Assembly (NCBI GenBank): GCA_028696075.1
Contig: JAQVHS010000008.1
Coordinates: 1 to 58,412, forward strand
Source of the DNA: Candidatus Gastranaerophilales bacterium
Lineage (GTDB): Bacteria; Cyanobacteriota; Vampirovibrionia; Gastranaerophilales; JAILCC01
Direction: 5' to 3'
Length of the DNA stretch: 58,412 nucleotides
Shown here: piece after piece, positions 1-58,412 of the stretch
Numbering within the stretch: position 1 is the first letter of the stretch
How the letters are laid out: every line of letters begins with the position of its first letter
Notes under the pieces: model-generated
Databases searched by the model: none
What the model saw: only the letters and a program-made list of their open reading frames with translations
What the model was told of the DNA's origin: nothing
Translations under genes and position numbers: made by a program

Positions 1-2388
1 CAAGGCGGCTATCAAGGGCAAAGACGCGATTTTAATCCGAACAGACCTCCCCGCCAGGACGGACAAAGCGGCTATCAGGGCCAAAGACGTGAATTCAATC
101 CGGACAGACCTCCCCGCCAGGACGGACAAGGCGGCTATCAAGGACAAAGACGCGATTTTAATCCGAACAGACCTCCCCGCCAGGACGGACAAAGCGGTTA
201 TCAGGGACAAAGACGCGATTTCAATCCGGACAGACCTCCTCGTCAGGATGGACAGGGCGGCTATCAGGGACAAAGACGTGATTTTAATTCGAACAGACCT
301 CCCCGCCAGGACGGGCAAGGCGGTTATCAGGGACAAAAACCTTATCAAGACAGAAAACAGCCTGATACTTCGGGTTCAAACGAGAATAAAGGGGCGTTGC
401 CTTCCAAACAGCCTATAAAACGACAGTTTATTTCTCAAGACACGATGGGTGCGCCTTTTGCAAAACGCGGCGTTACGCCGGGTCGTCATGAAAAGAAAAA
501 AGACACAAAACAATTCGGACAATCTAAAGAAGAAAAAGAAGAACAGGCAAGACTTCTTCAACAATCACAAAAACAAAAGAAAAAAATTCAGGAAGAAGCT
601 CCTAAAAAAGTTACCGAAGTTATCATTGATAAACCGTTAACAGTTGCGGAATTTGCCGATAAAACAAACATAACTTTGGCAGAAATTGTAAGAACACTAA
701 TGATGCAGGGGATTTTAGCAACCGTCAATCAAACCATAGACGTTGAAGTTGCGACAAAAGTAGCCGAAGCGTTTGAAATTCTTGTTCTTGACAGTTCCTA
801 TGTTGATAACAGTGAACAGGAAAAAGAAGCAGAGAGATTTAAAGTTAACCTGAACTCAAAGCATTTAAAATCAAGACCGCCCGTGGTTACTATTATGGGA
901 CACGTGGACCATGGTAAAACTACTCTTTTAGATGCTATAAGAGCGTCAAAACATAAAATTGTATCAACGGAAGTCGGCGGTATCACGCAATCTATTGGCG
1001 CATATACAGCGTTTATAAATGAAAAGAAGATAGTTTTCATTGATACTCCGGGACACGAAGCGTTTACGGCAATGAGAGTCCGAGGTGCGAAGGTAACGGA
1101 TATAGTTATTTTGGTTGTGGCGGCTGATGACGGTATTATGCCTCAAACTATTGAAGCTATTAATCATGCCAAAGCAGCAGGTGTTCCTATAATTATTGCC
1201 GTTAATAAAATTGATAAAGCAGGAGCTGACCCTGAAAGAGTTTTAACCCAGTTAACGGAACATGGACTTGTACCTGAAGAATGGGGCGGTGAGACTATTT
1301 GCTGTAAGGTTAGCGCTATTCAGGCAACGGGTTTGGATGAGCTTTTGGAATATATTTTACTTGTTGCTGAAATGCAGGAACTAAAAGGGGATTCTACAGT
1401 AAGCGCAACAGGTGTTGTTATAGAAGCAAAACTTGATAAAGGCAAAGGTCCTTTGGCAACATTACTTGTGCAAAACGGAACTTTAAGAAAAGGCAACTGT
1501 ATTGTTGCAGGTACGGTAGGTGGTAAAATAAGAGCCTTATTGAGCGATGACGGTTCACAAATTGATAAAGCGGGACCAAGTACCCCTGTAGAAATTTTAG
1601 GCTTAAATGAAGTTCCCCAGGCCGGCGACAGGTTTGAGGTGCTTAACAACGAGAAAGAAATGAAAACTATTGTTGCCAAACGAAAAGACCAGGAGCGCGA
1701 AACAAGATTAGAGGCTATTGCGCCTTCTCAGGTTAAAAAAGACTTAATCAAAGCGCAGCAGGAAGAAACCCACGAACTTAATATTATTATTAAGGCTAAC
1801 ACCCATGGTTCGGCGGAAGCTGTCAGTGCTTCCATTCAACAGCTGCAATCAAAACAAATTTTTACAAAAGTTGTGCATAACGCAGTCGGTGATATTTCAG
1901 AAGCCGATGTTATGCTGGCTTCAGCAAGTAATGCTATTATAATCGGCTTTAGCGTCAAAGAAGATTCCAACGCTGCAAGAATTGCAGCTCAAGAGGGTGT
2001 CGATATCAGAAAATACGATATTATTTATGAAATTCTTGAAGATATCGAAAAAACAATGCTTGGACTGTTAGACCCTGAATTAAAAGAAATAGAAATCGGA
2101 AAAGCCGAGGTTCGCCAGATATTTACAATAGGCAAAACCAACAAGATAGCAGGATGTTACGTTCTGGAAGGTAAAATGGTGAGAAATAAAACCGCTGCAG
2201 TAGAACGTGACGGTAAACAGCTTTACAAGGGCAATATGGATATGCTTAAACGATTTAAGGAAGATGCAAAAGAAGTTAACGCCGGTTACGAGTGCGGCAT
2301 TTCGTTTAACAAATTCAATGATTTAAAAGAAGGTGATATAATAATTATGTTCACCACACAAGAAATAGAAAGAAAAGTTCTTGTATAG
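1..2388 (+). CDS. infB: Translation initiation factor IF-2 (5' end outside window)
   Basis: GTPase that brings initiator fMet-tRNA to the 30S subunit. The frame is open from the first base of the window, so the true start lies upstream; an ATG at 397 is internal. The visible 795 codons run in this order: six near-identical 21-residue repeats (to about base 336), a Lys/Glu/Gln-rich linker, an IF2_N helical domain (about 610-790), the G domain with G1 GHVDHGKTT (from 898), G3 DTPGHEAF, G4 NKID and a G5 SA motif, then the beta-barrel and C-terminal fMet-tRNA binding domains ending at 2388. All GTP-binding motifs are intact. It heads an infB - membrane protein - rbfA - truB run, the usual translation cluster with one extra gene inserted. 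The repeat tail is the odd part and is listed separately. Confidence 0.97.
4..336 (+). repeat. Six 63-bp tandem repeats inside infB (21-residue protein repeat)
   Basis: The codon pattern GGC/AGC GGY TAT CAR GGN CAA recurs exactly every 63 bases: the TAT codons fall at 10, 73, 136, 199, 262 and 325. The protein unit is about 21 residues, rich in Gly, Gln, Arg, Asn and Pro, with the core [19 protein letters not shown]. Differences between copies are few (N/D, S/G, R/K). The array starts upstream of the window. Since 63 is a multiple of three, copy number can change without a frameshift, and another frame also stays open over the array. Confidence 0.95.
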
Positions 2389-2406
2389 CTAGGGAAATAT
2401 GGTCTG

Positions 2407-3108
2407 ATGTTCAAGTCGGTATATAATTTTACGAAATTTTTTTCATTAATATTTTTGCTTAGCGGTTTTACATTTTTATTTCAGGAAATGTATATAATTG
2501 CATTTGTGATGATTTTCAGCTTTTTTATAATCAGGTTTATAGATTCTGATTGGGCTTTTGACCATTTTAAATTTTCTAACCATAATTTAATGGTTGTTAT
2601 GATTACGTGTTTTTTAATTTTTGTTAATATAATCGCTATTTATGAAAGTTTAAAATATTCCCAGTTTTTTACAAATGCTTCTAAATCCCAAAAAGAAAAT
2701 TACCTGAAATACGAAAATGACTTGTACCAAACGGCTGATATTTGTATAAAGGAACATAATGCGCTTATGGATAAAAAAGAAAAAAGGTTAAAAATTTTGA
2801 AATCAGAGCAGGATTATACAAACAGCGTTTGTCTTAGAAATGTTTCAACAATAAATGATTTACCTTTACCTAAAGAACAAAATAAAGAAACTTTGTATAT
2901 TGCCAATACAATGAAAGGGTATATGAAATCTATTGTTTTAAACCTGTCAGCTTATGAGTATATCAATGTAAAAAATTCTAATCAAAGAATAAATGAAAAA
3001 GTGCGTATTAATGTTGCCTCTCTTATAAATGAAATAGAAAGAAACAGAGAAATCATGCAAATGAATGTCGTGTTGGAAGACAACAAAAAAGCGTTTATTA
3101 AATTATAA
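2407..3108 (+). CDS. Hypothetical membrane protein
   Basis: 233 residues, not recognised. The N-terminal third carries three hydrophobic segments (about residues 11-27, 30-45 and 60-78). A hydrophilic Lys/Glu-rich, probably coiled region follows to the C-terminus, suggesting an inner-membrane protein with a large soluble domain. It starts 18 bases after infB and its end is 10 bases before rbfA, so it is probably cotranscribed with translation factors. I see no enzyme motif. The start has only a weak ribosome binding site, so the exact first Met is uncertain. Confidence 0.7.
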   Translation: MFKSVYNFTKFFSLIFLLSGFTFLFQEMYIIAFVMIFSFFIIRFIDSDWAFDHFKFSNHNLMVVMITCFLIFVNIIAIYESLKYSQFFTNASKSQKENYLKYENDLYQTADICIKEHNALMDKKEKRLKILKSEQDYTNSVCLRNVSTINDLPLPKEQNKETLYIANTMKGYMKSIVLNLSAYEYINVKNSNQRINEKVRINVASLINEIERNREIMQMNVVLEDNKKAFIKL

Positions 3109-3118
3109 AGGAAGAGAA

Positions 3119-3469
3119 ATGAACAACCGTCAGGAAAGAATAAGAAAAACAATGATGAAAGAAGTGGGAGATATTATCCTTAAAGAGGTTCGTGACAGAA
3201 GAATTAAGGGATTAATATCCGTAACCGACATAGAGCTTGCAACAGATTATTCGATTGCTAAAATATATGTAAGTGTTTACGGTACCCCCGAGGAACAGGA
3301 GCAATCATTGGAAGCTCTCAAAGAACATGCTTCCCAGGTTCGCTACGAAATAGGCAAAAGAGTGAGATTGCGCCTTACCCCTAAAATAGAGTTTTTAAAA
3401 GATATTTCTTTAGAGCGCGGCAGCAGGGTCAGCGCTTTGATTGATAAAATCTCAAAAGGTGAACTTTAA
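3119..3469 (+). CDS. rbfA: 30S ribosome-binding factor A
   Basis: 116 residues, the usual size for RbfA, a single KH-type domain protein that binds the 30S subunit during 16S rRNA 5' maturation and cold adaptation. It starts MNNRQERIRKTM and contains the typical EVRDRRIKG and ATDYSIAKIYVSV stretches, with a C-terminal helix. The reading frame is open back to 3065, but the ATG at 3119 is chosen because AAAGGAAGAG sits just before it and the homologous N-terminus begins there. It lies between the infB-linked membrane gene and truB, the conserved order for this cluster. Confidence 0.95.
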   Translation: MNNRQERIRKTMMKEVGDIILKEVRDRRIKGLISVTDIELATDYSIAKIYVSVYGTPEEQEQSLEALKEHASQVRYEIGKRVRLRLTPKIEFLKDISLERGSRVSALIDKISKGEL

Positions 3470-3489
3470 TCAGAATAATGGCTTGATAA

Positions 3490-4359
3490 ATGTTTGGTGT
3501 GATTAATATTAACAAACCTAAGGGTATAACATCGTTTGGCGTGGTTGCAAAACTGCGTAAACTTTTAAATATAAAAAAAATAGGTCATTCGGGAACATTA
3601 GACCCTTTGGCGTCGGGTGTTTTGCCTGTTTTTATCTCCAAGGCAACCCGCTTAATTCAATATGCTAAAAACAACAAGTCTTATAAAGCTTTTGCCCGTT
3701 TAGGCATAGTGACCGACTCTTATGATATTGAAGGGAATATAATAAACAAAACTATCGCAAAATATAATTCAGATGAAATAAAACAAATTCTTAAAGCTTT
3801 TGAAGGCGAAATTATGCAGATACCGCCTGTATTTTCAGCAATAAAAGTTGACGGCAAAAAGCTTTATGAATATGCAAGACAAGGTAAAACCGATATTCAA
3901 ATTGAACCCAGAAAGGTTAAAATAGACAGAATTTATGATATAGAATTGCTTGAGCAAGAGAAGGATTTTCCTCTTTTAGTTTTTACGCTTGATTGTGAGA
4001 GCGGTGTTTATGTCCGCTCAATCATACATGATTTAGGGCAGAACCTTGGTACGGGCGCTATGATGGAGAATTTAATCCGTTTAAAAAGCACGGGTTTAGC
4101 CATAGAAGACAGTGTTAATCTGGATGATTTAACTCCCGCAAATACGGCTGATTTTATTCTTGACCCAGGCAGTGTTGTAGATTTAAGCGAATTAATTATT
4201 GATGAAGAACAATACGACAAAACTTCCAAAGGACAAGCTTTTGGCGCGGGTGCAAAATTTCTTGAAGATGAATTTATCAAATTGGTGTATAATGATAAAC
4301 TGATAGGTATAGCTCAGGTCAAAAATTCTTTGGTATATCCTAAAACAGTCTTAATATAA
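3490..4359 (+). CDS. truB: tRNA pseudouridine(55) synthase
   Basis: 289 residues. Converts U55 in the T-loop of tRNAs to pseudouridine. The N-terminal motif GHSGTLDPLASGVLP contains the catalytic aspartate at residue 38, and the KSYKAFARLGIVTDSYD and CESGVYVRSI segments typical of TruB are present. A short C-terminal PUA-like region ends the protein. It follows rbfA by 20 bases and is likely in the same transcript. Nothing is missing from the catalytic core. Confidence 0.96.
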   Translation: MFGVININKPKGITSFGVVAKLRKLLNIKKIGHSGTLDPLASGVLPVFISKATRLIQYAKNNKSYKAFARLGIVTDSYDIEGNIINKTIAKYNSDEIKQILKAFEGEIMQIPPVFSAIKVDGKKLYEYARQGKTDIQIEPRKVKIDRIYDIELLEQEKDFPLLVFTLDCESGVYVRSIIHDLGQNLGTGAMMENLIRLKSTGLAIEDSVNLDDLTPANTADFILDPGSVVDLSELIIDEEQYDKTSKGQAFGAGAKFLEDEFIKLVYNDKLIGIAQVKNSLVYPKTVLI

Positions 4360-4369
4360 GGATGAGAGT

Positions 4370-5227
4370 ATGAAATTTTTTAAATATATTTTAATTTTGG
4401 TTTTATTTTTATCTTGCTCAAGAATGTTTGCTAAACAAGTTACATCTTATGTGGATTTTTGCCCCAAGCCCCCTTATGAAACGGCAGGTACTTTCTCCAG
4501 AGGACTGCAAAGTGTGTCTGGTATGAATTTTGTTGCAAGAAACGTGGCGGAAGCAACTTTAAAAAAAGAAATCTCAAAGTTTGTTCAGGGTGATATAAAA
4601 GTTAAAGCCGGCTCTTTCAGCGCTACTGATGCGAAAAAAGGAAAATTCAGGTATTTTACGTTACATGGACAGAACTTAAAAGCGTTTGATATTTTTGTAT
4701 CCGAGTTAAATTTGAAAACTATTTGTGATTTTATTCATCTTGATTTAACATCAACTCCGGTAAAACTCCTTGAACCTATGGTTATAGAGTTTAATGCAAA
4801 AATCACAAAAGAAGATTTGAATAACATTATCAAAACGACTAAATACAGAAAACATTTCATGCAGCTGAAATTCAAAGATAAAGAAACCCAGTTACTTGAA
4901 TTAAGCAACCCCAGGATTACAACAGAAGATAACAAGTTCAATTTTCTTGTAAATGCCAAACTTCCTTTTATCAGGTCATTTATTCTTGCGGCGCACGCTG
5001 ATTTAGAAATTATTGATAACAGAATAGTGTTTAACAATCTGATTATCGGCACAGGCTCCGTTAAAATTAACATTAGTCCTTTAAAATACTTTATTAACCT
5101 GATTAATCCGCTTGAATTCGCTTTGGGTATTATAGAAGACAAAGGATGTATGCTTAATCTTAAAACCGTTAAAATTGAAAATGGTACAATTATCCTTGAC
5201 GGTGTTGCATTTTTGAAAAAAAGTTAA
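4370..5227 (+). CDS. Exported protein, DUF2993-like (LmeA-type)
   Basis: 285 residues. A hydrophobic signal segment covers about residues 4-21. A Cys in LFLSCS could be a weak lipobox, but a signal peptidase I site after RMFA is equally possible. The rest resembles the DUF2993/LmeA family, common in Cyanobacteria and Actinobacteria, whose members bind lipids in the envelope: alternating strands, a repeated pattern around FDIFVSEL, and a late GTGSVKINISPLKYFINLINP segment. Ten bases after truB and nine before the GerMN gene, so probably part of the same run. Family assignment is by pattern memory only. Confidence 0.55.
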   Translation: MKFFKYILILVLFLSCSRMFAKQVTSYVDFCPKPPYETAGTFSRGLQSVSGMNFVARNVAEATLKKEISKFVQGDIKVKAGSFSATDAKKGKFRYFTLHGQNLKAFDIFVSELNLKTICDFIHLDLTSTPVKLLEPMVIEFNAKITKEDLNNIIKTTKYRKHFMQLKFKDKETQLLELSNPRITTEDNKFNFLVNAKLPFIRSFILAAHADLEIIDNRIVFNNLIIGTGSVKINISPLKYFINLINPLEFALGIIEDKGCMLNLKTVKIENGTIILDGVAFLKKS

Positions 5228-5236
5228 GGAGAAAAA

Positions 5237-5851
5237 ATGGTAAGATTTATTTTTTGGGTTTTAACAATTTGTACTTTATTTCTTGTTATAGGCTTTATAG
5301 CCAAAGACAAATTTGATTTAACAGCGCTTGAAGATTTTAATATTGATAAAATAACGGGTTCTCTGATTGAAAATAAAAAGCAATTTCCCGAAAAATCGCA
5401 GCAGCCTGCCGAAGAAGAAACAAAACCTGAAAAGAAAGACAATACCGTTGAAATTACCTTATTAAAAATTGAAAACGGCAACCCCAAGTATATTAAAACA
5501 ACAAAAAATATAAACCCCGATGAAGATGAATTTGAAAGGGCTATGAAAGAATTGTTCAGCGGAGCCAATACTTTTGAAAAAATTTCCGGAGTTTACTCTG
5601 AAATTCCGAAAGAAACAAAGCTTTTAGGAATAAAAAAAGATGCTAATTCATATACAATAAATATTTCTGAGGATTTTGAATACGGAGGCGGGGCAGACAG
5701 TATGAAAGCAAGGGTGAAACAACTGGTGGAAACGGCGACCAAAGCTTCCGGCGGCAAAGATGTTTACCTTGAAATCAACGGCAAACGGGTAGAAGTAATA
5801 GGCGGCGAAGGTATTATAATCAAACAGCCTTTAGCCGGGAATTTGCAGTAA
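5237..5851 (+). CDS. GerMN-domain protein, membrane anchored
   Basis: 204 residues. An N-terminal transmembrane or signal segment (about residues 4-21) is followed by a Glu/Lys/Pro-rich linker, then a GerMN domain from about residue 70: VEITLLKIENG, an ERAMKELFSG helix, and the closing strands with INISEDFEYGGGADSM. GerMN domains occur in envelope proteins of spore formers and also in cyanobacterial-type bacteria, where the function is not established. An AAGGAG site precedes the ATG. Its stop codon overlaps the next start (TAATG). Confidence 0.72.
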   Translation: MVRFIFWVLTICTLFLVIGFIAKDKFDLTALEDFNIDKITGSLIENKKQFPEKSQQPAEEETKPEKKDNTVEITLLKIENGNPKYIKTTKNINPDEDEFERAMKELFSGANTFEKISGVYSEIPKETKLLGIKKDANSYTINISEDFEYGGGADSMKARVKQLVETATKASGGKDVYLEINGKRVEVIGGEGIIIKQPLAGNLQ

Positions 5852-6102
5852 TGGAAGATTTTGAACAAAAGCTCGAATATTATACAAGCCTGCCATGGAC
5901 GCTGGAATTTGGCGAAGATTTGGACTTTGAAGGCAAGCCTTACCATTATATTCAGATAAAAGAGTTTGAAAGTTTTGCATTTTGCGCCAAGACAAAAGAA
6001 TTTGCGCTTGAAAATTATAAAAAACAGCTGCGTTTAATGTTAAAAGTGATGTTGGAATTTGATGATCCTATACCTAACCCCGGCGAATTCCCCGAAGATT
6101 AA
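5851..6102 (+). CDS. Small HicB-like domain protein
   Basis: 83 residues with a HicB-like layout: paired strands (YHYIQIKEFESFAFCAKTKEF), a helix (ALENYKKQLRLML) and the IPNPGEFPED tail that recalls the PEP-type end of HicB antitoxins. No HicA toxin is adjacent, so a toxin-antitoxin role is unlikely here. It overlaps the GerMN gene by one base and is followed after 14 bases by the radical SAM gene, suggesting translational coupling. Function unknown. Confidence 0.55.
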   Translation: MEDFEQKLEYYTSLPWTLEFGEDLDFEGKPYHYIQIKEFESFAFCAKTKEFALENYKKQLRLMLKVMLEFDDPIPNPGEFPED

Positions 6103-6116
6103 TACGGAAAAAAATT

Positions 6117-7412
6117 ATGGGTGCAAAAATTAAACAAGTCGAAAATAACACTATCGCAATGGATATCGGGCTAAAAGAAGGCGATGAGATTTTGGCTGTG
6201 AACGGTGAAACCCTTCTAGACTACATCCAATACGAATTTTTAATTTGCAGCGAAGAAATCGAACTTCATATTAAAAAAAAGAACGGCGAAGAAGAAATTA
6301 TTGAAATAGAAAAAGATTTTGACGATACTTTGGGTGTTGTTTTTGAAAGTGCGGTATTTGATAAAATCAAACCCTGTGCCAACAAGTGTATATTCTGCTT
6401 TGTAGACCAGCAGCCCGAAGGTTTGCGCAAAACTCTCTATATTAAAGATGACGACTATCGCCTTTCTTATTTGCAGGGAACGTACGTTACGCTGACCAAC
6501 CTTACAAAAAACGATATAGAACGCATAGAAAAACTCAGGTTAGGACCGCTCTTTGTATCTGTACATACAACCAACCCCGAACTGCGTATAAAAATGCTTC
6601 AAAACAAACGTGCCGGCGATATTTTGGACAGATTAAAATGGCTTAATAACCTTGAAATCCCCTTTCATACACAAATAGTTTTATGTCCTTCGTACAATGA
6701 CGGTGATGAGCTTCGGCGGACGCTTGGAGATTTGTCTAAATTAAAACTGCTGCAATCGGTTGCAATCGTGCCTGTAGGAATTACAAAATTCCGCAAAGAC
6801 TCCAAGTTAGTAAAAGTTACCCCTAAAAAGGCCAAAGAAACCATTGAAATCGTGGATGAGTTTAATGAAAAAATGCAAAAACCACTCGTGAGCTGTTCCG
6901 ATGAATTTTACCTCTTTGCAAAGCTTCCTTTCCCCAAAAGCCGTTATTATAACAGTTATTCGCAGCTTGAGGACGGGGTCGGCGCCTGCCGTATTTTGCT
7001 TGATGATTTTTATAAACGTAAACTTCCTAAAAAAATATCAGAACCTAAGAAAATGATGATTTTTACCGGCGAAAGCGCCTTTAGCACCATGAATATTATT
7101 GCCGGTGAAGTTAATAAAATTGAAAATGTTGAACTCCAAATAATTGCCGTAAAAAGTAAATTTTGGGGTGAGAATATCACCGTAACCGGACTGATTACGG
7201 GGAAGGACTTGCTCGATACCATGAAGCAGACAGATTTGAAGGATTACTTTGTAATGATACCTTCCGTTATGCTGCGGGATTATACAAATGAGTTTTTGGA
7301 CGGCGTTACGCTGAGTGGACTTGAACGGGCTTTAAACAAATCCGTTTATGTAATACAAGACTGCTACAGTACAAAAGAAATCGTGGATATCATTAAGCAA
7401 AAACAAAGTTAA
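6117..7412 (+). CDS. PDZ/DUF512 radical SAM-type Fe-S protein
   Basis: 431 residues, matching the DUF512 family known from Cyanobacteria and Firmicutes as a putative Fe-S oxidoreductase. Order: an N-terminal PDZ-like domain (about 1-65, with GLKEGDEILAVNGE), a CxxxCxxC cluster motif CANKCIFC around residue 90 followed by FVDQQPEGLRKTLYIKDDDY, a TIM-barrel-like core, and the C-terminal DUF512 region (GVGACRILLDDF, then TGESAF). No substrate is known for the family. Genes upstream are closely packed, so it ends that run. The start has only a weak AGG-like site. Confidence 0.85.
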   Translation: MGAKIKQVENNTIAMDIGLKEGDEILAVNGETLLDYIQYEFLICSEEIELHIKKKNGEEEIIEIEKDFDDTLGVVFESAVFDKIKPCANKCIFCFVDQQPEGLRKTLYIKDDDYRLSYLQGTYVTLTNLTKNDIERIEKLRLGPLFVSVHTTNPELRIKMLQNKRAGDILDRLKWLNNLEIPFHTQIVLCPSYNDGDELRRTLGDLSKLKLLQSVAIVPVGITKFRKDSKLVKVTPKKAKETIEIVDEFNEKMQKPLVSCSDEFYLFAKLPFPKSRYYNSYSQLEDGVGACRILLDDFYKRKLPKKISEPKKMMIFTGESAFSTMNIIAGEVNKIENVELQIIAVKSKFWGENITVTGLITGKDLLDTMKQTDLKDYFVMIPSVMLRDYTNEFLDGVTLSGLERALNKSVYVIQDCYSTKEIVDIIKQKQS

Positions 7413-7474
7413 TACCTTGCAACTTTTTGTAAATTTTGCTAGCCAAATGACCTTACTTATTATTTAATGTTGTT

Positions 7475-9304
7475 ATGAATAAAGAACTTAATTTTAAATC
7501 TAATAAAAAAATCTTTACCGTTTTAATGTCAATTTTTATATTGGCCTTTATAGTGCGTCCTGCTTATGCATTGCAGGAAACCAAGAAGACTTATACGGAT
7601 TCTTCCGCACCCAAATACAGTATTTTTGACTATGATAACATGCCCTCAGATGGTGTTATTAAGACCGAAGTTACAAAAGATGAAGTAGCGCTGGAAGATA
7701 AATCTAAAACAGCCAAAAAACTCAAGCTCATTAGCGATACGGTAGATTTTTATCCCGAAATTAATCAGTATATTGCCAAAGGTAATGCGGAACTTATTAT
7801 CCCCGAAGAACGCTTTAGAATGACCGCCAATGAAATTATTATTGACCAAAGAGCTTATTCCTTAATAGGAATAGGAAACGTAAAAATAGTTCAGGATGAC
7901 GGCACAATGTACGGTGATTATATAAAAATCGATACAAAACGTGAAACCTCATTTTTAAAAAGACCGATTTTATACTATGAAGAAATCATTATTAATGCCA
8001 AAACCGCAAATTTATACGCCAATGAAACGTTTGCATACGAAGGTGATGCTGTTTTAAATAAAAGCAACAGCATGATTTTATCAACCAGTACTTTTGGCGG
8101 CATGCGCCCTGAATTGTTTTTTGACCCTAAACTGGCTACAGAAGGCAACAGCAGATATAAAATTATTACAAAAGAAATGATTATAAAGCGTCAACAGGAC
8201 AGAACAGATATTACTTTAAAAGATGCCAGTTTATACAAAGGCAAGTATAAAATAGGTTATGCACCGAATATTCTTTTATCTACCGATAAAGATACCAATT
8301 ACATAGAAACAAATTTTATCGAAATGGGTTCAAGACCAAGAATCGGTACATTTATTGCACCGGCGGTCGTGACGCCTTTGCCAAACGCCGGAACATTAAA
8401 AATTGCGCCGCTGGCGTCTTTGAGTACGGATAATAAGTTCGGTGTCGGCGGTTTTGCCAGATTATCAACGCCGAAGAGTAAAACTAATATGATGTATTCT
8501 ACAGCCACGGGTAATTTGTTGATTAGCGGTGATTATAAATTCAATGATTCTTTCAGGCTGACTTACGCTGTTAACGATTATATTCCGACCGGCTGGATGG
8601 GCGGTCAAATGCCTAATATGGGCGCTGAATTTGTTTATGACAAGAATATCAATGTTCCCGAAGCCAACTTTATGGCATTTAACAGAGCGTCTGTAGGCTT
8701 ATTTCAGGATGTTATGGACCATGGTTCGCCCTTATCCACTATAAGATACAAATGGATGATAGACGGATTTAACCGGGCTCCGTTGTGGAATTGGCAACGA
8801 TATTTAATGCTTGGATACAGGTATCAGCATGATATTTCTATATATCAAACAGGCGTGGTAGCCGGTACTGCAAGGATAGGTCCGAGAATTTATTCAAATT
8901 TGGGACCGTTATTCCTTGAGGCAACCTATTTTTCGGGTGCAACTTTAAATGAATCGCCATTTTGGTTTGACAAATACAGATACGGCAGAAATAATGTTAT
9001 GCTTAGAGGACAAGTATATTTGAATAAATATATTTCATTAGGTTACATTGGGTCGATTAATATCGGCGATAAGAGCTTTGAAGGAGATTGGCTGACAGAA
9101 AACCAAATCCTCGCTGCGATAGGTACAGAGGATATAAAAATCAGAATGGGGTTTGACACTGTAAGAAATACAAGCGCTTTTGGTGTTGATATGCTGCTTG
9201 GCGCTAAAAAATCAGTAATTGAATTTGATAGAATGAAGGTTATTGATTTTGATGTTACATCAGAACCTGCCAAGAAAAAAGATAATAAAAAAGTAAAGTT
9301 ATAA
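7475..9304 (+). CDS. LptA/OstA-domain outer membrane protein (LptD-like)
   Basis: 609 residues. A signal peptide covers about residues 13-32 and ends AYA. An OstA/LptA_N-type beta region follows (about 85-215: DTVDFYPEINQYIAKGNAELI, RMTANEIIID, GDYIKID), the jelly-roll fold of lipopolysaccharide transport proteins. The C-terminal 350 residues alternate aromatic and polar strands, as expected for an outer membrane barrel. This suggests a role in moving lipid or lipopolysaccharide to the outer membrane, and supports a diderm envelope. It is shorter than proteobacterial LptD. It sits 10 bases before accD, so envelope and fatty acid genes may be cotranscribed. Confidence 0.7.
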   Translation: MNKELNFKSNKKIFTVLMSIFILAFIVRPAYALQETKKTYTDSSAPKYSIFDYDNMPSDGVIKTEVTKDEVALEDKSKTAKKLKLISDTVDFYPEINQYIAKGNAELIIPEERFRMTANEIIIDQRAYSLIGIGNVKIVQDDGTMYGDYIKIDTKRETSFLKRPILYYEEIIINAKTANLYANETFAYEGDAVLNKSNSMILSTSTFGGMRPELFFDPKLATEGNSRYKIITKEMIIKRQQDRTDITLKDASLYKGKYKIGYAPNILLSTDKDTNYIETNFIEMGSRPRIGTFIAPAVVTPLPNAGTLKIAPLASLSTDNKFGVGGFARLSTPKSKTNMMYSTATGNLLISGDYKFNDSFRLTYAVNDYIPTGWMGGQMPNMGAEFVYDKNINVPEANFMAFNRASVGLFQDVMDHGSPLSTIRYKWMIDGFNRAPLWNWQRYLMLGYRYQHDISIYQTGVVAGTARIGPRIYSNLGPLFLEATYFSGATLNESPFWFDKYRYGRNNVMLRGQVYLNKYISLGYIGSINIGDKSFEGDWLTENQILAAIGTEDIKIRMGFDTVRNTSAFGVDMLLGAKKSVIEFDRMKVIDFDVTSEPAKKKDNKKVKL

Positions 9305-9314
9305 GGAAAAATTC

Positions 9315-10181
9315 ATGGGTATTAAAGAATGGCTACAAACCAAACGAACACAAAAATCCAGCATGCAACAAACATGTGCTAATATTAACGATGATGTATG
9401 CAAATTGTGGACAAAATGTTTCAATTGCAATACAAGCATCCCGACAAAAGATATTGAAGAAAACCTGATGGTATGTACAAGATGCGGCTACCATTTCAGA
9501 ATTAATGCAAAACAAAGGCTTTGTCAAATAGCTGATCCGGAAACATTTGAAGAAATAAACTTAAATATGTTTCCTGCCGACCCTTTAAATTTTGTTGATA
9601 CGCTACCGTATCCCCAAAGGCAGGAAGATGCACAGAAAAAAACCTGTTTAAACGAAGCCGTAATAACAGGATTTTGCAGCATAAACGGCGCTAAGACAGG
9701 TCTTGGCATTATGGATTTTGAATATATGGGCGGTTCCATGGGTTCTGTTGTGGGTGAGAAAATCACACGCTTAATTGAAGCCTGTATAGATAAAAAATTA
9801 CCTGTAATTATATTCACCTCTTCAGGCGGAGCAAGAATGCAGGAGAGCATATTAAGTCTTATGCAGATGGCAAAAACAAGCTGCGCTATAGCGAGGATGA
9901 ATGACGAAAAACTGTTGTATATGACGGTTTTAACAGAGCCTACTTTTGGCGGAGTAACAGCCAGTTTTGGTACGCTTGGCGACATAATTATAGCAGAGCA
10001 GGGTGCAAGGATAGGTTTTGCGGGCAGAAGGGTAATAGAACAAACTATAAGGCAAAAGCTTCCTTCAGATTTCCAGACAGCAGAGTATCTGCTCAAGTTT
10101 GGACAGGTAGACATGATTTGTTCAAGAGAAGAGTTGAAAGACAGAATTTCAAATCTTATCGCTATTCATACCCATAAATAA
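9315..10181 (+). CDS. accD: Acetyl-CoA carboxylase carboxyltransferase subunit beta
   Basis: 288 residues. Together with AccA it transfers the carboxyl group from biotin to acetyl-CoA, making malonyl-CoA for fatty acid synthesis. The N-terminal zinc ribbon has Cys35, Cys38, Cys54 and Cys57 (CFNC, CTRC). The crotonase-fold core shows FEYMGGSMGSVVGEK, SSGGARMQE and the TEPTFGGVTASF oxyanion region. Followed after 15 bases by accA, so the two subunits are made together. Confidence 0.96.
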   Translation: MGIKEWLQTKRTQKSSMQQTCANINDDVCKLWTKCFNCNTSIPTKDIEENLMVCTRCGYHFRINAKQRLCQIADPETFEEINLNMFPADPLNFVDTLPYPQRQEDAQKKTCLNEAVITGFCSINGAKTGLGIMDFEYMGGSMGSVVGEKITRLIEACIDKKLPVIIFTSSGGARMQESILSLMQMAKTSCAIARMNDEKLLYMTVLTEPTFGGVTASFGTLGDIIIAEQGARIGFAGRRVIEQTIRQKLPSDFQTAEYLLKFGQVDMICSREELKDRISNLIAIHTHK

Positions 10182-10196
10182 AAAGAGGAAGAGATT

Positions 10197-11162
10197 ATGA
10201 GCAAAAATATAACGCATTTGCCGTTTGAAAAACCGATTTACGACATAGAAGGAAAAATTCAGGAGCTAAAAGAATTGAGCAATGAATCCAACATAGATTT
10301 GTCATCTCAAATAGACACACTCACAAAACAGGCACAGGAATTTAAAGCAAACCTGTACAATAATTTAAAGCCGTTTGAACGTATGCAAATAGCAAGACAT
10401 CCTATGCGTCCGTCTTTTTTGGACTTTGTTCAATTAATGACTACCGATTGGATAGAATTACATGGCGACAGGGCAGGGGCTGATGACAGGTCTATTATAG
10501 GCGGGGTGGCTAAAATAGATAACGTGCCGGTGATGCTTATAGGCACTCAAAAAGGCAAAACCACTAAAGAAAACCTTGAATATAACTTTGGAATGCCTCA
10601 TCCCGAAGGTTATCGCAAAGCGCTTCGTTTATTTTACCATGCCGACAGGTTTAACCTTCCGATAATTACCCTGATTGATACACCGGGAGCATACCCCGGG
10701 GTTAAAGCGGAAGAAACCGGACAAGGTATTGCAATTGCCGAAAATTTGCGTGAAATGGCAAAGCTTAATGTACCTGTTATCGCAATAATTACGGGCGAAG
10801 GCTGCAGCGGCGGAGCGTTAGGGCTTGCTGTTGCGAATAAAGTCTATATTTTTGAACATGCCTACTATACAGTTATTTCGCCTGAAGGCTGCGCTTCAAT
10901 CCTTTGGCATGATGCGACAAGGGCTAACGATGCAGCTAACGCTCTGAAAATTACTTCTGATGACTTATTAAATCTTAAGGTCGTTGATGGTATAATCAAA
11001 GAACCTTTAGGCGGCGCACATTATAACCATTCTTCAATGAGCGATACTTTAAAAGCCCAAATCCTTCAGGCAGTTAAAGAATTGTCCAAACTCAACCCCA
11101 AAAAGCTTAAAGAAGACCGCTATAATAAATTCCGCTCACAAGGTGTTTTTACTTTAAGGTAA
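10197..11162 (+). CDS. accA: Acetyl-CoA carboxylase carboxyltransferase subunit alpha
   Basis: 321 residues, the usual length. Partner of AccD in the carboxyltransferase half-reaction. Typical segments are LDFVQLMTTDWIELHGDRAG, TLIDTPGAYPG, GEGCSGGALGLAVA and SPEGCASILW, all intact. A strong AAAGAGGAAGAG site lies before the ATG. It is followed four bases later by a TPR protein gene, which extends the run. Confidence 0.96.
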   Translation: MSKNITHLPFEKPIYDIEGKIQELKELSNESNIDLSSQIDTLTKQAQEFKANLYNNLKPFERMQIARHPMRPSFLDFVQLMTTDWIELHGDRAGADDRSIIGGVAKIDNVPVMLIGTQKGKTTKENLEYNFGMPHPEGYRKALRLFYHADRFNLPIITLIDTPGAYPGVKAEETGQGIAIAENLREMAKLNVPVIAIITGEGCSGGALGLAVANKVYIFEHAYYTVISPEGCASILWHDATRANDAANALKITSDDLLNLKVVDGIIKEPLGGAHYNHSSMSDTLKAQILQAVKELSKLNPKKLKEDRYNKFRSQGVFTLR

Positions 11163-11166
11163 AACT

Positions 11167-12051
11167 ATGATTAAACGATTAATAGCCTCTATAGTTGTGT
11201 TTGTATCTCTTGTACAAGGGGTAAACGCTTTTCCGACTTTAGTTTTGGATGCTCCGGATAAAAATTTTACCCAGATAAACCATACAATTGCACTTGCTTT
11301 TGTTGCGCATGGCAATATCTACAGCGCTGCGAAAGAATTTTATACTATTTTGCGCTATAACCCCGAGGATGTTTATGCCAACTATTATTTGGCAATTATT
11401 TATGAGGGGCTGGGCAACAAAAGACTGGCAGAGCGGTTTTATAAAAAAGCAATAGCTATGTCGCCTGATGACGGCAAAATTTATTACAGCTATGCTGTAT
11501 TTTTACTCAATCAAAAACGTTTAAAACAAGCTGCACCATTGGCAATTCAGGCAACAAAACTCTCTCCTTTTGAATATGATATTTTTTATGATACAGGGGT
11601 TATATTGGTTGAAAATGACCGATTGGAAGAGGCTTTGCCTTATTTTAAAAAATCTTTAAAATTCAATCCGGAATTCTCAAGCGCTTACAATAACTACTGC
11701 TTTTCGCTGGCGACTTTAGGACAATATGAAGAAGCACTGCCTTATTGCGAAAAAGCCGTTGTGATGGATAAAGAGGAAAACGCACAGTCTTTGGACAGTT
11801 TGGCTTTTGTTTATGCGGGTTTAAAACAGTATGAGAAGGCAAAAGACTACTACGAGAAAGCTGTTTTTATTGACCCTAATATAGGCGAAATTTACTTTCA
11901 TTATGCGCAAACATTACAGGCAATGGGAAAATATGACGAGGCAGCGGCTCACTTTAAAAAAGCAGGACAGTTAGACAAAAATTTTAAAGCTGATACCAGA
12001 AAACTTATTAAAGAATGCCGCCGTCTAAAAAACAAGAATGCCGCCGGCTAA
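11167..12051 (+). CDS. Exported TPR protein
   Basis: 294 residues. A signal segment (about 4-18, ending VNA) is followed by about six tetratricopeptide repeats from residue 35 to 270, with W/Y-A-P spacing such as AIIYEGLGNKRLAERFYKKA and YFHYAQTLQAMGKYDEAAAH. TPR arrays bind proteins, and the signal points to the periplasm, but no partner is evident. The last dozen residues come from a 23-bp direct duplication (see findings). It ends the plus-strand run and faces the transketolase genes. Confidence 0.8.
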   Translation: MIKRLIASIVVFVSLVQGVNAFPTLVLDAPDKNFTQINHTIALAFVAHGNIYSAAKEFYTILRYNPEDVYANYYLAIIYEGLGNKRLAERFYKKAIAMSPDDGKIYYSYAVFLLNQKRLKQAAPLAIQATKLSPFEYDIFYDTGVILVENDRLEEALPYFKKSLKFNPEFSSAYNNYCFSLATLGQYEEALPYCEKAVVMDKEENAQSLDSLAFVYAGLKQYEKAKDYYEKAVFIDPNIGEIYFHYAQTLQAMGKYDEAAAHFKKAGQLDKNFKADTRKLIKECRRLKNKNAAG

Positions 12052-12120
12052 AAAACCTGTCAATTAATTTTTTTGACCACGCCGTGAATAATTGACGAAG
12101 AAGAACAATTTTTAATCTAT
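12052..12120. other. Convergent intergenic spacer
   Basis: Sixty-nine bases between the plus-strand TPR gene and the minus-strand transketolase gene. A weak stem AATTG/CAATT followed by Ts (about 12087-12116) may end transcription from the left, but it is not a convincing terminator. Confidence 0.25.
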
Positions 12121-13068
12121 TCATTTATTAAAATTAAGTATCGTTTCGCAAATATCTTCGCCGCAAAGCTTGTAAAACTTCATCAGTTCACGTTGGGGTC
12201 CGCTTTGGGCAAATTCATCGTTAATGCCGATACGGTGGACTTTGGCAGGATAATTCTCGCTTAAACATTCACAAACAGCGCTTCCCAATCCGCCTATTAT
12301 TGAATGGTTTTCAACGGTAAATATTTTATTTGTTTTTTTAGCGGCTTTAATAACGATTTCACAGTCGAGCGGTTTTATGCAGTGCATGTTAATAACCTGC
12401 GCATTTATGCCTTTTTGCATAAGCATTTCCGCTGCATTTAAACATTCAATAGTGGTTTCACCGTTTGTAATGATGGTTAAATCGCTGCCGTCTTTTAGAA
12501 TTTTTGCTTCATAAGGGTTAAATTGATATTCTTCTTCATCAAACAGAGTCGGCAGGTTAGTTCTTGGGAGTCTGACGTATGTCGGTTTTTTGGTTTCACT
12601 TACATATTTGATAACGGCTTTTGTTTCAACTCCGTCGCAAGGTACGAATATTTCCATCCCCGGTACTGCCCGCATAAGCGCCACATCTTCCAATGCCTGA
12701 TGGGTTGCACCGTCCTCACCTACCGTAATACCGGCATGGGTTGCTACGATTTTTACGTTACAGTAGCTGTAAGCCAGAGTATTTCTCACCTGGTCATAAG
12801 CCCTGCCGGTTGCAAAGATCGCAAATGTACTTACAAATGCTGTTTTATTGCATGTAGATAAACCGCATGCCAGACCTATTGCATCTTGTTCAGCTATTCC
12901 CGCGTTAAAAAATCTGTCAGGACAGGCTTTTTGGAAGAGCATTGTCATTGTAGAGTGTGATAAATCCGCGTCAACTACAACAATATCTTCTCTTGTTTTA
13001 CCAAGTTCCGCGAGGGTTTCGCCGTATATTTTTCTAAGAGCGGTTACTTCGCCTTTTTTTAAACTCAT
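12121..13068 (-). CDS. Transketolase, C-terminal (Pyr/C) subunit
   Basis: 315 residues. Second half of a split transketolase of the pentose phosphate pathway: a pyrimidine-binding domain (VVDADLSHSTMT, FFNAGIAEQDAIGLACGLS, with the catalytic-type Glu) and a C-terminal domain. Thiamine diphosphate binding needs the partner subunit encoded just upstream. Its start overlaps the stop of that gene by one base (TAATG), which couples their translation. Split transketolases are known in many bacteria and archaea and can resemble deoxyxylulose-5-phosphate synthase halves, but the size and pairing fit transketolase. Confidence 0.9.
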   Translation of the reverse strand: MSLKKGEVTALRKIYGETLAELGKTREDIVVVDADLSHSTMTMLFQKACPDRFFNAGIAEQDAIGLACGLSTCNKTAFVSTFAIFATGRAYDQVRNTLAYSYCNVKIVATHAGITVGEDGATHQALEDVALMRAVPGMEIFVPCDGVETKAVIKYVSETKKPTYVRLPRTNLPTLFDEEEYQFNPYEAKILKDGSDLTIITNGETTIECLNAAEMLMQKGINAQVINMHCIKPLDCEIVIKAAKKTNKIFTVENHSIIGGLGSAVCECLSENYPAKVHRIGINDEFAQSGPQRELMKFYKLCGEDICETILNFNK

Positions 13069-13928
13069 TAGCTGCGACCCTCCAATTCTTTCAATGCTGT
13101 TTCAAATTCTTCATCACAAGGCGCTTTGCCATGCCATGAGCAGGTGTTTTCCATAAAAGAAACGCCTTTTCCTTTAACCGTATCCGCTATGATAACAACA
13201 GGTTTTTGGTTTTGCACTCCGAGGATTTTTGCTTCCTGAAAAGCATTAAAAATTTCTTTAATATTATGACCGTTAATGTTTAAAACCTGCCAGCCGAAAC
13301 TTTCAAATTTTTTATCTATCGGGTCAACTGATTTGACGCATTCCGTATGCCCGTCAATTTGGTAGCAATTTCTGTCTACAATAGCGATTAATCTTCCGAG
13401 CTTTTTATGGGCAGCGCTCATCATTCCTTCATAAACCTGTCCTTCTTGAAGCTCCCCATCTCCCATATAAACATAAACAAAAGCATTGCTTTGGTTAAGC
13501 CTCAAGCCTAACGCCATGCCGCAGGCGATTGATAAGCCTTGTCCCAACGAACCTGTAGATATGTCGACGCCGTTTACTTTCAGACAGCAGGGATGCCCCT
13601 GGAGGTTTGAACCTACCTGTCTTAAGGTCATCAGTTCCGATTTATCGAAGTAGCCTTCTTCTGCCAAAATATGGTACAAAATAGGAGCCGCATGTCCTTT
13701 TGATAATACAAAACGGTCGCGGTTTTGAAAATTAGGGCTTTCAGTCCATTTATTATTATGATGCAGAATTTTTTTATAAAGTGTTAAAATTATTTCCACC
13801 GCGCTAAAACTTCCGCCCAGATGTCCTGATTTGGCGTTATGAATCATTTTTAAAACGGAAATACGGGCGTTATTGGCAGCTTTTTCCAGTTCTTTTATCT
13901 CTTCGGTAGTAAGTTGGGTTTTTAACAT
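13068..13928 (-). CDS. Transketolase, N-terminal (PP) subunit
   Basis: 286 residues. First half of the split enzyme, holding the diphosphate-binding domain: KSGHLGGSFSAVEI, DRFVLSKGHAAP, STGSLGQGLSIACGMALG and the GDGELQEGQVYEG thiamine diphosphate/Mg motif. It starts one base before the stop of the CsaB-WecG gene upstream, so the minus-strand genes from the PfkB kinase to the second transketolase subunit form one tight operon. Confidence 0.92.
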   Translation of the reverse strand: MLKTQLTTEEIKELEKAANNARISVLKMIHNAKSGHLGGSFSAVEIILTLYKKILHHNNKWTESPNFQNRDRFVLSKGHAAPILYHILAEEGYFDKSELMTLRQVGSNLQGHPCCLKVNGVDISTGSLGQGLSIACGMALGLRLNQSNAFVYVYMGDGELQEGQVYEGMMSAAHKKLGRLIAIVDRNCYQIDGHTECVKSVDPIDKKFESFGWQVLNINGHNIKEIFNAFQEAKILGVQNQKPVVIIADTVKGKGVSFMENTCSWHGKAPCDEEFETALKELEGRS

Positions 13929-15734
13929 TTAATACTCTTTTCTGCTTAAACTGCGGTTGGATATAATTTTTAAGAAGAACAACGGAATAACCGGAAAAAT
14001 ACGGTTAAATCTTTGAGGCTGACACAATAATCTGTAAAACCATTCCAAACCCATTTTTTGGTATATTACGGGAGCTCGTTTGAGTTTTTTTGACCAAACA
14101 TCAAAACTTCCGCCCACACCAATCATTATAGTATGATTTAATGATTTTTTGAAGTACTGTATTAATTTTTCTTGTTTCGGGAAACCTATTCCTACTAACA
14201 GCATATCAGGTTTTGCGGCTATTAAATCATTTAAAATATTGTTTTCTTCTTCCTGCTTGAAATATCCGTTTCTTGCAAATACTATTTTTAATTCGGGAAA
14301 ATCTTTTTGAAGTTCTTTTATCGCTTTTTGCAAAGTATCCTCATCAGCGCCCAAAAATCCAACAGTATAGCCTTTTTGAGCGGCTAATTTTAAAAGGTTG
14401 TATGCAAGCTCAATCCCTGCAACTCTCGTTGACTTAACGCCTAAAAATTTCAGCCCCAAAACAACCCCGATACCGTCCGGTACAATTAAATCAGCCTCTT
14501 TCATAAGTTTTGACAGAGCTTCATCATTGCAGGATTTTGATATCATTTCAGGGTTAAGCGTAACAACCTGCGTTGCGGTTTTATTCTTCAAACGGTTTAC
14601 CAAAAAGTCAATGGCGCTTTGCATATTGACCAAATCCACAGGTGTATTTAACAAGCAGGCTCTTTTCATTTGTTCTGCTTTAAATAAACTTTTTAGCATG
14701 TCTATATTTTTATTCTCGTATATTTGCGCCTGATAATAAGTTTGCCGGGTTTCTCCATTTCTCAGCAATTGCAGTTTTGTTGTCAATTCGGGAATGGTAA
14801 AATTGTTTATGTCTGCCGTCAGGGTCGAAGTTTCGCTGCAAAATTCCTCTACTTTAGGGTCATAAGATAGCATAAGAGTAGGAATGCCAAACTTGTTAGC
14901 AATTATACCGGCATGAAATCTCACTGCTATAAGATAATCCAGCGTTTGGAATAAATTTATTGCAGAGTTTATATCGCTGTAATCAAAAAGTTCAACCTCG
15001 GTATTACTGCTGTATTTTTTTAAATCCGATAAAAATTTATTACAAATTTCTTTATCAAAATCTTCTTGCAGCGGAATTATTTTAAAATTGTAATTTTCGG
15101 AATTAAACGTTTCAGCAATAATTTTGGCAAGCGCATCGATTTTTTTGTCGGTCAATGATTTCCATTTGCGAAGCTGAATACCTATGGTTTTTTTCGTGCC
15201 AATGACCTTAGATACTTGCTCTAAGTTCATTCCCCATACTAAATCCGCGGTAAGTTCGGACTTTATGTTGTATTTATCAAGCAAAGCTTTGCTTCGCTTA
15301 TCACGAACCGTTATTAAATCAACTTTTTTCAATAAATCAAAACAGAGCCGTTTACCTATGGGGTTATTTATGGGACCTATACCTTGCGATAGGAGTACAA
15401 CTTTTTTACCGAAAAATTTTGCCGTATAAATCAAAAACAAATAATAAAGAAGACTTTTTAAACTGGTAGCATCCTGCAAAATACTTCCGCCGCCAAATAT
15501 CAGACAGTCCGTGTTTTGCAATTCTTTTATAAGCTCGGTAAGGTTAAATCTTTGGACGGTTTTAATATTATTTTCATGTTTAAACTGCGTTTTTGTCAGG
15601 GCTTCATCGTTTGTTGCGACGGTTATTTCAGGGTTTGCAAAATTTTCATTCAAAATATCTGCAGCGCATTTTAAAATAGCTTCATCACCAAAATTCCCGA
15701 ACCCAAAATACCCCGTGAGTAAGAATTTTGTCAT
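13929..15734 (-). CDS. CsaB-type pyruvyl transferase fused to WecG/TagA glycosyltransferase
   Basis: 601 residues with two complete enzyme domains. Residues about 1-340 match polysaccharide pyruvyl transferase CsaB (TGYFGFGNFGDEAIL, FGGGSILQDATS, SQGIGPINNPIGKRL, VRFHAGIIA), which ketalises a cell-wall sugar with pyruvate. Residues about 365-590 match the WecG/TagA/CpsF family (TLNPEMISK, LIVPDGIGVVLGLK, GFLGADEDTLQKA, VGIGFPKQEKL, GVGGSFDVWS), which adds ManNAc-type sugars to an undecaprenyl-linked intermediate. Joined on one chain they would act successively on a cell-surface polymer, probably an S-layer anchor or teichoic-like glycan. It overlaps the upstream kinase by four bases. Confidence 0.9.
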   Translation of the reverse strand: MTKFLLTGYFGFGNFGDEAILKCAADILNENFANPEITVATNDEALTKTQFKHENNIKTVQRFNLTELIKELQNTDCLIFGGGSILQDATSLKSLLYYLFLIYTAKFFGKKVVLLSQGIGPINNPIGKRLCFDLLKKVDLITVRDKRSKALLDKYNIKSELTADLVWGMNLEQVSKVIGTKKTIGIQLRKWKSLTDKKIDALAKIIAETFNSENYNFKIIPLQEDFDKEICNKFLSDLKKYSSNTEVELFDYSDINSAINLFQTLDYLIAVRFHAGIIANKFGIPTLMLSYDPKVEEFCSETSTLTADINNFTIPELTTKLQLLRNGETRQTYYQAQIYENKNIDMLKSLFKAEQMKRACLLNTPVDLVNMQSAIDFLVNRLKNKTATQVVTLNPEMISKSCNDEALSKLMKEADLIVPDGIGVVLGLKFLGVKSTRVAGIELAYNLLKLAAQKGYTVGFLGADEDTLQKAIKELQKDFPELKIVFARNGYFKQEEENNILNDLIAAKPDMLLVGIGFPKQEKLIQYFKKSLNHTIMIGVGGSFDVWSKKLKRAPVIYQKMGLEWFYRLLCQPQRFNRIFPVIPLFFLKIISNRSLSRKEY

Positions 15735-16672
15735 TGAGTTATGCTCTTAAATTTGTTATAAACTTCTTCTTTGTAAGGAATAGATTTTATGGCGCCGATA
15801 CCCATTACCTGAAAGGAAGTTACTACGCTGGCTAATCTTGCGCTTTCAAACGGGCTGAACCCTTCCAGAAGCCCGTGCATAAATCCGCCGTTAAAAGCGT
15901 CGCCGGAGCCCGTTGTATCGACAGGTTGATGTTCTAATGACGGAATTAAAACAGTTTCCCCGTTATACGCTATAAAAACGCTGCCGTCGCGTTCTCTTAT
16001 GACTACTATTGATACGCCTTTGTCGGCAAGGTATTGAGCCGCCAATTCAGACGAGCATAGAGAATATAGTTTTTTAATGTCATGCTCCAAACTTACAAAC
16101 AAAATGTCAATGTATGGCAAAACTTCTTCAAATGCTTCTTTTGCTTCTTCTTCGTCCCAAAGTCCCGGGGTATAATTTATATCGTATGCCACTTGTTTTT
16201 CATTTATTTTTGCAGCCTGAAACGCGGTTTTCACAGCTTCTCTTGCGCATAATGAAAGTGATTGGGTTATTCCCGTTGAATATACAATTTGGGAGTTTTG
16301 GATATATTCTTTTGAAATATTTGCTTCGGATAAACAAGTTGCGGCTGATTTTTTACGGTAATATGCAAATTCTTTCGCACCGTCTTTTAAACGTGAAATA
16401 AAGTATAATCCGTTATAACCTTTGGAGAGCTTTACCTGGCTTAAATCAAGGTTTTCACAGTTCCAGGCGTCTAAAAGAAAATCTTTTAAATAATCATTGC
16501 CTACTAACGTTACATAGCCTACTTTTGAACCTAATCTTGAAGCAGCTACCGCGGTTGTCATTGTATCACCGCCAAAATATTTATTTAGTGTGTCAGCGTA
16601 CGTAAGACTTTCGTTGGAAGATAACTCTACTAAACTTTCCCCTATACACACAATATCAATTAATTCGCTCAT
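15731..16672 (-). CDS. PfkB-family sugar kinase (KdgK-like)
   Basis: 313 residues of the ribokinase/PfkB fold. It shows the N-terminal GESLVELSS region, the NKYFGGDTMTTAVAASRLG substrate-binding loop and the C-terminal signature DTTGSGDAFNGGF, with the catalytic Asp. The N-terminal pattern is closest to 2-keto-3-deoxygluconate kinases, but the substrate cannot be fixed from sequence alone. First gene of the minus-strand operon with the CsaB-WecG fusion and transketolase. Its promoter must lie in 16673-16740, since a terminator precedes it. Confidence 0.82.
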   Translation of the reverse strand: MSELIDIVCIGESLVELSSNESLTYADTLNKYFGGDTMTTAVAASRLGSKVGYVTLVGNDYLKDFLLDAWNCENLDLSQVKLSKGYNGLYFISRLKDGAKEFAYYRKKSAATCLSEANISKEYIQNSQIVYSTGITQSLSLCAREAVKTAFQAAKINEKQVAYDINYTPGLWDEEEAKEAFEEVLPYIDILFVSLEHDIKKLYSLCSSELAAQYLADKGVSIVVIRERDGSVFIAYNGETVLIPSLEHQPVDTTGSGDAFNGGFMHGLLEGFSPFESARLASVVTSFQVMGIGAIKSIPYKEEVYNKFKSITQ

Positions 16673-16740
16673 ATATTACCTGAATTTTTTACTCATATTA
16701 ATTTTTAGCATAGACCTGCATTTTGGTCAAACCTTTGTAA

Positions 16741-16775
16741 AACTAAAGAGTTAGTCTAAGACTAACTCTTTAGTT
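16741..16775 (-). terminator. Perfect 17-bp hairpin, probable intrinsic terminator
   Basis: AACTAAAGAGTTAGTCT (16741-16757) and its exact reverse complement (16759-16775) are separated by one base. On the minus strand it lies 15 bases after the Spy-like lipoprotein gene and is followed by a short T-rich stretch, so it probably ends that transcript and isolates the kinase operon. Confidence 0.75.
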
Positions 16776-16790
16776 TAAAATCTTTTTAAA

Positions 16791-17246
16791 TTATTTTTTT
16801 TGCGCGTTTTTAATAATTTCTTTCATTTCGTTATTACGCTCTTCAAGATATTTTTTGTAGATTTTTTCCTGCCTTTTGTCAAGAATACCTAAAAATTCTT
16901 TATCATATTGATTTCTTAACTCCATCAGTTCATTTCGCATTGCTTCAGACTGTTTTCTTAACTCTTCCATTGCTTTTTTTCTGTCAGCTTCCGGCATTTT
17001 TGCAACATCCACGTTATTTTGTAAAAGCACATTTCTCTTTTTATCAAGTTCTTGTCTTAATTCATCGGTTTTAATTCTTTGTCTTTCTCTGATGTCCTTA
17101 AGCTTGCTTTGCTGCTCCATAGTTAAATTTAATTGTTGATAAACAGTTATGGATTTGGGTATTTGCGGCTCGTTAGCTTTTTTTAAACAGCCTGTTGATA
17201 TTAATAATACCGAACATATTGTGAGTGTTAAAAGTGCTTTTTTCAT
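16791..17246 (-). CDS. Spy/CpxP-like periplasmic lipoprotein
   Basis: 151 residues from the ATG at 17246, chosen over an upstream in-frame start because AGGAG precedes it and the signal peptide MKKALLTLTICSVLL begins there. A lipobox-like STGC puts the lipidated Cys at about residue 20. The rest is helical, rich in Lys, Glu, Gln and Arg, with an LTMEQQSKLKDI segment that recalls the LTxxQ motif of Spy/CpxP periplasmic chaperones. No Zn or enzyme motif. Likely a periplasmic envelope-stress or chaperone-like protein; the family call is tentative. Confidence 0.6.
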   Translation of the reverse strand: MKKALLTLTICSVLLISTGCLKKANEPQIPKSITVYQQLNLTMEQQSKLKDIRERQRIKTDELRQELDKKRNVLLQNNVDVAKMPEADRKKAMEELRKQSEAMRNELMELRNQYDKEFLGILDKRQEKIYKKYLEERNNEMKEIIKNAQKK

Positions 17247-17334
17247 TATTATTCTCCTATTAAATTTATGGATTTGAACTCTGTAATTATACAATATCAA
17301 TTGAAAAATTACAATTTATTATAAATGAGAAGAA

Positions 17335-17913
17335 TTATTCTGCCAGCTCAAAATATTTTTTAGCCTCCTTGGCTTTGCCTGCGGTTTCTAAGCATACACC
17401 AAGGTTATAGTAGTAATTTTTTATATTTTTAGGGCTGAATTTTATACCTTGTTCAAGTATTTTAGCTGCTTTTTGATATTCGCCTATTTTAAAATAGCTG
17501 ATACTCAGGTTATAGTACGCTTCAGGAAAATTTCCTCTCAATTTAATACTTCTTTGGTAAGCCTCTATGCTGTCGCGATAATATTTTTCTTTTTGGTAAA
17601 TGTTGCCTAAATTATAAAAAGCACGATAATTTTTTTTATCTTTTTTATCCTGATTTTCAAGCAGGATTATAGCTGCCTTTGAGTTACCAAGACATTCAAA
17701 ACTGTTTGCCAGAAGTAAAACAGTCGTATAATCCTGTTTTTCATCAGGTATTGAAACCAGGTATTTTACCGCTTCCTGATATTTTTGTTCTTTATAAGCG
17801 CTGATGCCTTTGGATTTAAGCATTCTGATATCAGAAGCAGTTTGGCATATTCCATAGGAAGGAATTGCAAAAATTATTAAAATTGTGATAATCAGTTTAA
17901 AAATATTTTTCAT
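17335..17913 (-). CDS. TPR protein with signal segment
   Basis: 192 residues from the ATG at 17913; a GTG at 17943 in frame is the alternative, but the signal-like MKNIFKLIITILIIFAIPSYG starts at the ATG. Four or five TPR units follow (AIILLENQDKKDKKNYRAFY, LGNIYQKEKYYRDSIEAYQR, LSISYFKIGEYQKAAKILEQ). Probably exported or membrane-tethered. It lies directly after the LE-repeat protein, with which it is likely cotranscribed. Neither start has a good ribosome binding site. Confidence 0.75.
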   Translation of the reverse strand: MKNIFKLIITILIIFAIPSYGICQTASDIRMLKSKGISAYKEQKYQEAVKYLVSIPDEKQDYTTVLLLANSFECLGNSKAAIILLENQDKKDKKNYRAFYNLGNIYQKEKYYRDSIEAYQRSIKLRGNFPEAYYNLSISYFKIGEYQKAAKILEQGIKFSPKNIKNYYYNLGVCLETAGKAKEAKKYFELAE

Positions 17914-17943
17914 ATCAGGATTATAACATAATATAAAAAGCAC

Positions 17944-18816
17944 TTATAATAATACGCTAAGCGCTATCAGAAGCACATTAAGCAAAATTATGCCCCATGT
18001 TGCTCCTTTTGAGCTTGGCGGCATAAATTCTTGCCCTGTTGTGTTGGCAACTACCACTGACGCTACCCTGTTTATTCTGTCGCCCATTATATCCTCGGGA
18101 GAGGTTGTGCCAAAGTAGTGTGTTTCAAGCCTTGCAATCCTTGCTTCATCGTTATCACTGCCATAATCCTTCTTAAAAGTTCCATACTCAAGCTCTGAAA
18201 GGATTTGCTCGATATTACCATTTGAACTGTTATAAGCAAATATATTGTTAAAATCCAACTCAACTTCATCACTATTATTTGCCAGAGCGGTAGTTTTATC
18301 CGGCATGGCTTTGGTTTTCAGATTGTCAACTCTGTCTGAAAGCGCTGTTGAATCATAAGTCTGATTAAAAATCTTTTGCTCAAGCCTGCTTAATCTGCCA
18401 TAAATATCTTCCCCGTTATAATCTTTGCTGAAAATATTTTTTTCCATTTCAGATACAATTGGATAGTTGTTATAATCAGCCGGTTGAGCAGGGTTAACAG
18501 TTGTTTTGGGGGCTGTTTGGGTTATTGTTTTTGGGCGTTCAGCGGGTTTGGAGGCGGTAATAGCCGGCTTTTCAAATGTTGAAGGAGCATAAACTTTATA
18601 AAGCTGCTTTATTCTGTTTTCTTGCGTATCTGTAGATATTTTATTAAAAATTTCGGTTTCTATTCTGTCTAACCGCTTGCTTGTATTTTGTGATGAATAG
18701 GTTATTGCGAAAAGCTCATGTTCCACATTATTTAAATAATCGTCTGAACTCATCGCAAAGGCATTTTGTGCAACCAAAAATATAAAAAACAATATGGATA
18801 AAATTATTCTTTGCAT
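17944..18816 (-). CDS. Signal peptide protein with three LE..iF..Y repeats and C-terminal TM
   Basis: 290 residues. A signal peptide (to about residue 21, NAFA) is followed by three copies of a module of about 45 residues: a helix ending in LE or ME, an aromatic pair (e.g. LFAITY, IFNQTY, TFKKDY) and an RLxRLE helix ending in an Arg-Val/Ile pair. Copies start near residues 30, 120 and 208, separated by a Pro/Thr-rich linker. A hydrophobic helix at the very C-terminus (about 274-290) would anchor it. Similar modules occur in cyanobacterial hypothetical proteins, but the function is not known. AAGGTGG precedes the start. Confidence 0.7.
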   Translation of the reverse strand: MQRIILSILFFIFLVAQNAFAMSSDDYLNNVEHELFAITYSSQNTSKRLDRIETEIFNKISTDTQENRIKQLYKVYAPSTFEKPAITASKPAERPKTITQTAPKTTVNPAQPADYNNYPIVSEMEKNIFSKDYNGEDIYGRLSRLEQKIFNQTYDSTALSDRVDNLKTKAMPDKTTALANNSDEVELDFNNIFAYNSSNGNIEQILSELEYGTFKKDYGSDNDEARIARLETHYFGTTSPEDIMGDRINRVASVVVANTTGQEFMPPSSKGATWGIILLNVLLIALSVLL

Positions 18817-18894
18817 GTTCCACCTTGTGATATTTTTTCACTCTAAAGTTAATAATAAAATTTTTCGCGCGAATATCATCAGCAACCCGGGCAG

Positions 18895-19524
18895 TTAATG
18901 AGCCTTATTTCTCAACTCAAGCAATTTGTCTGTTTCTTCTTTTGCTAAAAAAGTCATATTCCCCAGTTGTTTAGCATCCAGATAAACCTGAGCAACATAT
19001 TCTATAGTATCCAGTTTATAAAAAGCATCGTCTAAAGTCTTGCCTGCAACTATTACCCCATGGTTTTTCAAAATAGCGGCATCAGAATGCTTGAGAGCAT
19101 TGCTTGCAGCTTCGGCTAATTCTATGGATGAAGGCATAAGATAATCTACTAAAGGTATTTCGCTGCCGAAAAGATAGGGAACTTCCGCTAATATAAATCC
19201 GCCTTCAAAAGCATTGCCGGCTACGGCAAATGCTGAAATTTTAGGAGCATGGCAGTGAATAATAGCATTTACATCCGGTCTTTTTTTATAAATATGCAAA
19301 TGCATGAGTTTTTCGGAAGAAGCTCTGGTTTTGCCCGCAAGCTGCTGCGCTTCAAAATCAAGTTCTATTAAATCATCTTTTTCTACTGTTTCAAGCGAAA
19401 ATCCCGACGGAGTAATTACAAAATGAGATGATTTGCGTATACTTATATTGCTTGAATAACCGGGAGAAAAACCCCGATTATAAACCTTTTTACAAATTCT
19501 GACTAAATCATCATAGTTCTTCAT
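18895..19524 (-). CDS. Class II aldolase/adducin family protein
   Basis: 209 residues, the size of L-fuculose-1-phosphate aldolase-like enzymes. The zinc-binding HCHAP motif (two His, around residue 95) and a later LKNHGVIV supply the metal ligands. GFSPGYSSNISIR and ITPSGFS fit the phosphate-binding part. It cleaves or forms a C-C bond in a phosphorylated sugar; the exact substrate (fuculose, ribulose or methylthioribulose phosphate) is not clear. It is in a minus-strand run with the sigma factor and flhB, a context that does not suggest a pathway. Confidence 0.82.
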   Translation of the reverse strand: MKNYDDLVRICKKVYNRGFSPGYSSNISIRKSSHFVITPSGFSLETVEKDDLIELDFEAQQLAGKTRASSEKLMHLHIYKKRPDVNAIIHCHAPKISAFAVAGNAFEGGFILAEVPYLFGSEIPLVDYLMPSSIELAEAASNALKHSDAAILKNHGVIVAGKTLDDAFYKLDTIEYVAQVYLDAKQLGNMTFLAKEETDKLLELRNKAH

Positions 19525-20189
19525 TATAAATAACTTTCAAAATCCTTAGATTGCAAATATTCTCTTACATTATTGAGAGCGGCTTGTACAATTCTTGTTA
19601 CACGTGAGGATGATAAGCCTACAACAGTGGCTATTTCTTTGACCTGCATATTTCTGTAAAATCTGTATTCTACGATGGTTCTGTCTTTTTGGGGTAGTTT
19701 GGCGATGGCTTCTTTTATCAAACGGCTTAATTCTGTGAGTTCATATTGTTCATCGGGCTGGGCTCCGCTGTCTTTTAAGAAGTCAAACGGAGAATCGTTA
19801 TCAGATGAGTCCGCGGCAATACTGTCTATGGATAAAATGGTTTCGTAGATAGCTTCTCTGACTTTTTCGGGCGCTACATCTACTCCGTCTTGTGTTTCTG
19901 TATCTTCATTTGTTTTGGTTTGTTTGAAAGAATACCATTTATACCTGTTTCTCAGCTCATTTCTTATTGCCCACCTCACAGCGGTCGCCATGTAAGAAAT
20001 ATTATATTTTTTTAACTGCTCTTCTGTTTTATTCTTTATGAGAGCTTGTATACCTATAATACCGATACTTATCAACTCCTCCAGATCGACCATGTGCGAC
20101 GGAATGCGCCTATGCTCGACTTTGGCAACTTTTTCAATAAGTTCTATATAGCTTTTTATGTCAATTTTGCTCACTGTCTGATTTGTCAT
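19524..20189 (-). CDS. RNA polymerase sigma factor, FliA-like
   Basis: 221 residues, the size of sigma-28 type factors. Region 2 is seen around DLEELISIGIIGIQALI and YMATAVRWAIRNELRNRYKW. An acidic linker separates it from region 4 (LPQKDRTIVEYRFYRNM, then VKEIATVVGLSSSRVTRI, an HTH). GGAG precedes the ATG. Directly downstream of flhB, so the flagellar sigma FliA is the best guess, but region 2 is somewhat divergent and another alternative sigma is possible. Its end overlaps the aldolase start. Confidence 0.7.
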   Translation of the reverse strand: MTNQTVSKIDIKSYIELIEKVAKVEHRRIPSHMVDLEELISIGIIGIQALIKNKTEEQLKKYNISYMATAVRWAIRNELRNRYKWYSFKQTKTNEDTETQDGVDVAPEKVREAIYETILSIDSIAADSSDNDSPFDFLKDSGAQPDEQYELTELSRLIKEAIAKLPQKDRTIVEYRFYRNMQVKEIATVVGLSSSRVTRIVQAALNNVREYLQSKDFESYL

Positions 20190-20201
20190 TTTACTCCACT
20201 A

Positions 20202-21275
20202 TTACATTTTATCTATTTTTTTCGTTTTACGCAAATTATAAACAAATAATAGTATTTCTGCTATAGCTTTATAGAGTTCCGGCGGGATTTCACGGTTAAG
20301 TTCAACTACCCTGAAAACCGCTCTGGCAACGGGCGGGTTCTCTATTACGGGGATATTATGTTCTTTTGCAATTTCAATAATTCTTTTAGCTATAAGCTCT
20401 GTACCCTTTGCTATTAATTTCGGGGCTTGCATTTCTTCCGCCTCATATTTAAGCGCAACAGCGACATGAGTCGGGTTTGTAACTACAAAATCGGCGGTAG
20501 AAACAGAATCCATCATGCTTCTTTGCATCATTTGCTGGCGGCGCTGCCTCAGTGCTGCTTTAACATGGGGGTCGCCTTCCGAGTTTTTATACTCATCTTT
20601 TATTTCTTTAAAAGACATCTTTTGGTCCTTTAAGAACTTCATGCGCACTACCATATAATCTGCCGCTGAAATTGCAAGGAAAATTATACATGCCTTGACT
20701 ATAAAGTCCATTATTAATTTTCCGAATTCAAACAGAATAGCAAATCGATTATCTATTGCAACAAGGCTCAAAATTGTGGGAAAATGCTCCTTGTAAACAC
20801 TCCAGCCGACATAACCCAAAATAATAACTTTAAAAATATTCTTTACCAGCTCAAATGCTGTTTTTACCGAAAAAAGGTTTTTAAAATACTTGGTAGGGTT
20901 TAATTTATCAAACTTTGGTTCCAGCGGTTTAGTTGTAAAAATAGGACCGATTTGGATTAAATCGCCCAAAATTCCCATTAAAAACGCCATAATCAGGATA
21001 GGTCCCAAAATCAAAAATGTAGTTGTTATCACAGTAGTCAATATGTAGGTTGAACCTATATTTTCAACAGTTGCATTGGGAATTTGTTCGTATAGAAGCA
21101 CAAAAAGCTTTGAAATCTGATGCCAGGTAAATGGCGCAAGCGCATAAACCACGCTGAACATCACAAGCATAGCAACCGCCATAGAAAAGTCTTTGCTCTT
21201 TACAACCTGACCTTCTTTTTTTGCCCGCTGAAGCTTTTGAGGGGTTGCCTCAAACTGTTTGTCTTCATCACCCAT
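20202..21275 (-). CDS. flhB: Flagellar/type III export switch protein FlhB
   Basis: 357 residues. An N-terminal EATPQKLQRAKKEGQVVKS stretch, four hydrophobic segments (about 32-50, 76-108, 145-165, 190-215) and the cytoplasmic domain with the self-cleaving NPTH motif at residues 267-270. It switches export specificity from rod/hook to filament substrates. FlhB and a FliA-like sigma are the only flagellar genes in the window, so whether a full flagellum is made cannot be judged here. YscU-type homologs are possible, but the sequence is FlhB-like. Confidence 0.9.
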   Translation of the reverse strand: MGDEDKQFEATPQKLQRAKKEGQVVKSKDFSMAVAMLVMFSVVYALAPFTWHQISKLFVLLYEQIPNATVENIGSTYILTTVITTTFLILGPILIMAFLMGILGDLIQIGPIFTTKPLEPKFDKLNPTKYFKNLFSVKTAFELVKNIFKVIILGYVGWSVYKEHFPTILSLVAIDNRFAILFEFGKLIMDFIVKACIIFLAISAADYMVVRMKFLKDQKMSFKEIKDEYKNSEGDPHVKAALRQRRQQMMQRSMMDSVSTADFVVTNPTHVAVALKYEAEEMQAPKLIAKGTELIAKRIIEIAKEHNIPVIENPPVARAVFRVVELNREIPPELYKAIAEILLFVYNLRKTKKIDKM

Positions 21276-21362
21276 ATTGTCGGCCTAACTATTCCTTCTT
21301 TTATTATTATAATTCAAATTTGATATAAGACAAATTGGGCGCGATATGTCAGGGCGGGTTTT

Positions 21363-21402
21363 TAAGTTTAAGAGGCGAAGAGCTTAACAGCTGAGCGGCT
21401 GC
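21363..21402. repeat. Fragment of the dispersed octamer-type repeat
   Basis: The gap between flhB and gdhA holds a stretch whose complement reads like CTCAGCTGTTAAGCTCTTCGC and then CTCTTAAACTTA. The same word pattern dominates 25682-25750, 43264-43320 and 57580-58412. Confidence 0.55.
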
Positions 21403-21413
21403 ATTTTTGTCTT

Positions 21414-22814
<1,401 letters not shown>

Positions 22815-22857
22815 TTATTTTAAACACAGAAAAATAATTACTTTTTTAAAATACGCC

Positions 22858-22886
22858 TTGACTTATAAGTATATCTTTAATACCAT
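22858..22886 (+). promoter_or_regulatory. Possible rpmH promoter
   Basis: TTGACT at 22858-22863 and TACCAT at 22881-22886 with a 17-base spacer, 40 bases before rpmH. The -35 is good; the -10 is poor. Confidence 0.4.
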
Positions 22887-22925
22887 GAGTTCTCAGGACG
22901 CAACTAATTAATTTGGAGCAATAAA

Positions 22926-23078
22926 ATGAAACGCACGTTAGAAGGAACAAAGAGAAAAAGACAAAAAACCAGCGGTTTCAGGGCAAGAATGGAAACCCCG
23001 GGCGGACAGGAAGTTCTTAACAGACGCAGAGCAAAAGGCCGCCATAAAATAGCTATTACAGCTAAAGAAAGAGCTTAG
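22926..23078 (+). CDS. rpmH: 50S ribosomal protein L34
   Basis: 50 residues: [18 protein letters not shown] at the start and [10 protein letters not shown] near the end, the L34 signature, with a six-residue extension (ITAKERA end). A GGAG site precedes the ATG. It is followed by a hairpin and then rnpA, the standard order in bacteria. Short and very basic; structural protein of the large subunit. Confidence 0.97.
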
Positions 23079-23080
23079 TT

Positions 23081-23107
23081 AAAAACCCTGATTTCTCAGG
23101 GTTTTTT
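23081..23107 (+). terminator. Intrinsic terminator or attenuator between rpmH and rnpA
   Basis: AAAAACCCTGA and TCAGGGTTTTT form an 11-bp stem around a four-base loop, ending in a run of T. It would let L34 be made in excess over RnpA. Confidence 0.8.
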
Positions 23108-23135
23108 AAATTCCAATTTAATTTTTGAGGGAATA

Positions 23136-23501
23136 ATGTTAGCAAAAAAATACAGGCTGAAAAAAAATTTTGAATTCCGCATAACCTACCTTCAAAAGCA
23201 ATATACTCATTCAGGGCTTTGTTCGCTCAATATCGGCAAAGCTAAACCCGATGAAGCATATACGACAAGAGTTGCTTTTGTGGTTTCTAAAAAAATTGAT
23301 AAGCGCGCTTCAAAAAGAAATCTCATTAAACGCAGAATGAGAGAAGCTTACAGGAGTTTTTTGCAGGATGAAAACTTTGATTTTCAAAGATGGAAGACCA
23401 TGATTTTTATGGCAAAAAAAGAATGTTTAAATGCCGATTTTTTTCAAATCAAAAATTCAATGCTAGAATGTATAAAAAAGGCATTAAAAAAATATGATTA
23501 A
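23136..23501 (+). CDS. rnpA: Ribonuclease P protein component
   Basis: 121 residues. Protein cofactor of RNase P in tRNA 5' processing. The RNR motif region [18 protein letters not shown] (around residues 68-85) is intact, as is the N-terminal [15 protein letters not shown]-type site precedes the ATG. It overlaps yidD by eight bases. Confidence 0.93.
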
Positions 23502-23703
23502 GTCATTTTTGTTGTTTCTTATTGAAATTTATCAGAAAATATCACGTTTTACACCGAAAAACTGCCGCTTTTACCCGACATGTTCGCAGTATACAAAAGA
23601 GGCGATAGTTAAATACGGTATTTTTAAAGGCGGTTGGCTTGGTATAAAGCGCATTTGCAAATGCCATCCTTTTCACTCCGGCGGTTATGACCCTGTGCCG
23701 TAG
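23494..23703 (+). CDS. yidD: Membrane protein insertion efficiency factor YidD
   Basis: 69 residues with the family core: [20 protein letters not shown], then [10 protein letters not shown], ending [20 protein letters not shown]. An amphipathic N-terminal segment associates with the membrane. In most bacteria yidC follows; here the next gene is a Fic protein, so the usual rpmH-rnpA-yidD-yidC order is broken. Confidence 0.95.
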
Positions 23704-23884
23704 TGTAAGTATTCTGCTTGTCTTCATACGGGCTGCGTCACGTTTTGATATTATCGAATTTTATCACAAGCTATCAAAATTAGCCAATCGCAAGGCTTTT
23801 AGGCTAATACAATTATTTGTATAGTTAAGTTTCAAAAGTTAAAGTTAATTATGAATTTGAAATAATGCAACAATTTTTGTACCC

Positions 23885-23928
23885 TTATTTCAAATTCAAT
23901 TGTGAAATTGAAATAAGTATGTTATAAT
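23885..23928 (+). promoter_or_regulatory. Palindromic operator over the fic promoter
   Basis: TTATTTCAAATTC (23885-23897) and GAAATTGAAATAA (23904-23916) are near-perfect inverted copies, 12 of 13, around a six-base centre. A third half-site, GAATTTGAAATAA, lies at 23853-23865 and is the exact inverse of the first. TTGTGA (23900-23905) and TATAAT (23923-23928) form a 17-spaced promoter inside this arrangement. The leader also has a GTTGGG/CCCAAC hairpin (23948-23966). The rest of the 23704-23986 gap holds two more inverted repeats (TTTTGATA/TATCAAAA, ATTAGCC/GGCTAAT), no gene. Confidence 0.6.
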
Positions 23929-23986
23929 AAATATATTATTTCAGCAGGTTGGGATTTCTACCCCAACGACCAATATAGGAGTAGCG

Positions 23987-25129
23987 GTGAATAAAAGAGC
24001 AGGAGCATATAAAACAAACTTATCTGCTGAAGCAGCTTATAAATCCTTTATGCCGGCGCCCCTGCCACCTAATCCTGCAATTGAATTGGATAATATAACA
24101 ATAGAACTACTTGTTAACGCAAACAAGCAAATAGCTTTACTTGAAGGGCTTGCCCAACGCATACCAAATGTGAACCTTTTTGTATCTATGTATGTACGAA
24201 AAGAAGCGTTAATGTCCTCACAGATTGAAGGCACTCAGGCAACTCTTGAAGATGTCTTAGACCCTATGCTTGAAAAAAACACTAACCGACCTGTGAGTGA
24301 CGTTATTAATTACATTAAGGCGACTGATTTTGCGGTGGACAGATTAAAAGAGCTGCCGCTTTGTAATCGTTTAATTAAAGAAGCTCATGAAGTTTTAATG
24401 TCAGGTGTCCGTGGACAAGAAAAGAATCCCGGCGAATTTCGTCATTCACAAAACTGGATAGGTTCGGCAGGCAGCACTTTAAAAAAATCCAGCTTTATTC
24501 CACCATCACCGGAAGATATGATTCAGGCTATGTCTGACCTGGAGAAGTATATAAATGCTGACGATGAGTTTGATGTTCTTATTCGTGCCGCTCTTATACA
24601 TTATCAGTTTGAAACGATTCACCCTTTCCTTGACGGTAACGGCAGAATTGGACGCTTGTTGATTACATTGTTTTTTATGGAACAAAAAATATTAACCACG
24701 CCTGCACTGTATATTTCATACTTCTTAAAAAAGAATCGTATTGAATATTATGATTGCATGACGGAAGTCAGAACTAAAGGCAATTATGAACAATGGGTTA
24801 AATTCTTTCTGCAAGCAGTCTATGAGTCTGCTAAGGACGCTACAGAAGCGATTGACAAGCTGAATGCCTTGCATGATAAGAATTGCATGGCTATTGAAAG
24901 GATGGGGCGCAGTGCTAAAACGACGATGCAGTTGTTTACTTATCTGGAAACAAACCCCATTATCGATATACAAAAGACTGCTAATGACTTAGGTATAGCT
25001 TTTAATACCATATCAAATGCGGTGAAACGGTTGTGTGATTTAGGCGTCTTAGAGCAAACATCCACCCAAAGCCGTAACAGAACTTTTGCTTACAAAGAAT
25101 ATCTTGATATTTTGCGAGAAGGAACGTAG
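23987..25129 (+). CDS. Fic family protein with N-terminal inhibitory motif and C-terminal HTH
   Basis: 380 residues from a GTG preceded by AGGAG. Fic enzymes transfer AMP or another nucleotide group to target proteins. The active motif HPFLDGNGRIGR is at residues 212-223 with all key residues. An inhibitory (S/T)xxxE(G/N) motif, SSQIEG, is at 77-82, so this is a class II Fic with its own N-terminal brake. The C-terminal 80 residues look like a winged-helix domain (TANDLGIAFNTISNAVKRL), which could bind the palindromes upstream and autoregulate. No antitoxin gene is nearby. It is followed by the tRNA-Pro repeat array, so it may be an acquired gene. Confidence 0.92.
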   Translation: MNKRAGAYKTNLSAEAAYKSFMPAPLPPNPAIELDNITIELLVNANKQIALLEGLAQRIPNVNLFVSMYVRKEALMSSQIEGTQATLEDVLDPMLEKNTNRPVSDVINYIKATDFAVDRLKELPLCNRLIKEAHEVLMSGVRGQEKNPGEFRHSQNWIGSAGSTLKKSSFIPPSPEDMIQAMSDLEKYINADDEFDVLIRAALIHYQFETIHPFLDGNGRIGRLLITLFFMEQKILTTPALYISYFLKKNRIEYYDCMTEVRTKGNYEQWVKFFLQAVYESAKDATEAIDKLNALHDKNCMAIERMGRSAKTTMQLFTYLETNPIIDIQKTANDLGIAFNTISNAVKRLCDLGVLEQTSTQSRNRTFAYKEYLDILREGT

Positions 25130-25154
25130 ACCTATATAAATCAACCGTTTTACT

Positions 25155-25283
25155 TTAGGTCAAACTTTGCACCAATTCTTTTAAGTTAGTTATTTCTATA
25201 TCTAAGTTAATTTTATTTATGTCGTTTTCTTCATGTGAATTGATTGTTCTTATAGCCTGTTCGGCTGAATTAATATTTTGACT
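25155..25283 (-). pseudogene. Possible gene remnant cut by the tandem repeat
   Basis: Minus frame open through about 42 codons, ending INKINLDIEITNLKELVQSL before a stop at 25155. Composition looks coding and helical, but no start codon lies outside the repeat array, so it may be the tail of a lost small gene. No family recognised. Weak evidence. Confidence 0.2.
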
Positions 25284-25607
25284 AACGACAGGCTTCCCGA
25301 CCCTGGGAGGGAATAGCAGCTTGTCTGCATATAGGTTCAAATCCTGTTTTACAAAAAAGAGCCTTCTTTCGAAGACTCTTTTAAAGAATCGGAACGACAG
25401 GCTTCCCGAACCTGAGAGGGAATAGCAGCTTGTCTGCATATAGGTTCAAATCCTGTTTTACAAAAAAGAGCCTTCTTTCGAAGACTCTTTTAAAGAATCG
25501 GAACGACAGGCTTCCCGAACCTGAGAGGGAATAGCAGCTTGTCTGCATATAGGTTCAAATCCTGTTTTACAAAAAAGAGCCTTCTTTCGAAGACTCTTTT
25601 TAAAATT

Positions 25608-25611
<4 letters not shown>
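25284..25611. repeat. Three tandem 109-bp repeats derived from the 3' end of tRNA-Pro
   Basis: AACGACAGG recurs at 25284, 25393 and 25502, and again at 25612 in the real tRNA, spacing 109, 109 and 110. Copies two and three look identical; copy one differs by about two bases. On the minus strand each unit holds a T-arm-like CAGG..CCTG with a nine-base loop, the acceptor end CCTGTCGTTCCG, then the same terminator hairpin that follows the tRNA. On the plus strand each unit also holds GGTTCAAATCCTG, identical to the tRNA T-arm but inverted relative to the other end. Confidence 0.9.
25571..25601 (-). terminator. Terminator of tRNA-Pro, repeated in the array
   Basis: AAAGAG-C-CTTC and GAAG-A-CTCTTT stems around TTTC, with A/T runs on both sides, so it could stop transcription from either strand. 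The same hairpin is present in the other two repeat units (about 25353-25383 and 25462-25492). Confidence 0.75.
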
Positions 25612-25681
<70 letters not shown>

Positions 25682-25750
25682 TTAAGAAGCTAAGAAGTTG
25701 AGAAGGAAAGAAGCTGAGAGGGATGGCTAAAAGCTTAGCTTCTCAATACT
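25682..25750. repeat. Dispersed octamer-type repeat in the tRNA-Pro leader
   Basis: The complement reads CTCAGCTTCTT, CCTTCTCAACTTCTTAGC and CTTCTTAAC, the same degenerate eight-base word series seen at 57580-58412. The rest of the gap to uppS (25751-25851) holds only promoter-like AT-rich sequence. Confidence 0.6.
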
Positions 25751-25851
25751 TCAATCTTATCACTACATTTTCAGTAACTAAAGTACAGCTATTATAACAA
25801 CAAAACAATAAATTTGAAAATATTTATTTCTTATTATATGATTTCTTTATT

Positions 25852-26607
25852 ATGACAGTATTAGGTACAAAAACTGATAATAACTTACAATTAAAAGAAT
25901 TGGTCGAAAGCAGCGGACTTGAACATATTGCTGTAATTATGGACGGTAACCGCCGTTGGGCGAAAAAACGCTTTTTGCCCACAGCCGCCGGACACAGCGA
26001 AGGAGTGAAGGCACTCAAGCGTTTGGTAAGGTTTTCTCATACCCTAGGCATAAAAAATATTACCGTTTACGCTTTTTCTACCGAAAATTGGGGCAGACAA
26101 CAAGAAGAAGTGGATTTTTTAATGGAATTGCTTGCCCGAACAGTAAGGCATGAACTTTCAGAATTGTACGAAGAAAATGTTAAAATAAGCTTTATCGGCG
26201 ATTTAACACGTTTTTCAGACAAATTAAGAAACATTTTAGACGATGCAATGGCAAGGACACGGAATAATACGGGTATTACCTTGCAAATAGCCATTAACTA
26301 CGGCTCAAGAGATGAACTGAAAAATGCCGTTACCGCTATTGCGCAGCAGATAAAAACAGGCAAACTTATGCCCGATGATATAACCGAGCAGACAATCTCT
26401 GATAACCTTTATACAAAAGGGATTAAAGACCCTGATTTGTTAATAAGGACGGGCGGCGAAATGCGCATAAGCAACTATTTATTGTGGCAGGTAGCTTATA
26501 GTGAATTTTTTGTTACACAGACGCTTTGGCCTGATTTTGACAAGGATGATATGGCAGAAGCCATACAGGCGTTTGCTTTGCGCCATAGAAGATTTGGGAA
26601 AGATTAA
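25852..26607 (+). CDS. uppS: Undecaprenyl (polyprenyl) diphosphate synthase
   Basis: 251 residues. Cis-prenyltransferase making the C55 lipid carrier for peptidoglycan and surface polymers, including the CsaB-WecG substrate. HIAVIMDGNRRWA (25-37, catalytic Asp31), TVYAFSTENWGR and the C-terminal DPDLLIRTGGEMRISNYLLWQ with the basic/Glu residues are all present. No clear ribosome binding site before the ATG at 25852, so the start is less sure than the identity. Overlaps rdgB by one base. Confidence 0.95.
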   Translation: MTVLGTKTDNNLQLKELVESSGLEHIAVIMDGNRRWAKKRFLPTAAGHSEGVKALKRLVRFSHTLGIKNITVYAFSTENWGRQQEEVDFLMELLARTVRHELSELYEENVKISFIGDLTRFSDKLRNILDDAMARTRNNTGITLQIAINYGSRDELKNAVTAIAQQIKTGKLMPDDITEQTISDNLYTKGIKDPDLLIRTGGEMRISNYLLWQVAYSEFFVTQTLWPDFDKDDMAEAIQAFALRHRRFGKD

Positions 26608-27197
26608 TGAGAAGTCTTGTATTTGCTACTTCTAACGAGCATAAAATCTACGAAGTGCAATCAAAATTTGATTATGAAAAACAAAATGTTGAAATCATCC
26701 CTGTGACACAACCGTTTGACCCTGATGAAAACGGCAAAAACTTTCTCGAAAATGCCTATATAAAGGCTTTTGAAGCTGCCAAAATTATGGGAGCGCCTGC
26801 TTTTGCGGATGATTCAGGGCTTTGTGTGGAAGCTTTGGGCGGTTTGCCGGGTATTCAGAGCGCAAGATATGCGCCTACAAGAGATGAAAAAATTGCTAAA
26901 TTATTAAATGCGCTAAAGGATTTTACCGACGAAAAAGACCGTAAGGCGTGCTTTAACTGCGCAATTTCGCTTGTTACGCCTGCAGGTGAGGAGCTGTTTT
27001 CAACCGAAGGCAGTTGCAGCGGCTATATTATCAAAGAGCTTCATGGTACGCACGGATTTGGCTATGACCCTGTTTTTTATGTCAAGGAGTATGATAAAAC
27101 TTTTGCGGAACTTGACATCGATGTAAAAAATAGGATAAGTCATCGTGCGATTGCTTTAAATAATTTTATAAATTTTATAAAAAATAACAAAAATTAA
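26607..27197 (+). CDS. rdgB: XTP/dITP pyrophosphatase (Ham1/RdgB family)
   Basis: 196 residues. Removes non-canonical purine nucleotides such as dITP and XTP. Family motifs: LVFATSNEHKIYEV, then FADDSGLCVEALGGLPGIQSAR and GFGYDPVFY, with SHRAIAL near the end. Starts within the uppS stop codon, so the two are cotranscribed. The stop lies at the edge of an 825-base gene-poor gap. Confidence 0.95.
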   Translation: MRSLVFATSNEHKIYEVQSKFDYEKQNVEIIPVTQPFDPDENGKNFLENAYIKAFEAAKIMGAPAFADDSGLCVEALGGLPGIQSARYAPTRDEKIAKLLNALKDFTDEKDRKACFNCAISLVTPAGEELFSTEGSCSGYIIKELHGTHGFGYDPVFYVKEYDKTFAELDIDVKNRISHRAIALNNFINFIKNNKN

Positions 27198-27214
27198 CAA
27201 AAAAGCACTAAAAT

Positions 27215-27396
27215 CAATGGTTTCTGAGAGGTCTGAAATACATGCCTGGCATGCCTTTTGGGGATTGAAATCATGAAAACCCATGTTGCTGTAAACAAAC
27301 AGGCATAAGGGTACAGCCAAAAAACGCTCATGGTTTCATGTTCGGGCAATTGTTTAGAAATGTAATAATAGCAAGGGTTTTGCTTGCAAAATTTTT
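27215..27396 (+). ncRNA. Possible structured non-coding RNA
   Basis: A gene-free stretch with compatible helices: CATGAAAACCCATG (27272-27285) against CATGGTTTCATG (27329-27340); inside it GCTGTA (27288-27293) against TACAGC (27312-27317); the loop CAGGCAT (27300-27306) is the exact complement of ATGCCTG (27242-27248), a possible pseudoknot; TTTCT and AGAAA could close the ends. A GCAAG/CTTGC hairpin (27371-27387) followed by a T run could end it. About 180 nt long. No known family recognised; 6S RNA is the nearest in size but its motifs are not clear. The minus-strand open frame here looks like a shadow. Confidence 0.35.
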
Positions 27397-27524
27397 CTGT
27401 ACGGATATAATCTTTATATTGAAGAAAATAAATCAAAACTGCACGATTTTAATTCTACTTTTTAGTTGTTAAAAGCGTCCGCAAAAAACAATGTAAATAA
27501 TGGTAGTTATATAAATGATTTTTT

Positions 27525-27600
27525 CATAGAAAGCTGAAACCCTCTCAGGGTTCAGTTAAACGTGGAAATTTTCAGAGGAAATCGTGTAAGCTTTTCGCTA
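27525..27600 (+). promoter_or_regulatory. Structured leader upstream of the Cys-rich micro-gene
   Basis: CTGA/TCAG plus ACCCT/AGGGT (27534-27555) form a strong hairpin with a bulged A. ATTTTC/GGAAAT (27568-27582) forms a second one, flanked by two CGTG words, and AAAG/CTTT (27530-27533, 27591-27594) could close the pair. No riboswitch class recognised. The rest of 27397-27655 has nothing I can name. Confidence 0.3.
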
Positions 27601-27655
27601 AAAAAGGGTTGTTGATAGATTTGGTCTCAAAATGGGATTTGGAGGAATGTAACCG

Positions 27656-27877
27656 GTGATTAGATTGAGGGATTTTGGGAGAAATGCTTCGGTTCGTAGA
27701 TGGACTAGTATAGCTATGGATTGTTATTCAAGAGGGTGTGTATGCAGCGGCTGTTTTTATAATGACTTTTTTAAAGACAGTCCCCAGCGTTGCCAGATGA
27801 AATCAACTGTTTTAGAGCTTGTACGGGTGTTGGGAAAACCTACAAACGCTAAACATCCTGCTCAAATTTTGGATTGA
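27656..27877 (+). CDS. Cys-rich micro-protein
   Basis: 73 residues from a GTG with GGAGG ten bases before it; an internal ATG at 27716 would give 53 residues starting at MDCYSRGCVCSGC. The core CYSRGCVCSGCF followed by a Cys in RCQMKSTVLELVRVLGKP gives five cysteines spaced as if for metal or Fe-S binding, with an amphipathic helix after them. No family recognised with certainty. Lies alone between the putative RNA and the GGDEF gene, after a structured leader. 27878-28022 holds only AT-rich promoter-like sequence. Confidence 0.6.
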   Translation: MIRLRDFGRNASVRRWTSIAMDCYSRGCVCSGCFYNDFFKDSPQRCQMKSTVLELVRVLGKPTNAKHPAQILD

Positions 27878-28022
27878 TTTCAAATAAGCGTAAATATAAA
27901 CATTGCATGTGTATTGTACTTAATATTTTTGGTTATTTTACGTTCACTTTTTTATTGCTTTGTGTACTTTTTTGAAAAATCTGCTAAAATAGGAATGTTA
28001 AGTTATATAACATGGTGGAATT

Positions 28023-28901
28023 ATGAGTAATATAATCATTTATACTAATGGCTCTGCTTCAACTATAGAAGATTTATTAGCCCAAAATATTGATTACAGC
28101 GTCAGAACAAAAAATATATCGGAAATTAAAGAACATGAAACGTTAAACCCCGGTTTAATAGTGCTTGAATTTTCTGAAGAAGAAGTGAAAAATGTAGTTA
28201 TGACTAATAAATTTACCGCTCCGGTGTTGATAGTTTCGTCTAAATTGCCTGAAATAACTTCAATAAGGGCTGAATCTTATGATTATATTTCAACTCCTGT
28301 TGATAAATTTGAGATTAATGTCAGAATTCATAACCTTTTGAAGATTAAAGAATTAAAAGACAAAATTTCTATAGTTTCCACCACCGATGAACTTACAGGG
28401 TTATACAACAGAAAATATCTGCATGAAAGGCTTGAAGCCGAGCTTTCCCGTGCAAAACGCTATAAGTTATCGCTCTCATGCCTGCTTCTTGATATAGATT
28501 ATTTTAAAGTCATTAATGATATGTACGGGTACGACTGCGGCGATGTCCTGTTGAAAAAACTCTCTGAAATTATTGCCCAGCACGTCAGAAAAGAAGATGT
28601 TTTGACACGTTACGGCGATGAAGAATTTTTGGTTCTTTTGCCTAACACTGATGAGGAAAATGCTTATTTATTCGCGGAACGTTTAAGAAGAGATGTTGCT
28701 AAATTTGAATTTATTCCGGAAGGCGAAGAGGAAGCCCATCCGATTACTCTTTCAGGCGGGGTTTCCAGTTATCCATTCCTGGAGAATGTCGAAGAAAATG
28801 CGAACACTTTAATCAGATATTCCGAACATGCGCTTTATAATGCGAAGCACCGCGGAAAAAATAAAATCGTACAATTTTCACAAGTTAATATTGAAATGTA
28901 A
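28023..28901 (+). CDS. GGDEF-domain protein (GDEEF variant) with receiver-like N-terminus
   Basis: 292 residues. Residues 1-110 have the alternating strand-helix layout of a receiver domain, but the usual phospho-acceptor Asp is not seen (VLEFSEEE near 48-54). Residues 118-285 are a GGDEF domain: DELTGLYNRKYL, LDIDYFKVINDMYGYDCGD with the metal-site Asp, inhibitory-site RKED at 189-192, and an active-site loop GDEEF at 198-202 in place of GGDEF. Cyclic-di-GMP synthesis is possible but uncertain. ATG preceded by a GGTGGA site. Stands alone. Confidence 0.88.
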   Translation: MSNIIIYTNGSASTIEDLLAQNIDYSVRTKNISEIKEHETLNPGLIVLEFSEEEVKNVVMTNKFTAPVLIVSSKLPEITSIRAESYDYISTPVDKFEINVRIHNLLKIKELKDKISIVSTTDELTGLYNRKYLHERLEAELSRAKRYKLSLSCLLLDIDYFKVINDMYGYDCGDVLLKKLSEIIAQHVRKEDVLTRYGDEEFLVLLPNTDEENAYLFAERLRRDVAKFEFIPEGEEEAHPITLSGGVSSYPFLENVEENANTLIRYSEHALYNAKHRGKNKIVQFSQVNIEM

Positions 28902-28914
28902 GGAAATATAGATA

Positions 28915-29070
28915 TTAATTTTTTATAATTTTACTTAAAATGGTGTTGTTTAAAACAGTCAGTTTTTGTGCGAAAAAATTTATTGCGGGTTTATTTTCAA
29001 CATTATTTTGCATTGTATCTACAATATTTTCCATCTCTGTCAATAATTTTAATAATTCATCTCTTTGCAT
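28915..29070 (-). CDS. 51-residue helical protein divergent from an XRE regulator
   Basis: 51 residues, MQRDELLKLLTEMENIVDTM at the start, ending ILSKIIKN; predicted all-helical. AGGA stands eight bases before the ATG. It resembles the 58-residue protein at 43828: both carry an E(M/I)xxV..xM.xN(V/I)EN...I.....KL..L pattern. Both are transcribed away from an XRE-type regulator. No family recognised. Confidence 0.55.
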   Translation of the reverse strand: MQRDELLKLLTEMENIVDTMQNNVENKPAINFFAQKLTVLNNTILSKIIKN

Positions 29071-29110
29071 TCATGGTTTCCTGGAAGCCTAATTATTTCC
29101 GCAAGAAAAT

Positions 29111-29140
29111 ACAACTAAAAAATTTTAGTTGTAGTATAAT
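29111..29140 (+). promoter_or_regulatory. 22-bp palindrome and -10 box between the 51-aa gene and the XRE gene
   Basis: ACAACTAAAA and TTTTAGTTGT are exact inverse arms (29111-29120, 29123-29132) around two As, followed directly by TATAAT at 29135-29140. The palindrome covers the -35 zone, as expected for an operator of the XRE protein. Confidence 0.55.
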
Positions 29141-29249
29141 ATGAAATTATGGACTGCGACAAAATACTCTAGAACAATTTTAACCATAAATTGATAATTT
29201 GTCAAGCGATTTTATCCATATTTTGCTAATTTTTTGTTTAGGAAATGCT

Positions 29250-29846
29250 ATGACTGAATTTAAGGACAGATTGAAAATATTAAGAGGTGCTTTACATCTT
29301 AAACAAGATGATATGGCCGGAGAAATTGGAGTCAAACTCACTGCCATAAGTAAATATGAAACGAACGTGGTAAAGCCCGGTTTTGAAACATTATCAAAAA
29401 TCGGTTTACAATACAATGTTAATTTGAATTGGCTGATTAACGGTTATGGTGATATGTTAAATAACTATATCGCAGTTGAAAAAACAGGTACTGACGATAT
29501 AGGGATTTTTGTAGCTCAAAATAATAATAAAATCGTTTATGAGAATTTCGAAGGTATGAGCGATGAAAGCTACAATAAAATTAAAAAAGCCACAAAGAAA
29601 TTCAGCAATGAGGAAGAAACTCAAAAACATGCCATGGCTTTGAGTAAAAATATTAAAATAGATTATTATGAAGGAACCGGCAAAATCGGGTCTAAAATAT
29701 TTTATGCCGATGGTAGTGTAGACTCTTTCCAAGAAGATGAGTCCGTTGATGAAATGTGTAAACAAATTATTGCTAAATTGGCAAAAATTCAAAATGATAA
29801 AGAAAAATTAAGAATAATCAAACTTGCTGTAGATGCTTTGGAATAA
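29250..29846 (+). CDS. XRE-family (Cro/CI-type) transcriptional regulator
   Basis: 198 residues from the ATG at 29250, chosen over an upstream in-frame start because AGGA precedes it and the HTH begins there. The N-terminal helix-turn-helix is LKQDDMAGEIGVKLTAISKYE, then the GFETLSKIGLQYNVNLNWL segment that marks phage-repressor-like regulators. The C-terminal 120 residues are Lys/Glu-rich and not recognised; no peptidase S24 motif. Likely represses itself and the 51-residue gene across the palindrome. Ends 10 bases before the convergent GH57 gene. Confidence 0.82.
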   Translation: MTEFKDRLKILRGALHLKQDDMAGEIGVKLTAISKYETNVVKPGFETLSKIGLQYNVNLNWLINGYGDMLNNYIAVEKTGTDDIGIFVAQNNNKIVYENFEGMSDESYNKIKKATKKFSNEEETQKHAMALSKNIKIDYYEGTGKIGSKIFYADGSVDSFQEDESVDEMCKQIIAKLAKIQNDKEKLRIIKLAVDALE

Positions 29847-29855
29847 AAAATTAAA

Positions 29856-32126
29856 TTAAACCGGTCTTTCTATATAAATAGCGTTGTCTAAGGGTAATAC
29901 CTGATTAATAATGTTTGATTTACAAACAATAAATATCATATAAATACCTTCCTGCGGGTTTAATTTCAAATCGTCAAAAGGTATTTGCATTTCCAAAGTT
30001 TCATTATAGAAGTAGTTAATATTATGCATCAGATTTACTTTCCACATAGAATTTTCCAAAGCTTCCGTAAATATTACGGGCAAAATCCGGTTTTTATTCA
30101 CAGGCACTTGAATTTCATGAGTATAAACGTACTTCAAAATTTGAGGAATATTTTCATTTTTATTTCTCAGCCTTATACTGGAATAGTTCATCGCATCACG
30201 CTTAGCCATATAAATAAACAGTTCATTCGGATAAATATCATTGGTATTTTCTTCAAAATAAAATTTATTAAAATCAAACCTGACATAAATGTTGGTTTCA
30301 TCATTTCCGAAGAATATTTTATCTATCATTTTATTGGCAAAAGTAGGACCTTGCGGAATTTCTATACAGCCTGCCTGATTCCATTCGGGTGATGAGGTAT
30401 AAGTGCCTGTTATCATGGGTGAAATAAGTCTTTTTGGATGTTTGGAAGGTTTCCCGACAAAGTTATCCAGTGCAATATTCAGATATGGCGGTGCGGGCAA
30501 ATTCAGGTAATTATAGACGCTGATAAGATGGTTGCGAAACAGACTGTCAAAAATTTCATCACGCCCGCTGTTATTTGGTTCTCCGTACCACCAAAACCAG
30601 TCACTGCTTTGCGCTACCAAGAGTTCTTTATGTGCTTTTTGAATTGCTTCATTATCATAATTTTCATTTTTTACTGCTATCATAAAATCATGTTTAGTTT
30701 TATTTAGATAATCCCAGGCCAAATTCTTGATGGAATCACCTATCCACATGTCGAAAGCATTATTTATCCATGAACCCGGAACGATTTTTTTAATAGGCTT
30801 GGAAATTTTAAGATTATCTATGTAATCGCTTATGGTCGTAACATTTATCGTTTCATCTTTATCAAGCAATGTATAAAAAGCTCTTAAAAAATCAATACCG
30901 TCTTTAGAATAATTTTCCCAGCAATTTTCACCGTCGAGCGCTATTGTTAAAATATGGTTATCAAGCGGTGATGCTTCCAGCTTATCCTGAGAAGTTTTAA
31001 TTCTTTCATAAAGGTCGTTTGCGGCAACCAGGCTGTCAAAGTTGGAATATTCAAAGTTTATAAGGCTGGACAGGGCGGCATTTCTGAATAAAATTTTAAT
31101 ATTGTTGGGCTTGTTTTCAAATGTGTAGCATTGATTTAAGTCAAAAGGGTCTTCTAAAATCCCTCTGTAGTTGCGGACAAATTCTTTTTTTAGAGACTTG
31201 GCGAGCGTATGCTCATCTCCGATTGTCCACTTGATATTCAAATCTGACAATATTTTTAGCGAGGCAGGACTTATACATAATTCAGGCAGCCAAATCCCTT
31301 TAGGGGTACAGCCGAATGTACTTTGTATTTTTTCTATGCTGCTTTTAATTTGTGCTGTAGCATCGGATTTTAGGGCAGAAACGGTTTCAGGCAAAATTAT
31401 ATCTTTATTTATAGTTTTCGCTTTTTCAAAGTCTATCATTAACGGAATAATAGGATGATAATAAGGACTTGTAGATATTTCTATTCGCCCTTCATCTAAT
31501 AATCTTTTATAAGAAGGGATAATTTGCCGCATAATTTCTCTTTGCAGCTCAATAATTTTTTCTCTGTCTTCTTTTGTATATCCGTATCTTTTTTCAAATA
31601 AATTTCTGATTTCTTCATTTCTTTCAATATGAAGGGGGTCAAACCATGCAAGATTAAACCAGGCAAGAAGGTCTGAAATTTCTTCATCTGAAAAATCTTC
31701 CGTTTCACAATTTTCTACAAATCTTTTTTTATACAATTTTAAAAACGGTTTATTAGGCTCAATCTGATTTGTATAATTCGCATCAAAAAAGTGGTCAAAA
31801 ATATAATTTTTTTCTTCTATTGATAATTTTTCCACATCACAAATTGTATATTTTGATAAAATATCATGAGCTTCATGATAAACATAGTCTTCTATTTGGC
31901 TCAAAAGTAAAGGAACCAGGTTAAAATTAAGTTTAATATTCTCAAATTCATCCAACAGCAAAAGCATATCCAGATAATCTTTAATTGCATGCAGCCTTAC
32001 CCAGGGCATTACATATAACCCTGTTTTAGAATCTTTATATGACGGCTGGTGCATATGCCAAACTATTGCTACTGATATTTTTTTACCCATACGCATATTA
32101 TAAGCTTTTGCTCCGTTAGTGTCCAT
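29856..32126 (-). CDS. Glycoside hydrolase family 57 protein
   Basis: 756 residues. GH57 enzymes act on alpha-glucans (amylase, amylopullulanase or branching enzyme). Conserved regions: VWHMHQPSY near the N-terminus (HQP at 26-28), KGIWLPELCIS with the likely nucleophile Glu282, and IALDGENCWENY with the likely acid/base Asp398. The C-terminal 250 residues look like an added beta-rich domain. No signal peptide, so cytoplasmic, matching glgC nearby in glycogen turnover. The start could be 32126 or the internal ATGs at 32096 or 32090; none has a good ribosome binding site. Specificity is not determined. Confidence 0.9.
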   Translation of the reverse strand: MDTNGAKAYNMRMGKKISVAIVWHMHQPSYKDSKTGLYVMPWVRLHAIKDYLDMLLLLDEFENIKLNFNLVPLLLSQIEDYVYHEAHDILSKYTICDVEKLSIEEKNYIFDHFFDANYTNQIEPNKPFLKLYKKRFVENCETEDFSDEEISDLLAWFNLAWFDPLHIERNEEIRNLFEKRYGYTKEDREKIIELQREIMRQIIPSYKRLLDEGRIEISTSPYYHPIIPLMIDFEKAKTINKDIILPETVSALKSDATAQIKSSIEKIQSTFGCTPKGIWLPELCISPASLKILSDLNIKWTIGDEHTLAKSLKKEFVRNYRGILEDPFDLNQCYTFENKPNNIKILFRNAALSSLINFEYSNFDSLVAANDLYERIKTSQDKLEASPLDNHILTIALDGENCWENYSKDGIDFLRAFYTLLDKDETINVTTISDYIDNLKISKPIKKIVPGSWINNAFDMWIGDSIKNLAWDYLNKTKHDFMIAVKNENYDNEAIQKAHKELLVAQSSDWFWWYGEPNNSGRDEIFDSLFRNHLISVYNYLNLPAPPYLNIALDNFVGKPSKHPKRLISPMITGTYTSSPEWNQAGCIEIPQGPTFANKMIDKIFFGNDETNIYVRFDFNKFYFEENTNDIYPNELFIYMAKRDAMNYSSIRLRNKNENIPQILKYVYTHEIQVPVNKNRILPVIFTEALENSMWKVNLMHNINYFYNETLEMQIPFDDLKLNPQEGIYMIFIVCKSNIINQVLPLDNAIYIERPV

Positions 32127-32249
32127 AAGATTTTATGCGTATTTTAACTATGGCGGGAAAAATAGGGTCTTGTACGCAAAAAATCAACTCAAAAGACAAA
32201 AATCAAAAAAAATTGACCTTTTCCGTATCCTCCATGGTAAAATCTCACT

Positions 32250-33953
32250 ATGAAAGATATTAAAGTATTATTTCCCATACTTACGCCAAAAGATATCAAA
32301 ATATGTGAAAAATCGGAGTCTAACCTGATTTATGTATCTTTTTCACATTTTTTGACGAACGGTTTTGAAAAGTTATTTGAATTTATTGAAGCTGCTAAAA
32401 AATATAAGGCGGAATTGTTCATTTATTTTGAAGAAAATCTTTTTGACAAAAACAACCCCTACATAAAAGATTTTTTAAAGTTTATAGATAACCAGCCCAT
32501 CTCAGGTATTATAATCAGTACTCTTGCTATTTTAGAATTTATAAAACTAAAAGATATTCACTATAAAATTATTATAGACTCAAGCGCAGACGTTCATAAT
32601 TTAAGCTCTATTGAATTTATGAAACTTTTCCAAAAAATTGACTATATAAACGTGTCTGAAGAAATTTATATGAAAAACATTGCCAAAATAAAAAAATCCA
32701 CACGTATAAAATTATGTATAGACTCAAATAATTTGCCCTGGATAGCGGAAGACATATTGAAGCTGAATGCTATCGAACTGATTATGTTGAAGGGTGATTT
32801 TTCCAATGCCAGAGAAATAGCGGGCGCGCTTAACCTTGTAGAAAAAATTATTCAAAACCCGAAAGTCTATAAGAATAAAAAACTTCCGTTTAAAACATTA
32901 GCCACGGGTACTTACGAAACCAACCATTTTACGGGTGAATTTTTATCGACGAAAGGCAAAGATTTTAAATTTTCGGGTAATATAGAGCCTTTTGACTGGC
33001 ATTTTCATAGAATTCAATTGAGCAAAAGTTTTGATAAAACAAAAAATTATCCGAAACTTTGTTTAAGAATGAACAGTTTGGAACAGCTGAGAAAATTACA
33101 AAAATATATTGATAAATTAGGCTTTAACCCTGTTCAATCAATGGAATACGGGGAAATTTTAAATACCGTGGATTTATCAAAAAACAGTTTCAATCAAATT
33201 TTAACCAAAGTAAAGGCCTTTTGTGCCAAAAATAACATCAAGCTCAAACTCAGCACTCCTAAAACTCTTATAGAACGTGATATTGACAGAGTTTACGAGT
33301 ATGTAAAGGCGCTTTTTGACAACAATCCGCCTTACTCTTTAATCATAAATAACCTTGGATTTTGGTGGATGGTTATTAACGACCCTGATTATGATAAGCT
33401 TCCCATTGAACTGGGTCCTAATTTAAACTTGAACAACGGTGAGTCTATTTTATCTCTTGCAAATCAGCGTAAAATTGAAGGCATTGAATTAAGCAATTTT
33501 GTTGACGTCAAAGATATTGAAGAATGTATCAGAACTATAAAAGATGATGTTCCCAATAAAAAATTAACGATAGCAGGTTCTATTAAAATTCCCTGTTCCG
33601 GGCTTTGTCCCTTGAACCATGACAGTGCTGTTTTATCACGTCTGACCTGTCCTGCCCCGTGTCAAAAAAGACGATTTGCTATAACGGATAAAGACCGTAG
33701 TAAAACATATACGCTTATTGTAGACGGTTTTTGCAGAATGCATTTATATCGTGATAAAATTCTCGATTTATTTCAATATGTCCGTCCTTTGCTAAAAATC
33801 GGCATTAATGAATTTATTATCGACTTTAGTGCGTTAACATCAAAACTTGTACCTGTTTTAATAACAAGGTACTTAAATTCGCTTGCGGAAGAAAATTATC
33901 AAACCGACGAGCATTTCCTCGATAAACTTTATTATCTTAACTATTATTATTAG
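32250..33953 (+). CDS. Peptidase U32-like protein
   Basis: 567 residues. The C-terminal third carries clustered cysteines, IPCSGLCPLNHDSAVL, then LTCPAPCQKRRFA and DGFCRMHLYR, as in U32 family proteins, whose bacterial relatives (UbiU/UbiV, RlhA) bind Fe-S clusters and act in hydroxylation. The N-terminal half resembles a TIM-barrel with strands like IIDSSADVHNLSS, in the U32 style but diverged. Substrate unknown. Alone on the plus strand; its stop is directly next to the stop of the minus-strand gene at 33954. Confidence 0.6.
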   Translation: MKDIKVLFPILTPKDIKICEKSESNLIYVSFSHFLTNGFEKLFEFIEAAKKYKAELFIYFEENLFDKNNPYIKDFLKFIDNQPISGIIISTLAILEFIKLKDIHYKIIIDSSADVHNLSSIEFMKLFQKIDYINVSEEIYMKNIAKIKKSTRIKLCIDSNNLPWIAEDILKLNAIELIMLKGDFSNAREIAGALNLVEKIIQNPKVYKNKKLPFKTLATGTYETNHFTGEFLSTKGKDFKFSGNIEPFDWHFHRIQLSKSFDKTKNYPKLCLRMNSLEQLRKLQKYIDKLGFNPVQSMEYGEILNTVDLSKNSFNQILTKVKAFCAKNNIKLKLSTPKTLIERDIDRVYEYVKALFDNNPPYSLIINNLGFWWMVINDPDYDKLPIELGPNLNLNNGESILSLANQRKIEGIELSNFVDVKDIEECIRTIKDDVPNKKLTIAGSIKIPCSGLCPLNHDSAVLSRLTCPAPCQKRRFAITDKDRSKTYTLIVDGFCRMHLYRDKILDLFQYVRPLLKIGINEFIIDFSALTSKLVPVLITRYLNSLAEENYQTDEHFLDKLYYLNYYY

Positions 33954-34211
33954 TTATTGGAATTTTTTAATAAAACCTTTTAATTTATCAAGCATACTTT
34001 CTTCCTGATATGCTTCAAAACTGCCGTAAGTGTCCATGCTTTCAATAAAATCAACACTGCCTGAATTTGAAGAAAGAATGGATTCTTCTTCCTCCTGTTT
34101 TTTCTTTTTCATTTTAAAATAGCCTGTGCTGCCGTTTCCGCCGCCTTTACCTAAAAAGGTGCTTTCTACTTTTGGTTTAAATGCACTTGCTGAGTTTAAA
34201 TCGAATGACAT
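33954..34211 (-). CDS. Small hypothetical protein
   Basis: 85 residues, Gly/Ser/Lys/Glu-rich: an N-terminal SASAFKPKVESTFLGKGGG region, a Lys-Glu run and a C-terminal helix MLDKLKGFIKKF. Looks mostly disordered. No family recognised. AAGG eight bases before the ATG. Stop-to-stop neighbour of the U32 gene. Confidence 0.5.
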   Translation of the reverse strand: MSFDLNSASAFKPKVESTFLGKGGGNGSTGYFKMKKKKQEEEESILSSNSGSVDFIESMDTYGSFEAYQEESMLDKLKGFIKKFQ

Positions 34212-34320
34212 GGTTCTAACCTTATATTATCCTTATATTAATAAAAACAAAGCATGGGTCTTATACTAACATAGTAGTAATAAAATTTACAAAACTTAAC
34301 ATAATATTTTATTTTTAATA

Positions 34321-35184
34321 TTAACGTTTTTTCTGGAACAAATAAATGTATTCGTGTTTAAAAATATAAAATCCGCCGGCAAGCGCTCTATATCGCCATA
34401 AATTCGCTGTTTTACCTTTTGCTTTTTCGTTGCCTTCTATATTTTTGACAATCAGGGCTTTTAGCGTAAAACCGACTTCCTGCATTTTTTCCATACACAA
34501 AGAACCCAACGGAATAAGTTCGCCGTCGGCATATTTATCGCCTATAATCAAGGCTGCAAAACGTCCTTTTTCCAAACAGTCATAACCGCTTTGCGCTGCT
34601 TTCTTAAACTGTTCAAGAAAGTCCTCTGTTTTCTCAAAATTTGACAAATCTTCTTTCAAATCACTGAATTTGATAATATCAGCATAAGGAGGGTGCAACA
34701 TTAAAAATTGTGCGTTTTCTTCGTCCAAACCTTTAAGCGTTGCTTTAATATGTTTTTTGACTGATGTGGAAGTGCTGTCGCCGGTTATAATCTTGATTGA
34801 TTTATCAAGAGCTTCTCTTGTAAATTTATTACTCACAAGGTCGCACATATCTTTTTTAAGCTCAACACCTATACATCTTCTGCCCATATTAAACGCTTCT
34901 ATTGCGCTCGTGCCTGACCCCAGAAATAAATCCAATACAACATCCTGCGACTTTGTATAGCGTTCAAAAAGCTGTGTGGCAATTTGGGGAATATAATTCC
35001 CGTGGTAATCGTAGCTATGCCCGTTGCCTTTTTCTCTGGATTGAAAATTCCACAAAGAACCTGTTTCTATATGTTGATAGTTTCGCCAGTCTTTCAGCTT
35101 AATATCGTTATAGGCAGTTGTTTCGCGAACTACCCTGAGTTTCTTTTGCGGCTGCTCAACTTGTTTTACCGATTTTTTGGGCAA
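34321..35184 (-). CDS. Orphan DNA methyltransferase-like protein
   Basis: 287 residues. SAM-binding motif I VLDLFLGSGTSAIEAF (83-98) is followed by motif IV as LMLHPPY (HPPY at 164-167), in place of DPPY/SPPY, so the order is I then IV. The motif-I loop and following GRRCIGVEL fit N6-adenine or N4-cytosine methylases. No restriction enzyme or specificity subunit is near, so it is solitary, perhaps regulatory or phage-derived. A tRNA or rRNA target cannot be excluded. AAAAGGAG stands before the ATG. Transcribed away from lepA. Confidence 0.78.
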   Translation of the reverse strand: MPKKSVKQVEQPQKKLRVVRETTAYNDIKLKDWRNYQHIETGSLWNFQSREKGNGHSYDYHGNYIPQIATQLFERYTKSQDVVLDLFLGSGTSAIEAFNMGRRCIGVELKKDMCDLVSNKFTREALDKSIKIITGDSTSTSVKKHIKATLKGLDEENAQFLMLHPPYADIIKFSDLKEDLSNFEKTEDFLEQFKKAAQSGYDCLEKGRFAALIIGDKYADGELIPLGSLCMEKMQEVGFTLKALIVKNIEGNEKAKGKTANLWRYRALAGGFYIFKHEYIYLFQKKR

Positions 35185-35351
35185 CTTTCAATCTCCTTTT
35201 CAAATATAGCTCTACTATACTAATAACCGTGGTTTTTGAAATCATTAGTTTGATGTAATTTGACCATATAAATATTTGGTCTAAAAAAATGATTATTCTT
35301 TTAAAATACTTGTTATATAATATTCTTGAATAATCAAAAACTAAAAACTGA

Positions 35352-37145
35352 ATGATAAAACATATAAGAAACTTTTGTATAATAGCGCATATTGACCATG
35401 GAAAATCTACTCTCGCAGACAGACTGCTTGAGAAGACGAATTCTGTTGCATCAAGAGAGATGAAAGACCAGCTGCTCGACACCATGGATATAGAACGTGA
35501 GCGCGGTATTACCATAAAATTACAGGCAGCCCGTATGAATTATCTTGCACAAGACGGCGCCGCTTATGTTTTAAACCTTATTGACACACCGGGACACGTT
35601 GATTTTTCTTACGAAGTATCCCGGAGTTTGGCAGCCTGCGAAGGTGCTTTGCTTGTAGTGGATGCCTCACAGGGGGTGGAAGCCCAAACGCTTGCGAATG
35701 TTTATATGGCAATTGACCAAAATCTTGAAATCATCCCTGTTATAAACAAAATTGACCTACCAAGCGCAGATACGGAGAGGGTAAAACAAGAGATTGAAGA
35801 TATTATAGGTATTGATGCATCAGATGCGATTTTAGTCAGTGCAAAATCGGGAATAGGCATAGAAGAAGTCTTGGAAGCAGTTGTTAACCGCATTCCTGCT
35901 CCTGTGGATACCAGCAAAAAGCCTTTAAGAGCTTTGGTTTTTGACAGCGCTTATGACTCTTATTTAGGTACAATGGCATTTTTTAAAGTTGTTGACGGTG
36001 AAGTGCAATCTAATGAAAAAATCAAATTTATGTCCTCAGGCAAAACTTATGATATAGTCGAACTCGGATACATGCGCCCTATGAGAACCCCGTCTAAAGT
36101 CATTAAAACAGGTGAAGTAGGATATATGGCTGCATCCATTAAAGAGGTAACGCAGCTTGTCGGTGATACCGTTACTCTTGCCGAAGCCCCTGCAAAAGAA
36201 CCCCTGCCCGGTTATAAAAAAGCCGTTCCCATGGTTTTTTCGGGGATGTTTCCTGTTGACAATGACCAGTATCACGATTTAAAAGAAGCGCTCGAGCGAT
36301 TGAAGCTCAATGACAGCAGTATCACATTTGAACCCGAGAGTTCCAATGCTTTGGGTTTTGGTTTCAGGTGTGGTTTTTTGGGCATGCTTCATATGGAAAT
36401 CGCACAAGAAAGACTTGAGCGTGAATACGGGCTTTCACTTGTAATTACCGCCCCAAGCGTTGTATATCGGGTAACCAAAACCAACGGCGAAATAGTTTTG
36501 ATAGATAACCCCGCAAATTTACCGGATGCACAGTTCAGAGAAAAAATTGAAGAACCTTATGTAAAGGTAAATATTATAGTTCCTAACGATTATGTAGGGG
36601 CTTTGATGGAATTATGCCAGCAAAAACGGGGGATGTTTAAAAACATGCACTACCTTGATAAGGTAAGGGTAAATTTGGAATATGAAATTCCTTTGGCGGA
36701 AGTAATTACAGACTTTTACGACCAGTTAAAATCCCGCTCAAAAGGTTATGCCAGTATGGATTATGAGTTAACCGATTATAAAGCATCAAAGCTTGTGAAA
36801 CTTGATATTTTGCTTGCAAACGAAATTGTAGATGCGCTAAGCTGTATAATTCATCAGGACAGTGCTTTTTATATAGGTCAAAAACTTGCCACTAAGCTAA
36901 AGGATATAATACCCCGTCAAATGTTTGAAGTAGCAATACAGGCAGCTATAGGCGGCAGAATTATTGCAAGAACAAACGTAAAAGCAATGCGCAAAAACGT
37001 GCTTGATAAATGTTACGGCGGTGATATTTCAAGAAAAAGAAAACTGCTTGAAAAACAAAAAGCAGGTAAAAAAAGAATGAAATCGGTAGGAAGGGTGGAA
37101 ATCCCGCAAGAAGCCTTTATGGCTGTATTAAGTGTCGAAGAGTAA
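35352..37145 (+). CDS. lepA: Elongation factor 4 (LepA)
   Basis: 597 residues, the usual length. Ribosome-associated GTPase that back-translocates or aids assembly of stalled ribosomes. [35 protein letters not shown] and NKIDLPSA give the GTP-binding motifs. The C-terminal LepA-specific domain with [14 protein letters not shown]-type basic end is intact ([20 protein letters not shown]). Starts a plus run; the divergent methyltransferase gene is 167 bases away. Confidence 0.96.
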
Positions 37146-37160
37146 CTAAAAAAAGGATAT

Positions 37161-38396
37161 ATGATGAACGATGTTTTAGTAATGGTTTTAGCCGGCGGCG
37201 AAGGTAAGAGGTTACACCCTTTAACCCGCGACAGAGCCAAGCCTGCAGTACCTTTCGGCGGAAGATACCGTATCGTGGACTTTGTTTTAAACAACCTGAT
37301 TAACTCGGGATTTTACAAAATCAAAGTTTTAACCCAGTACAAATCAGACTCTTTGAACAAACATATTACAAGAGGATGGCCTCTATCGCCTATCATTGAC
37401 CATTTTATAGACCTTGTACCCGCACAAATGAGGACAGGCGGCGCCTGGTATAACGGAACAGCTGATGCCGTGTATCAGAATATCAATACTATAGAAGATG
37501 AAAACCCTAATTTTGTGTGTATTTTTGGCGGCGACCATATTTATAAAATGGACGTTCAGCAAATGCTTAAATTTCACAAAAAAAAGATGGCAGGGCTTAC
37601 AATAAGCGCTATCCCCATCCCTGTTGAAGAAGCAGGAGAGTTTGGCATTATGGAAGTGGATGAAAACTGGAGGCTTACGGGATTTCAGGAAAAACCGACC
37701 ACAAGACCAAAAACTATCCCCGGCAATGATGATATGGTACTTGCTTCTATGGGCAATTATATTTTTGACACCGATGTGCTTTTAAGAACACTGTATGAAG
37801 ATGCGCAGGACAAAAAATCATCTCACGATTTTGGCAAAAATATTATTCCGGCGCTGTTGGAAGAAATTCCTGTTTATGTCTATGACTACAGCAAAAACAC
37901 CCACCCCGGGATGCTTGACACGGAAAAAGGCTACTGGCGTGATGTCGGGAGTGTAGATGCTTACTGGCAAACTAATATGGACTTGCTTGCTATAAATCCC
38001 GAGTTTAATTTATACAACCGTGAATGGCCGATAAGGACTTACAATTACAATTTTCCGCCCGCAAAGTTTGCAAGAGAAGAACAAGACCGCACAGGGCTTG
38101 CTATCAACTCTTTGGTAAGTGAAGGCTGTGTAATCAGCGGAGGGCAGATAAGCAGATGTGTTTTATCACCTAACGTTCGTGTAAACAGTTTTTCAAAAGT
38201 TACGGAATCTATTTTGATGGAAGATGTAGAAATAGGGAGGTATGCAGAAATAAGAAAAGCAATTATTGATAAGTTTGTAAAAATACCCGATTATGTTAAA
38301 ATTGGGGTAAATAAAGAACATGATTTAGAAAGAGGATTTTACGTTTCTCCGCAAGGCGTAACCGTAGTCCCGAAAGGAGCAAAATTAAATGTTTGA
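37161..38396 (+). CDS. glgC: Glucose-1-phosphate adenylyltransferase
   Basis: 411 residues. Makes ADP-glucose, the committed step of glycogen synthesis. LAGGEGKRLHPLTRDRAKPA is the nucleotide-binding loop, FGGDHIYKMD and EKPTTRPKTIPG are catalytic-region segments, and a C-terminal left-handed beta-helix (SEGCVISGGQISRCVLSPNV) follows. An AAAGGA site precedes ATGATG at 37161. Overlaps the thioredoxin gene by eight bases. With GH57 and GH13-like genes it points to an alpha-glucan store. Confidence 0.96.
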   Translation: MMNDVLVMVLAGGEGKRLHPLTRDRAKPAVPFGGRYRIVDFVLNNLINSGFYKIKVLTQYKSDSLNKHITRGWPLSPIIDHFIDLVPAQMRTGGAWYNGTADAVYQNINTIEDENPNFVCIFGGDHIYKMDVQQMLKFHKKKMAGLTISAIPIPVEEAGEFGIMEVDENWRLTGFQEKPTTRPKTIPGNDDMVLASMGNYIFDTDVLLRTLYEDAQDKKSSHDFGKNIIPALLEEIPVYVYDYSKNTHPGMLDTEKGYWRDVGSVDAYWQTNMDLLAINPEFNLYNREWPIRTYNYNFPPAKFAREEQDRTGLAINSLVSEGCVISGGQISRCVLSPNVRVNSFSKVTESILMEDVEIGRYAEIRKAIIDKFVKIPDYVKIGVNKEHDLERGFYVSPQGVTVVPKGAKLNV

Positions 38397-38982
38397 CGAA
38401 AAAATTATCGGAAAAATTGTTTGGGCAAATTTAGCTCTGACAGTAGCAGTATTATTACTCAGCGTAGTAATGTTTTCAAAGTTGTTCATTCCCGAAGGCA
38501 CAATAGCTGCAGCAGCTCCTGACAGAGCGGCAGCACCTTCTCATCAGGCAGCACAACCTGCAAACGATGAAAAAATTTCTAAAAAATATGACACAAGAAT
38601 GACTCTGGAAAAAGCGCTTCAAAAAGGAAAACCTGTTGCAGTATTATTTTATGCTGACTGGTGTGGATTTTGTAAGAGATTTGCACCTACTTTTGATGAA
38701 TTGGCAAAAGACAAAGATTTAAAGAAAAAATACACCTTTGCTTATGTTAATTCAGATTCCCCCGACAGCAGAGCGCTTATGCAGCAATACAATGTAAGAG
38801 GATTTCCCACACTTTACTTAATTAATCCAAAAACTATCGACAAAGCTCACGTATCTAACAGTTTAATGTTTGGTGCGGATGCTTTCGGCACAATGAAAGA
38901 ACAATTTGAAAAATTTGTTGAAGAGGGCTCAAGCGCAGTAACCCAACCTCCTGCACCGCAAGCTCCAAAAGAGGAAGACTAA
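38389..38982 (+). CDS. Membrane-anchored thioredoxin-fold protein
   Basis: 197 residues. One N-terminal transmembrane helix (about 9-33), an Ala/Pro-rich linker, then a thioredoxin domain with FYADWCGFCKRFAP (Cys92 and Cys95) and the cis-Pro GFPTLY segment. The domain would face outside the cytoplasm, keeping envelope thiols reduced or oxidised. The Pro-rich tail is disordered. It overlaps glgC and precedes fabI by 13 bases, so it is in that operon. Confidence 0.88.
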   Translation: MFDEKIIGKIVWANLALTVAVLLLSVVMFSKLFIPEGTIAAAAPDRAAAPSHQAAQPANDEKISKKYDTRMTLEKALQKGKPVAVLFYADWCGFCKRFAPTFDELAKDKDLKKKYTFAYVNSDSPDSRALMQQYNVRGFPTLYLINPKTIDKAHVSNSLMFGADAFGTMKEQFEKFVEEGSSAVTQPPAPQAPKEED

Positions 38983-38995
38983 AAAGGATAAAACA

Positions 38996-39805
38996 ATGTC
39001 AATTATGCATGGAAAAAGAGGAATAGTATTTGGCGTAAGCAATAAAAGAGGCATTGCCCACGCTATCGCCGAAAAATTATTCCAAAACGGAGCGGAAATT
39101 GCTTTTACCTACGCTAATGAAGCTATGGAATCAAGAGTACGCCCTATAGCAGAAGAAATGGATGCTAAAATCATCATGGAATGTGATGTAACTAAAGAAG
39201 AAGATGTTCAAAAAGTTTTTGATGCATATGAAAAACTTTACGGTAACTTGGACTTCGTACTTCATGCTGTTGCATTCGCAAACCGTGAAGATTTACAAGG
39301 CAATTTCTCTGACACTTCAAAAGCAGGATGGGACACGGCTCTTGGCGTTAGCTCCTATTCGCTTATCTCAATGGCAAGATGTGCTAAAAAACTGATGAAT
39401 GACGGCGGTTCTATTTGTGCATTGTCATACATCGGTTCTGAAAAAGCCGTTGCCAACTACAACATTATGGGTGTAGCAAAGGCAGCGCTGGAAGCTTCCG
39501 TAAGATATCTGGCGCAGGAATTCGGAGAGCAGGATATCAGAGTGAACGCTCTTTCTGCAGGACCTATCAAAACGCTTGCTGCAAAAGGCATAGGCGGCTT
39601 TGACCATATGTTGAAATTAAATGAAATTAAAGCACCTTTGGGCAGAAATACTTCGCTTGATGATGTTGCAAATTCGGCGCTTTATCTGTTATCTGATTTA
39701 TCTTCAGGTGTAACAGGTGAAACCCTGCACGTTGATTGCGGTGTTCATGCCGTCGGTGCAAGTAAAAATGAATTATTGATTTTAAACTTGGCGAAAGCTA
39801 AATAG
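38996..39805 (+). CDS. fabI: Enoyl-ACP reductase
   Basis: 269 residues. NADH-dependent last step of each fatty acid elongation cycle. N-terminal nucleotide site GVSNKRGIAHAIA, the FabI-type SYIGSEKAVANYNIMGVAKA with Tyr and Lys spaced Yx6K, and the RVNALSAGPI segment. Catalytic residues intact, so it is a plain FabI. Ends a short operon with glgC; a terminator follows. Confidence 0.93.
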   Translation: MSIMHGKRGIVFGVSNKRGIAHAIAEKLFQNGAEIAFTYANEAMESRVRPIAEEMDAKIIMECDVTKEEDVQKVFDAYEKLYGNLDFVLHAVAFANREDLQGNFSDTSKAGWDTALGVSSYSLISMARCAKKLMNDGGSICALSYIGSEKAVANYNIMGVAKAALEASVRYLAQEFGEQDIRVNALSAGPIKTLAAKGIGGFDHMLKLNEIKAPLGRNTSLDDVANSALYLLSDLSSGVTGETLHVDCGVHAVGASKNELLILNLAKAK

Positions 39806-39826
39806 TTTTTGATTAATTAAAATTGT

Positions 39827-39855
39827 AAAAACCGACCCCTAAAAGGCCGGTTTTT
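39827..39855 (+). terminator. Intrinsic terminator after fabI
   Basis: AAAAACCG and CGGTTTTT pair, with CC/GG continuing past one mismatch, around a loop of CCTAAAA; the 3' arm ends in a T run. Confidence 0.8.
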
Positions 39856-39922
39856 ATTTGTCGGATTTTTTCAAATATATTTTATTAACATAACCCCTCG
39901 GGTATGCTAAAATGCTTATATT

Positions 39923-41203
39923 ATGCAAGTAAAAGTCGAAAAAACCACACAATTAAACGGTGCTGTGACAATCCCCGCCGACAAATCCATAAGCCACAGA
40001 GCGGTTATGCTCGGAGCCTTATGCGATAGCAGGCTTAAGATAACCAATTTTTCCAAAGGCGAAGACTGCCGAAATACCCTTGAAATTTTCAAACAGCTTG
40101 GCAGCGAGGTAGAATTTATAAACGAATCCGATTTTTATCTTATACCCTCTAAACTTAAAGCGCCTAAAACCCCTCTTTATGTAGGTAATTCAGGCACTAC
40201 AATCCGTTTAATCAGCGGGATTTTAGCCTCGCAGGATTTCACCTGTACTATAAGCGGTGATGAAAGCCTTTCAAAGCGTCCGATGGGCAGGATTATAAAA
40301 CCTCTAACCCTTATGGGCGCTAAGATTTCTTCCCTGAATAATGATGATAAAGCGCCTTTAATCATTGAAGGCTCAACCCTTCAAGGGATTGATTACGATT
40401 CGCCGATTGCAAGCGCCCAGATAAAATCATGCCTGCTTTTTGCGGGACTGCATGCGCAGGGAACAACCAGAATCACGGAACCTTACAAATCCCGCAGCCA
40501 TTCAGAGCTGATGTTAAAGTATCTGGGGGCAAATATCAAAGAGAACTCAAACACGGTTGAAATTCAAAAATCACAGCTTCAGGCGGGCAATATAACCATT
40601 GCCGGAGATATTTCATCGGCTGCGTTTTTCCTTGTTGCAGGCGCAATTGTAGAGGGGGCTGATATTACGGTTAAAAATGTCGGGCTAAATCCTACACGCA
40701 CGGGAATTATCGATGTTTTAAAACAAATGGGAGCAAGTATTGAAATTTTCAATCAGCGGACGCTCAGCGGAGAAGACACGGGCGATGTAAGGGTTTGTTA
40801 TTCCGGTTTAAAGGCTGTAACCATAGAAGGTGAAATAATTCCGCGTTTGATTGATGAATTGCCTGTTATTGCAATTTTAGCCTCGCAAGCTGAAGGCACA
40901 ACAATTGTCAAAGACGCACAGGACTTAAGAAATAAAGAATCCGACCGTATAAAAACCGTGTGTCATGAATTTAGAAAGCTCGGTGTAGACATAGAAGAAA
41001 CGCAAGACGGCTTTAGAATAAACGGTAAAACCAAACTTAAGGGAGATACGATTGTTGAATGCTATCACGACCACAGGCTTGCAATGAGCGCTTATGTAGC
41101 GGGACTGATTTGTGAGAAACCTGTTTTGATAAATAATTTTGAATGGGTAAATACTTCATTTCCCGAGTTTTTAGAGTTAATATATAAAATAAAGGAGAGT
41201 TAA
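39923..41203 (+). CDS. aroA: 3-phosphoshikimate 1-carboxyvinyltransferase (EPSP synthase)
   Basis: 426 residues, typical length. Shikimate pathway enzyme joining phosphoenolpyruvate to shikimate-3-phosphate. PADKSISHRAVMLGAL, VGNSGTTIRLISG, SKRPMGRI, KSRSHSELML and the C-terminal RNKESDRIK with DHRLAMS are all present. Four bases before plsC, with an AAAGGAG site for that gene. Confidence 0.96.
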   Translation: MQVKVEKTTQLNGAVTIPADKSISHRAVMLGALCDSRLKITNFSKGEDCRNTLEIFKQLGSEVEFINESDFYLIPSKLKAPKTPLYVGNSGTTIRLISGILASQDFTCTISGDESLSKRPMGRIIKPLTLMGAKISSLNNDDKAPLIIEGSTLQGIDYDSPIASAQIKSCLLFAGLHAQGTTRITEPYKSRSHSELMLKYLGANIKENSNTVEIQKSQLQAGNITIAGDISSAAFFLVAGAIVEGADITVKNVGLNPTRTGIIDVLKQMGASIEIFNQRTLSGEDTGDVRVCYSGLKAVTIEGEIIPRLIDELPVIAILASQAEGTTIVKDAQDLRNKESDRIKTVCHEFRKLGVDIEETQDGFRINGKTKLKGDTIVECYHDHRLAMSAYVAGLICEKPVLINNFEWVNTSFPEFLELIYKIKES

Positions 41204-41206
41204 TAT

Positions 41207-41932
41207 ATGGCAAAAAGAAATTATGCAAAGCGCGAAACTCACGAATATACAAGGTTTACCTCGTTTTGCCAGTTTTTAATAATTTATTTGTTTATATTCC
41301 CGTATTTTTATGTCTTTCACAGATTAAGAATATCGGGCAGAGAACATATTCCGAAAGGCGAATCGTTTATCGTGGCAGCTACCCACTCATCTTATTATGA
41401 CCCTCCGCTTGTAAGTGTTGCAGTGGTTAAGCCTATTGCTTATATGGCTAAAAAAGAACTCTTTGAAGTCCCTATTTTAAGGGAAATAGTGATATTTCTA
41501 GGTGCTTTCGCCGTAAACAGAGAAAGTCTTGAAATTGCTACAATAAGAACCGCTAAAGCTGTTATTCAGACGAAACACTGGATTATGGCAATGTTTCCCC
41601 AGGGCAACAGGGATATACCCGGTAAAATCACTAAGATTAACGGCGGTTTTGCGTATTTGTCCAAAACCACAAAAGCCAAAATCCTTCCCGTTTCCATTGT
41701 AGGGTCTGAAGAATACAACTTTATCCCGTTTTTGAAAAAAATTACGATAAGAATAGGTAAACCGCTGCCTGCATGTACCGATATGAACCAAACAATGTGG
41801 GATTGGTGCCAGGCTATTGAAAACCTCGGCAGTTATGAATTTACACAGGAAGCAAAAGATAAACTCGCTGTAATACAGCAGGAGCAAGAGAAAAAGGGGA
41901 AAAAGGTTGAAAGCACTAATACAGAGGGTTAA
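41207..41932 (+). CDS. plsC: 1-acylglycerol-3-phosphate O-acyltransferase-like protein
   Basis: 241 residues. Transfers an acyl chain in phosphatidic acid synthesis. A membrane segment (about 20-38) precedes the HX4D motif THSSYYDPP. The third block is FPQGNRDIPG, where the usual Glu is Gln, which is unusual but seen in some relatives. The C-terminal Lys/Glu-rich end overlaps dtd by 26 bases. Acyl and acceptor preference cannot be told from sequence. Confidence 0.88.
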   Translation: MAKRNYAKRETHEYTRFTSFCQFLIIYLFIFPYFYVFHRLRISGREHIPKGESFIVAATHSSYYDPPLVSVAVVKPIAYMAKKELFEVPILREIVIFLGAFAVNRESLEIATIRTAKAVIQTKHWIMAMFPQGNRDIPGKITKINGGFAYLSKTTKAKILPVSIVGSEEYNFIPFLKKITIRIGKPLPACTDMNQTMWDWCQAIENLGSYEFTQEAKDKLAVIQQEQEKKGKKVESTNTEG

Positions 41933-42353
41933 AAATTCTTCCGTGGAAATAGACGGCAAAATTTCTTCTTCAATCGGGGCAGGTATGCTGATTTTACTGG
42001 GGGTGGAAAAGAACGACACTTTTAAGACTGCAGCTGCGCTTGCCGATAAGGTTTTGAAGTTTAGAATTTTTGAAGATGAAAATGACAAAATGAACTTATC
42101 CGTCTGTGATATAAACGGTGAAATCCTTGTGGTATCACAATTTACACTGGCAGCCGATTGCAAAAAAGGTACACGTCCGAGCTTTGATAACGCTAAAATG
42201 CCCAAAGAAGCAAACGAGATTTATGAGTTTTTTGTGAACGAATTGAAAAAATCAAATTTAAAAATCCAAACAGGTGTTTTTGGTGCTATGATGGATGTAA
42301 AATTAACCAATGACGGACCGGTAACATTTATGTTAGAAAAGCAGGGGCAATGA
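41907..42353 (+). CDS. dtd: D-aminoacyl-tRNA deacylase
   Basis: 148 residues from a TTG at 41907, chosen because the homologous N-terminus KALIQRVKNSSVEIDG follows directly and an AAGGGG-type site precedes it. Removes D-amino acids from mischarged tRNAs. VVSQFTLAADCKKGTRPSF holds the SQFT motif and NDGPVT the cis-Pro loop. The start lies inside plsC by 26 bases, so the two are translationally linked. Confidence 0.93.
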   Translation: MKALIQRVKNSSVEIDGKISSSIGAGMLILLGVEKNDTFKTAAALADKVLKFRIFEDENDKMNLSVCDINGEILVVSQFTLAADCKKGTRPSFDNAKMPKEANEIYEFFVNELKKSNLKIQTGVFGAMMDVKLTNDGPVTFMLEKQGQ

Positions 42354-43186
42354 TGAAAAAGATAAAATTCACGAAAATGCAAGGTTTAGGCAACGATTTT
42401 ATACTTGTTGATTATGAAAAAAACACTGATTTTCAAGCTTTGGCGGAGAAAATGTGCGACAGACATTTTGGTATAGGGGCAGACGGTTTGATAGTTGTAA
42501 ATCCCGAAGATATGAACGGCAGTGCTGATGCCAGCTGGCATATTTACAACTCTGACGGCAGCGAACCGCAGATGTGCGGCAACGGCATAAGGTGTTTGAC
42601 GAAATATGTTTATGAAAAAAATTTAGTTAATAAAAAGAAATTCACAGTCAATACCCTTGCAGGGATTGTTATTCCTGAGATTTTAGAGGATGGTAAAGTA
42701 AAAGTTGATATGGGCAAGCCGATTTTAGGGCCTGTGGATATTCCCTGCAAAGCTTCAAGCGCTTTGAAGTTCCAAGTAAATGTATTAGACCGTTGTTTTG
42801 AAGCAAATGCCGTAAGCATGGGCAATCCGCACTGCGTTATTTTTGAGGACGAAGAGGTTATGCCTTTGGCTGAAAAATACGGTCCTCATATAGAAATACA
42901 TCCGTTTTTCCCTGAAAAAACAAACGTGGAATTTGTGCAAAAAATCTCTGACAGCCATTTAAAATTAGCAGTCTGGGAACGTGGCTGCGGTATAACGCTG
43001 GCATGCGGAACGGGCAGTTGTGCAACAGTTGTTGCGGCTATTTTGAACAAACTTACAGGCAAAAAAGTTCAGGTGGATTTACCCGGCGGAGCGCTTTTTA
43101 TCGAATGGAGCGGTAATACGGAAGATTCTGTCTTTATGACCGGTGATGCCGAGTTTGTATTTGAAGGTGAATATTTCGCTGATTAA
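42350..43186 (+). CDS. dapF: Diaminopimelate epimerase
   Basis: 278 residues. Makes meso-diaminopimelate for lysine and peptidoglycan. MCGNGIRCLTKYV and ITLACGTGSCATV carry the two catalytic cysteines. Overlaps dtd by four bases. It ends the plus run from aroA; repeat debris follows. Confidence 0.96.
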   Translation: MMKKIKFTKMQGLGNDFILVDYEKNTDFQALAEKMCDRHFGIGADGLIVVNPEDMNGSADASWHIYNSDGSEPQMCGNGIRCLTKYVYEKNLVNKKKFTVNTLAGIVIPEILEDGKVKVDMGKPILGPVDIPCKASSALKFQVNVLDRCFEANAVSMGNPHCVIFEDEEVMPLAEKYGPHIEIHPFFPEKTNVEFVQKISDSHLKLAVWERGCGITLACGTGSCATVVAAILNKLTGKKVQVDLPGGALFIEWSGNTEDSVFMTGDAEFVFEGEYFAD

Positions 43187-43458
43187 AGTAATACGCAGAA
43201 GGATGGCTTTTTCGTCATATTGAATCCTGAAACAAGTTCAGGATAAACTCCGCGAAATAGCTGTTTATTTTGATATAACAGATTCTTCACCTCTTAAACT
43301 CTTCTCAGCCTCCCGGCTCTCTACCTGCCGGATTGCCGTGTTCTCACTGCCTTAGTCTTCGCAAAGACAGTTGGGTCATCTTTGCCGATGCCGGGGGCGC
43401 TTTTATTGTTATCCGACTGCCTCCCGGCTACGCCAATCAGTATTCCCAAGGCTTTGCT
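43187..43458. repeat. Repeat debris between dapF and an XRE gene
   Basis: 272 bases without a gene. They hold a CTGAAACAAGTTCAG inverted word near 43228, a CTTCACCTCTTAAACTC and TCTCAGCCTCCCGGCTC stretch matching 57560-58412, and a GGATTGCC word (about 43330) as in the element there. These are old copies of dispersed repeats. Confidence 0.5.
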
Positions 43459-43671
43459 TTATTTGTCCTTTTGCGTAAATTCAATCTTATAGCCCAAAAT
43501 ATCCGCAATCAATTCCATTTCTTTAAAGCTTATTGTTTCATTGCGTAGTTTGTTGGACAAATTCGCCATTGAATACTTTTTATTAAGTCTTTTAGACATT
43601 TGGGCAGCAAGCTCCGTCATTGTAATTTGTAAGTCTAAAAGTAATTTTTTAACTCTTACTACTATTTTCAT
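43459..43671 (-). CDS. Small XRE-type helix-turn-helix regulator
   Basis: 70 residues, essentially one helix-turn-helix domain: TMTELAAQMSKRLNKKYS then MANLSNKLRNETISFKEM and ELIADILGYKIEF. It matches the short single-domain regulators of this class. Divergent from the 58-residue gene; the palindrome between them is a plausible operator. The shortness suggests it acts as an autorepressor or antitoxin-like partner. Confidence 0.75.
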   Translation of the reverse strand: MKIVVRVKKLLLDLQITMTELAAQMSKRLNKKYSMANLSNKLRNETISFKEMELIADILGYKIEFTQKDK

Positions 43672-43738
43672 AAATACCGCCTTGTTTAATATTCTACTAA
43701 GGAATAGAACACTAAACGAAATAATTTATTATATTAAT

Positions 43739-43783
43739 TGACAACTCAATAATATTGTTTATAATTAAATTATATTATTGAGC
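43739..43783 (+). promoter_or_regulatory. Promoter with inverted-repeat operator for the 58-aa gene
   Basis: TTGACA (43739-43744) and TATAAT (43761-43766) with a 16-base spacer. CTCAATAATAT (43746-43756) and its exact inverse ATATTATTGAG (43773-43783) sit over the spacer and the start site. Confidence 0.7.
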
Positions 43784-43827
43784 GTTATTGTTATTCAGTA
43801 ATAATTCAACTCTGAAAGGAGCTGGCA

Positions 43828-44004
43828 ATGTATTTCACAAAAATTAAAGATACCCTGGATGAAATAAAAGAAGTAGCGGAAAAAATGACCATTAACATTG
43901 AAAATGAGGCTTTAATAAAGGAATATTCCTCTAAATTAAATTTATTAACATCAATTATTAACGTATTAACATCAACTATTAACAGCGTGGTCGAGAAAAA
44001 TTAA
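43828..44004 (+). CDS. 58-residue helical protein divergent from an XRE regulator
   Basis: 58 residues with AAAGGAG before the ATG. Starts MYFTKIKDTLDEIKEVAEKM and ends INSVVEKN; predicted as two helices, with an Asn/Thr/Ile-rich second half. Paralogous in pattern to the 51-residue gene at 28915 (see findings). No family recognised. Ends nine bases before the convergent GH13-like gene. Confidence 0.6.
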   Translation: MYFTKIKDTLDEIKEVAEKMTINIENEALIKEYSSKLNLLTSIINVLTSTINSVVEKN

Positions 44005-44012
44005 TTTATGTT

Positions 44013-45485
44013 TTAATTATACATAACGTGCAAAAATTCGTTATAAACAGCGTCTTTAAACCACTTTGCAGTATCTGATGTGTTGAAGATATTGTTGTAA
44101 TGGCTGTCTACATCTCCGTAAGCTGACAAATTACGGCTTTCTTCCATTTGTGCATGGGTAGATGTATACGGGTTTAAAGGGAAAATATCATGCATCTGCA
44201 TAAAGGTCGGAAGCTTAAACCCTGTTTCTCTGTGAGCATGGAAACTGTTTTTTAGCCTGTTTAATCTTTGTTCAAAAGGCATATGTCCCGTATCATTATC
44301 ATCCGATACCATAGGACCGGCTGCATATTCATCGCTATGGCGCTGCTTGTCATATTCATGCATTACACTGCTGAAATCATCGGCACGACCCCAGTCAGTT
44401 CCCGCGCTTAACCCCATTTTTTTAAAACGGTCATCATCGTTGCATTTTTCACCGATTAGGGCAATATCATTCCTGCCTGTTCTTTTTCTGATTTCGGTTG
44501 TAATGTACTGCATTTGTTTGAAATTAGGTAATGCCCCGACTCCGCAATAATTTCCCATATCATAATTCCCGATATGTTTCGCGCTGTCAAAAAATATTGA
44601 ATCAAATCCTAAATCTACCGCCCAACAACAGGCATCTATAAACGCATTTTCATCATTATACCAGTCAAACCCTCTGCCCTGAACGGTCATTTGCCCTGCT
44701 GAAAGCGGCATTCTAAAGCCTGTTTTTAATCCTCTTAAATGCGCCAAATCGTTGAAAGCTTTTACCTGTTCATCATCGCCTAAATGCTGTCCGTCACGCC
44801 ATAATCCGTCAGAAGTAAGATTTTTGGAAATGCCGGCATGAAGATTTACGGTATATAAAGAAGACGGTCCTGTTTTGCCGTCATTCCAATTGCCCATCGC
44901 AGGGTACAACTGCGATAGCACAACGCAGTTGGCAAAACTTTTAGATGACGGGGGAATAGCAGGCAAAAGTTTTATAAGGTTTAAAAGTCCTTCTCTTTTT
45001 TGGTCGCCTTGTGTAAGAGCAATTGTGCGGGGATTGATTTCAATATAATTAGCTCTTCTGCCCCATTTATCGCCATAATCCGGGGTTGGAATATATGACG
45101 GTATGCCGGGATAGCAGTTATTCTTTTTATTAAGCGTACAGATTGATTGAACAGCGTTAAGCGGTGATTGTTTTAACAGGTCTTCGGGGTTTTTGGATAC
45201 CCATTTTTTCCAGCCTGTATTTCCGCCTCTGTACAAATGCCTATAGGTATCATTGTCTTCATAAACATCATTATTGCCTTTTAATATCCAAAACAGCTTT
45301 TTGGCAGGCTGATTATCTCCGTAATAACCGTTAAAATTTATAAGTCCTTTATTATAATTAGCTGTTGCCTCAAGAGCATTCGCGTAAGTTTTTTGGCTTG
45401 AGTTTCGGCAAACAGAACTTGAACACCTCATGTCGGTGTTTTTATTGGGGAAACAAGCATTAGAATAAACAGGCAGAATTTTCAT
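44013..45485 (-). CDS. GH13-like alpha-amylase family protein
   Basis: 490 residues. A TIM-barrel glycoside hydrolase: IFFDSAKH (Asp300, Lys303, His304) matches the FDxxKH nucleophile strand of GH13 enzymes, and IALIGEKC has the catalytic Glu346, followed by a DDNDTG loop. The first 60 residues are low complexity and end in INFNGYYGD, a motif like the NFG of the small proteins at 56 kb. No signal peptide. Probably acts on alpha-glucan, together with glgC and GH57. Family call is from motifs only; no strong length match. Confidence 0.6.
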   Translation of the reverse strand: MKILPVYSNACFPNKNTDMRCSSSVCRNSSQKTYANALEATANYNKGLINFNGYYGDNQPAKKLFWILKGNNDVYEDNDTYRHLYRGGNTGWKKWVSKNPEDLLKQSPLNAVQSICTLNKKNNCYPGIPSYIPTPDYGDKWGRRANYIEINPRTIALTQGDQKREGLLNLIKLLPAIPPSSKSFANCVVLSQLYPAMGNWNDGKTGPSSLYTVNLHAGISKNLTSDGLWRDGQHLGDDEQVKAFNDLAHLRGLKTGFRMPLSAGQMTVQGRGFDWYNDENAFIDACCWAVDLGFDSIFFDSAKHIGNYDMGNYCGVGALPNFKQMQYITTEIRKRTGRNDIALIGEKCNDDDRFKKMGLSAGTDWGRADDFSSVMHEYDKQRHSDEYAAGPMVSDDNDTGHMPFEQRLNRLKNSFHAHRETGFKLPTFMQMHDIFPLNPYTSTHAQMEESRNLSAYGDVDSHYNNIFNTSDTAKWFKDAVYNEFLHVMYN

Positions 45486-45618
45486 AGCATTTATAAAACA
45501 TAAAATCGTAAAAATTTGATAGTTTAGTATAAAAATTTATATAATCCGTTTATTTTATTAAATTTTTTGCGTTAAATCAACCCTTTTCTAAATTTTTAAT
45601 TTTTTATTTTTAAAATTC

Positions 45619-45647
45619 TTGACATAATCAATCGATTGATTGATAAT
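45619..45647 (+). promoter_or_regulatory. Efflux operon promoter with palindrome in the spacer
   Basis: TTGACA (45619-45624) and GATAAT (45642-45647) with a 17-base spacer. The spacer plus one base is a perfect 16-bp palindrome, AATCAATCGATTGATT (45626-45641, counting overlap), the expected operator of the TetR protein. The ATG at 45654 is about seven bases after the -10, so the transcript may be leaderless. Confidence 0.8.
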
Positions 45648-45653
45648 TTTGTC

Positions 45654-46286
45654 ATGAAAAAAGTAACTAAAGAAAATAAAAGAATAAAAATTATTGAAGC
45701 CGCTGTCAAATTGTTTGCAAAAAATGGGTTTGAAGCAACGTCCACAAGAGATATCTGCAAACTTGCGGGGGCTAATATTTCTTTAATTGCCTATTATTTT
45801 GGAGGCAAAAAAGAGCTTTATGATAAGATTATAAATTCTTTTGCACAGCAGCTTGATGCACAAATGCGAATATTTATTAATCCGGATACAGATTTGGATA
45901 TTCTCAGCGTCAAAGAAAAAATAGATTTAATAAAACTGCTTATAGATAAAATGATGGATTATTTTTATAATTCCGTATCTTCGTATATGATAGATATTCT
46001 TATAAAAGAGCAGCAAAATCCGAATACTTCCATATCTTCGCCGCCGTATAATTTTTTAAGAAAGATTTTAGGTTCGATTTTTAATCAAAAACCTGATTCA
46101 AAAGAAATTGTTTATAAGGCTGTATTCATTGTTTCCCAGATAGCTTTTGTCCGAATTACACCTATATTTTCATTGAGGGTCTTCGGGCAGGCAAAGTTTG
46201 AGCCTGATGATATTATATACATAAAAAACAATCTGCAATTAGCAATCAAAGCATTATTTAACGAAGCCGGAGTGAATTATGAATAA
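45654..46286 (+). CDS. TetR-family repressor of the efflux operon (CecR-like)
   Basis: 210 residues from the ATG at 45654 (a TTG at 45636 in frame lies inside the operator and is unlikely). The N-terminal HTH, IIEAAVKLFAKNGFEATSTR, then DICKLAGANISLIAYYFGGK with KKELYDKII, is TetR type and close to E. coli CecR, which controls ybhGFSR. The C-terminal ligand domain is not recognised. Directly followed by the channel gene with an 8-base overlap. Autoregulation is likely since it sits under the palindromic promoter. Confidence 0.9.
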   Translation: MKKVTKENKRIKIIEAAVKLFAKNGFEATSTRDICKLAGANISLIAYYFGGKKELYDKIINSFAQQLDAQMRIFINPDTDLDILSVKEKIDLIKLLIDKMMDYFYNSVSSYMIDILIKEQQNPNTSISSPPYNFLRKILGSIFNQKPDSKEIVYKAVFIVSQIAFVRITPIFSLRVFGQAKFEPDDIIYIKNNLQLAIKALFNEAGVNYE

Positions 46287-47643
46287 AAAAATACTGATGA
46301 TATTTTTAAGCGCGATTTTGGTGTTTAATCTCACACCTGCATTTGCATTTTTTAAATCAAATAATACCGCTCAAAATAAAATTGAACCTGCCAAAAAACT
46401 TGAGTATGTTAATGCGGGATTTTTTGAGGAGTTTCAGGATGAATATTTATCAGGTTATATAATAAAAGCCGTAAATGCTAATCATAACGCAAGGCAGGCA
46501 AGCTACAAAACCATGGAATACAGAGAGAACATCAAAGTAGCGCTTGGCGCACAGCTGCCCGCGTTAAGTGTCGGGGTAGATTATTTAGGGTTAAAAATTC
46601 CGGATGAAGGACCTGCCAGCCTGTTTAAAAAAAACAATCTTATAATGCCTTTTAATGCAAGCTGGGAGCTTGATTTACTTTTAAAAAACAACGATAAACG
46701 CTTAAGCACAAAAAAAGTTTACGAAGCTTCCGTTGAAGAAGAAAAAGCGATTTATATAGCATTAGCCGCTGATGTAGCGAGCGCGTATTTTAATATCCTG
46801 AATTTGGACAAGCAAATTCAAATTAACCAATGTATCATTAAAAACCAAAAAGAAATTTATGAACGCAACAAACGAATGCTTAAACAGGGGGTTATATCCC
46901 AAACCGAATTAAATAAGCAAAAACAAAGTCTTGATAATTTAACGGTTTCAACCGATGAGCTTCTAAAACAGCGCGCAATGCTGTTAAACCAGCTCAGACT
47001 TCTTATCGGTGAAAATCCCGATTATGAAGTAAAAAGAAGCTGTATTGATAAAATAAGTTTAAAAAATAACCCGCCTTCTTCAATTTCATCAGACGTAATT
47101 TATGCAAGACCTGATGTACTTGCAGCGGAAAAACAGCTTGAAAGTGCGGGTATTAACGTCAAAGTAGCAAGAAAAGAGCTTTTGCCGACGTTTAAAATCA
47201 CGGGCGTGATGGCTTTTTCAAGTATGTACGGGAACTTTTTCAGCTGGGATGGCGCTATTGCAGCGCTTTTGGCAGGCGCTACGCAGGAGTTATTCGCCGG
47301 CGGCAGAAGGCTTGCGAATTTAAGAATTAAAAAACTGCAATACGAGCAATTATTTGAAAATTATAAACAGGTTGACTTAAATGCTGCCAAAGAAGTTAAC
47401 GATGCTCTTTTAATTTCAAAATACGATTATAACATTTACGAAAAAACCTTCAATAACAACTGCCTTGAAGCCGGAAATTTCGAAATGACAAAGAATAAAT
47501 ATTCAAGAGGCACTATAAATACGATAGAGCTTTTAAACAGACAGAATGATTTGTTTGCTCTGAATAAAGAACTGGCAAGCAAAAAAACCGATAATTTAGT
47601 GGATTTAATAACTTTATATAAAGCCGTTGGAGGTCAATTATGA
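46279..47643 (+). CDS. TolC/NodT-type outer membrane channel
   Basis: 454 residues. Signal peptide (to about residue 25, AFA). Two repeated coiled-coil/beta modules typical of TolC channels: NANHNARQASYKTMEYREN, then PALSVGVDYLG, and ARPDVLAAEKQLESAG in the second half, with the LLNRQNDLFALNKEL end. A lipobox is not seen. Forms the outer membrane exit for the following fusion protein and ABC transporter. Overlaps both neighbours by a few bases. Confidence 0.9.
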   Translation: MNKKILMIFLSAILVFNLTPAFAFFKSNNTAQNKIEPAKKLEYVNAGFFEEFQDEYLSGYIIKAVNANHNARQASYKTMEYRENIKVALGAQLPALSVGVDYLGLKIPDEGPASLFKKNNLIMPFNASWELDLLLKNNDKRLSTKKVYEASVEEEKAIYIALAADVASAYFNILNLDKQIQINQCIIKNQKEIYERNKRMLKQGVISQTELNKQKQSLDNLTVSTDELLKQRAMLLNQLRLLIGENPDYEVKRSCIDKISLKNNPPSSISSDVIYARPDVLAAEKQLESAGINVKVARKELLPTFKITGVMAFSSMYGNFFSWDGAIAALLAGATQELFAGGRRLANLRIKKLQYEQLFENYKQVDLNAAKEVNDALLISKYDYNIYEKTFNNNCLEAGNFEMTKNKYSRGTINTIELLNRQNDLFALNKELASKKTDNLVDLITLYKAVGGQL

Positions 47644-48494
47644 AAAGAAAATGGAAGATTGTAATTATATTAATTATTTTAGCTGCAATCATAACTTTGT
47701 TTTATGTTGTAACGAAGAAAAAAGCGCCGAATGATGAATTGACCCTTTTTGGCAACATTGAGATAAGGCAGGTGGATTTGAGCTTTCAAGTACCGGGGCA
47801 AATTCTTAAAATGCTGAAAGAAGAGGGCGACAGCGTAGCAAAGGGTGAACTTATCGCGGTTTTGGATGACAGAGATTATGCGGATAACCTTTCAAAAGCA
47901 AAAGCGGATGTTCAAAGAACCAAAGCCGTCAGCGAAAATGCACTTGCCGTTTATAACCGCAAGGCGCCTTTGTGCGGTGATAATACTATTTCAAAGCAGG
48001 AATGCGATAATCTTTTGTACAATAAAAACGAAACAAAGGCCGCTTACGAAGCTGCTGTTGCAAATATGAATTTTACGGACAACCAGCTTAAATACACAAA
48101 AGCCTATGCCCCTGATGAAGGGATTGTAACCGTACGTGTGCAGGAACCCGGAGCAACGGTTGCTAAAGGTCAGATTATTTATACCGTTGTAAAGAATAAA
48201 CCGATTTGGGTCAGAGCTTACGTTCCGGAAACCCATTTAGGCAACATAAAATACGGGATAAAAGCAGTTGTCTGCACAGACAGCAAAGACCCTGAAACAG
48301 GCGAAAAAAGACAATATGAAGGACGTATAGGCTATATTTCTCCGATTGCCGAATTTACCCCCAAAACCGTTCAAACAGAAGATTTAAGAACGGATTTGGT
48401 TTACAGAATAAGAGTTTACATTGATGATACGGATGCCTTTTTACGTCAGGGTATGCCTGTTACAGTTAAAATTAAACTTCTGAATCAAGGATAA
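47640..48494 (+). CDS. HlyD-family membrane fusion protein, YbhG-like
   Basis: 284 residues. One N-terminal transmembrane helix (about 5-24). Barrel-sandwich hybrid pair: LTLFGNIEIRQVDLSFQVPG and GDSVAKGELIAVLDDRDYAD, then a helical hairpin, then APDEGIVTVRVQEPGATVAK. Links the inner-membrane ABC transporter to the channel. Its start and YbhF-like neighbour are typical of the ybhGFSR set. Overlaps the channel gene by four bases. Confidence 0.9.
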   Translation: MKRKWKIVIILIILAAIITLFYVVTKKKAPNDELTLFGNIEIRQVDLSFQVPGQILKMLKEEGDSVAKGELIAVLDDRDYADNLSKAKADVQRTKAVSENALAVYNRKAPLCGDNTISKQECDNLLYNKNETKAAYEAAVANMNFTDNQLKYTKAYAPDEGIVTVRVQEPGATVAKGQIIYTVVKNKPIWVRAYVPETHLGNIKYGIKAVVCTDSKDPETGEKRQYEGRIGYISPIAEFTPKTVQTEDLRTDLVYRIRVYIDDTDAFLRQGMPVTVKIKLLNQG

Positions 48495-48503
48495 ATTTTA
48501 CAA

Positions 48504-50000
48504 ATGGAACATACCGTTCAAATAACCGACTTAACCAAAATATTCACGGGCAGCGCCGCTGCCGCAATAGATAACCTTTCGCTGAATATTGAAAAAGGCA
48601 AAATCACAGGGCTGATGGGCGCAGACGGCGCGGGTAAAACTACTCTGATACGTTTGGTTACCGGGCTTTTGCGTCCGACCTCGGGGAATATTACCACACT
48701 CGGGCTTAATCCTTACAAACAAAAATCCGCTTTAAATCCCAAAATCGGCTATATGCCGCAAAAATTCGGGCTTTATGAGGATTTAACCGTCATAGAAAAT
48801 CTCAATCTGTATGCGGACTTGAAAAATGTAAGAAGAGATTTTAAACGGCTGCTTGAATTTACGGACTTAACGAACTTTCAAGACCGCCTTGCAGGAAAGC
48901 TTTCAGGCGGTATGAAGCAAAAACTGGGGCTTGCATGTTCTTTGCTGGGAAATCCCGAATTTTTAGTGCTTGATGAACCGTCTGTGGGGGTTGACCCTAT
49001 TTCAAGGCGGGAGCTGATGAAAATGGTACAAGAATCAATGAACGAAAATATGACGGTGCTATGGTCAACCGCATATCTTGATGAGGCTCACAGCTTTGAT
49101 ACTGCAATAGTTTTGGACAACGGCAGAGTGATTTTTAACGATAAACCAAACAAGCTCAGCGAAACCACTCAAGGGTTTGAAAATAAGATTATTGAGATTA
49201 TGGGCGGATACAGTGAAGGCGACTCTTTGATTGCAAAAAGTTTTGTGCTTGAACCTTATGAGCTTGAATATCCTGTAGAAGCGCTTAACCTTGTTAAAAA
49301 ATACGGTGATTTTTATGCGGTCGAAGAGAATACTTTTCATATTAAAAAAGGCGAAATCTTCGGGCTTTTAGGTCCAAACGGGGCAGGAAAATCAACTTCT
49401 TTTAAAATGATGTGCGGGCTTGCCAAACCTACAAGCGGAACAGCAAAAATCATGGGGGTGGATATACTAGAAAAGCCTTCTCTTGCACGTTCTTACCTTG
49501 GCTATATGGCACAAAAATTTTCTCTGTATTCGCAGCTCAGTGTCCGCCAAAATTTGAAATTCTTTTCGGGGGTTTACGGGTTATACGGCAAAGAACAAGC
49601 CCGAAGAATAGACGAGGCTATTGATGTATTCGGACTAAAGGAGTACGAATTTCGGAATTCTGAAGAATTGCCGTTAGGATTTAAGCAAAGACTTTCACTT
49701 GCCTGTGCGCTTATTCATAATCCTCCGATTTTGTTTTTGGATGAGCCTACATCAGGGGTTGACGTGGTTACAAGACGTGATTTTTGGAATCATATTAAGG
49801 CGCTTGCCAAAAAAGGGGTTACAATCCTTGTTACAACACACTTTATGGATGAAGCCGAATACTGCGACAGGATAAGTCTTTTCTACAAAGGACGTGCAAT
49901 TTCCGTTGGAACTCCCGAAGAGCTGAAAAATCAGGCTCAGTCCAATACCATGGAAGAGGCTTTTATTACCTTGATACAAGAAAGCGAGAAGCAGGAATGA
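48504..50000 (+). CDS. Fused double ATPase subunit of ABC-2 exporter, YbhF-like
   Basis: 498 residues with two nucleotide-binding domains. First: GADGAGKTT, signature LSGGMKQKLGL, LDEPSVGVDP. Second: GPNGAGKSTS, LPLGFKQRLSLACAL (a degenerate signature) and LFLDEPTSGVD. E. coli YbhF shows the same second signature, which supports the assignment. Powers the two permeases next to it. Substrates of this system are reported as certain drugs in E. coli; here unknown. Confidence 0.93.
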   Translation: MEHTVQITDLTKIFTGSAAAAIDNLSLNIEKGKITGLMGADGAGKTTLIRLVTGLLRPTSGNITTLGLNPYKQKSALNPKIGYMPQKFGLYEDLTVIENLNLYADLKNVRRDFKRLLEFTDLTNFQDRLAGKLSGGMKQKLGLACSLLGNPEFLVLDEPSVGVDPISRRELMKMVQESMNENMTVLWSTAYLDEAHSFDTAIVLDNGRVIFNDKPNKLSETTQGFENKIIEIMGGYSEGDSLIAKSFVLEPYELEYPVEALNLVKKYGDFYAVEENTFHIKKGEIFGLLGPNGAGKSTSFKMMCGLAKPTSGTAKIMGVDILEKPSLARSYLGYMAQKFSLYSQLSVRQNLKFFSGVYGLYGKEQARRIDEAIDVFGLKEYEFRNSEELPLGFKQRLSLACALIHNPPILFLDEPTSGVDVVTRRDFWNHIKALAKKGVTILVTTHFMDEAEYCDRISLFYKGRAISVGTPEELKNQAQSNTMEEAFITLIQESEKQE

Positions 50001-51103
50001 AAATACTTTTAGCGCTTATAAGAAAAGAATTTTATCAAATCATAAGAGACCCCAGCAGTATCTTAATTGCTTTTGTACTGCCGCTTTTGCTTCTTTTTAT
50101 ATATATGTACGGGGTAAACCTTGATACGGTTAAAATCGCTATGGGAATAAAAAACGACGATATGAACCCTGAAATCGCTACTTTAGTCAAGTCATTCGGG
50201 CATAGCAAATACGTTAATTCCACGGTTTATGATGACCCAAATCTTATGTACAGAGATATTATACGCTCAAAATTAAAGGGAGCTGTAATTATACCGAACG
50301 ATTTTTCCATGAAATTATCCCGCGGGCAAACAGCGCAAATGCTTATTATAACCGACGGCAGCGAAGTCAATATGGCAAATTATGCCCAGAGCTACCCTGC
50401 CGCAATCGCACAACAATGGCTGATGACAAGCAAATACGCTCATTTGGCGCAAAAAACCTTAGTCGATACCGACGCAAGATACTGGTACAATCAGGATATT
50501 AACAGTCATTATTTTATTCTGCCGGGGTCTATAGCAGTTACGATGACACTTATCGGGATGCTTTTAACTGCTCTTGTCATTGCAAGAGAATGGGAACGAG
50601 GTACCATGGAAGCCCTTATCAGCACAAAAGCAAACAAATTCCAGATTGTGGCAGGTAAATATATTCCGTACTTTATGCTCGGAATGCTTTCAATGCTGTT
50701 TAGTATGTTTATGTGCATTGTGGTTTTTCAAATACCGTTTAGGGGTAGTTTGTCAGTGTTTTTCGGGGTTGGCGGTTTGTTTTTGTTTACCTGCCTCGGG
50801 ATAGGGCTTTTGATTTCTACGAACTTCAAAGACCAGTTTTTGGCAAGCCAGGCTGCTATTGCCATAGGGTTTTTACCCGCATTGCTTTTATCGGGGCTGG
50901 TTTTCCCTATTAATTCAATGCCGTTGTTTTTTCAGTATTTAACGCTGATTTTACCGCCAAGGTATTTTATAGCGTTTATTCAGAGTGAATTTATGGCAGG
51001 TACCGTAAATGAAATTGTTTTTATCAACTCAATCTTTTTAACGGTTTTAGGCGTTGTTTTATTTTTGTTGGTTTATAAAAAAACAGCTATGAGGCTCGAT
51101 TGA
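49997..51103 (+). CDS. ABC-2 permease, YbhS-like
   Basis: 368 residues. About six membrane segments: one at 20-38, and a group from about 175 to 365. The extracytoplasmic loop with the IITDGSEVNMANYAQSY segment and the REWERGTMEALISTKA cytoplasmic helix are YbhS-like. Pairs with the next permease. Overlaps the ATPase by four bases. Confidence 0.92.
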   Translation: MKILLALIRKEFYQIIRDPSSILIAFVLPLLLLFIYMYGVNLDTVKIAMGIKNDDMNPEIATLVKSFGHSKYVNSTVYDDPNLMYRDIIRSKLKGAVIIPNDFSMKLSRGQTAQMLIITDGSEVNMANYAQSYPAAIAQQWLMTSKYAHLAQKTLVDTDARYWYNQDINSHYFILPGSIAVTMTLIGMLLTALVIAREWERGTMEALISTKANKFQIVAGKYIPYFMLGMLSMLFSMFMCIVVFQIPFRGSLSVFFGVGGLFLFTCLGIGLLISTNFKDQFLASQAAIAIGFLPALLLSGLVFPINSMPLFFQYLTLILPPRYFIAFIQSEFMAGTVNEIVFINSIFLTVLGVVLFLLVYKKTAMRLD

Positions 51104-51105
51104 TT

Positions 51106-52206
51106 ATGTTTAGCAGGGTTTTATCATTAATAAGAAAAGAATTTATTGCTATTTGGAAAGACCCAAAAAGCCGTGCATTAACTATAATTCCGCCGCTTTT
51201 GCAGCTGTTTGTTTTTGCAAATGCTATTACCATGGAAATTAAAAATATTGATATGGTTGTTTTAGACAGAAGCAATACTTATGAATCAAGAGAACTTGTG
51301 TCAGGATTTAGTTCGTCTAAGTGGTTCAGGCATATAAAATACGTTGAAAATGACAAACAGCTTGAACATGAAATCCAAACCCAGCACGTACAAATGGGTA
51401 TGGAGATACAAAGCGATTTTGCGGACAAATTAAAGCAAAAACAACCTACACAGGTTTTAATCATAGTGGACGGCAGACAAACCAATACCGCCGCAATTAT
51501 AAATTCTTATGCCTTGAGGATTATAGATGAATATTCACAAATAACCGTTCCGCAGCAAGGCGCTAAAATCCAAACGGTTGTGCGAAACTGGTTCAACCCG
51601 AACCTTGAATACCAATGGTTTTTGCTTGTGTCGTTGATAACACTTTTGGCGCTGATAATAACGTTGATTTTAACCTCGCTTTCTATAGCAAGAGAGCGGG
51701 AGCTGGGTACTTTTGACCAGCTTATAGTCAGTCCTTTGACGTCTTTTGAAATCCTGCTGGGCAAAACAATCCCGCCGCTTTGTATCTCGATGATTTTGAC
51801 CTGCTTTATGACCGTGGTAACTCTTACCGTTTTTAAAGTGCCTTTTGTCGGGTCGCCATGGCTGTTTTTGTTATCGGTGTTTGTTTCGCTCCTGTCTATT
51901 GTGGGGATAGGACTTTTTATTTCTTCACTTTGCAAAACCCAGCAGCAGGCGCTTTTGGGTGTATTTACCTTTCAAATGCCTGCGGTTTTATTATCAGGGT
52001 TTATTTCACCTATTGAGGATATGCCGGTGTTTTTGCAGTATATTACCTGGCTCAACCCTATAAGGTTTTTTATGCTGATTTCAAAAGGGATATTCTTAAA
52101 AGGGATGGGGATAGAAGATGTTGCAATGAATTATATTCCGCTGCTCATTATTGCTGTTATAACTTTGAGCGTTGCGAGTTTTACCTTTAAGCAAAGATTG
52201 GATTAA
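51106..52206 (+). CDS. ABC-2 permease, YbhR-like
   Basis: 366 residues from the ATG at 51106; a TTG at 51100 in frame is the alternative. Same topology as its neighbour: LIRKEFIAIWKDPKSRA near the start, the IIVDGRQTNTAAIINSY loop, ARERELGTFDQLIVSPLT and the NPIRFFMLISKGI end match YbhR. Last gene of the operon; no clear terminator between it and the convergent gtrA. Confidence 0.92.
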   Translation: MFSRVLSLIRKEFIAIWKDPKSRALTIIPPLLQLFVFANAITMEIKNIDMVVLDRSNTYESRELVSGFSSSKWFRHIKYVENDKQLEHEIQTQHVQMGMEIQSDFADKLKQKQPTQVLIIVDGRQTNTAAIINSYALRIIDEYSQITVPQQGAKIQTVVRNWFNPNLEYQWFLLVSLITLLALIITLILTSLSIARERELGTFDQLIVSPLTSFEILLGKTIPPLCISMILTCFMTVVTLTVFKVPFVGSPWLFLLSVFVSLLSIVGIGLFISSLCKTQQQALLGVFTFQMPAVLLSGFISPIEDMPVFLQYITWLNPIRFFMLISKGIFLKGMGIEDVAMNYIPLLIIAVITLSVASFTFKQRLD

Positions 52207-52224
52207 ACAGTCTGCATTTTTGTT

Positions 52225-52635
52225 TTATCTGAATAAAAGAAACTTTCTTGTTAAAAAATTAAACGTAAAAGAAATACCGGTAGCTAAAATTTTAGATACT
52301 ATATAGTGGCAATGCAGCATTTCGGTGAAAAAGTACATTAATGCCGTAAAAACACCTAACCCCAATATGCCGAGCATAAAGAAAATAAAGAATTCAACAC
52401 GTTTGCTCTTCACGTTTCTGTTGTTAAAAACATAAAATATACTCAAATAATAATGCAATACAGAAGCAAGTGTGTAAGCCGAAGCGGCGGAAATCATATA
52501 ATAAATATGAGCAAACTCCGTCATTGCAATCAAAATCACAAAATCAACAGCTGTTACCACAAACCCGACTAAAATATACTTATAATATTCATGAAAAAGT
52601 TTCCCGAATTTTTCTCCCAATATATCAGTAAACAT
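52225..52635 (-). CDS. GtrA family membrane protein
   Basis: 136 residues, four hydrophobic helices (about 17-35, 41-60, 78-98 and 108-128). GtrA-like proteins flip undecaprenyl-linked sugars or act in polymer assembly. Ends RKFLLFR as in the family. Five bases after smpB, so probably the last gene of the mutS-smpB-gtrA run. Confidence 0.85.
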   Translation of the reverse strand: MFTDILGEKFGKLFHEYYKYILVGFVVTAVDFVILIAMTEFAHIYYMISAASAYTLASVLHYYLSIFYVFNNRNVKSKRVEFFIFFMLGILGLGVFTALMYFFTEMLHCHYIVSKILATGISFTFNFLTRKFLLFR

Positions 52636-52640
52636 ACTTC

Positions 52641-53099
52641 CTATCTCTCTTTCAACGCTCTGTCTATTTCTCTTTTAACTGTTTTTTTCGCTATACTGTC
52701 TCTCTTGTCGTGCAGATTTTTACCTTTTGCAAGCCCTATTTCTACTTTTGCCCAGCCGCCTGAGAGGAACACTGATAACGGTACTAAAGTCAAGCCTGAT
52801 TCTTTGGTTTTGCCGATAAGTTTGGCGATTTCTTTTTTATTAAAAAGCAGCTTGCGTGTTCTTAAAGGCTCATGGTTATAGCGGTTTCCCTGCTCATAGG
52901 GGTTAATATGCACGTTGTAAAGCCATGCTTCGTTGTTCTCTATCCTTGCGAAACCGTCCTTGAGATTAATTGCGCCTTTGCGAATTGATTTAATCTCTGT
53001 GCCAAACAAAACAATGCCTGCCGTGTATTTTTCCACAATCGTATAATCATGGTAAGCTTTTTTATTTGAAGCAACGGTTTTCTCCTGTTTAGCGCCCAT
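52641..53099 (-). CDS. smpB: SsrA-binding protein
   Basis: 152 residues, usual size. Binds tmRNA for ribosome rescue. [18 protein letters not shown], then [19 protein letters not shown] and [14 protein letters not shown] are typical, ending with a basic tail DRALKER. Four bases after mutS. The tmRNA gene itself is not in the window. Confidence 0.95.
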
Positions 53100-53102
53100 A
53101 AA

Positions 53103-55679
53103 TTATTCCTCAAACAAAGATAACTGCGGAGTGCAAACCACTAAGTCACTGTTGCATTTTTTAGTGTTAATTCTTGCCGTATTATCTTTTTGTATTCTGT
53201 TCATAAGCGCCATAGCTTTTGAAACGACACTGTTTGGCAAGCCTGCTGTTTTTGCTACCTGAATACCGTAGCTTCTTGAAGTTGAACCCGGAACAACTTT
53301 TCGCAAAAATTCAATTTCATCGTTTTCTTCATTTACGGTTACTCTGTAATTTTTAATCTGCGGGTAGCTGTCAGCCATAATATTCAGCTCATGATAATGA
53401 GTGGCAAAAATGCAGCGGGTTTGAAGTTTATTGGCTATAAATTCACTTACGCTCCAAGCTATGGCTACACCGTCATAGGTGCTTGTGCCTCTGCCTATTT
53501 CATCCAGCAATATAAGACTTTTTGAAGTGGCGCAGTTAAGAATATTAGCTGTTTCAAGCATTTCGACCATAAAAGTCGATTGCCCCAGAGTCAAATCATC
53601 CACAGCGCCTATCCTCGTAAAAATCTTGTCTACTGCCCCGATTTTAGCGAACTTTGCAGGCACAAAACTCCCTATCTGAGCCAAAACAACAATAAGTGCA
53701 TTTTGGCGCATATAGGTTGATTTTCCTGCCATATTGGGACCCGTTAAAATCATAAACTGCGCCGTATCAGGATTTTTTTGAGCGGCACAAAGTTCCAGGT
53801 CATTATCCACATAAGTACCTAAAGGAAGGATTTTCTCCAAAACAGCATGCCTGCCTTGCTGCACAATCAAGTCGTCCGAATTATCGACAATCGGTCTTAC
53901 ATAGTTATTTTCATAAGCACAGGAGGCAAAAGACAACAAAACATCCAGAGCCGCAACATCATTTGCAAAACGCTTCAATTCGTTTACAAAGTCTTTTGTA
54001 TATTCTCTAAAATCGGAAAAAATCTGATATTCAATGTCAATGCTTCTTGATTGGGCGTTCAAGACTTCATCCTCGTGTTTTTTAAGCTCAGGTGTAATAT
54101 AGCGCTCCGCGTTGGTGAGGGTTTGTTTCCTGATATAATTTGCAGGTACTTGCGAAGTATTGGCGTGCGTGATTTCTATAAAATATCCGAATGACTTGCT
54201 ATATCCTACTTTTAAAGACCTAATGCCTGTTTTTTCTTTCTCCTTTTCTTCAAAATCCTCGAGCCAGGCTTTGCCGTTTGTCAGCAAATTCCGCTGATAA
54301 TCAAGCTCTTCATTAACGCCTGCATTAATAAGATTACCTTCTTTTATTGATACGGGAGGATTTTCAAAAATTGTACGCTCAATGATTGAAGCTAAATCAG
54401 CCAGTGCAGGGCGTTCATCTTCAAAAACTTTTAAATATCCGGAGCGTGAATTAGCCAAAAATTCATTTATTTGAGGAACAGTTGCCAAAGACTGCTTTAA
54501 AGACAAATAATCACGGGCATTTGCGCTGTTATTTGTAATTCTTATCGCAAGCCTCTCTACATCATAAACCCTGTCTAAAAGCAGTTTTAAATCCATTCTT
54601 TTTTTTGAATCTTCAAGCAGCTCTTCCACACCGTCTTGTCTTAAGTTGATTTCTTTAACATCCAAAAGCGGCTGGTTAAGCCAGTTTCTCAAAAGTCTTG
54701 AACCCATGTTTGTGGAAGTTTGGTTAATTGCCCATAGTAAACTGCCTTTGTAAGTTTTTTCTCTGGCGGTCGCAATAAGCTCTAACCCTTTTTGAGCGTT
54801 AGCATCAATATTCATATAAGCTTCAACGCTGTAAGGTGAAATAACATCAAACTTTGACATGTTATCTCTTTGTGAATGTCTAAGGTAAGATAAAATAGCG
54901 CCTGCCGCGCACAATGCCTGCTCAAATTCGGGGTAACCGTATGCATTAAGGTTTTCGGCATTAAAAATTTCTTTTATGAGTTTTTGTGCATTTTCAAAGC
55001 TGAAGCACTGTTTATCAAGCAAAGTACAATTATAATTTTCTTTGACGTCTTTTGGCACATCTGCGATTAAATCAGATACAATCTGAAAATCCTTCAATTC
55101 AAGTTTTTTGGCAACAGCGAGGATTTCAGCCGGGTTAATACGCTCAAGCTGGGAGTTTAAATTTTCTATACCTGATTGTGTAATCCTAAATTCGCCTGTT
55201 GTAATATCACAGTAAGCAAGCGCAAAAGCATTTTTTTGATTATTAATAAGCAAAGCCGCAAGATAATTGTTTTTGTCGGCATCTAACAGGGAAGATTCTA
55301 TAATAGTTCCTGCGCTTATTGTTCTTGTAACTTCTCTTTTGACAAGTCCTTTAGCTTCAGACGGATCTTCCATCTGGTCGCAGATAGCTACTTTTAAGCC
55401 TTTAGAGAGCATTTTTTGCATATAGTTGTCGATTGCTTTTGCAGGAATGCCCGCCATTGCAATTCTGCCGTTGCCGCCTGCTTCGCGGCTTGTTAATGTA
55501 ATTTCAAGCGCTTTTGCAGTAATAATAGCGTCTTCTAAAAATGTTTCGTAAAAATCACCCATCCGATAAAAAAGAATGACGTCCTGATGTTGCTCTTTCA
55601 CATTCAAATACTGCTTAAGCATAGGTGTAAGCTTTGATTTATCAATATTTTTACTTGTTAAATCATAAATATTAGACAT
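53103..55679 (-). CDS. mutS: DNA mismatch repair protein MutS
   Basis: 858 residues. Recognises mismatches. The N-terminal MLKQYLNVKEQHQDVILFYR, then GDFYETF (Phe/Glu mismatch motif) and the C-terminal Walker A GPNMAGKSTY with DEIGRGTSTYDGVAIAW are intact. A TATAGT-like -10 lies upstream at 55711-55716 on the minus strand. Starts the mutS-smpB-gtrA run. Confidence 0.96.
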   Translation of the reverse strand: MSNIYDLTSKNIDKSKLTPMLKQYLNVKEQHQDVILFYRMGDFYETFLEDAIITAKALEITLTSREAGGNGRIAMAGIPAKAIDNYMQKMLSKGLKVAICDQMEDPSEAKGLVKREVTRTISAGTIIESSLLDADKNNYLAALLINNQKNAFALAYCDITTGEFRITQSGIENLNSQLERINPAEILAVAKKLELKDFQIVSDLIADVPKDVKENYNCTLLDKQCFSFENAQKLIKEIFNAENLNAYGYPEFEQALCAAGAILSYLRHSQRDNMSKFDVISPYSVEAYMNIDANAQKGLELIATAREKTYKGSLLWAINQTSTNMGSRLLRNWLNQPLLDVKEINLRQDGVEELLEDSKKRMDLKLLLDRVYDVERLAIRITNNSANARDYLSLKQSLATVPQINEFLANSRSGYLKVFEDERPALADLASIIERTIFENPPVSIKEGNLINAGVNEELDYQRNLLTNGKAWLEDFEEKEKEKTGIRSLKVGYSKSFGYFIEITHANTSQVPANYIRKQTLTNAERYITPELKKHEDEVLNAQSRSIDIEYQIFSDFREYTKDFVNELKRFANDVAALDVLLSFASCAYENNYVRPIVDNSDDLIVQQGRHAVLEKILPLGTYVDNDLELCAAQKNPDTAQFMILTGPNMAGKSTYMRQNALIVVLAQIGSFVPAKFAKIGAVDKIFTRIGAVDDLTLGQSTFMVEMLETANILNCATSKSLILLDEIGRGTSTYDGVAIAWSVSEFIANKLQTRCIFATHYHELNIMADSYPQIKNYRVTVNEENDEIEFLRKVVPGSTSRSYGIQVAKTAGLPNSVVSKAMALMNRIQKDNTARINTKKCNSDLVVCTPQLSLFEE

Positions 55680-55710
55680 CTTCCCCGTAATTTTTAAGTT
55701 TTGTTCCGTT

Positions 55711-55740
55711 ACTATACTATATCAAAAACTTTGATATAAT
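55711..55740. promoter_or_regulatory. Divergent promoter with 9-bp inverted repeat
   Basis: TATATCAAA and TTTGATATA (55718-55726, 55730-55738) form a perfect inverted repeat; TATAAT at 55735-55740 faces the plus strand and TATAGT at 55711-55716 faces mutS. Confidence 0.5.
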
Positions 55741-55776
55741 TAAAACAATTGATACAATTTCTTAACGGAGAATACA

Positions 55777-55920
55777 ATGGGCTGCCTGAAAAATATTTTT
55801 TCTCTTGTAATTCTGATATTGGCTATAATAGGCTTTATATCAATAGGCGGAGTTAAATTTGTGCAAAATGGTCTTGCGGGAATGCAAGAAAATAATCAAC
55901 AACAAAATCAAAGCAAATAA
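55777..55920 (+). CDS. 47-residue single-pass membrane protein
   Basis: MGCLKNIFSLVILILAIIGF at the start is a membrane helix, followed by a GGVKFVQNGLAGM bend and a Gln/Asn-rich tail ending QQQNQSK. Preceded by a good GGAG site. No family recognised. Transcribed away from mutS. Confidence 0.6.
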   Translation: MGCLKNIFSLVILILAIIGFISIGGVKFVQNGLAGMQENNQQQNQSK

Positions 55921-55989
55921 AAATAACTGACAAATTACTTTTTGTTTAGTTTTAATGTATAAGCATGTGTACTAATTAAGGAATAAAAA

Positions 55990-56322
55990 ATGAATATTAA
56001 TGCTGTGAGCAATACAATGAATTTCGGGGCGCTTTACCCTGACGGTCAAATCGGGAAGCTTGCCAAGCCCGTCAGAAAAATGATTGCCAAGACATTGCAA
56101 GACAAAGATGTCAGACAACTGGCAAAATCGTACGATATTCATTTACGCTGTAATAATTCTCAAGCTATGGTAATTGATGTACTTGATTTACAAAGAAAAG
56201 ACGGCATGCGCAGCGCAAAAATAATATCCGACATAACAACCGCCACAAAGGAAGGGTTAAAAAAGACAATTAAATTTTTAGCCGATTATAACAGTACAGT
56301 AAAATCCATTAACGTAAGGTAA
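55990..56322 (+). CDS. Small hypothetical with N-terminal NFG motif
   Basis: 110 residues. Starts MNINAVSNTMNFGALYPDG; the body is a helix-strand-helix domain. It is paralogous to the next gene: MNIN, NFGxLY, K..xxxxxI-K, K-xxx-xLR fall in the same places. An AAGGAAT site precedes the ATG. Function unknown. Confidence 0.6.
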   Translation: MNINAVSNTMNFGALYPDGQIGKLAKPVRKMIAKTLQDKDVRQLAKSYDIHLRCNNSQAMVIDVLDLQRKDGMRSAKIISDITTATKEGLKKTIKFLADYNSTVKSINVR

Positions 56323-56327
56323 CAGAT

Positions 56328-56606
56328 ATGAATATTAATAAAGTACAGCAATCTAACCAAAATTTCGGCAAGTTATACATGAATGATAACTTGACTAAGT
56401 ATCCCTTAAATACTATCAATAAGCTTGTAAAGGCGCTGAATAATAAGGAAATTAAAAAAATCTGCAAAGAAGAAGATGTTTATTTGCGCAAATCAGATAA
56501 CGGATTAAACATTAAAATAGTACGTGATGGCAGTATTACATTCAAGACTGTAGATATTCAAAATAAATCCGTACGCGATATTATAAACAGCTTCAAAACC
56601 TGTTAG
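56328..56606 (+). CDS. Small hypothetical, paralog with NFG motif
   Basis: 92 residues. Starts MNINKVQQSNQNFGKLYMND and follows the same pattern as the previous protein for about 60 residues, then differs at the C-terminus. It starts five bases after its paralog's stop and overlaps fabD stop-to-stop by four bases. Function unknown. Confidence 0.6.
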   Translation: MNINKVQQSNQNFGKLYMNDNLTKYPLNTINKLVKALNNKEIKKICKEEDVYLRKSDNGLNIKIVRDGSITFKTVDIQNKSVRDIINSFKTC

Positions 56607-57529
56607 CTGACGCTCATTCCAATGTGCCTGATTGATTGCATATCCGAAGCATTATAGACATTAACATCTTTTAAGGTCTTTTTAACCATACCAGCGAGAA
56701 TTTTGTTTGGTCCTATTTCAATAATTGTACTTACATTATTGGCTTCAAAAATTTCCAAAGTTTGCGTCCAATGCACGGAAGAATAAATTTGTTCAGGCAT
56801 TTTTGTTTTAAATTCCTCCGCAATAACCGTAGCTTTTGCATCAACATTTGTAATAACGGGGATAACAGCATCATTGACCTGCGCTTCTTGGACAAAAGCG
56901 TTATATTGTGCTGCGGCATCTTTCATCAAAGAAGAATGAAATGCACCGCTTACAGCCAATGGTATAACTCTTTTTGCGCCCGCTTCTCTTAAAAGTTCAT
57001 TGGCTTTTTCAACAGCCTGAACTTCGCCTGTAATAACAATTTGTTCGGGCGTATTGTAATTTGCGGCGCTGACAACTCCGAATTCCTGTGCTTTTTCTAA
57101 AACTTCATTTAATTTGTCTTCGCTTAAGCCTAAAACAGCGCTCATAGTACCGCCTGAAATTTGACCCATAAGCTCTGCGCGCTTTGTAATGAGTTTGATA
57201 GTATCTTCCAAACTCAAAACCCCTGCACAATAAAGTGCGCCATATTCACCCAAGCTGTGTCCCGCGGCAAAATCAGGCGTGATATTTGTTTTGCTTCTTA
57301 ATGCTTCCAAAGCCGCTATAGATACCGCTAAAATAGCAGGCTGCGTATTTTGGGTCTGTTTTAAATCTTCTTCAGGTCCTTCAAAGCATATTTTAGAAAT
57401 ATTTTTACCTGTAATTAAATCAAATTTTTCAAAAACGGCTTTGGCTTCGGGACTGTTGTCAAACAAATCTTTGCCCATTCCCACAAATTGAGAACCTTGC
57501 CCCGGAAATACAAATGCAGTCTTGCCCAT
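56603..57529 (-). CDS. fabD: Malonyl-CoA:ACP transacylase
   Basis: 308 residues from the ATG at 57529 (AGGAG precedes it; an upstream in-frame start gives a tail not found in the family). Loads malonate onto ACP. GQGSQFVGMG, the nucleophile GHSLGEYGAL and AVSGAFHSSLM with the His are present. It ends the window's last gene run. Confidence 0.96.
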   Translation of the reverse strand: MGKTAFVFPGQGSQFVGMGKDLFDNSPEAKAVFEKFDLITGKNISKICFEGPEEDLKQTQNTQPAILAVSIAALEALRSKTNITPDFAAGHSLGEYGALYCAGVLSLEDTIKLITKRAELMGQISGGTMSAVLGLSEDKLNEVLEKAQEFGVVSAANYNTPEQIVITGEVQAVEKANELLREAGAKRVIPLAVSGAFHSSLMKDAAAQYNAFVQEAQVNDAVIPVITNVDAKATVIAEEFKTKMPEQIYSSVHWTQTLEIFEANNVSTIIEIGPNKILAGMVKKTLKDVNVYNASDMQSIRHIGMSVS

Positions 57530-57559
57530 AATATTCTCCTTAATAAAGTATTGTTGCAC

Positions 57560-57850
57560 TTGTAATTATAATATAAAAATGCGCCAACTGCCTAGCTTTA
57601 CCTCTTCACCTTCCAAGTTGGGTTAAAACCCAACCTACATAAACTCAATCCAAGCCTCTCAGCTGCTAAGCTGCTTTCCACTGGATTGCCACAAAATGCT
57701 TCGCATTTTTCGCAATGACAAAAATAATTCTTCACCTATTAAACTCATCTCAACTTCCCAGCTGCCTAGCTTCACCCCTTCACCTCTTAAACTCAATCCA
57801 AGCCTCTCAGCTTCTCAGCCTCCCAGCCGCCTACCTTCTTTATTGATTGT
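57560..57850. repeat. Dispersed repeats: octamer series, GTTGGGTT hairpin and ATTGC...GCAAT element
   Basis: No gene in 57530-58412. GTTGGGTT/AACCCAAC (57617-57634) is a perfect hairpin. The 82-base block from 57671 (CTGCTTTCCACTGGATTGCC start) contains ATTGC..GCAAT and AAATGC TTC GCATTT arms. The surrounding text is made of AGCTTCTC-like eight-base words. The same block recurs at 58153 and 58284. Confidence 0.75.
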
Positions 57851-57853
57851 CCA

Positions 57854-57891
57854 TTTCTTTTTCTTTTTATGCGAACAAAAAGAAAAAGAAA
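57854..57891. repeat. Poly-purine/pyrimidine inverted repeat
   Basis: TTTCTTTTTCTTTTT, a short centre, then AAAAGAAAAAGAAA, an inverted repeat. Its continuation GAAACGAACCAAAGAAAAAG (57888-57908) belongs to a widely dispersed type of element. Confidence 0.6.
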
Positions 57892-57934
57892 CGAACCAAA
57901 GAAAAAGAAAAAATACGCTTAGTCGGCTTCTGCC

Positions 57935-58092
57935 GCAGGCTTTACTACTATTAAAATTTATTTCTAAAGTCTGGTGCTATTCAAACTCAATCAGAGCATA
58001 ACTTCGCCTAAGTGGTTAAAAATATCGTTAGGCAAAGTAATACTCTGATTTCAAACAATGAATAGCGTCCTATCTTATATCGTAAAGCCTGC
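57935..58092. mobile_element. Large inverted-repeat element (MITE-like)
   Basis: Nested complementary arms: GCAGGCTTTAC (57935-57945) with GTAAAGCCTGC (58082-58092), GCTATTCA (57976-57983) with TGAATAGC (58059-58066), AATCAGAG (57989-57996) with CTCTGATT (58043-58050), and GCCTAA (58006-58011) with TTAGGC (58028-58033). About 158 bases fold back on themselves with no gene inside. No flanking target duplication was resolved. Confidence 0.6.
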
Positions 58093-58152
58093 TTTGTTAA
58101 GCTCTTAAACCTAATCCCAGCTTCTTAGCTTCCTAACTTCTCAGCTGCTAAG

Positions 58153-58412
58153 CTGCTTTCCACTGGATTGCCACAAAATGCTTCGCATTTTTCGCAATGA
58201 CAAAAATAATTCTTCACCTATTAAACTCATCTCAGCTTCTCAGCCTCTCAGCTGCTAAGCTTCCTAACTTCCCAGTTGCTAAGCCGCTTTCCACTGGATT
58301 GCCACAAAATGCTTCGCATTTTTCGCAATGACAAAAATAATTCTTCACCTATTAAACTCATCTCAGCTTCTCAGCCTCTCAGCTGCTAAGCTTCCTAACT
58401 TCCCAGTTGCTA
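58153..58412. repeat. 131-bp tandem repeat running off the window end
   Basis: CCCAGTTGCTA ends at 58281 and again at 58412, 131 bases apart, and the ATTGC...GCAAT block starts at 58153 and 58284 with the same spacing. The two units look identical apart from a few bases at their left end. Confidence 0.9.

Follow-up and report, generated by a model that had tools for sequence, protein, structure and literature searches.

Divergent pairs of XRE regulator and small helical protein genes in Gastranaerophilales: candidate repressor-cargo cassettes

The window analysed here is a stretch of 58,412 nucleotides from Candidatus Gastranaerophilales bacterium (GenBank assembly GCA_028696075.1, contig JAQVHS010000008.1). 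It carries two loci, referred to as pair 1 and pair 2, at which a gene for a small helical protein lies divergent from a gene for an XRE-type regulator. Both small proteins belong to one family, which we name family A. The features of the two loci are:

28915-29070, minus strand: small helical protein gene of pair 1 (51 aa, family A), Shine-Dalgarno (SD) AGGA
29110-29133, no strand: palindrome TACAACTAAAA-AA-TTTTAGTTGTA, 11/11 perfect arms, putative XRE operator
29135-29140, plus strand: putative -10 box TATAAT of the pair-1 XRE gene, a consensus match only, about 109 nt before the ATG
29177-29205, minus strand: putative strong promoter of the pair-1 small gene, TTGACA (29200-29205), N17, TAAAAT (29177-29182)
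29250-29846, plus strand: XRE-type regulator gene of pair 1 (198 aa), HTH_19/HTH_3 at the N-terminus
43459-43671, minus strand: XRE-type regulator gene of pair 2 (70 aa), weak HTH_26 match (E 3.5e-4, just under the cut-off)
43738-43765, plus strand: putative consensus promoter of the pair-2 small gene, TTGACA-N16-TATAAT
43746-43781, no strand: imperfect inverted repeat TCAATAATAT...ATATTATTGA, covering the promoter spacer and -10 box
43828-44004, plus strand: small helical protein gene of pair 2 (58 aa, family A), SD AAGGAG

Both genes of pair 1 are found where the initial annotation had placed them, and so is the perfect palindrome that it had described between them, whose 11+11 bp arms cover the -35 zone of the promoter predicted for the XRE gene. 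The 51-aa gene starts AGGAAACCATGAATG, with AGGA as the SD core. In a profile search the 198-aa protein matches HTH_19 (E 3e-11) and HTH_3 (E 1e-9), which makes it a member of the XRE family; the HTH lies at the N-terminus, ahead of a C-terminal part without an assigned function. Compared with 200 shuffles of its own intergenic region the palindrome has p=0.01, and it occurs a single time in the window at up to 3 mismatches, with 0.02 occurrences expected. Homologs of the 198-aa XRE are present in two genomes of the same family (G002, E 1e-23; G003, E 2e-21), both without a small-gene neighbour, and its matches in the species collection are to the HTH domain alone, in Paenibacillus and one spirochaete, and are uninformative. 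Flanking direct repeats worth noting, as a signature of a mobile cassette, were not found at pair 1, and there is no clean empty site for comparison because its GH57 neighbourhood differs in relatives.

At pair 2, the 43828 gene is likewise divergent from an HTH gene, as previously proposed, but the inverted repeat reported there is imperfect (14-bp arms with 2 mismatches) and not significant on its own (p=0.14 in shuffles). A 21-bp tandem duplication within the 58-aa gene (43943-43983) has given its product seven extra residues (LTSIINV/LTSTINS). AlphaFold2, run on single sequences, predicts a helical hairpin for the 51-aa protein (H2-23/H27-50, mean pLDDT 89.6) and one long helix for the 58-aa protein (mean pLDDT 88.6), so that the shape of the latter is uncertain. 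On the 3' side of the pair-2 XRE gene lies an intergenic dispersed repeat element (43186-43460, GC 47% vs 37%), which recurs in part at 57727, 58209 and 58340 as well as in a further locus, L113. The 490-aa protein encoded next to pair 2 (44013-45485) has no Pfam match at E values up to 1.

The initial annotation had also noticed a spaced pattern common to the two small proteins, and this holds up as homology. Their global alignment score is 58, as against 22 +/- 6 in composition shuffles, of which 0/1000 reach it (z ~5.7, ~33% identity). Set against other helical XRE partners, the two proteins gave z values of 4.2 at most in 28 comparisons, so the likeness goes beyond shared helicity. Plain BLASTP of one against the other aligns a short out-of-register piece (E 0.1). 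BLAST with the 51-aa protein does, however, recover relatives in three other genomes of its family (E 1e-5 to 0.002), and a profile built on these four sequences, without the 43828 protein, picks up G003:C113 (E 1e-7) and G002:C11 (E 2e-5) as additional paralogs and detects the 43828 protein at E 0.05 over most of its length. Family A thus comprises seven genes, two in the window and five in three genomes of the same family; their alignment has an invariant N23 and a two-helix pattern.

Family A has no match in Pfam or NCBIfam, no PHROGs family was found for the small proteins, and no member occurs outside its taxonomic family among 386 genomes of the phylum, where the profile otherwise yields short coil matches inside 430-aa ORFs and nothing else. 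Foldseek retrieves generic helical hairpins only. Kinship with small helical regulators of the Spo0E or Sda type was considered and rejected, with no Pfam match and nothing below E 3 in Foldseek against the PDB. The small protein evolves fast: between the orthologous pairs G002:C11 and G003:C113 the XRE proteins are 78% identical and the small proteins 33%, and syntenic family-A genes show 29-45% identity compared with 47-78% for their neighbours.

An XRE gene or XRE operon is the divergent neighbour of five of the seven family-A genes, in three of the four family genomes, an outcome with a chance probability of ~6e-8 even at a generous 2% per gene. Apart from the 198-aa and 70-aa XRE partners of the two window pairs, the arrangement is found in relatives at G002:C11 and G003:C113, where the small gene faces orthologous XREs of 73-75 aa, and at G003:C2, where it faces an AbrB-like gene followed by an XRE gene. 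The remaining two (G001:C3 and G002:C3) lie between an ABC permease gene and a surface-type gene, with no XRE. The promoter conserved between these two and G003:C2, TTGACxAATTAxCCA..ATATGATAAT, by eye resembles that of pair 1 (TTGACAAATTATC..TATGGTTAAAAT), although the automatic alignment did not register the resemblance. The pair-1 palindrome was found neither at the lone family-A genes nor at the XRE homologs; regulation of the lone genes in trans through this palindrome was accordingly rejected.

The partners are exchanged between pairs. No likeness is seen between the XREs of pair 1 and pair 2, and the pair-2 XRE is 55% identical to one from another family (locus L180) that is divergent from a small protein of an unrelated-looking family, family C (see below). 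One XRE type is therefore paired with A here and with C elsewhere, and regulators and cargos have been recombined. The recurring two-gene module suspected in the initial annotation consequently stands as a recurring arrangement, seen at 5/7 family-A genes and ~10/27 XRE genes of this genome, but not as a fixed pairing, given two family-A genes without an XRE, unrelated XRE types, and one XRE type shared between A and C.

The genome itself (1.84 Mb) is rich in such regulators, with 28 HTH_3 matches, compared with 2-7 in relatives. A divergent small helical ORF (45-80 aa) lies within 200 bp of ~10 of 27 XRE genes, as against 2 of 45 other genes in a control that covers this one window (Fisher p 6e-4). 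The ORF survey is partly heuristic, with start codons set partly by hand and small ORFs called by length, and most XRE loci were viewed with flanks of ~1.2-1.5 kb. Besides family A, the XRE-partner ORFs include family B (A4/A6), family C (A5/A7) and singletons. Several of the small-protein families defined here are missing from the libraries searched. Families B and C are distantly related in profile comparison (E 2e-4), and no profile similarity was detected between family A and either of them. Family C mostly adjoins XREs; family B is present in 114 of 192 genomes of the order, mostly in a conserved 74-aa form without a nearby XRE. This form (MSKSKKYKIKQKDFRKLEKLAERIYNT...NAYFINYPDNKNF, L154-L178) is highly conserved across many genera throughout the order, mostly has no XRE within ~1.5 kb, and has no Pfam or NCBIfam match above the cut-off.

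Elsewhere in the order the same position holds a different kind of gene. In family f2 a prepilin-like gene (FTLAEVLITLGIIGVVAA) is the commonest divergent neighbour of the XRE gene, and our survey contains 24 distinct XRE/prepilin pairs. Four f2 genomes (G018, G024, G028 and G030; L194-L263, e.g. L228, L235-L238 and L246-L250) very often have small XREs divergent from prepilin-like genes that code for 210-250 aa and carry a near-consensus promoter. This amounts to an amplified repertoire of regulators and prepilins, with HTH_3 matches in f2 genomes of roughly 2 Mb numbering up to 57 and 62. The open literature searched yielded no account of XRE/prepilin or XRE/small-protein pairs from this group.

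Promoter anatomy was compared across 21 pairs hand-picked from the survey, and the two directions are strongly asymmetric. Predicted sigma-70 promoters of the small genes score 11-12 of 12 in 13 of the 21 pairs, compared with 15 of 301 control upstream regions (5%; p 1e-10), while promoters in the XRE direction are near shuffle level. XRE/prepilin pairs show the same asymmetry, 14 of 24 scoring 11 or more. A -10 box lies 5-11 nt before the XRE start in 14 of 21 pairs, against 31 of 229 controls, and an SD of at least 4 nt is absent at 18 of 21 XREs. Because the -10 box is so close to the start and an SD is lacking, most XRE genes in these pairs are probably leaderless; both window XREs are exceptions, having an SD and a long leader. 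The -35 box of the small gene begins 13-22 nt from the XRE start codon in ~10 pairs, in which the two promoters therefore overlap. Palindromes are enriched across the 21 pairs (Fisher combined p 3e-4), although the operator palindromes are weak in many of them.

The explanation that we prefer, with a probability of about 55%, is that expression of an exchangeable, fast-evolving small-protein cargo from its strong promoter is gated by a local XRE repressor. Each pair would be a self-contained repressor-cargo cassette with the small gene as cargo. Having a near-consensus promoter and usually an SD, the small gene is expected to be strongly expressed unless it is held down. The XRE gene, with its poor promoter and, in most cassettes, a -10 box just before the start and no SD, is expected to yield its product at a low level. 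By binding to an operator between the two genes, the XRE protein would repress both the cargo and itself, and it would release the operator on a signal. At pair 1 the palindrome overlies the XRE promoter and, seen from the small gene, falls downstream of its predicted start, and so may serve autoregulation instead of repression of the cargo. As for the cargo, the family-A protein would be cytosolic and fold as a helical hairpin, probably dimeric, and it would act through binding to a partner protein. Of the two guesses made in the initial annotation, a regulator-effector system fits these observations best, and a toxin-antitoxin system finds no support. The repressor-cargo model gives a simple prediction for reporter assays.

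Known regulatory systems resemble these pairs in part. In systems of the SinR/SinI type, an XRE regulator gene lies beside a gene for a small helical antirepressor, and in phage CI/Cro switches a weak, often leaderless repressor transcript stands back to back with a strong promoter. The present pairs share with the former an XRE gene adjoining a gene for a small helical protein, and with the latter a predicted weak and often leaderless transcript of the putative repressor, facing away from a predicted strong promoter, in part with overlap of the two promoters. Closest among described systems are the phage TF-smORF modules, in which a regulator, an XRE in some, is divergent from a gene for a protein of ~50-60 aa without homologs; the transcription factor activates the smORF, whose product inactivates cI, and the modules follow one logic but carry different small proteins (Silpe et al. 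2023, PMC10432266). Here too a regulator is divergent from a small ORF of ~50-60 codons, and the small proteins lack sequence similarity between modules with a common logic.

These likenesses argue for the most serious competing explanation, which we nonetheless consider unlikely: that the small protein is an antirepressor, either of its own divergent XRE, as in SinI/SinR, or of another repressor, as in the TF-smORF modules, where a divergent regulator and a ~50-aa helical protein have the same layout and the small protein inactivates a repressor (PMC10432266), the whole forming a bistable switch. Several observations speak against it. A single small-protein family occurs beside unrelated XREs, and a single XRE type beside unrelated small-protein families; such swapping of partners argues against a small protein that binds its own XRE in the manner of SinI. 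Unlike in SinR/SinI, the genes here are divergent, and the small protein shows no joint constraint with its XRE but changes much faster. Two family-A genes have no XRE neighbour, and prepilins occupy the same slot in family f2. The exchange of partners, the persistence of family-A genes lacking an XRE, the prepilins in the cargo slot and the 33% versus 78% identity together favour a cargo over a cognate antirepressor or a toxin-antitoxin pair.

The comparison with phage systems is limited in other ways. Unlike CI/Cro, the divergent product is a predicted helical hairpin and not a DNA-binding protein, and no phage genes surround it. TF-smORF modules are phage-borne (PMC10432266), whereas the pairs described here are chromosomal and multicopy with ordinary neighbours, not in a prophage or phage-plasmid, and no cI target is in view. 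The pair-1 region has no match in phage records and the small proteins have none in IMG/VR; the pair-2 XRE has weak HTH-type matches among phage proteins, mainly of Clostridioides phages. With matches absent in the phage records and viral contigs searched, a phage origin of the pairs was rejected, and this absence also weighs against an antirepressor.

XRE proteins can also act as activators. A distinctly improbable explanation is that the XRE activates the small gene, as do the regulators beside smORFs in the phage study (PMC10432266), or that a mobile element or prophage switch has left the pair behind as a decaying remnant. Since the promoters of the small genes already approach the consensus, they would not need activation, and repression is the more likely mode. 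As to decay, there are pairs that seem damaged, with a stop in the family-B copy at C1:178013 and a mere fragment of family C at C2:19801, but ordinary chromosomal genes are the neighbours, and both window pairs encode intact predicted proteins.

The PADLOC models HTH_VI and SP_VI, which we take to represent accessory proteins of type VI retrons, also combine an HTH protein with a small protein and give weak matches (E 3e-7 and 9e-4, respectively). SP_VI, however, matches one of the seven small proteins, and the HTH match is common to generic XRE models. No reverse transcriptase was recognised among the ORFs beside either pair, as judged without an RT profile, and Rfam gives no match in 27000-46000. 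Least probable of all is a toxin-antitoxin system with the small protein as toxin and the XRE as antitoxin and autoregulator, which the two-gene layout with an autoregulating XRE, rapid small-protein evolution and the single weak SP_VI match would suit, but not the divergent genes with separate promoters in place of the single operon of type II systems, the small gene's own strong promoter, its persistence without an XRE, or the absence of a recognisable toxin family in Pfam, NCBIfam and PHROGs.

Repressor-cargo cassettes may extend to the whole order, a proposal that we put forward tentatively and rate at somewhat less than an even chance. The order would then hold a repertoire of tens of one-regulator/one-cargo cassettes on a common promoter plan, in which a weak leaderless XRE repressor gene is set against a cargo promoter close to consensus, with the slot filled differently by family (prepilins in one, small helical hairpins in others) and many proteins switched individually. 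If true, this would explain why small genomes of the order carry up to ~60 XRE genes, each guarding one neighbour, and the guarded gene would be predictable from its position.

Two further loci of the survey deserve mention. At L119 (G000:C20) the proteins are, by eye, unlike those of the rest of the genome, and assembly contamination is probable. At L190, in an f4 genome, three small XRE genes stand in tandem beside a family-C small gene (positions 383-1057).
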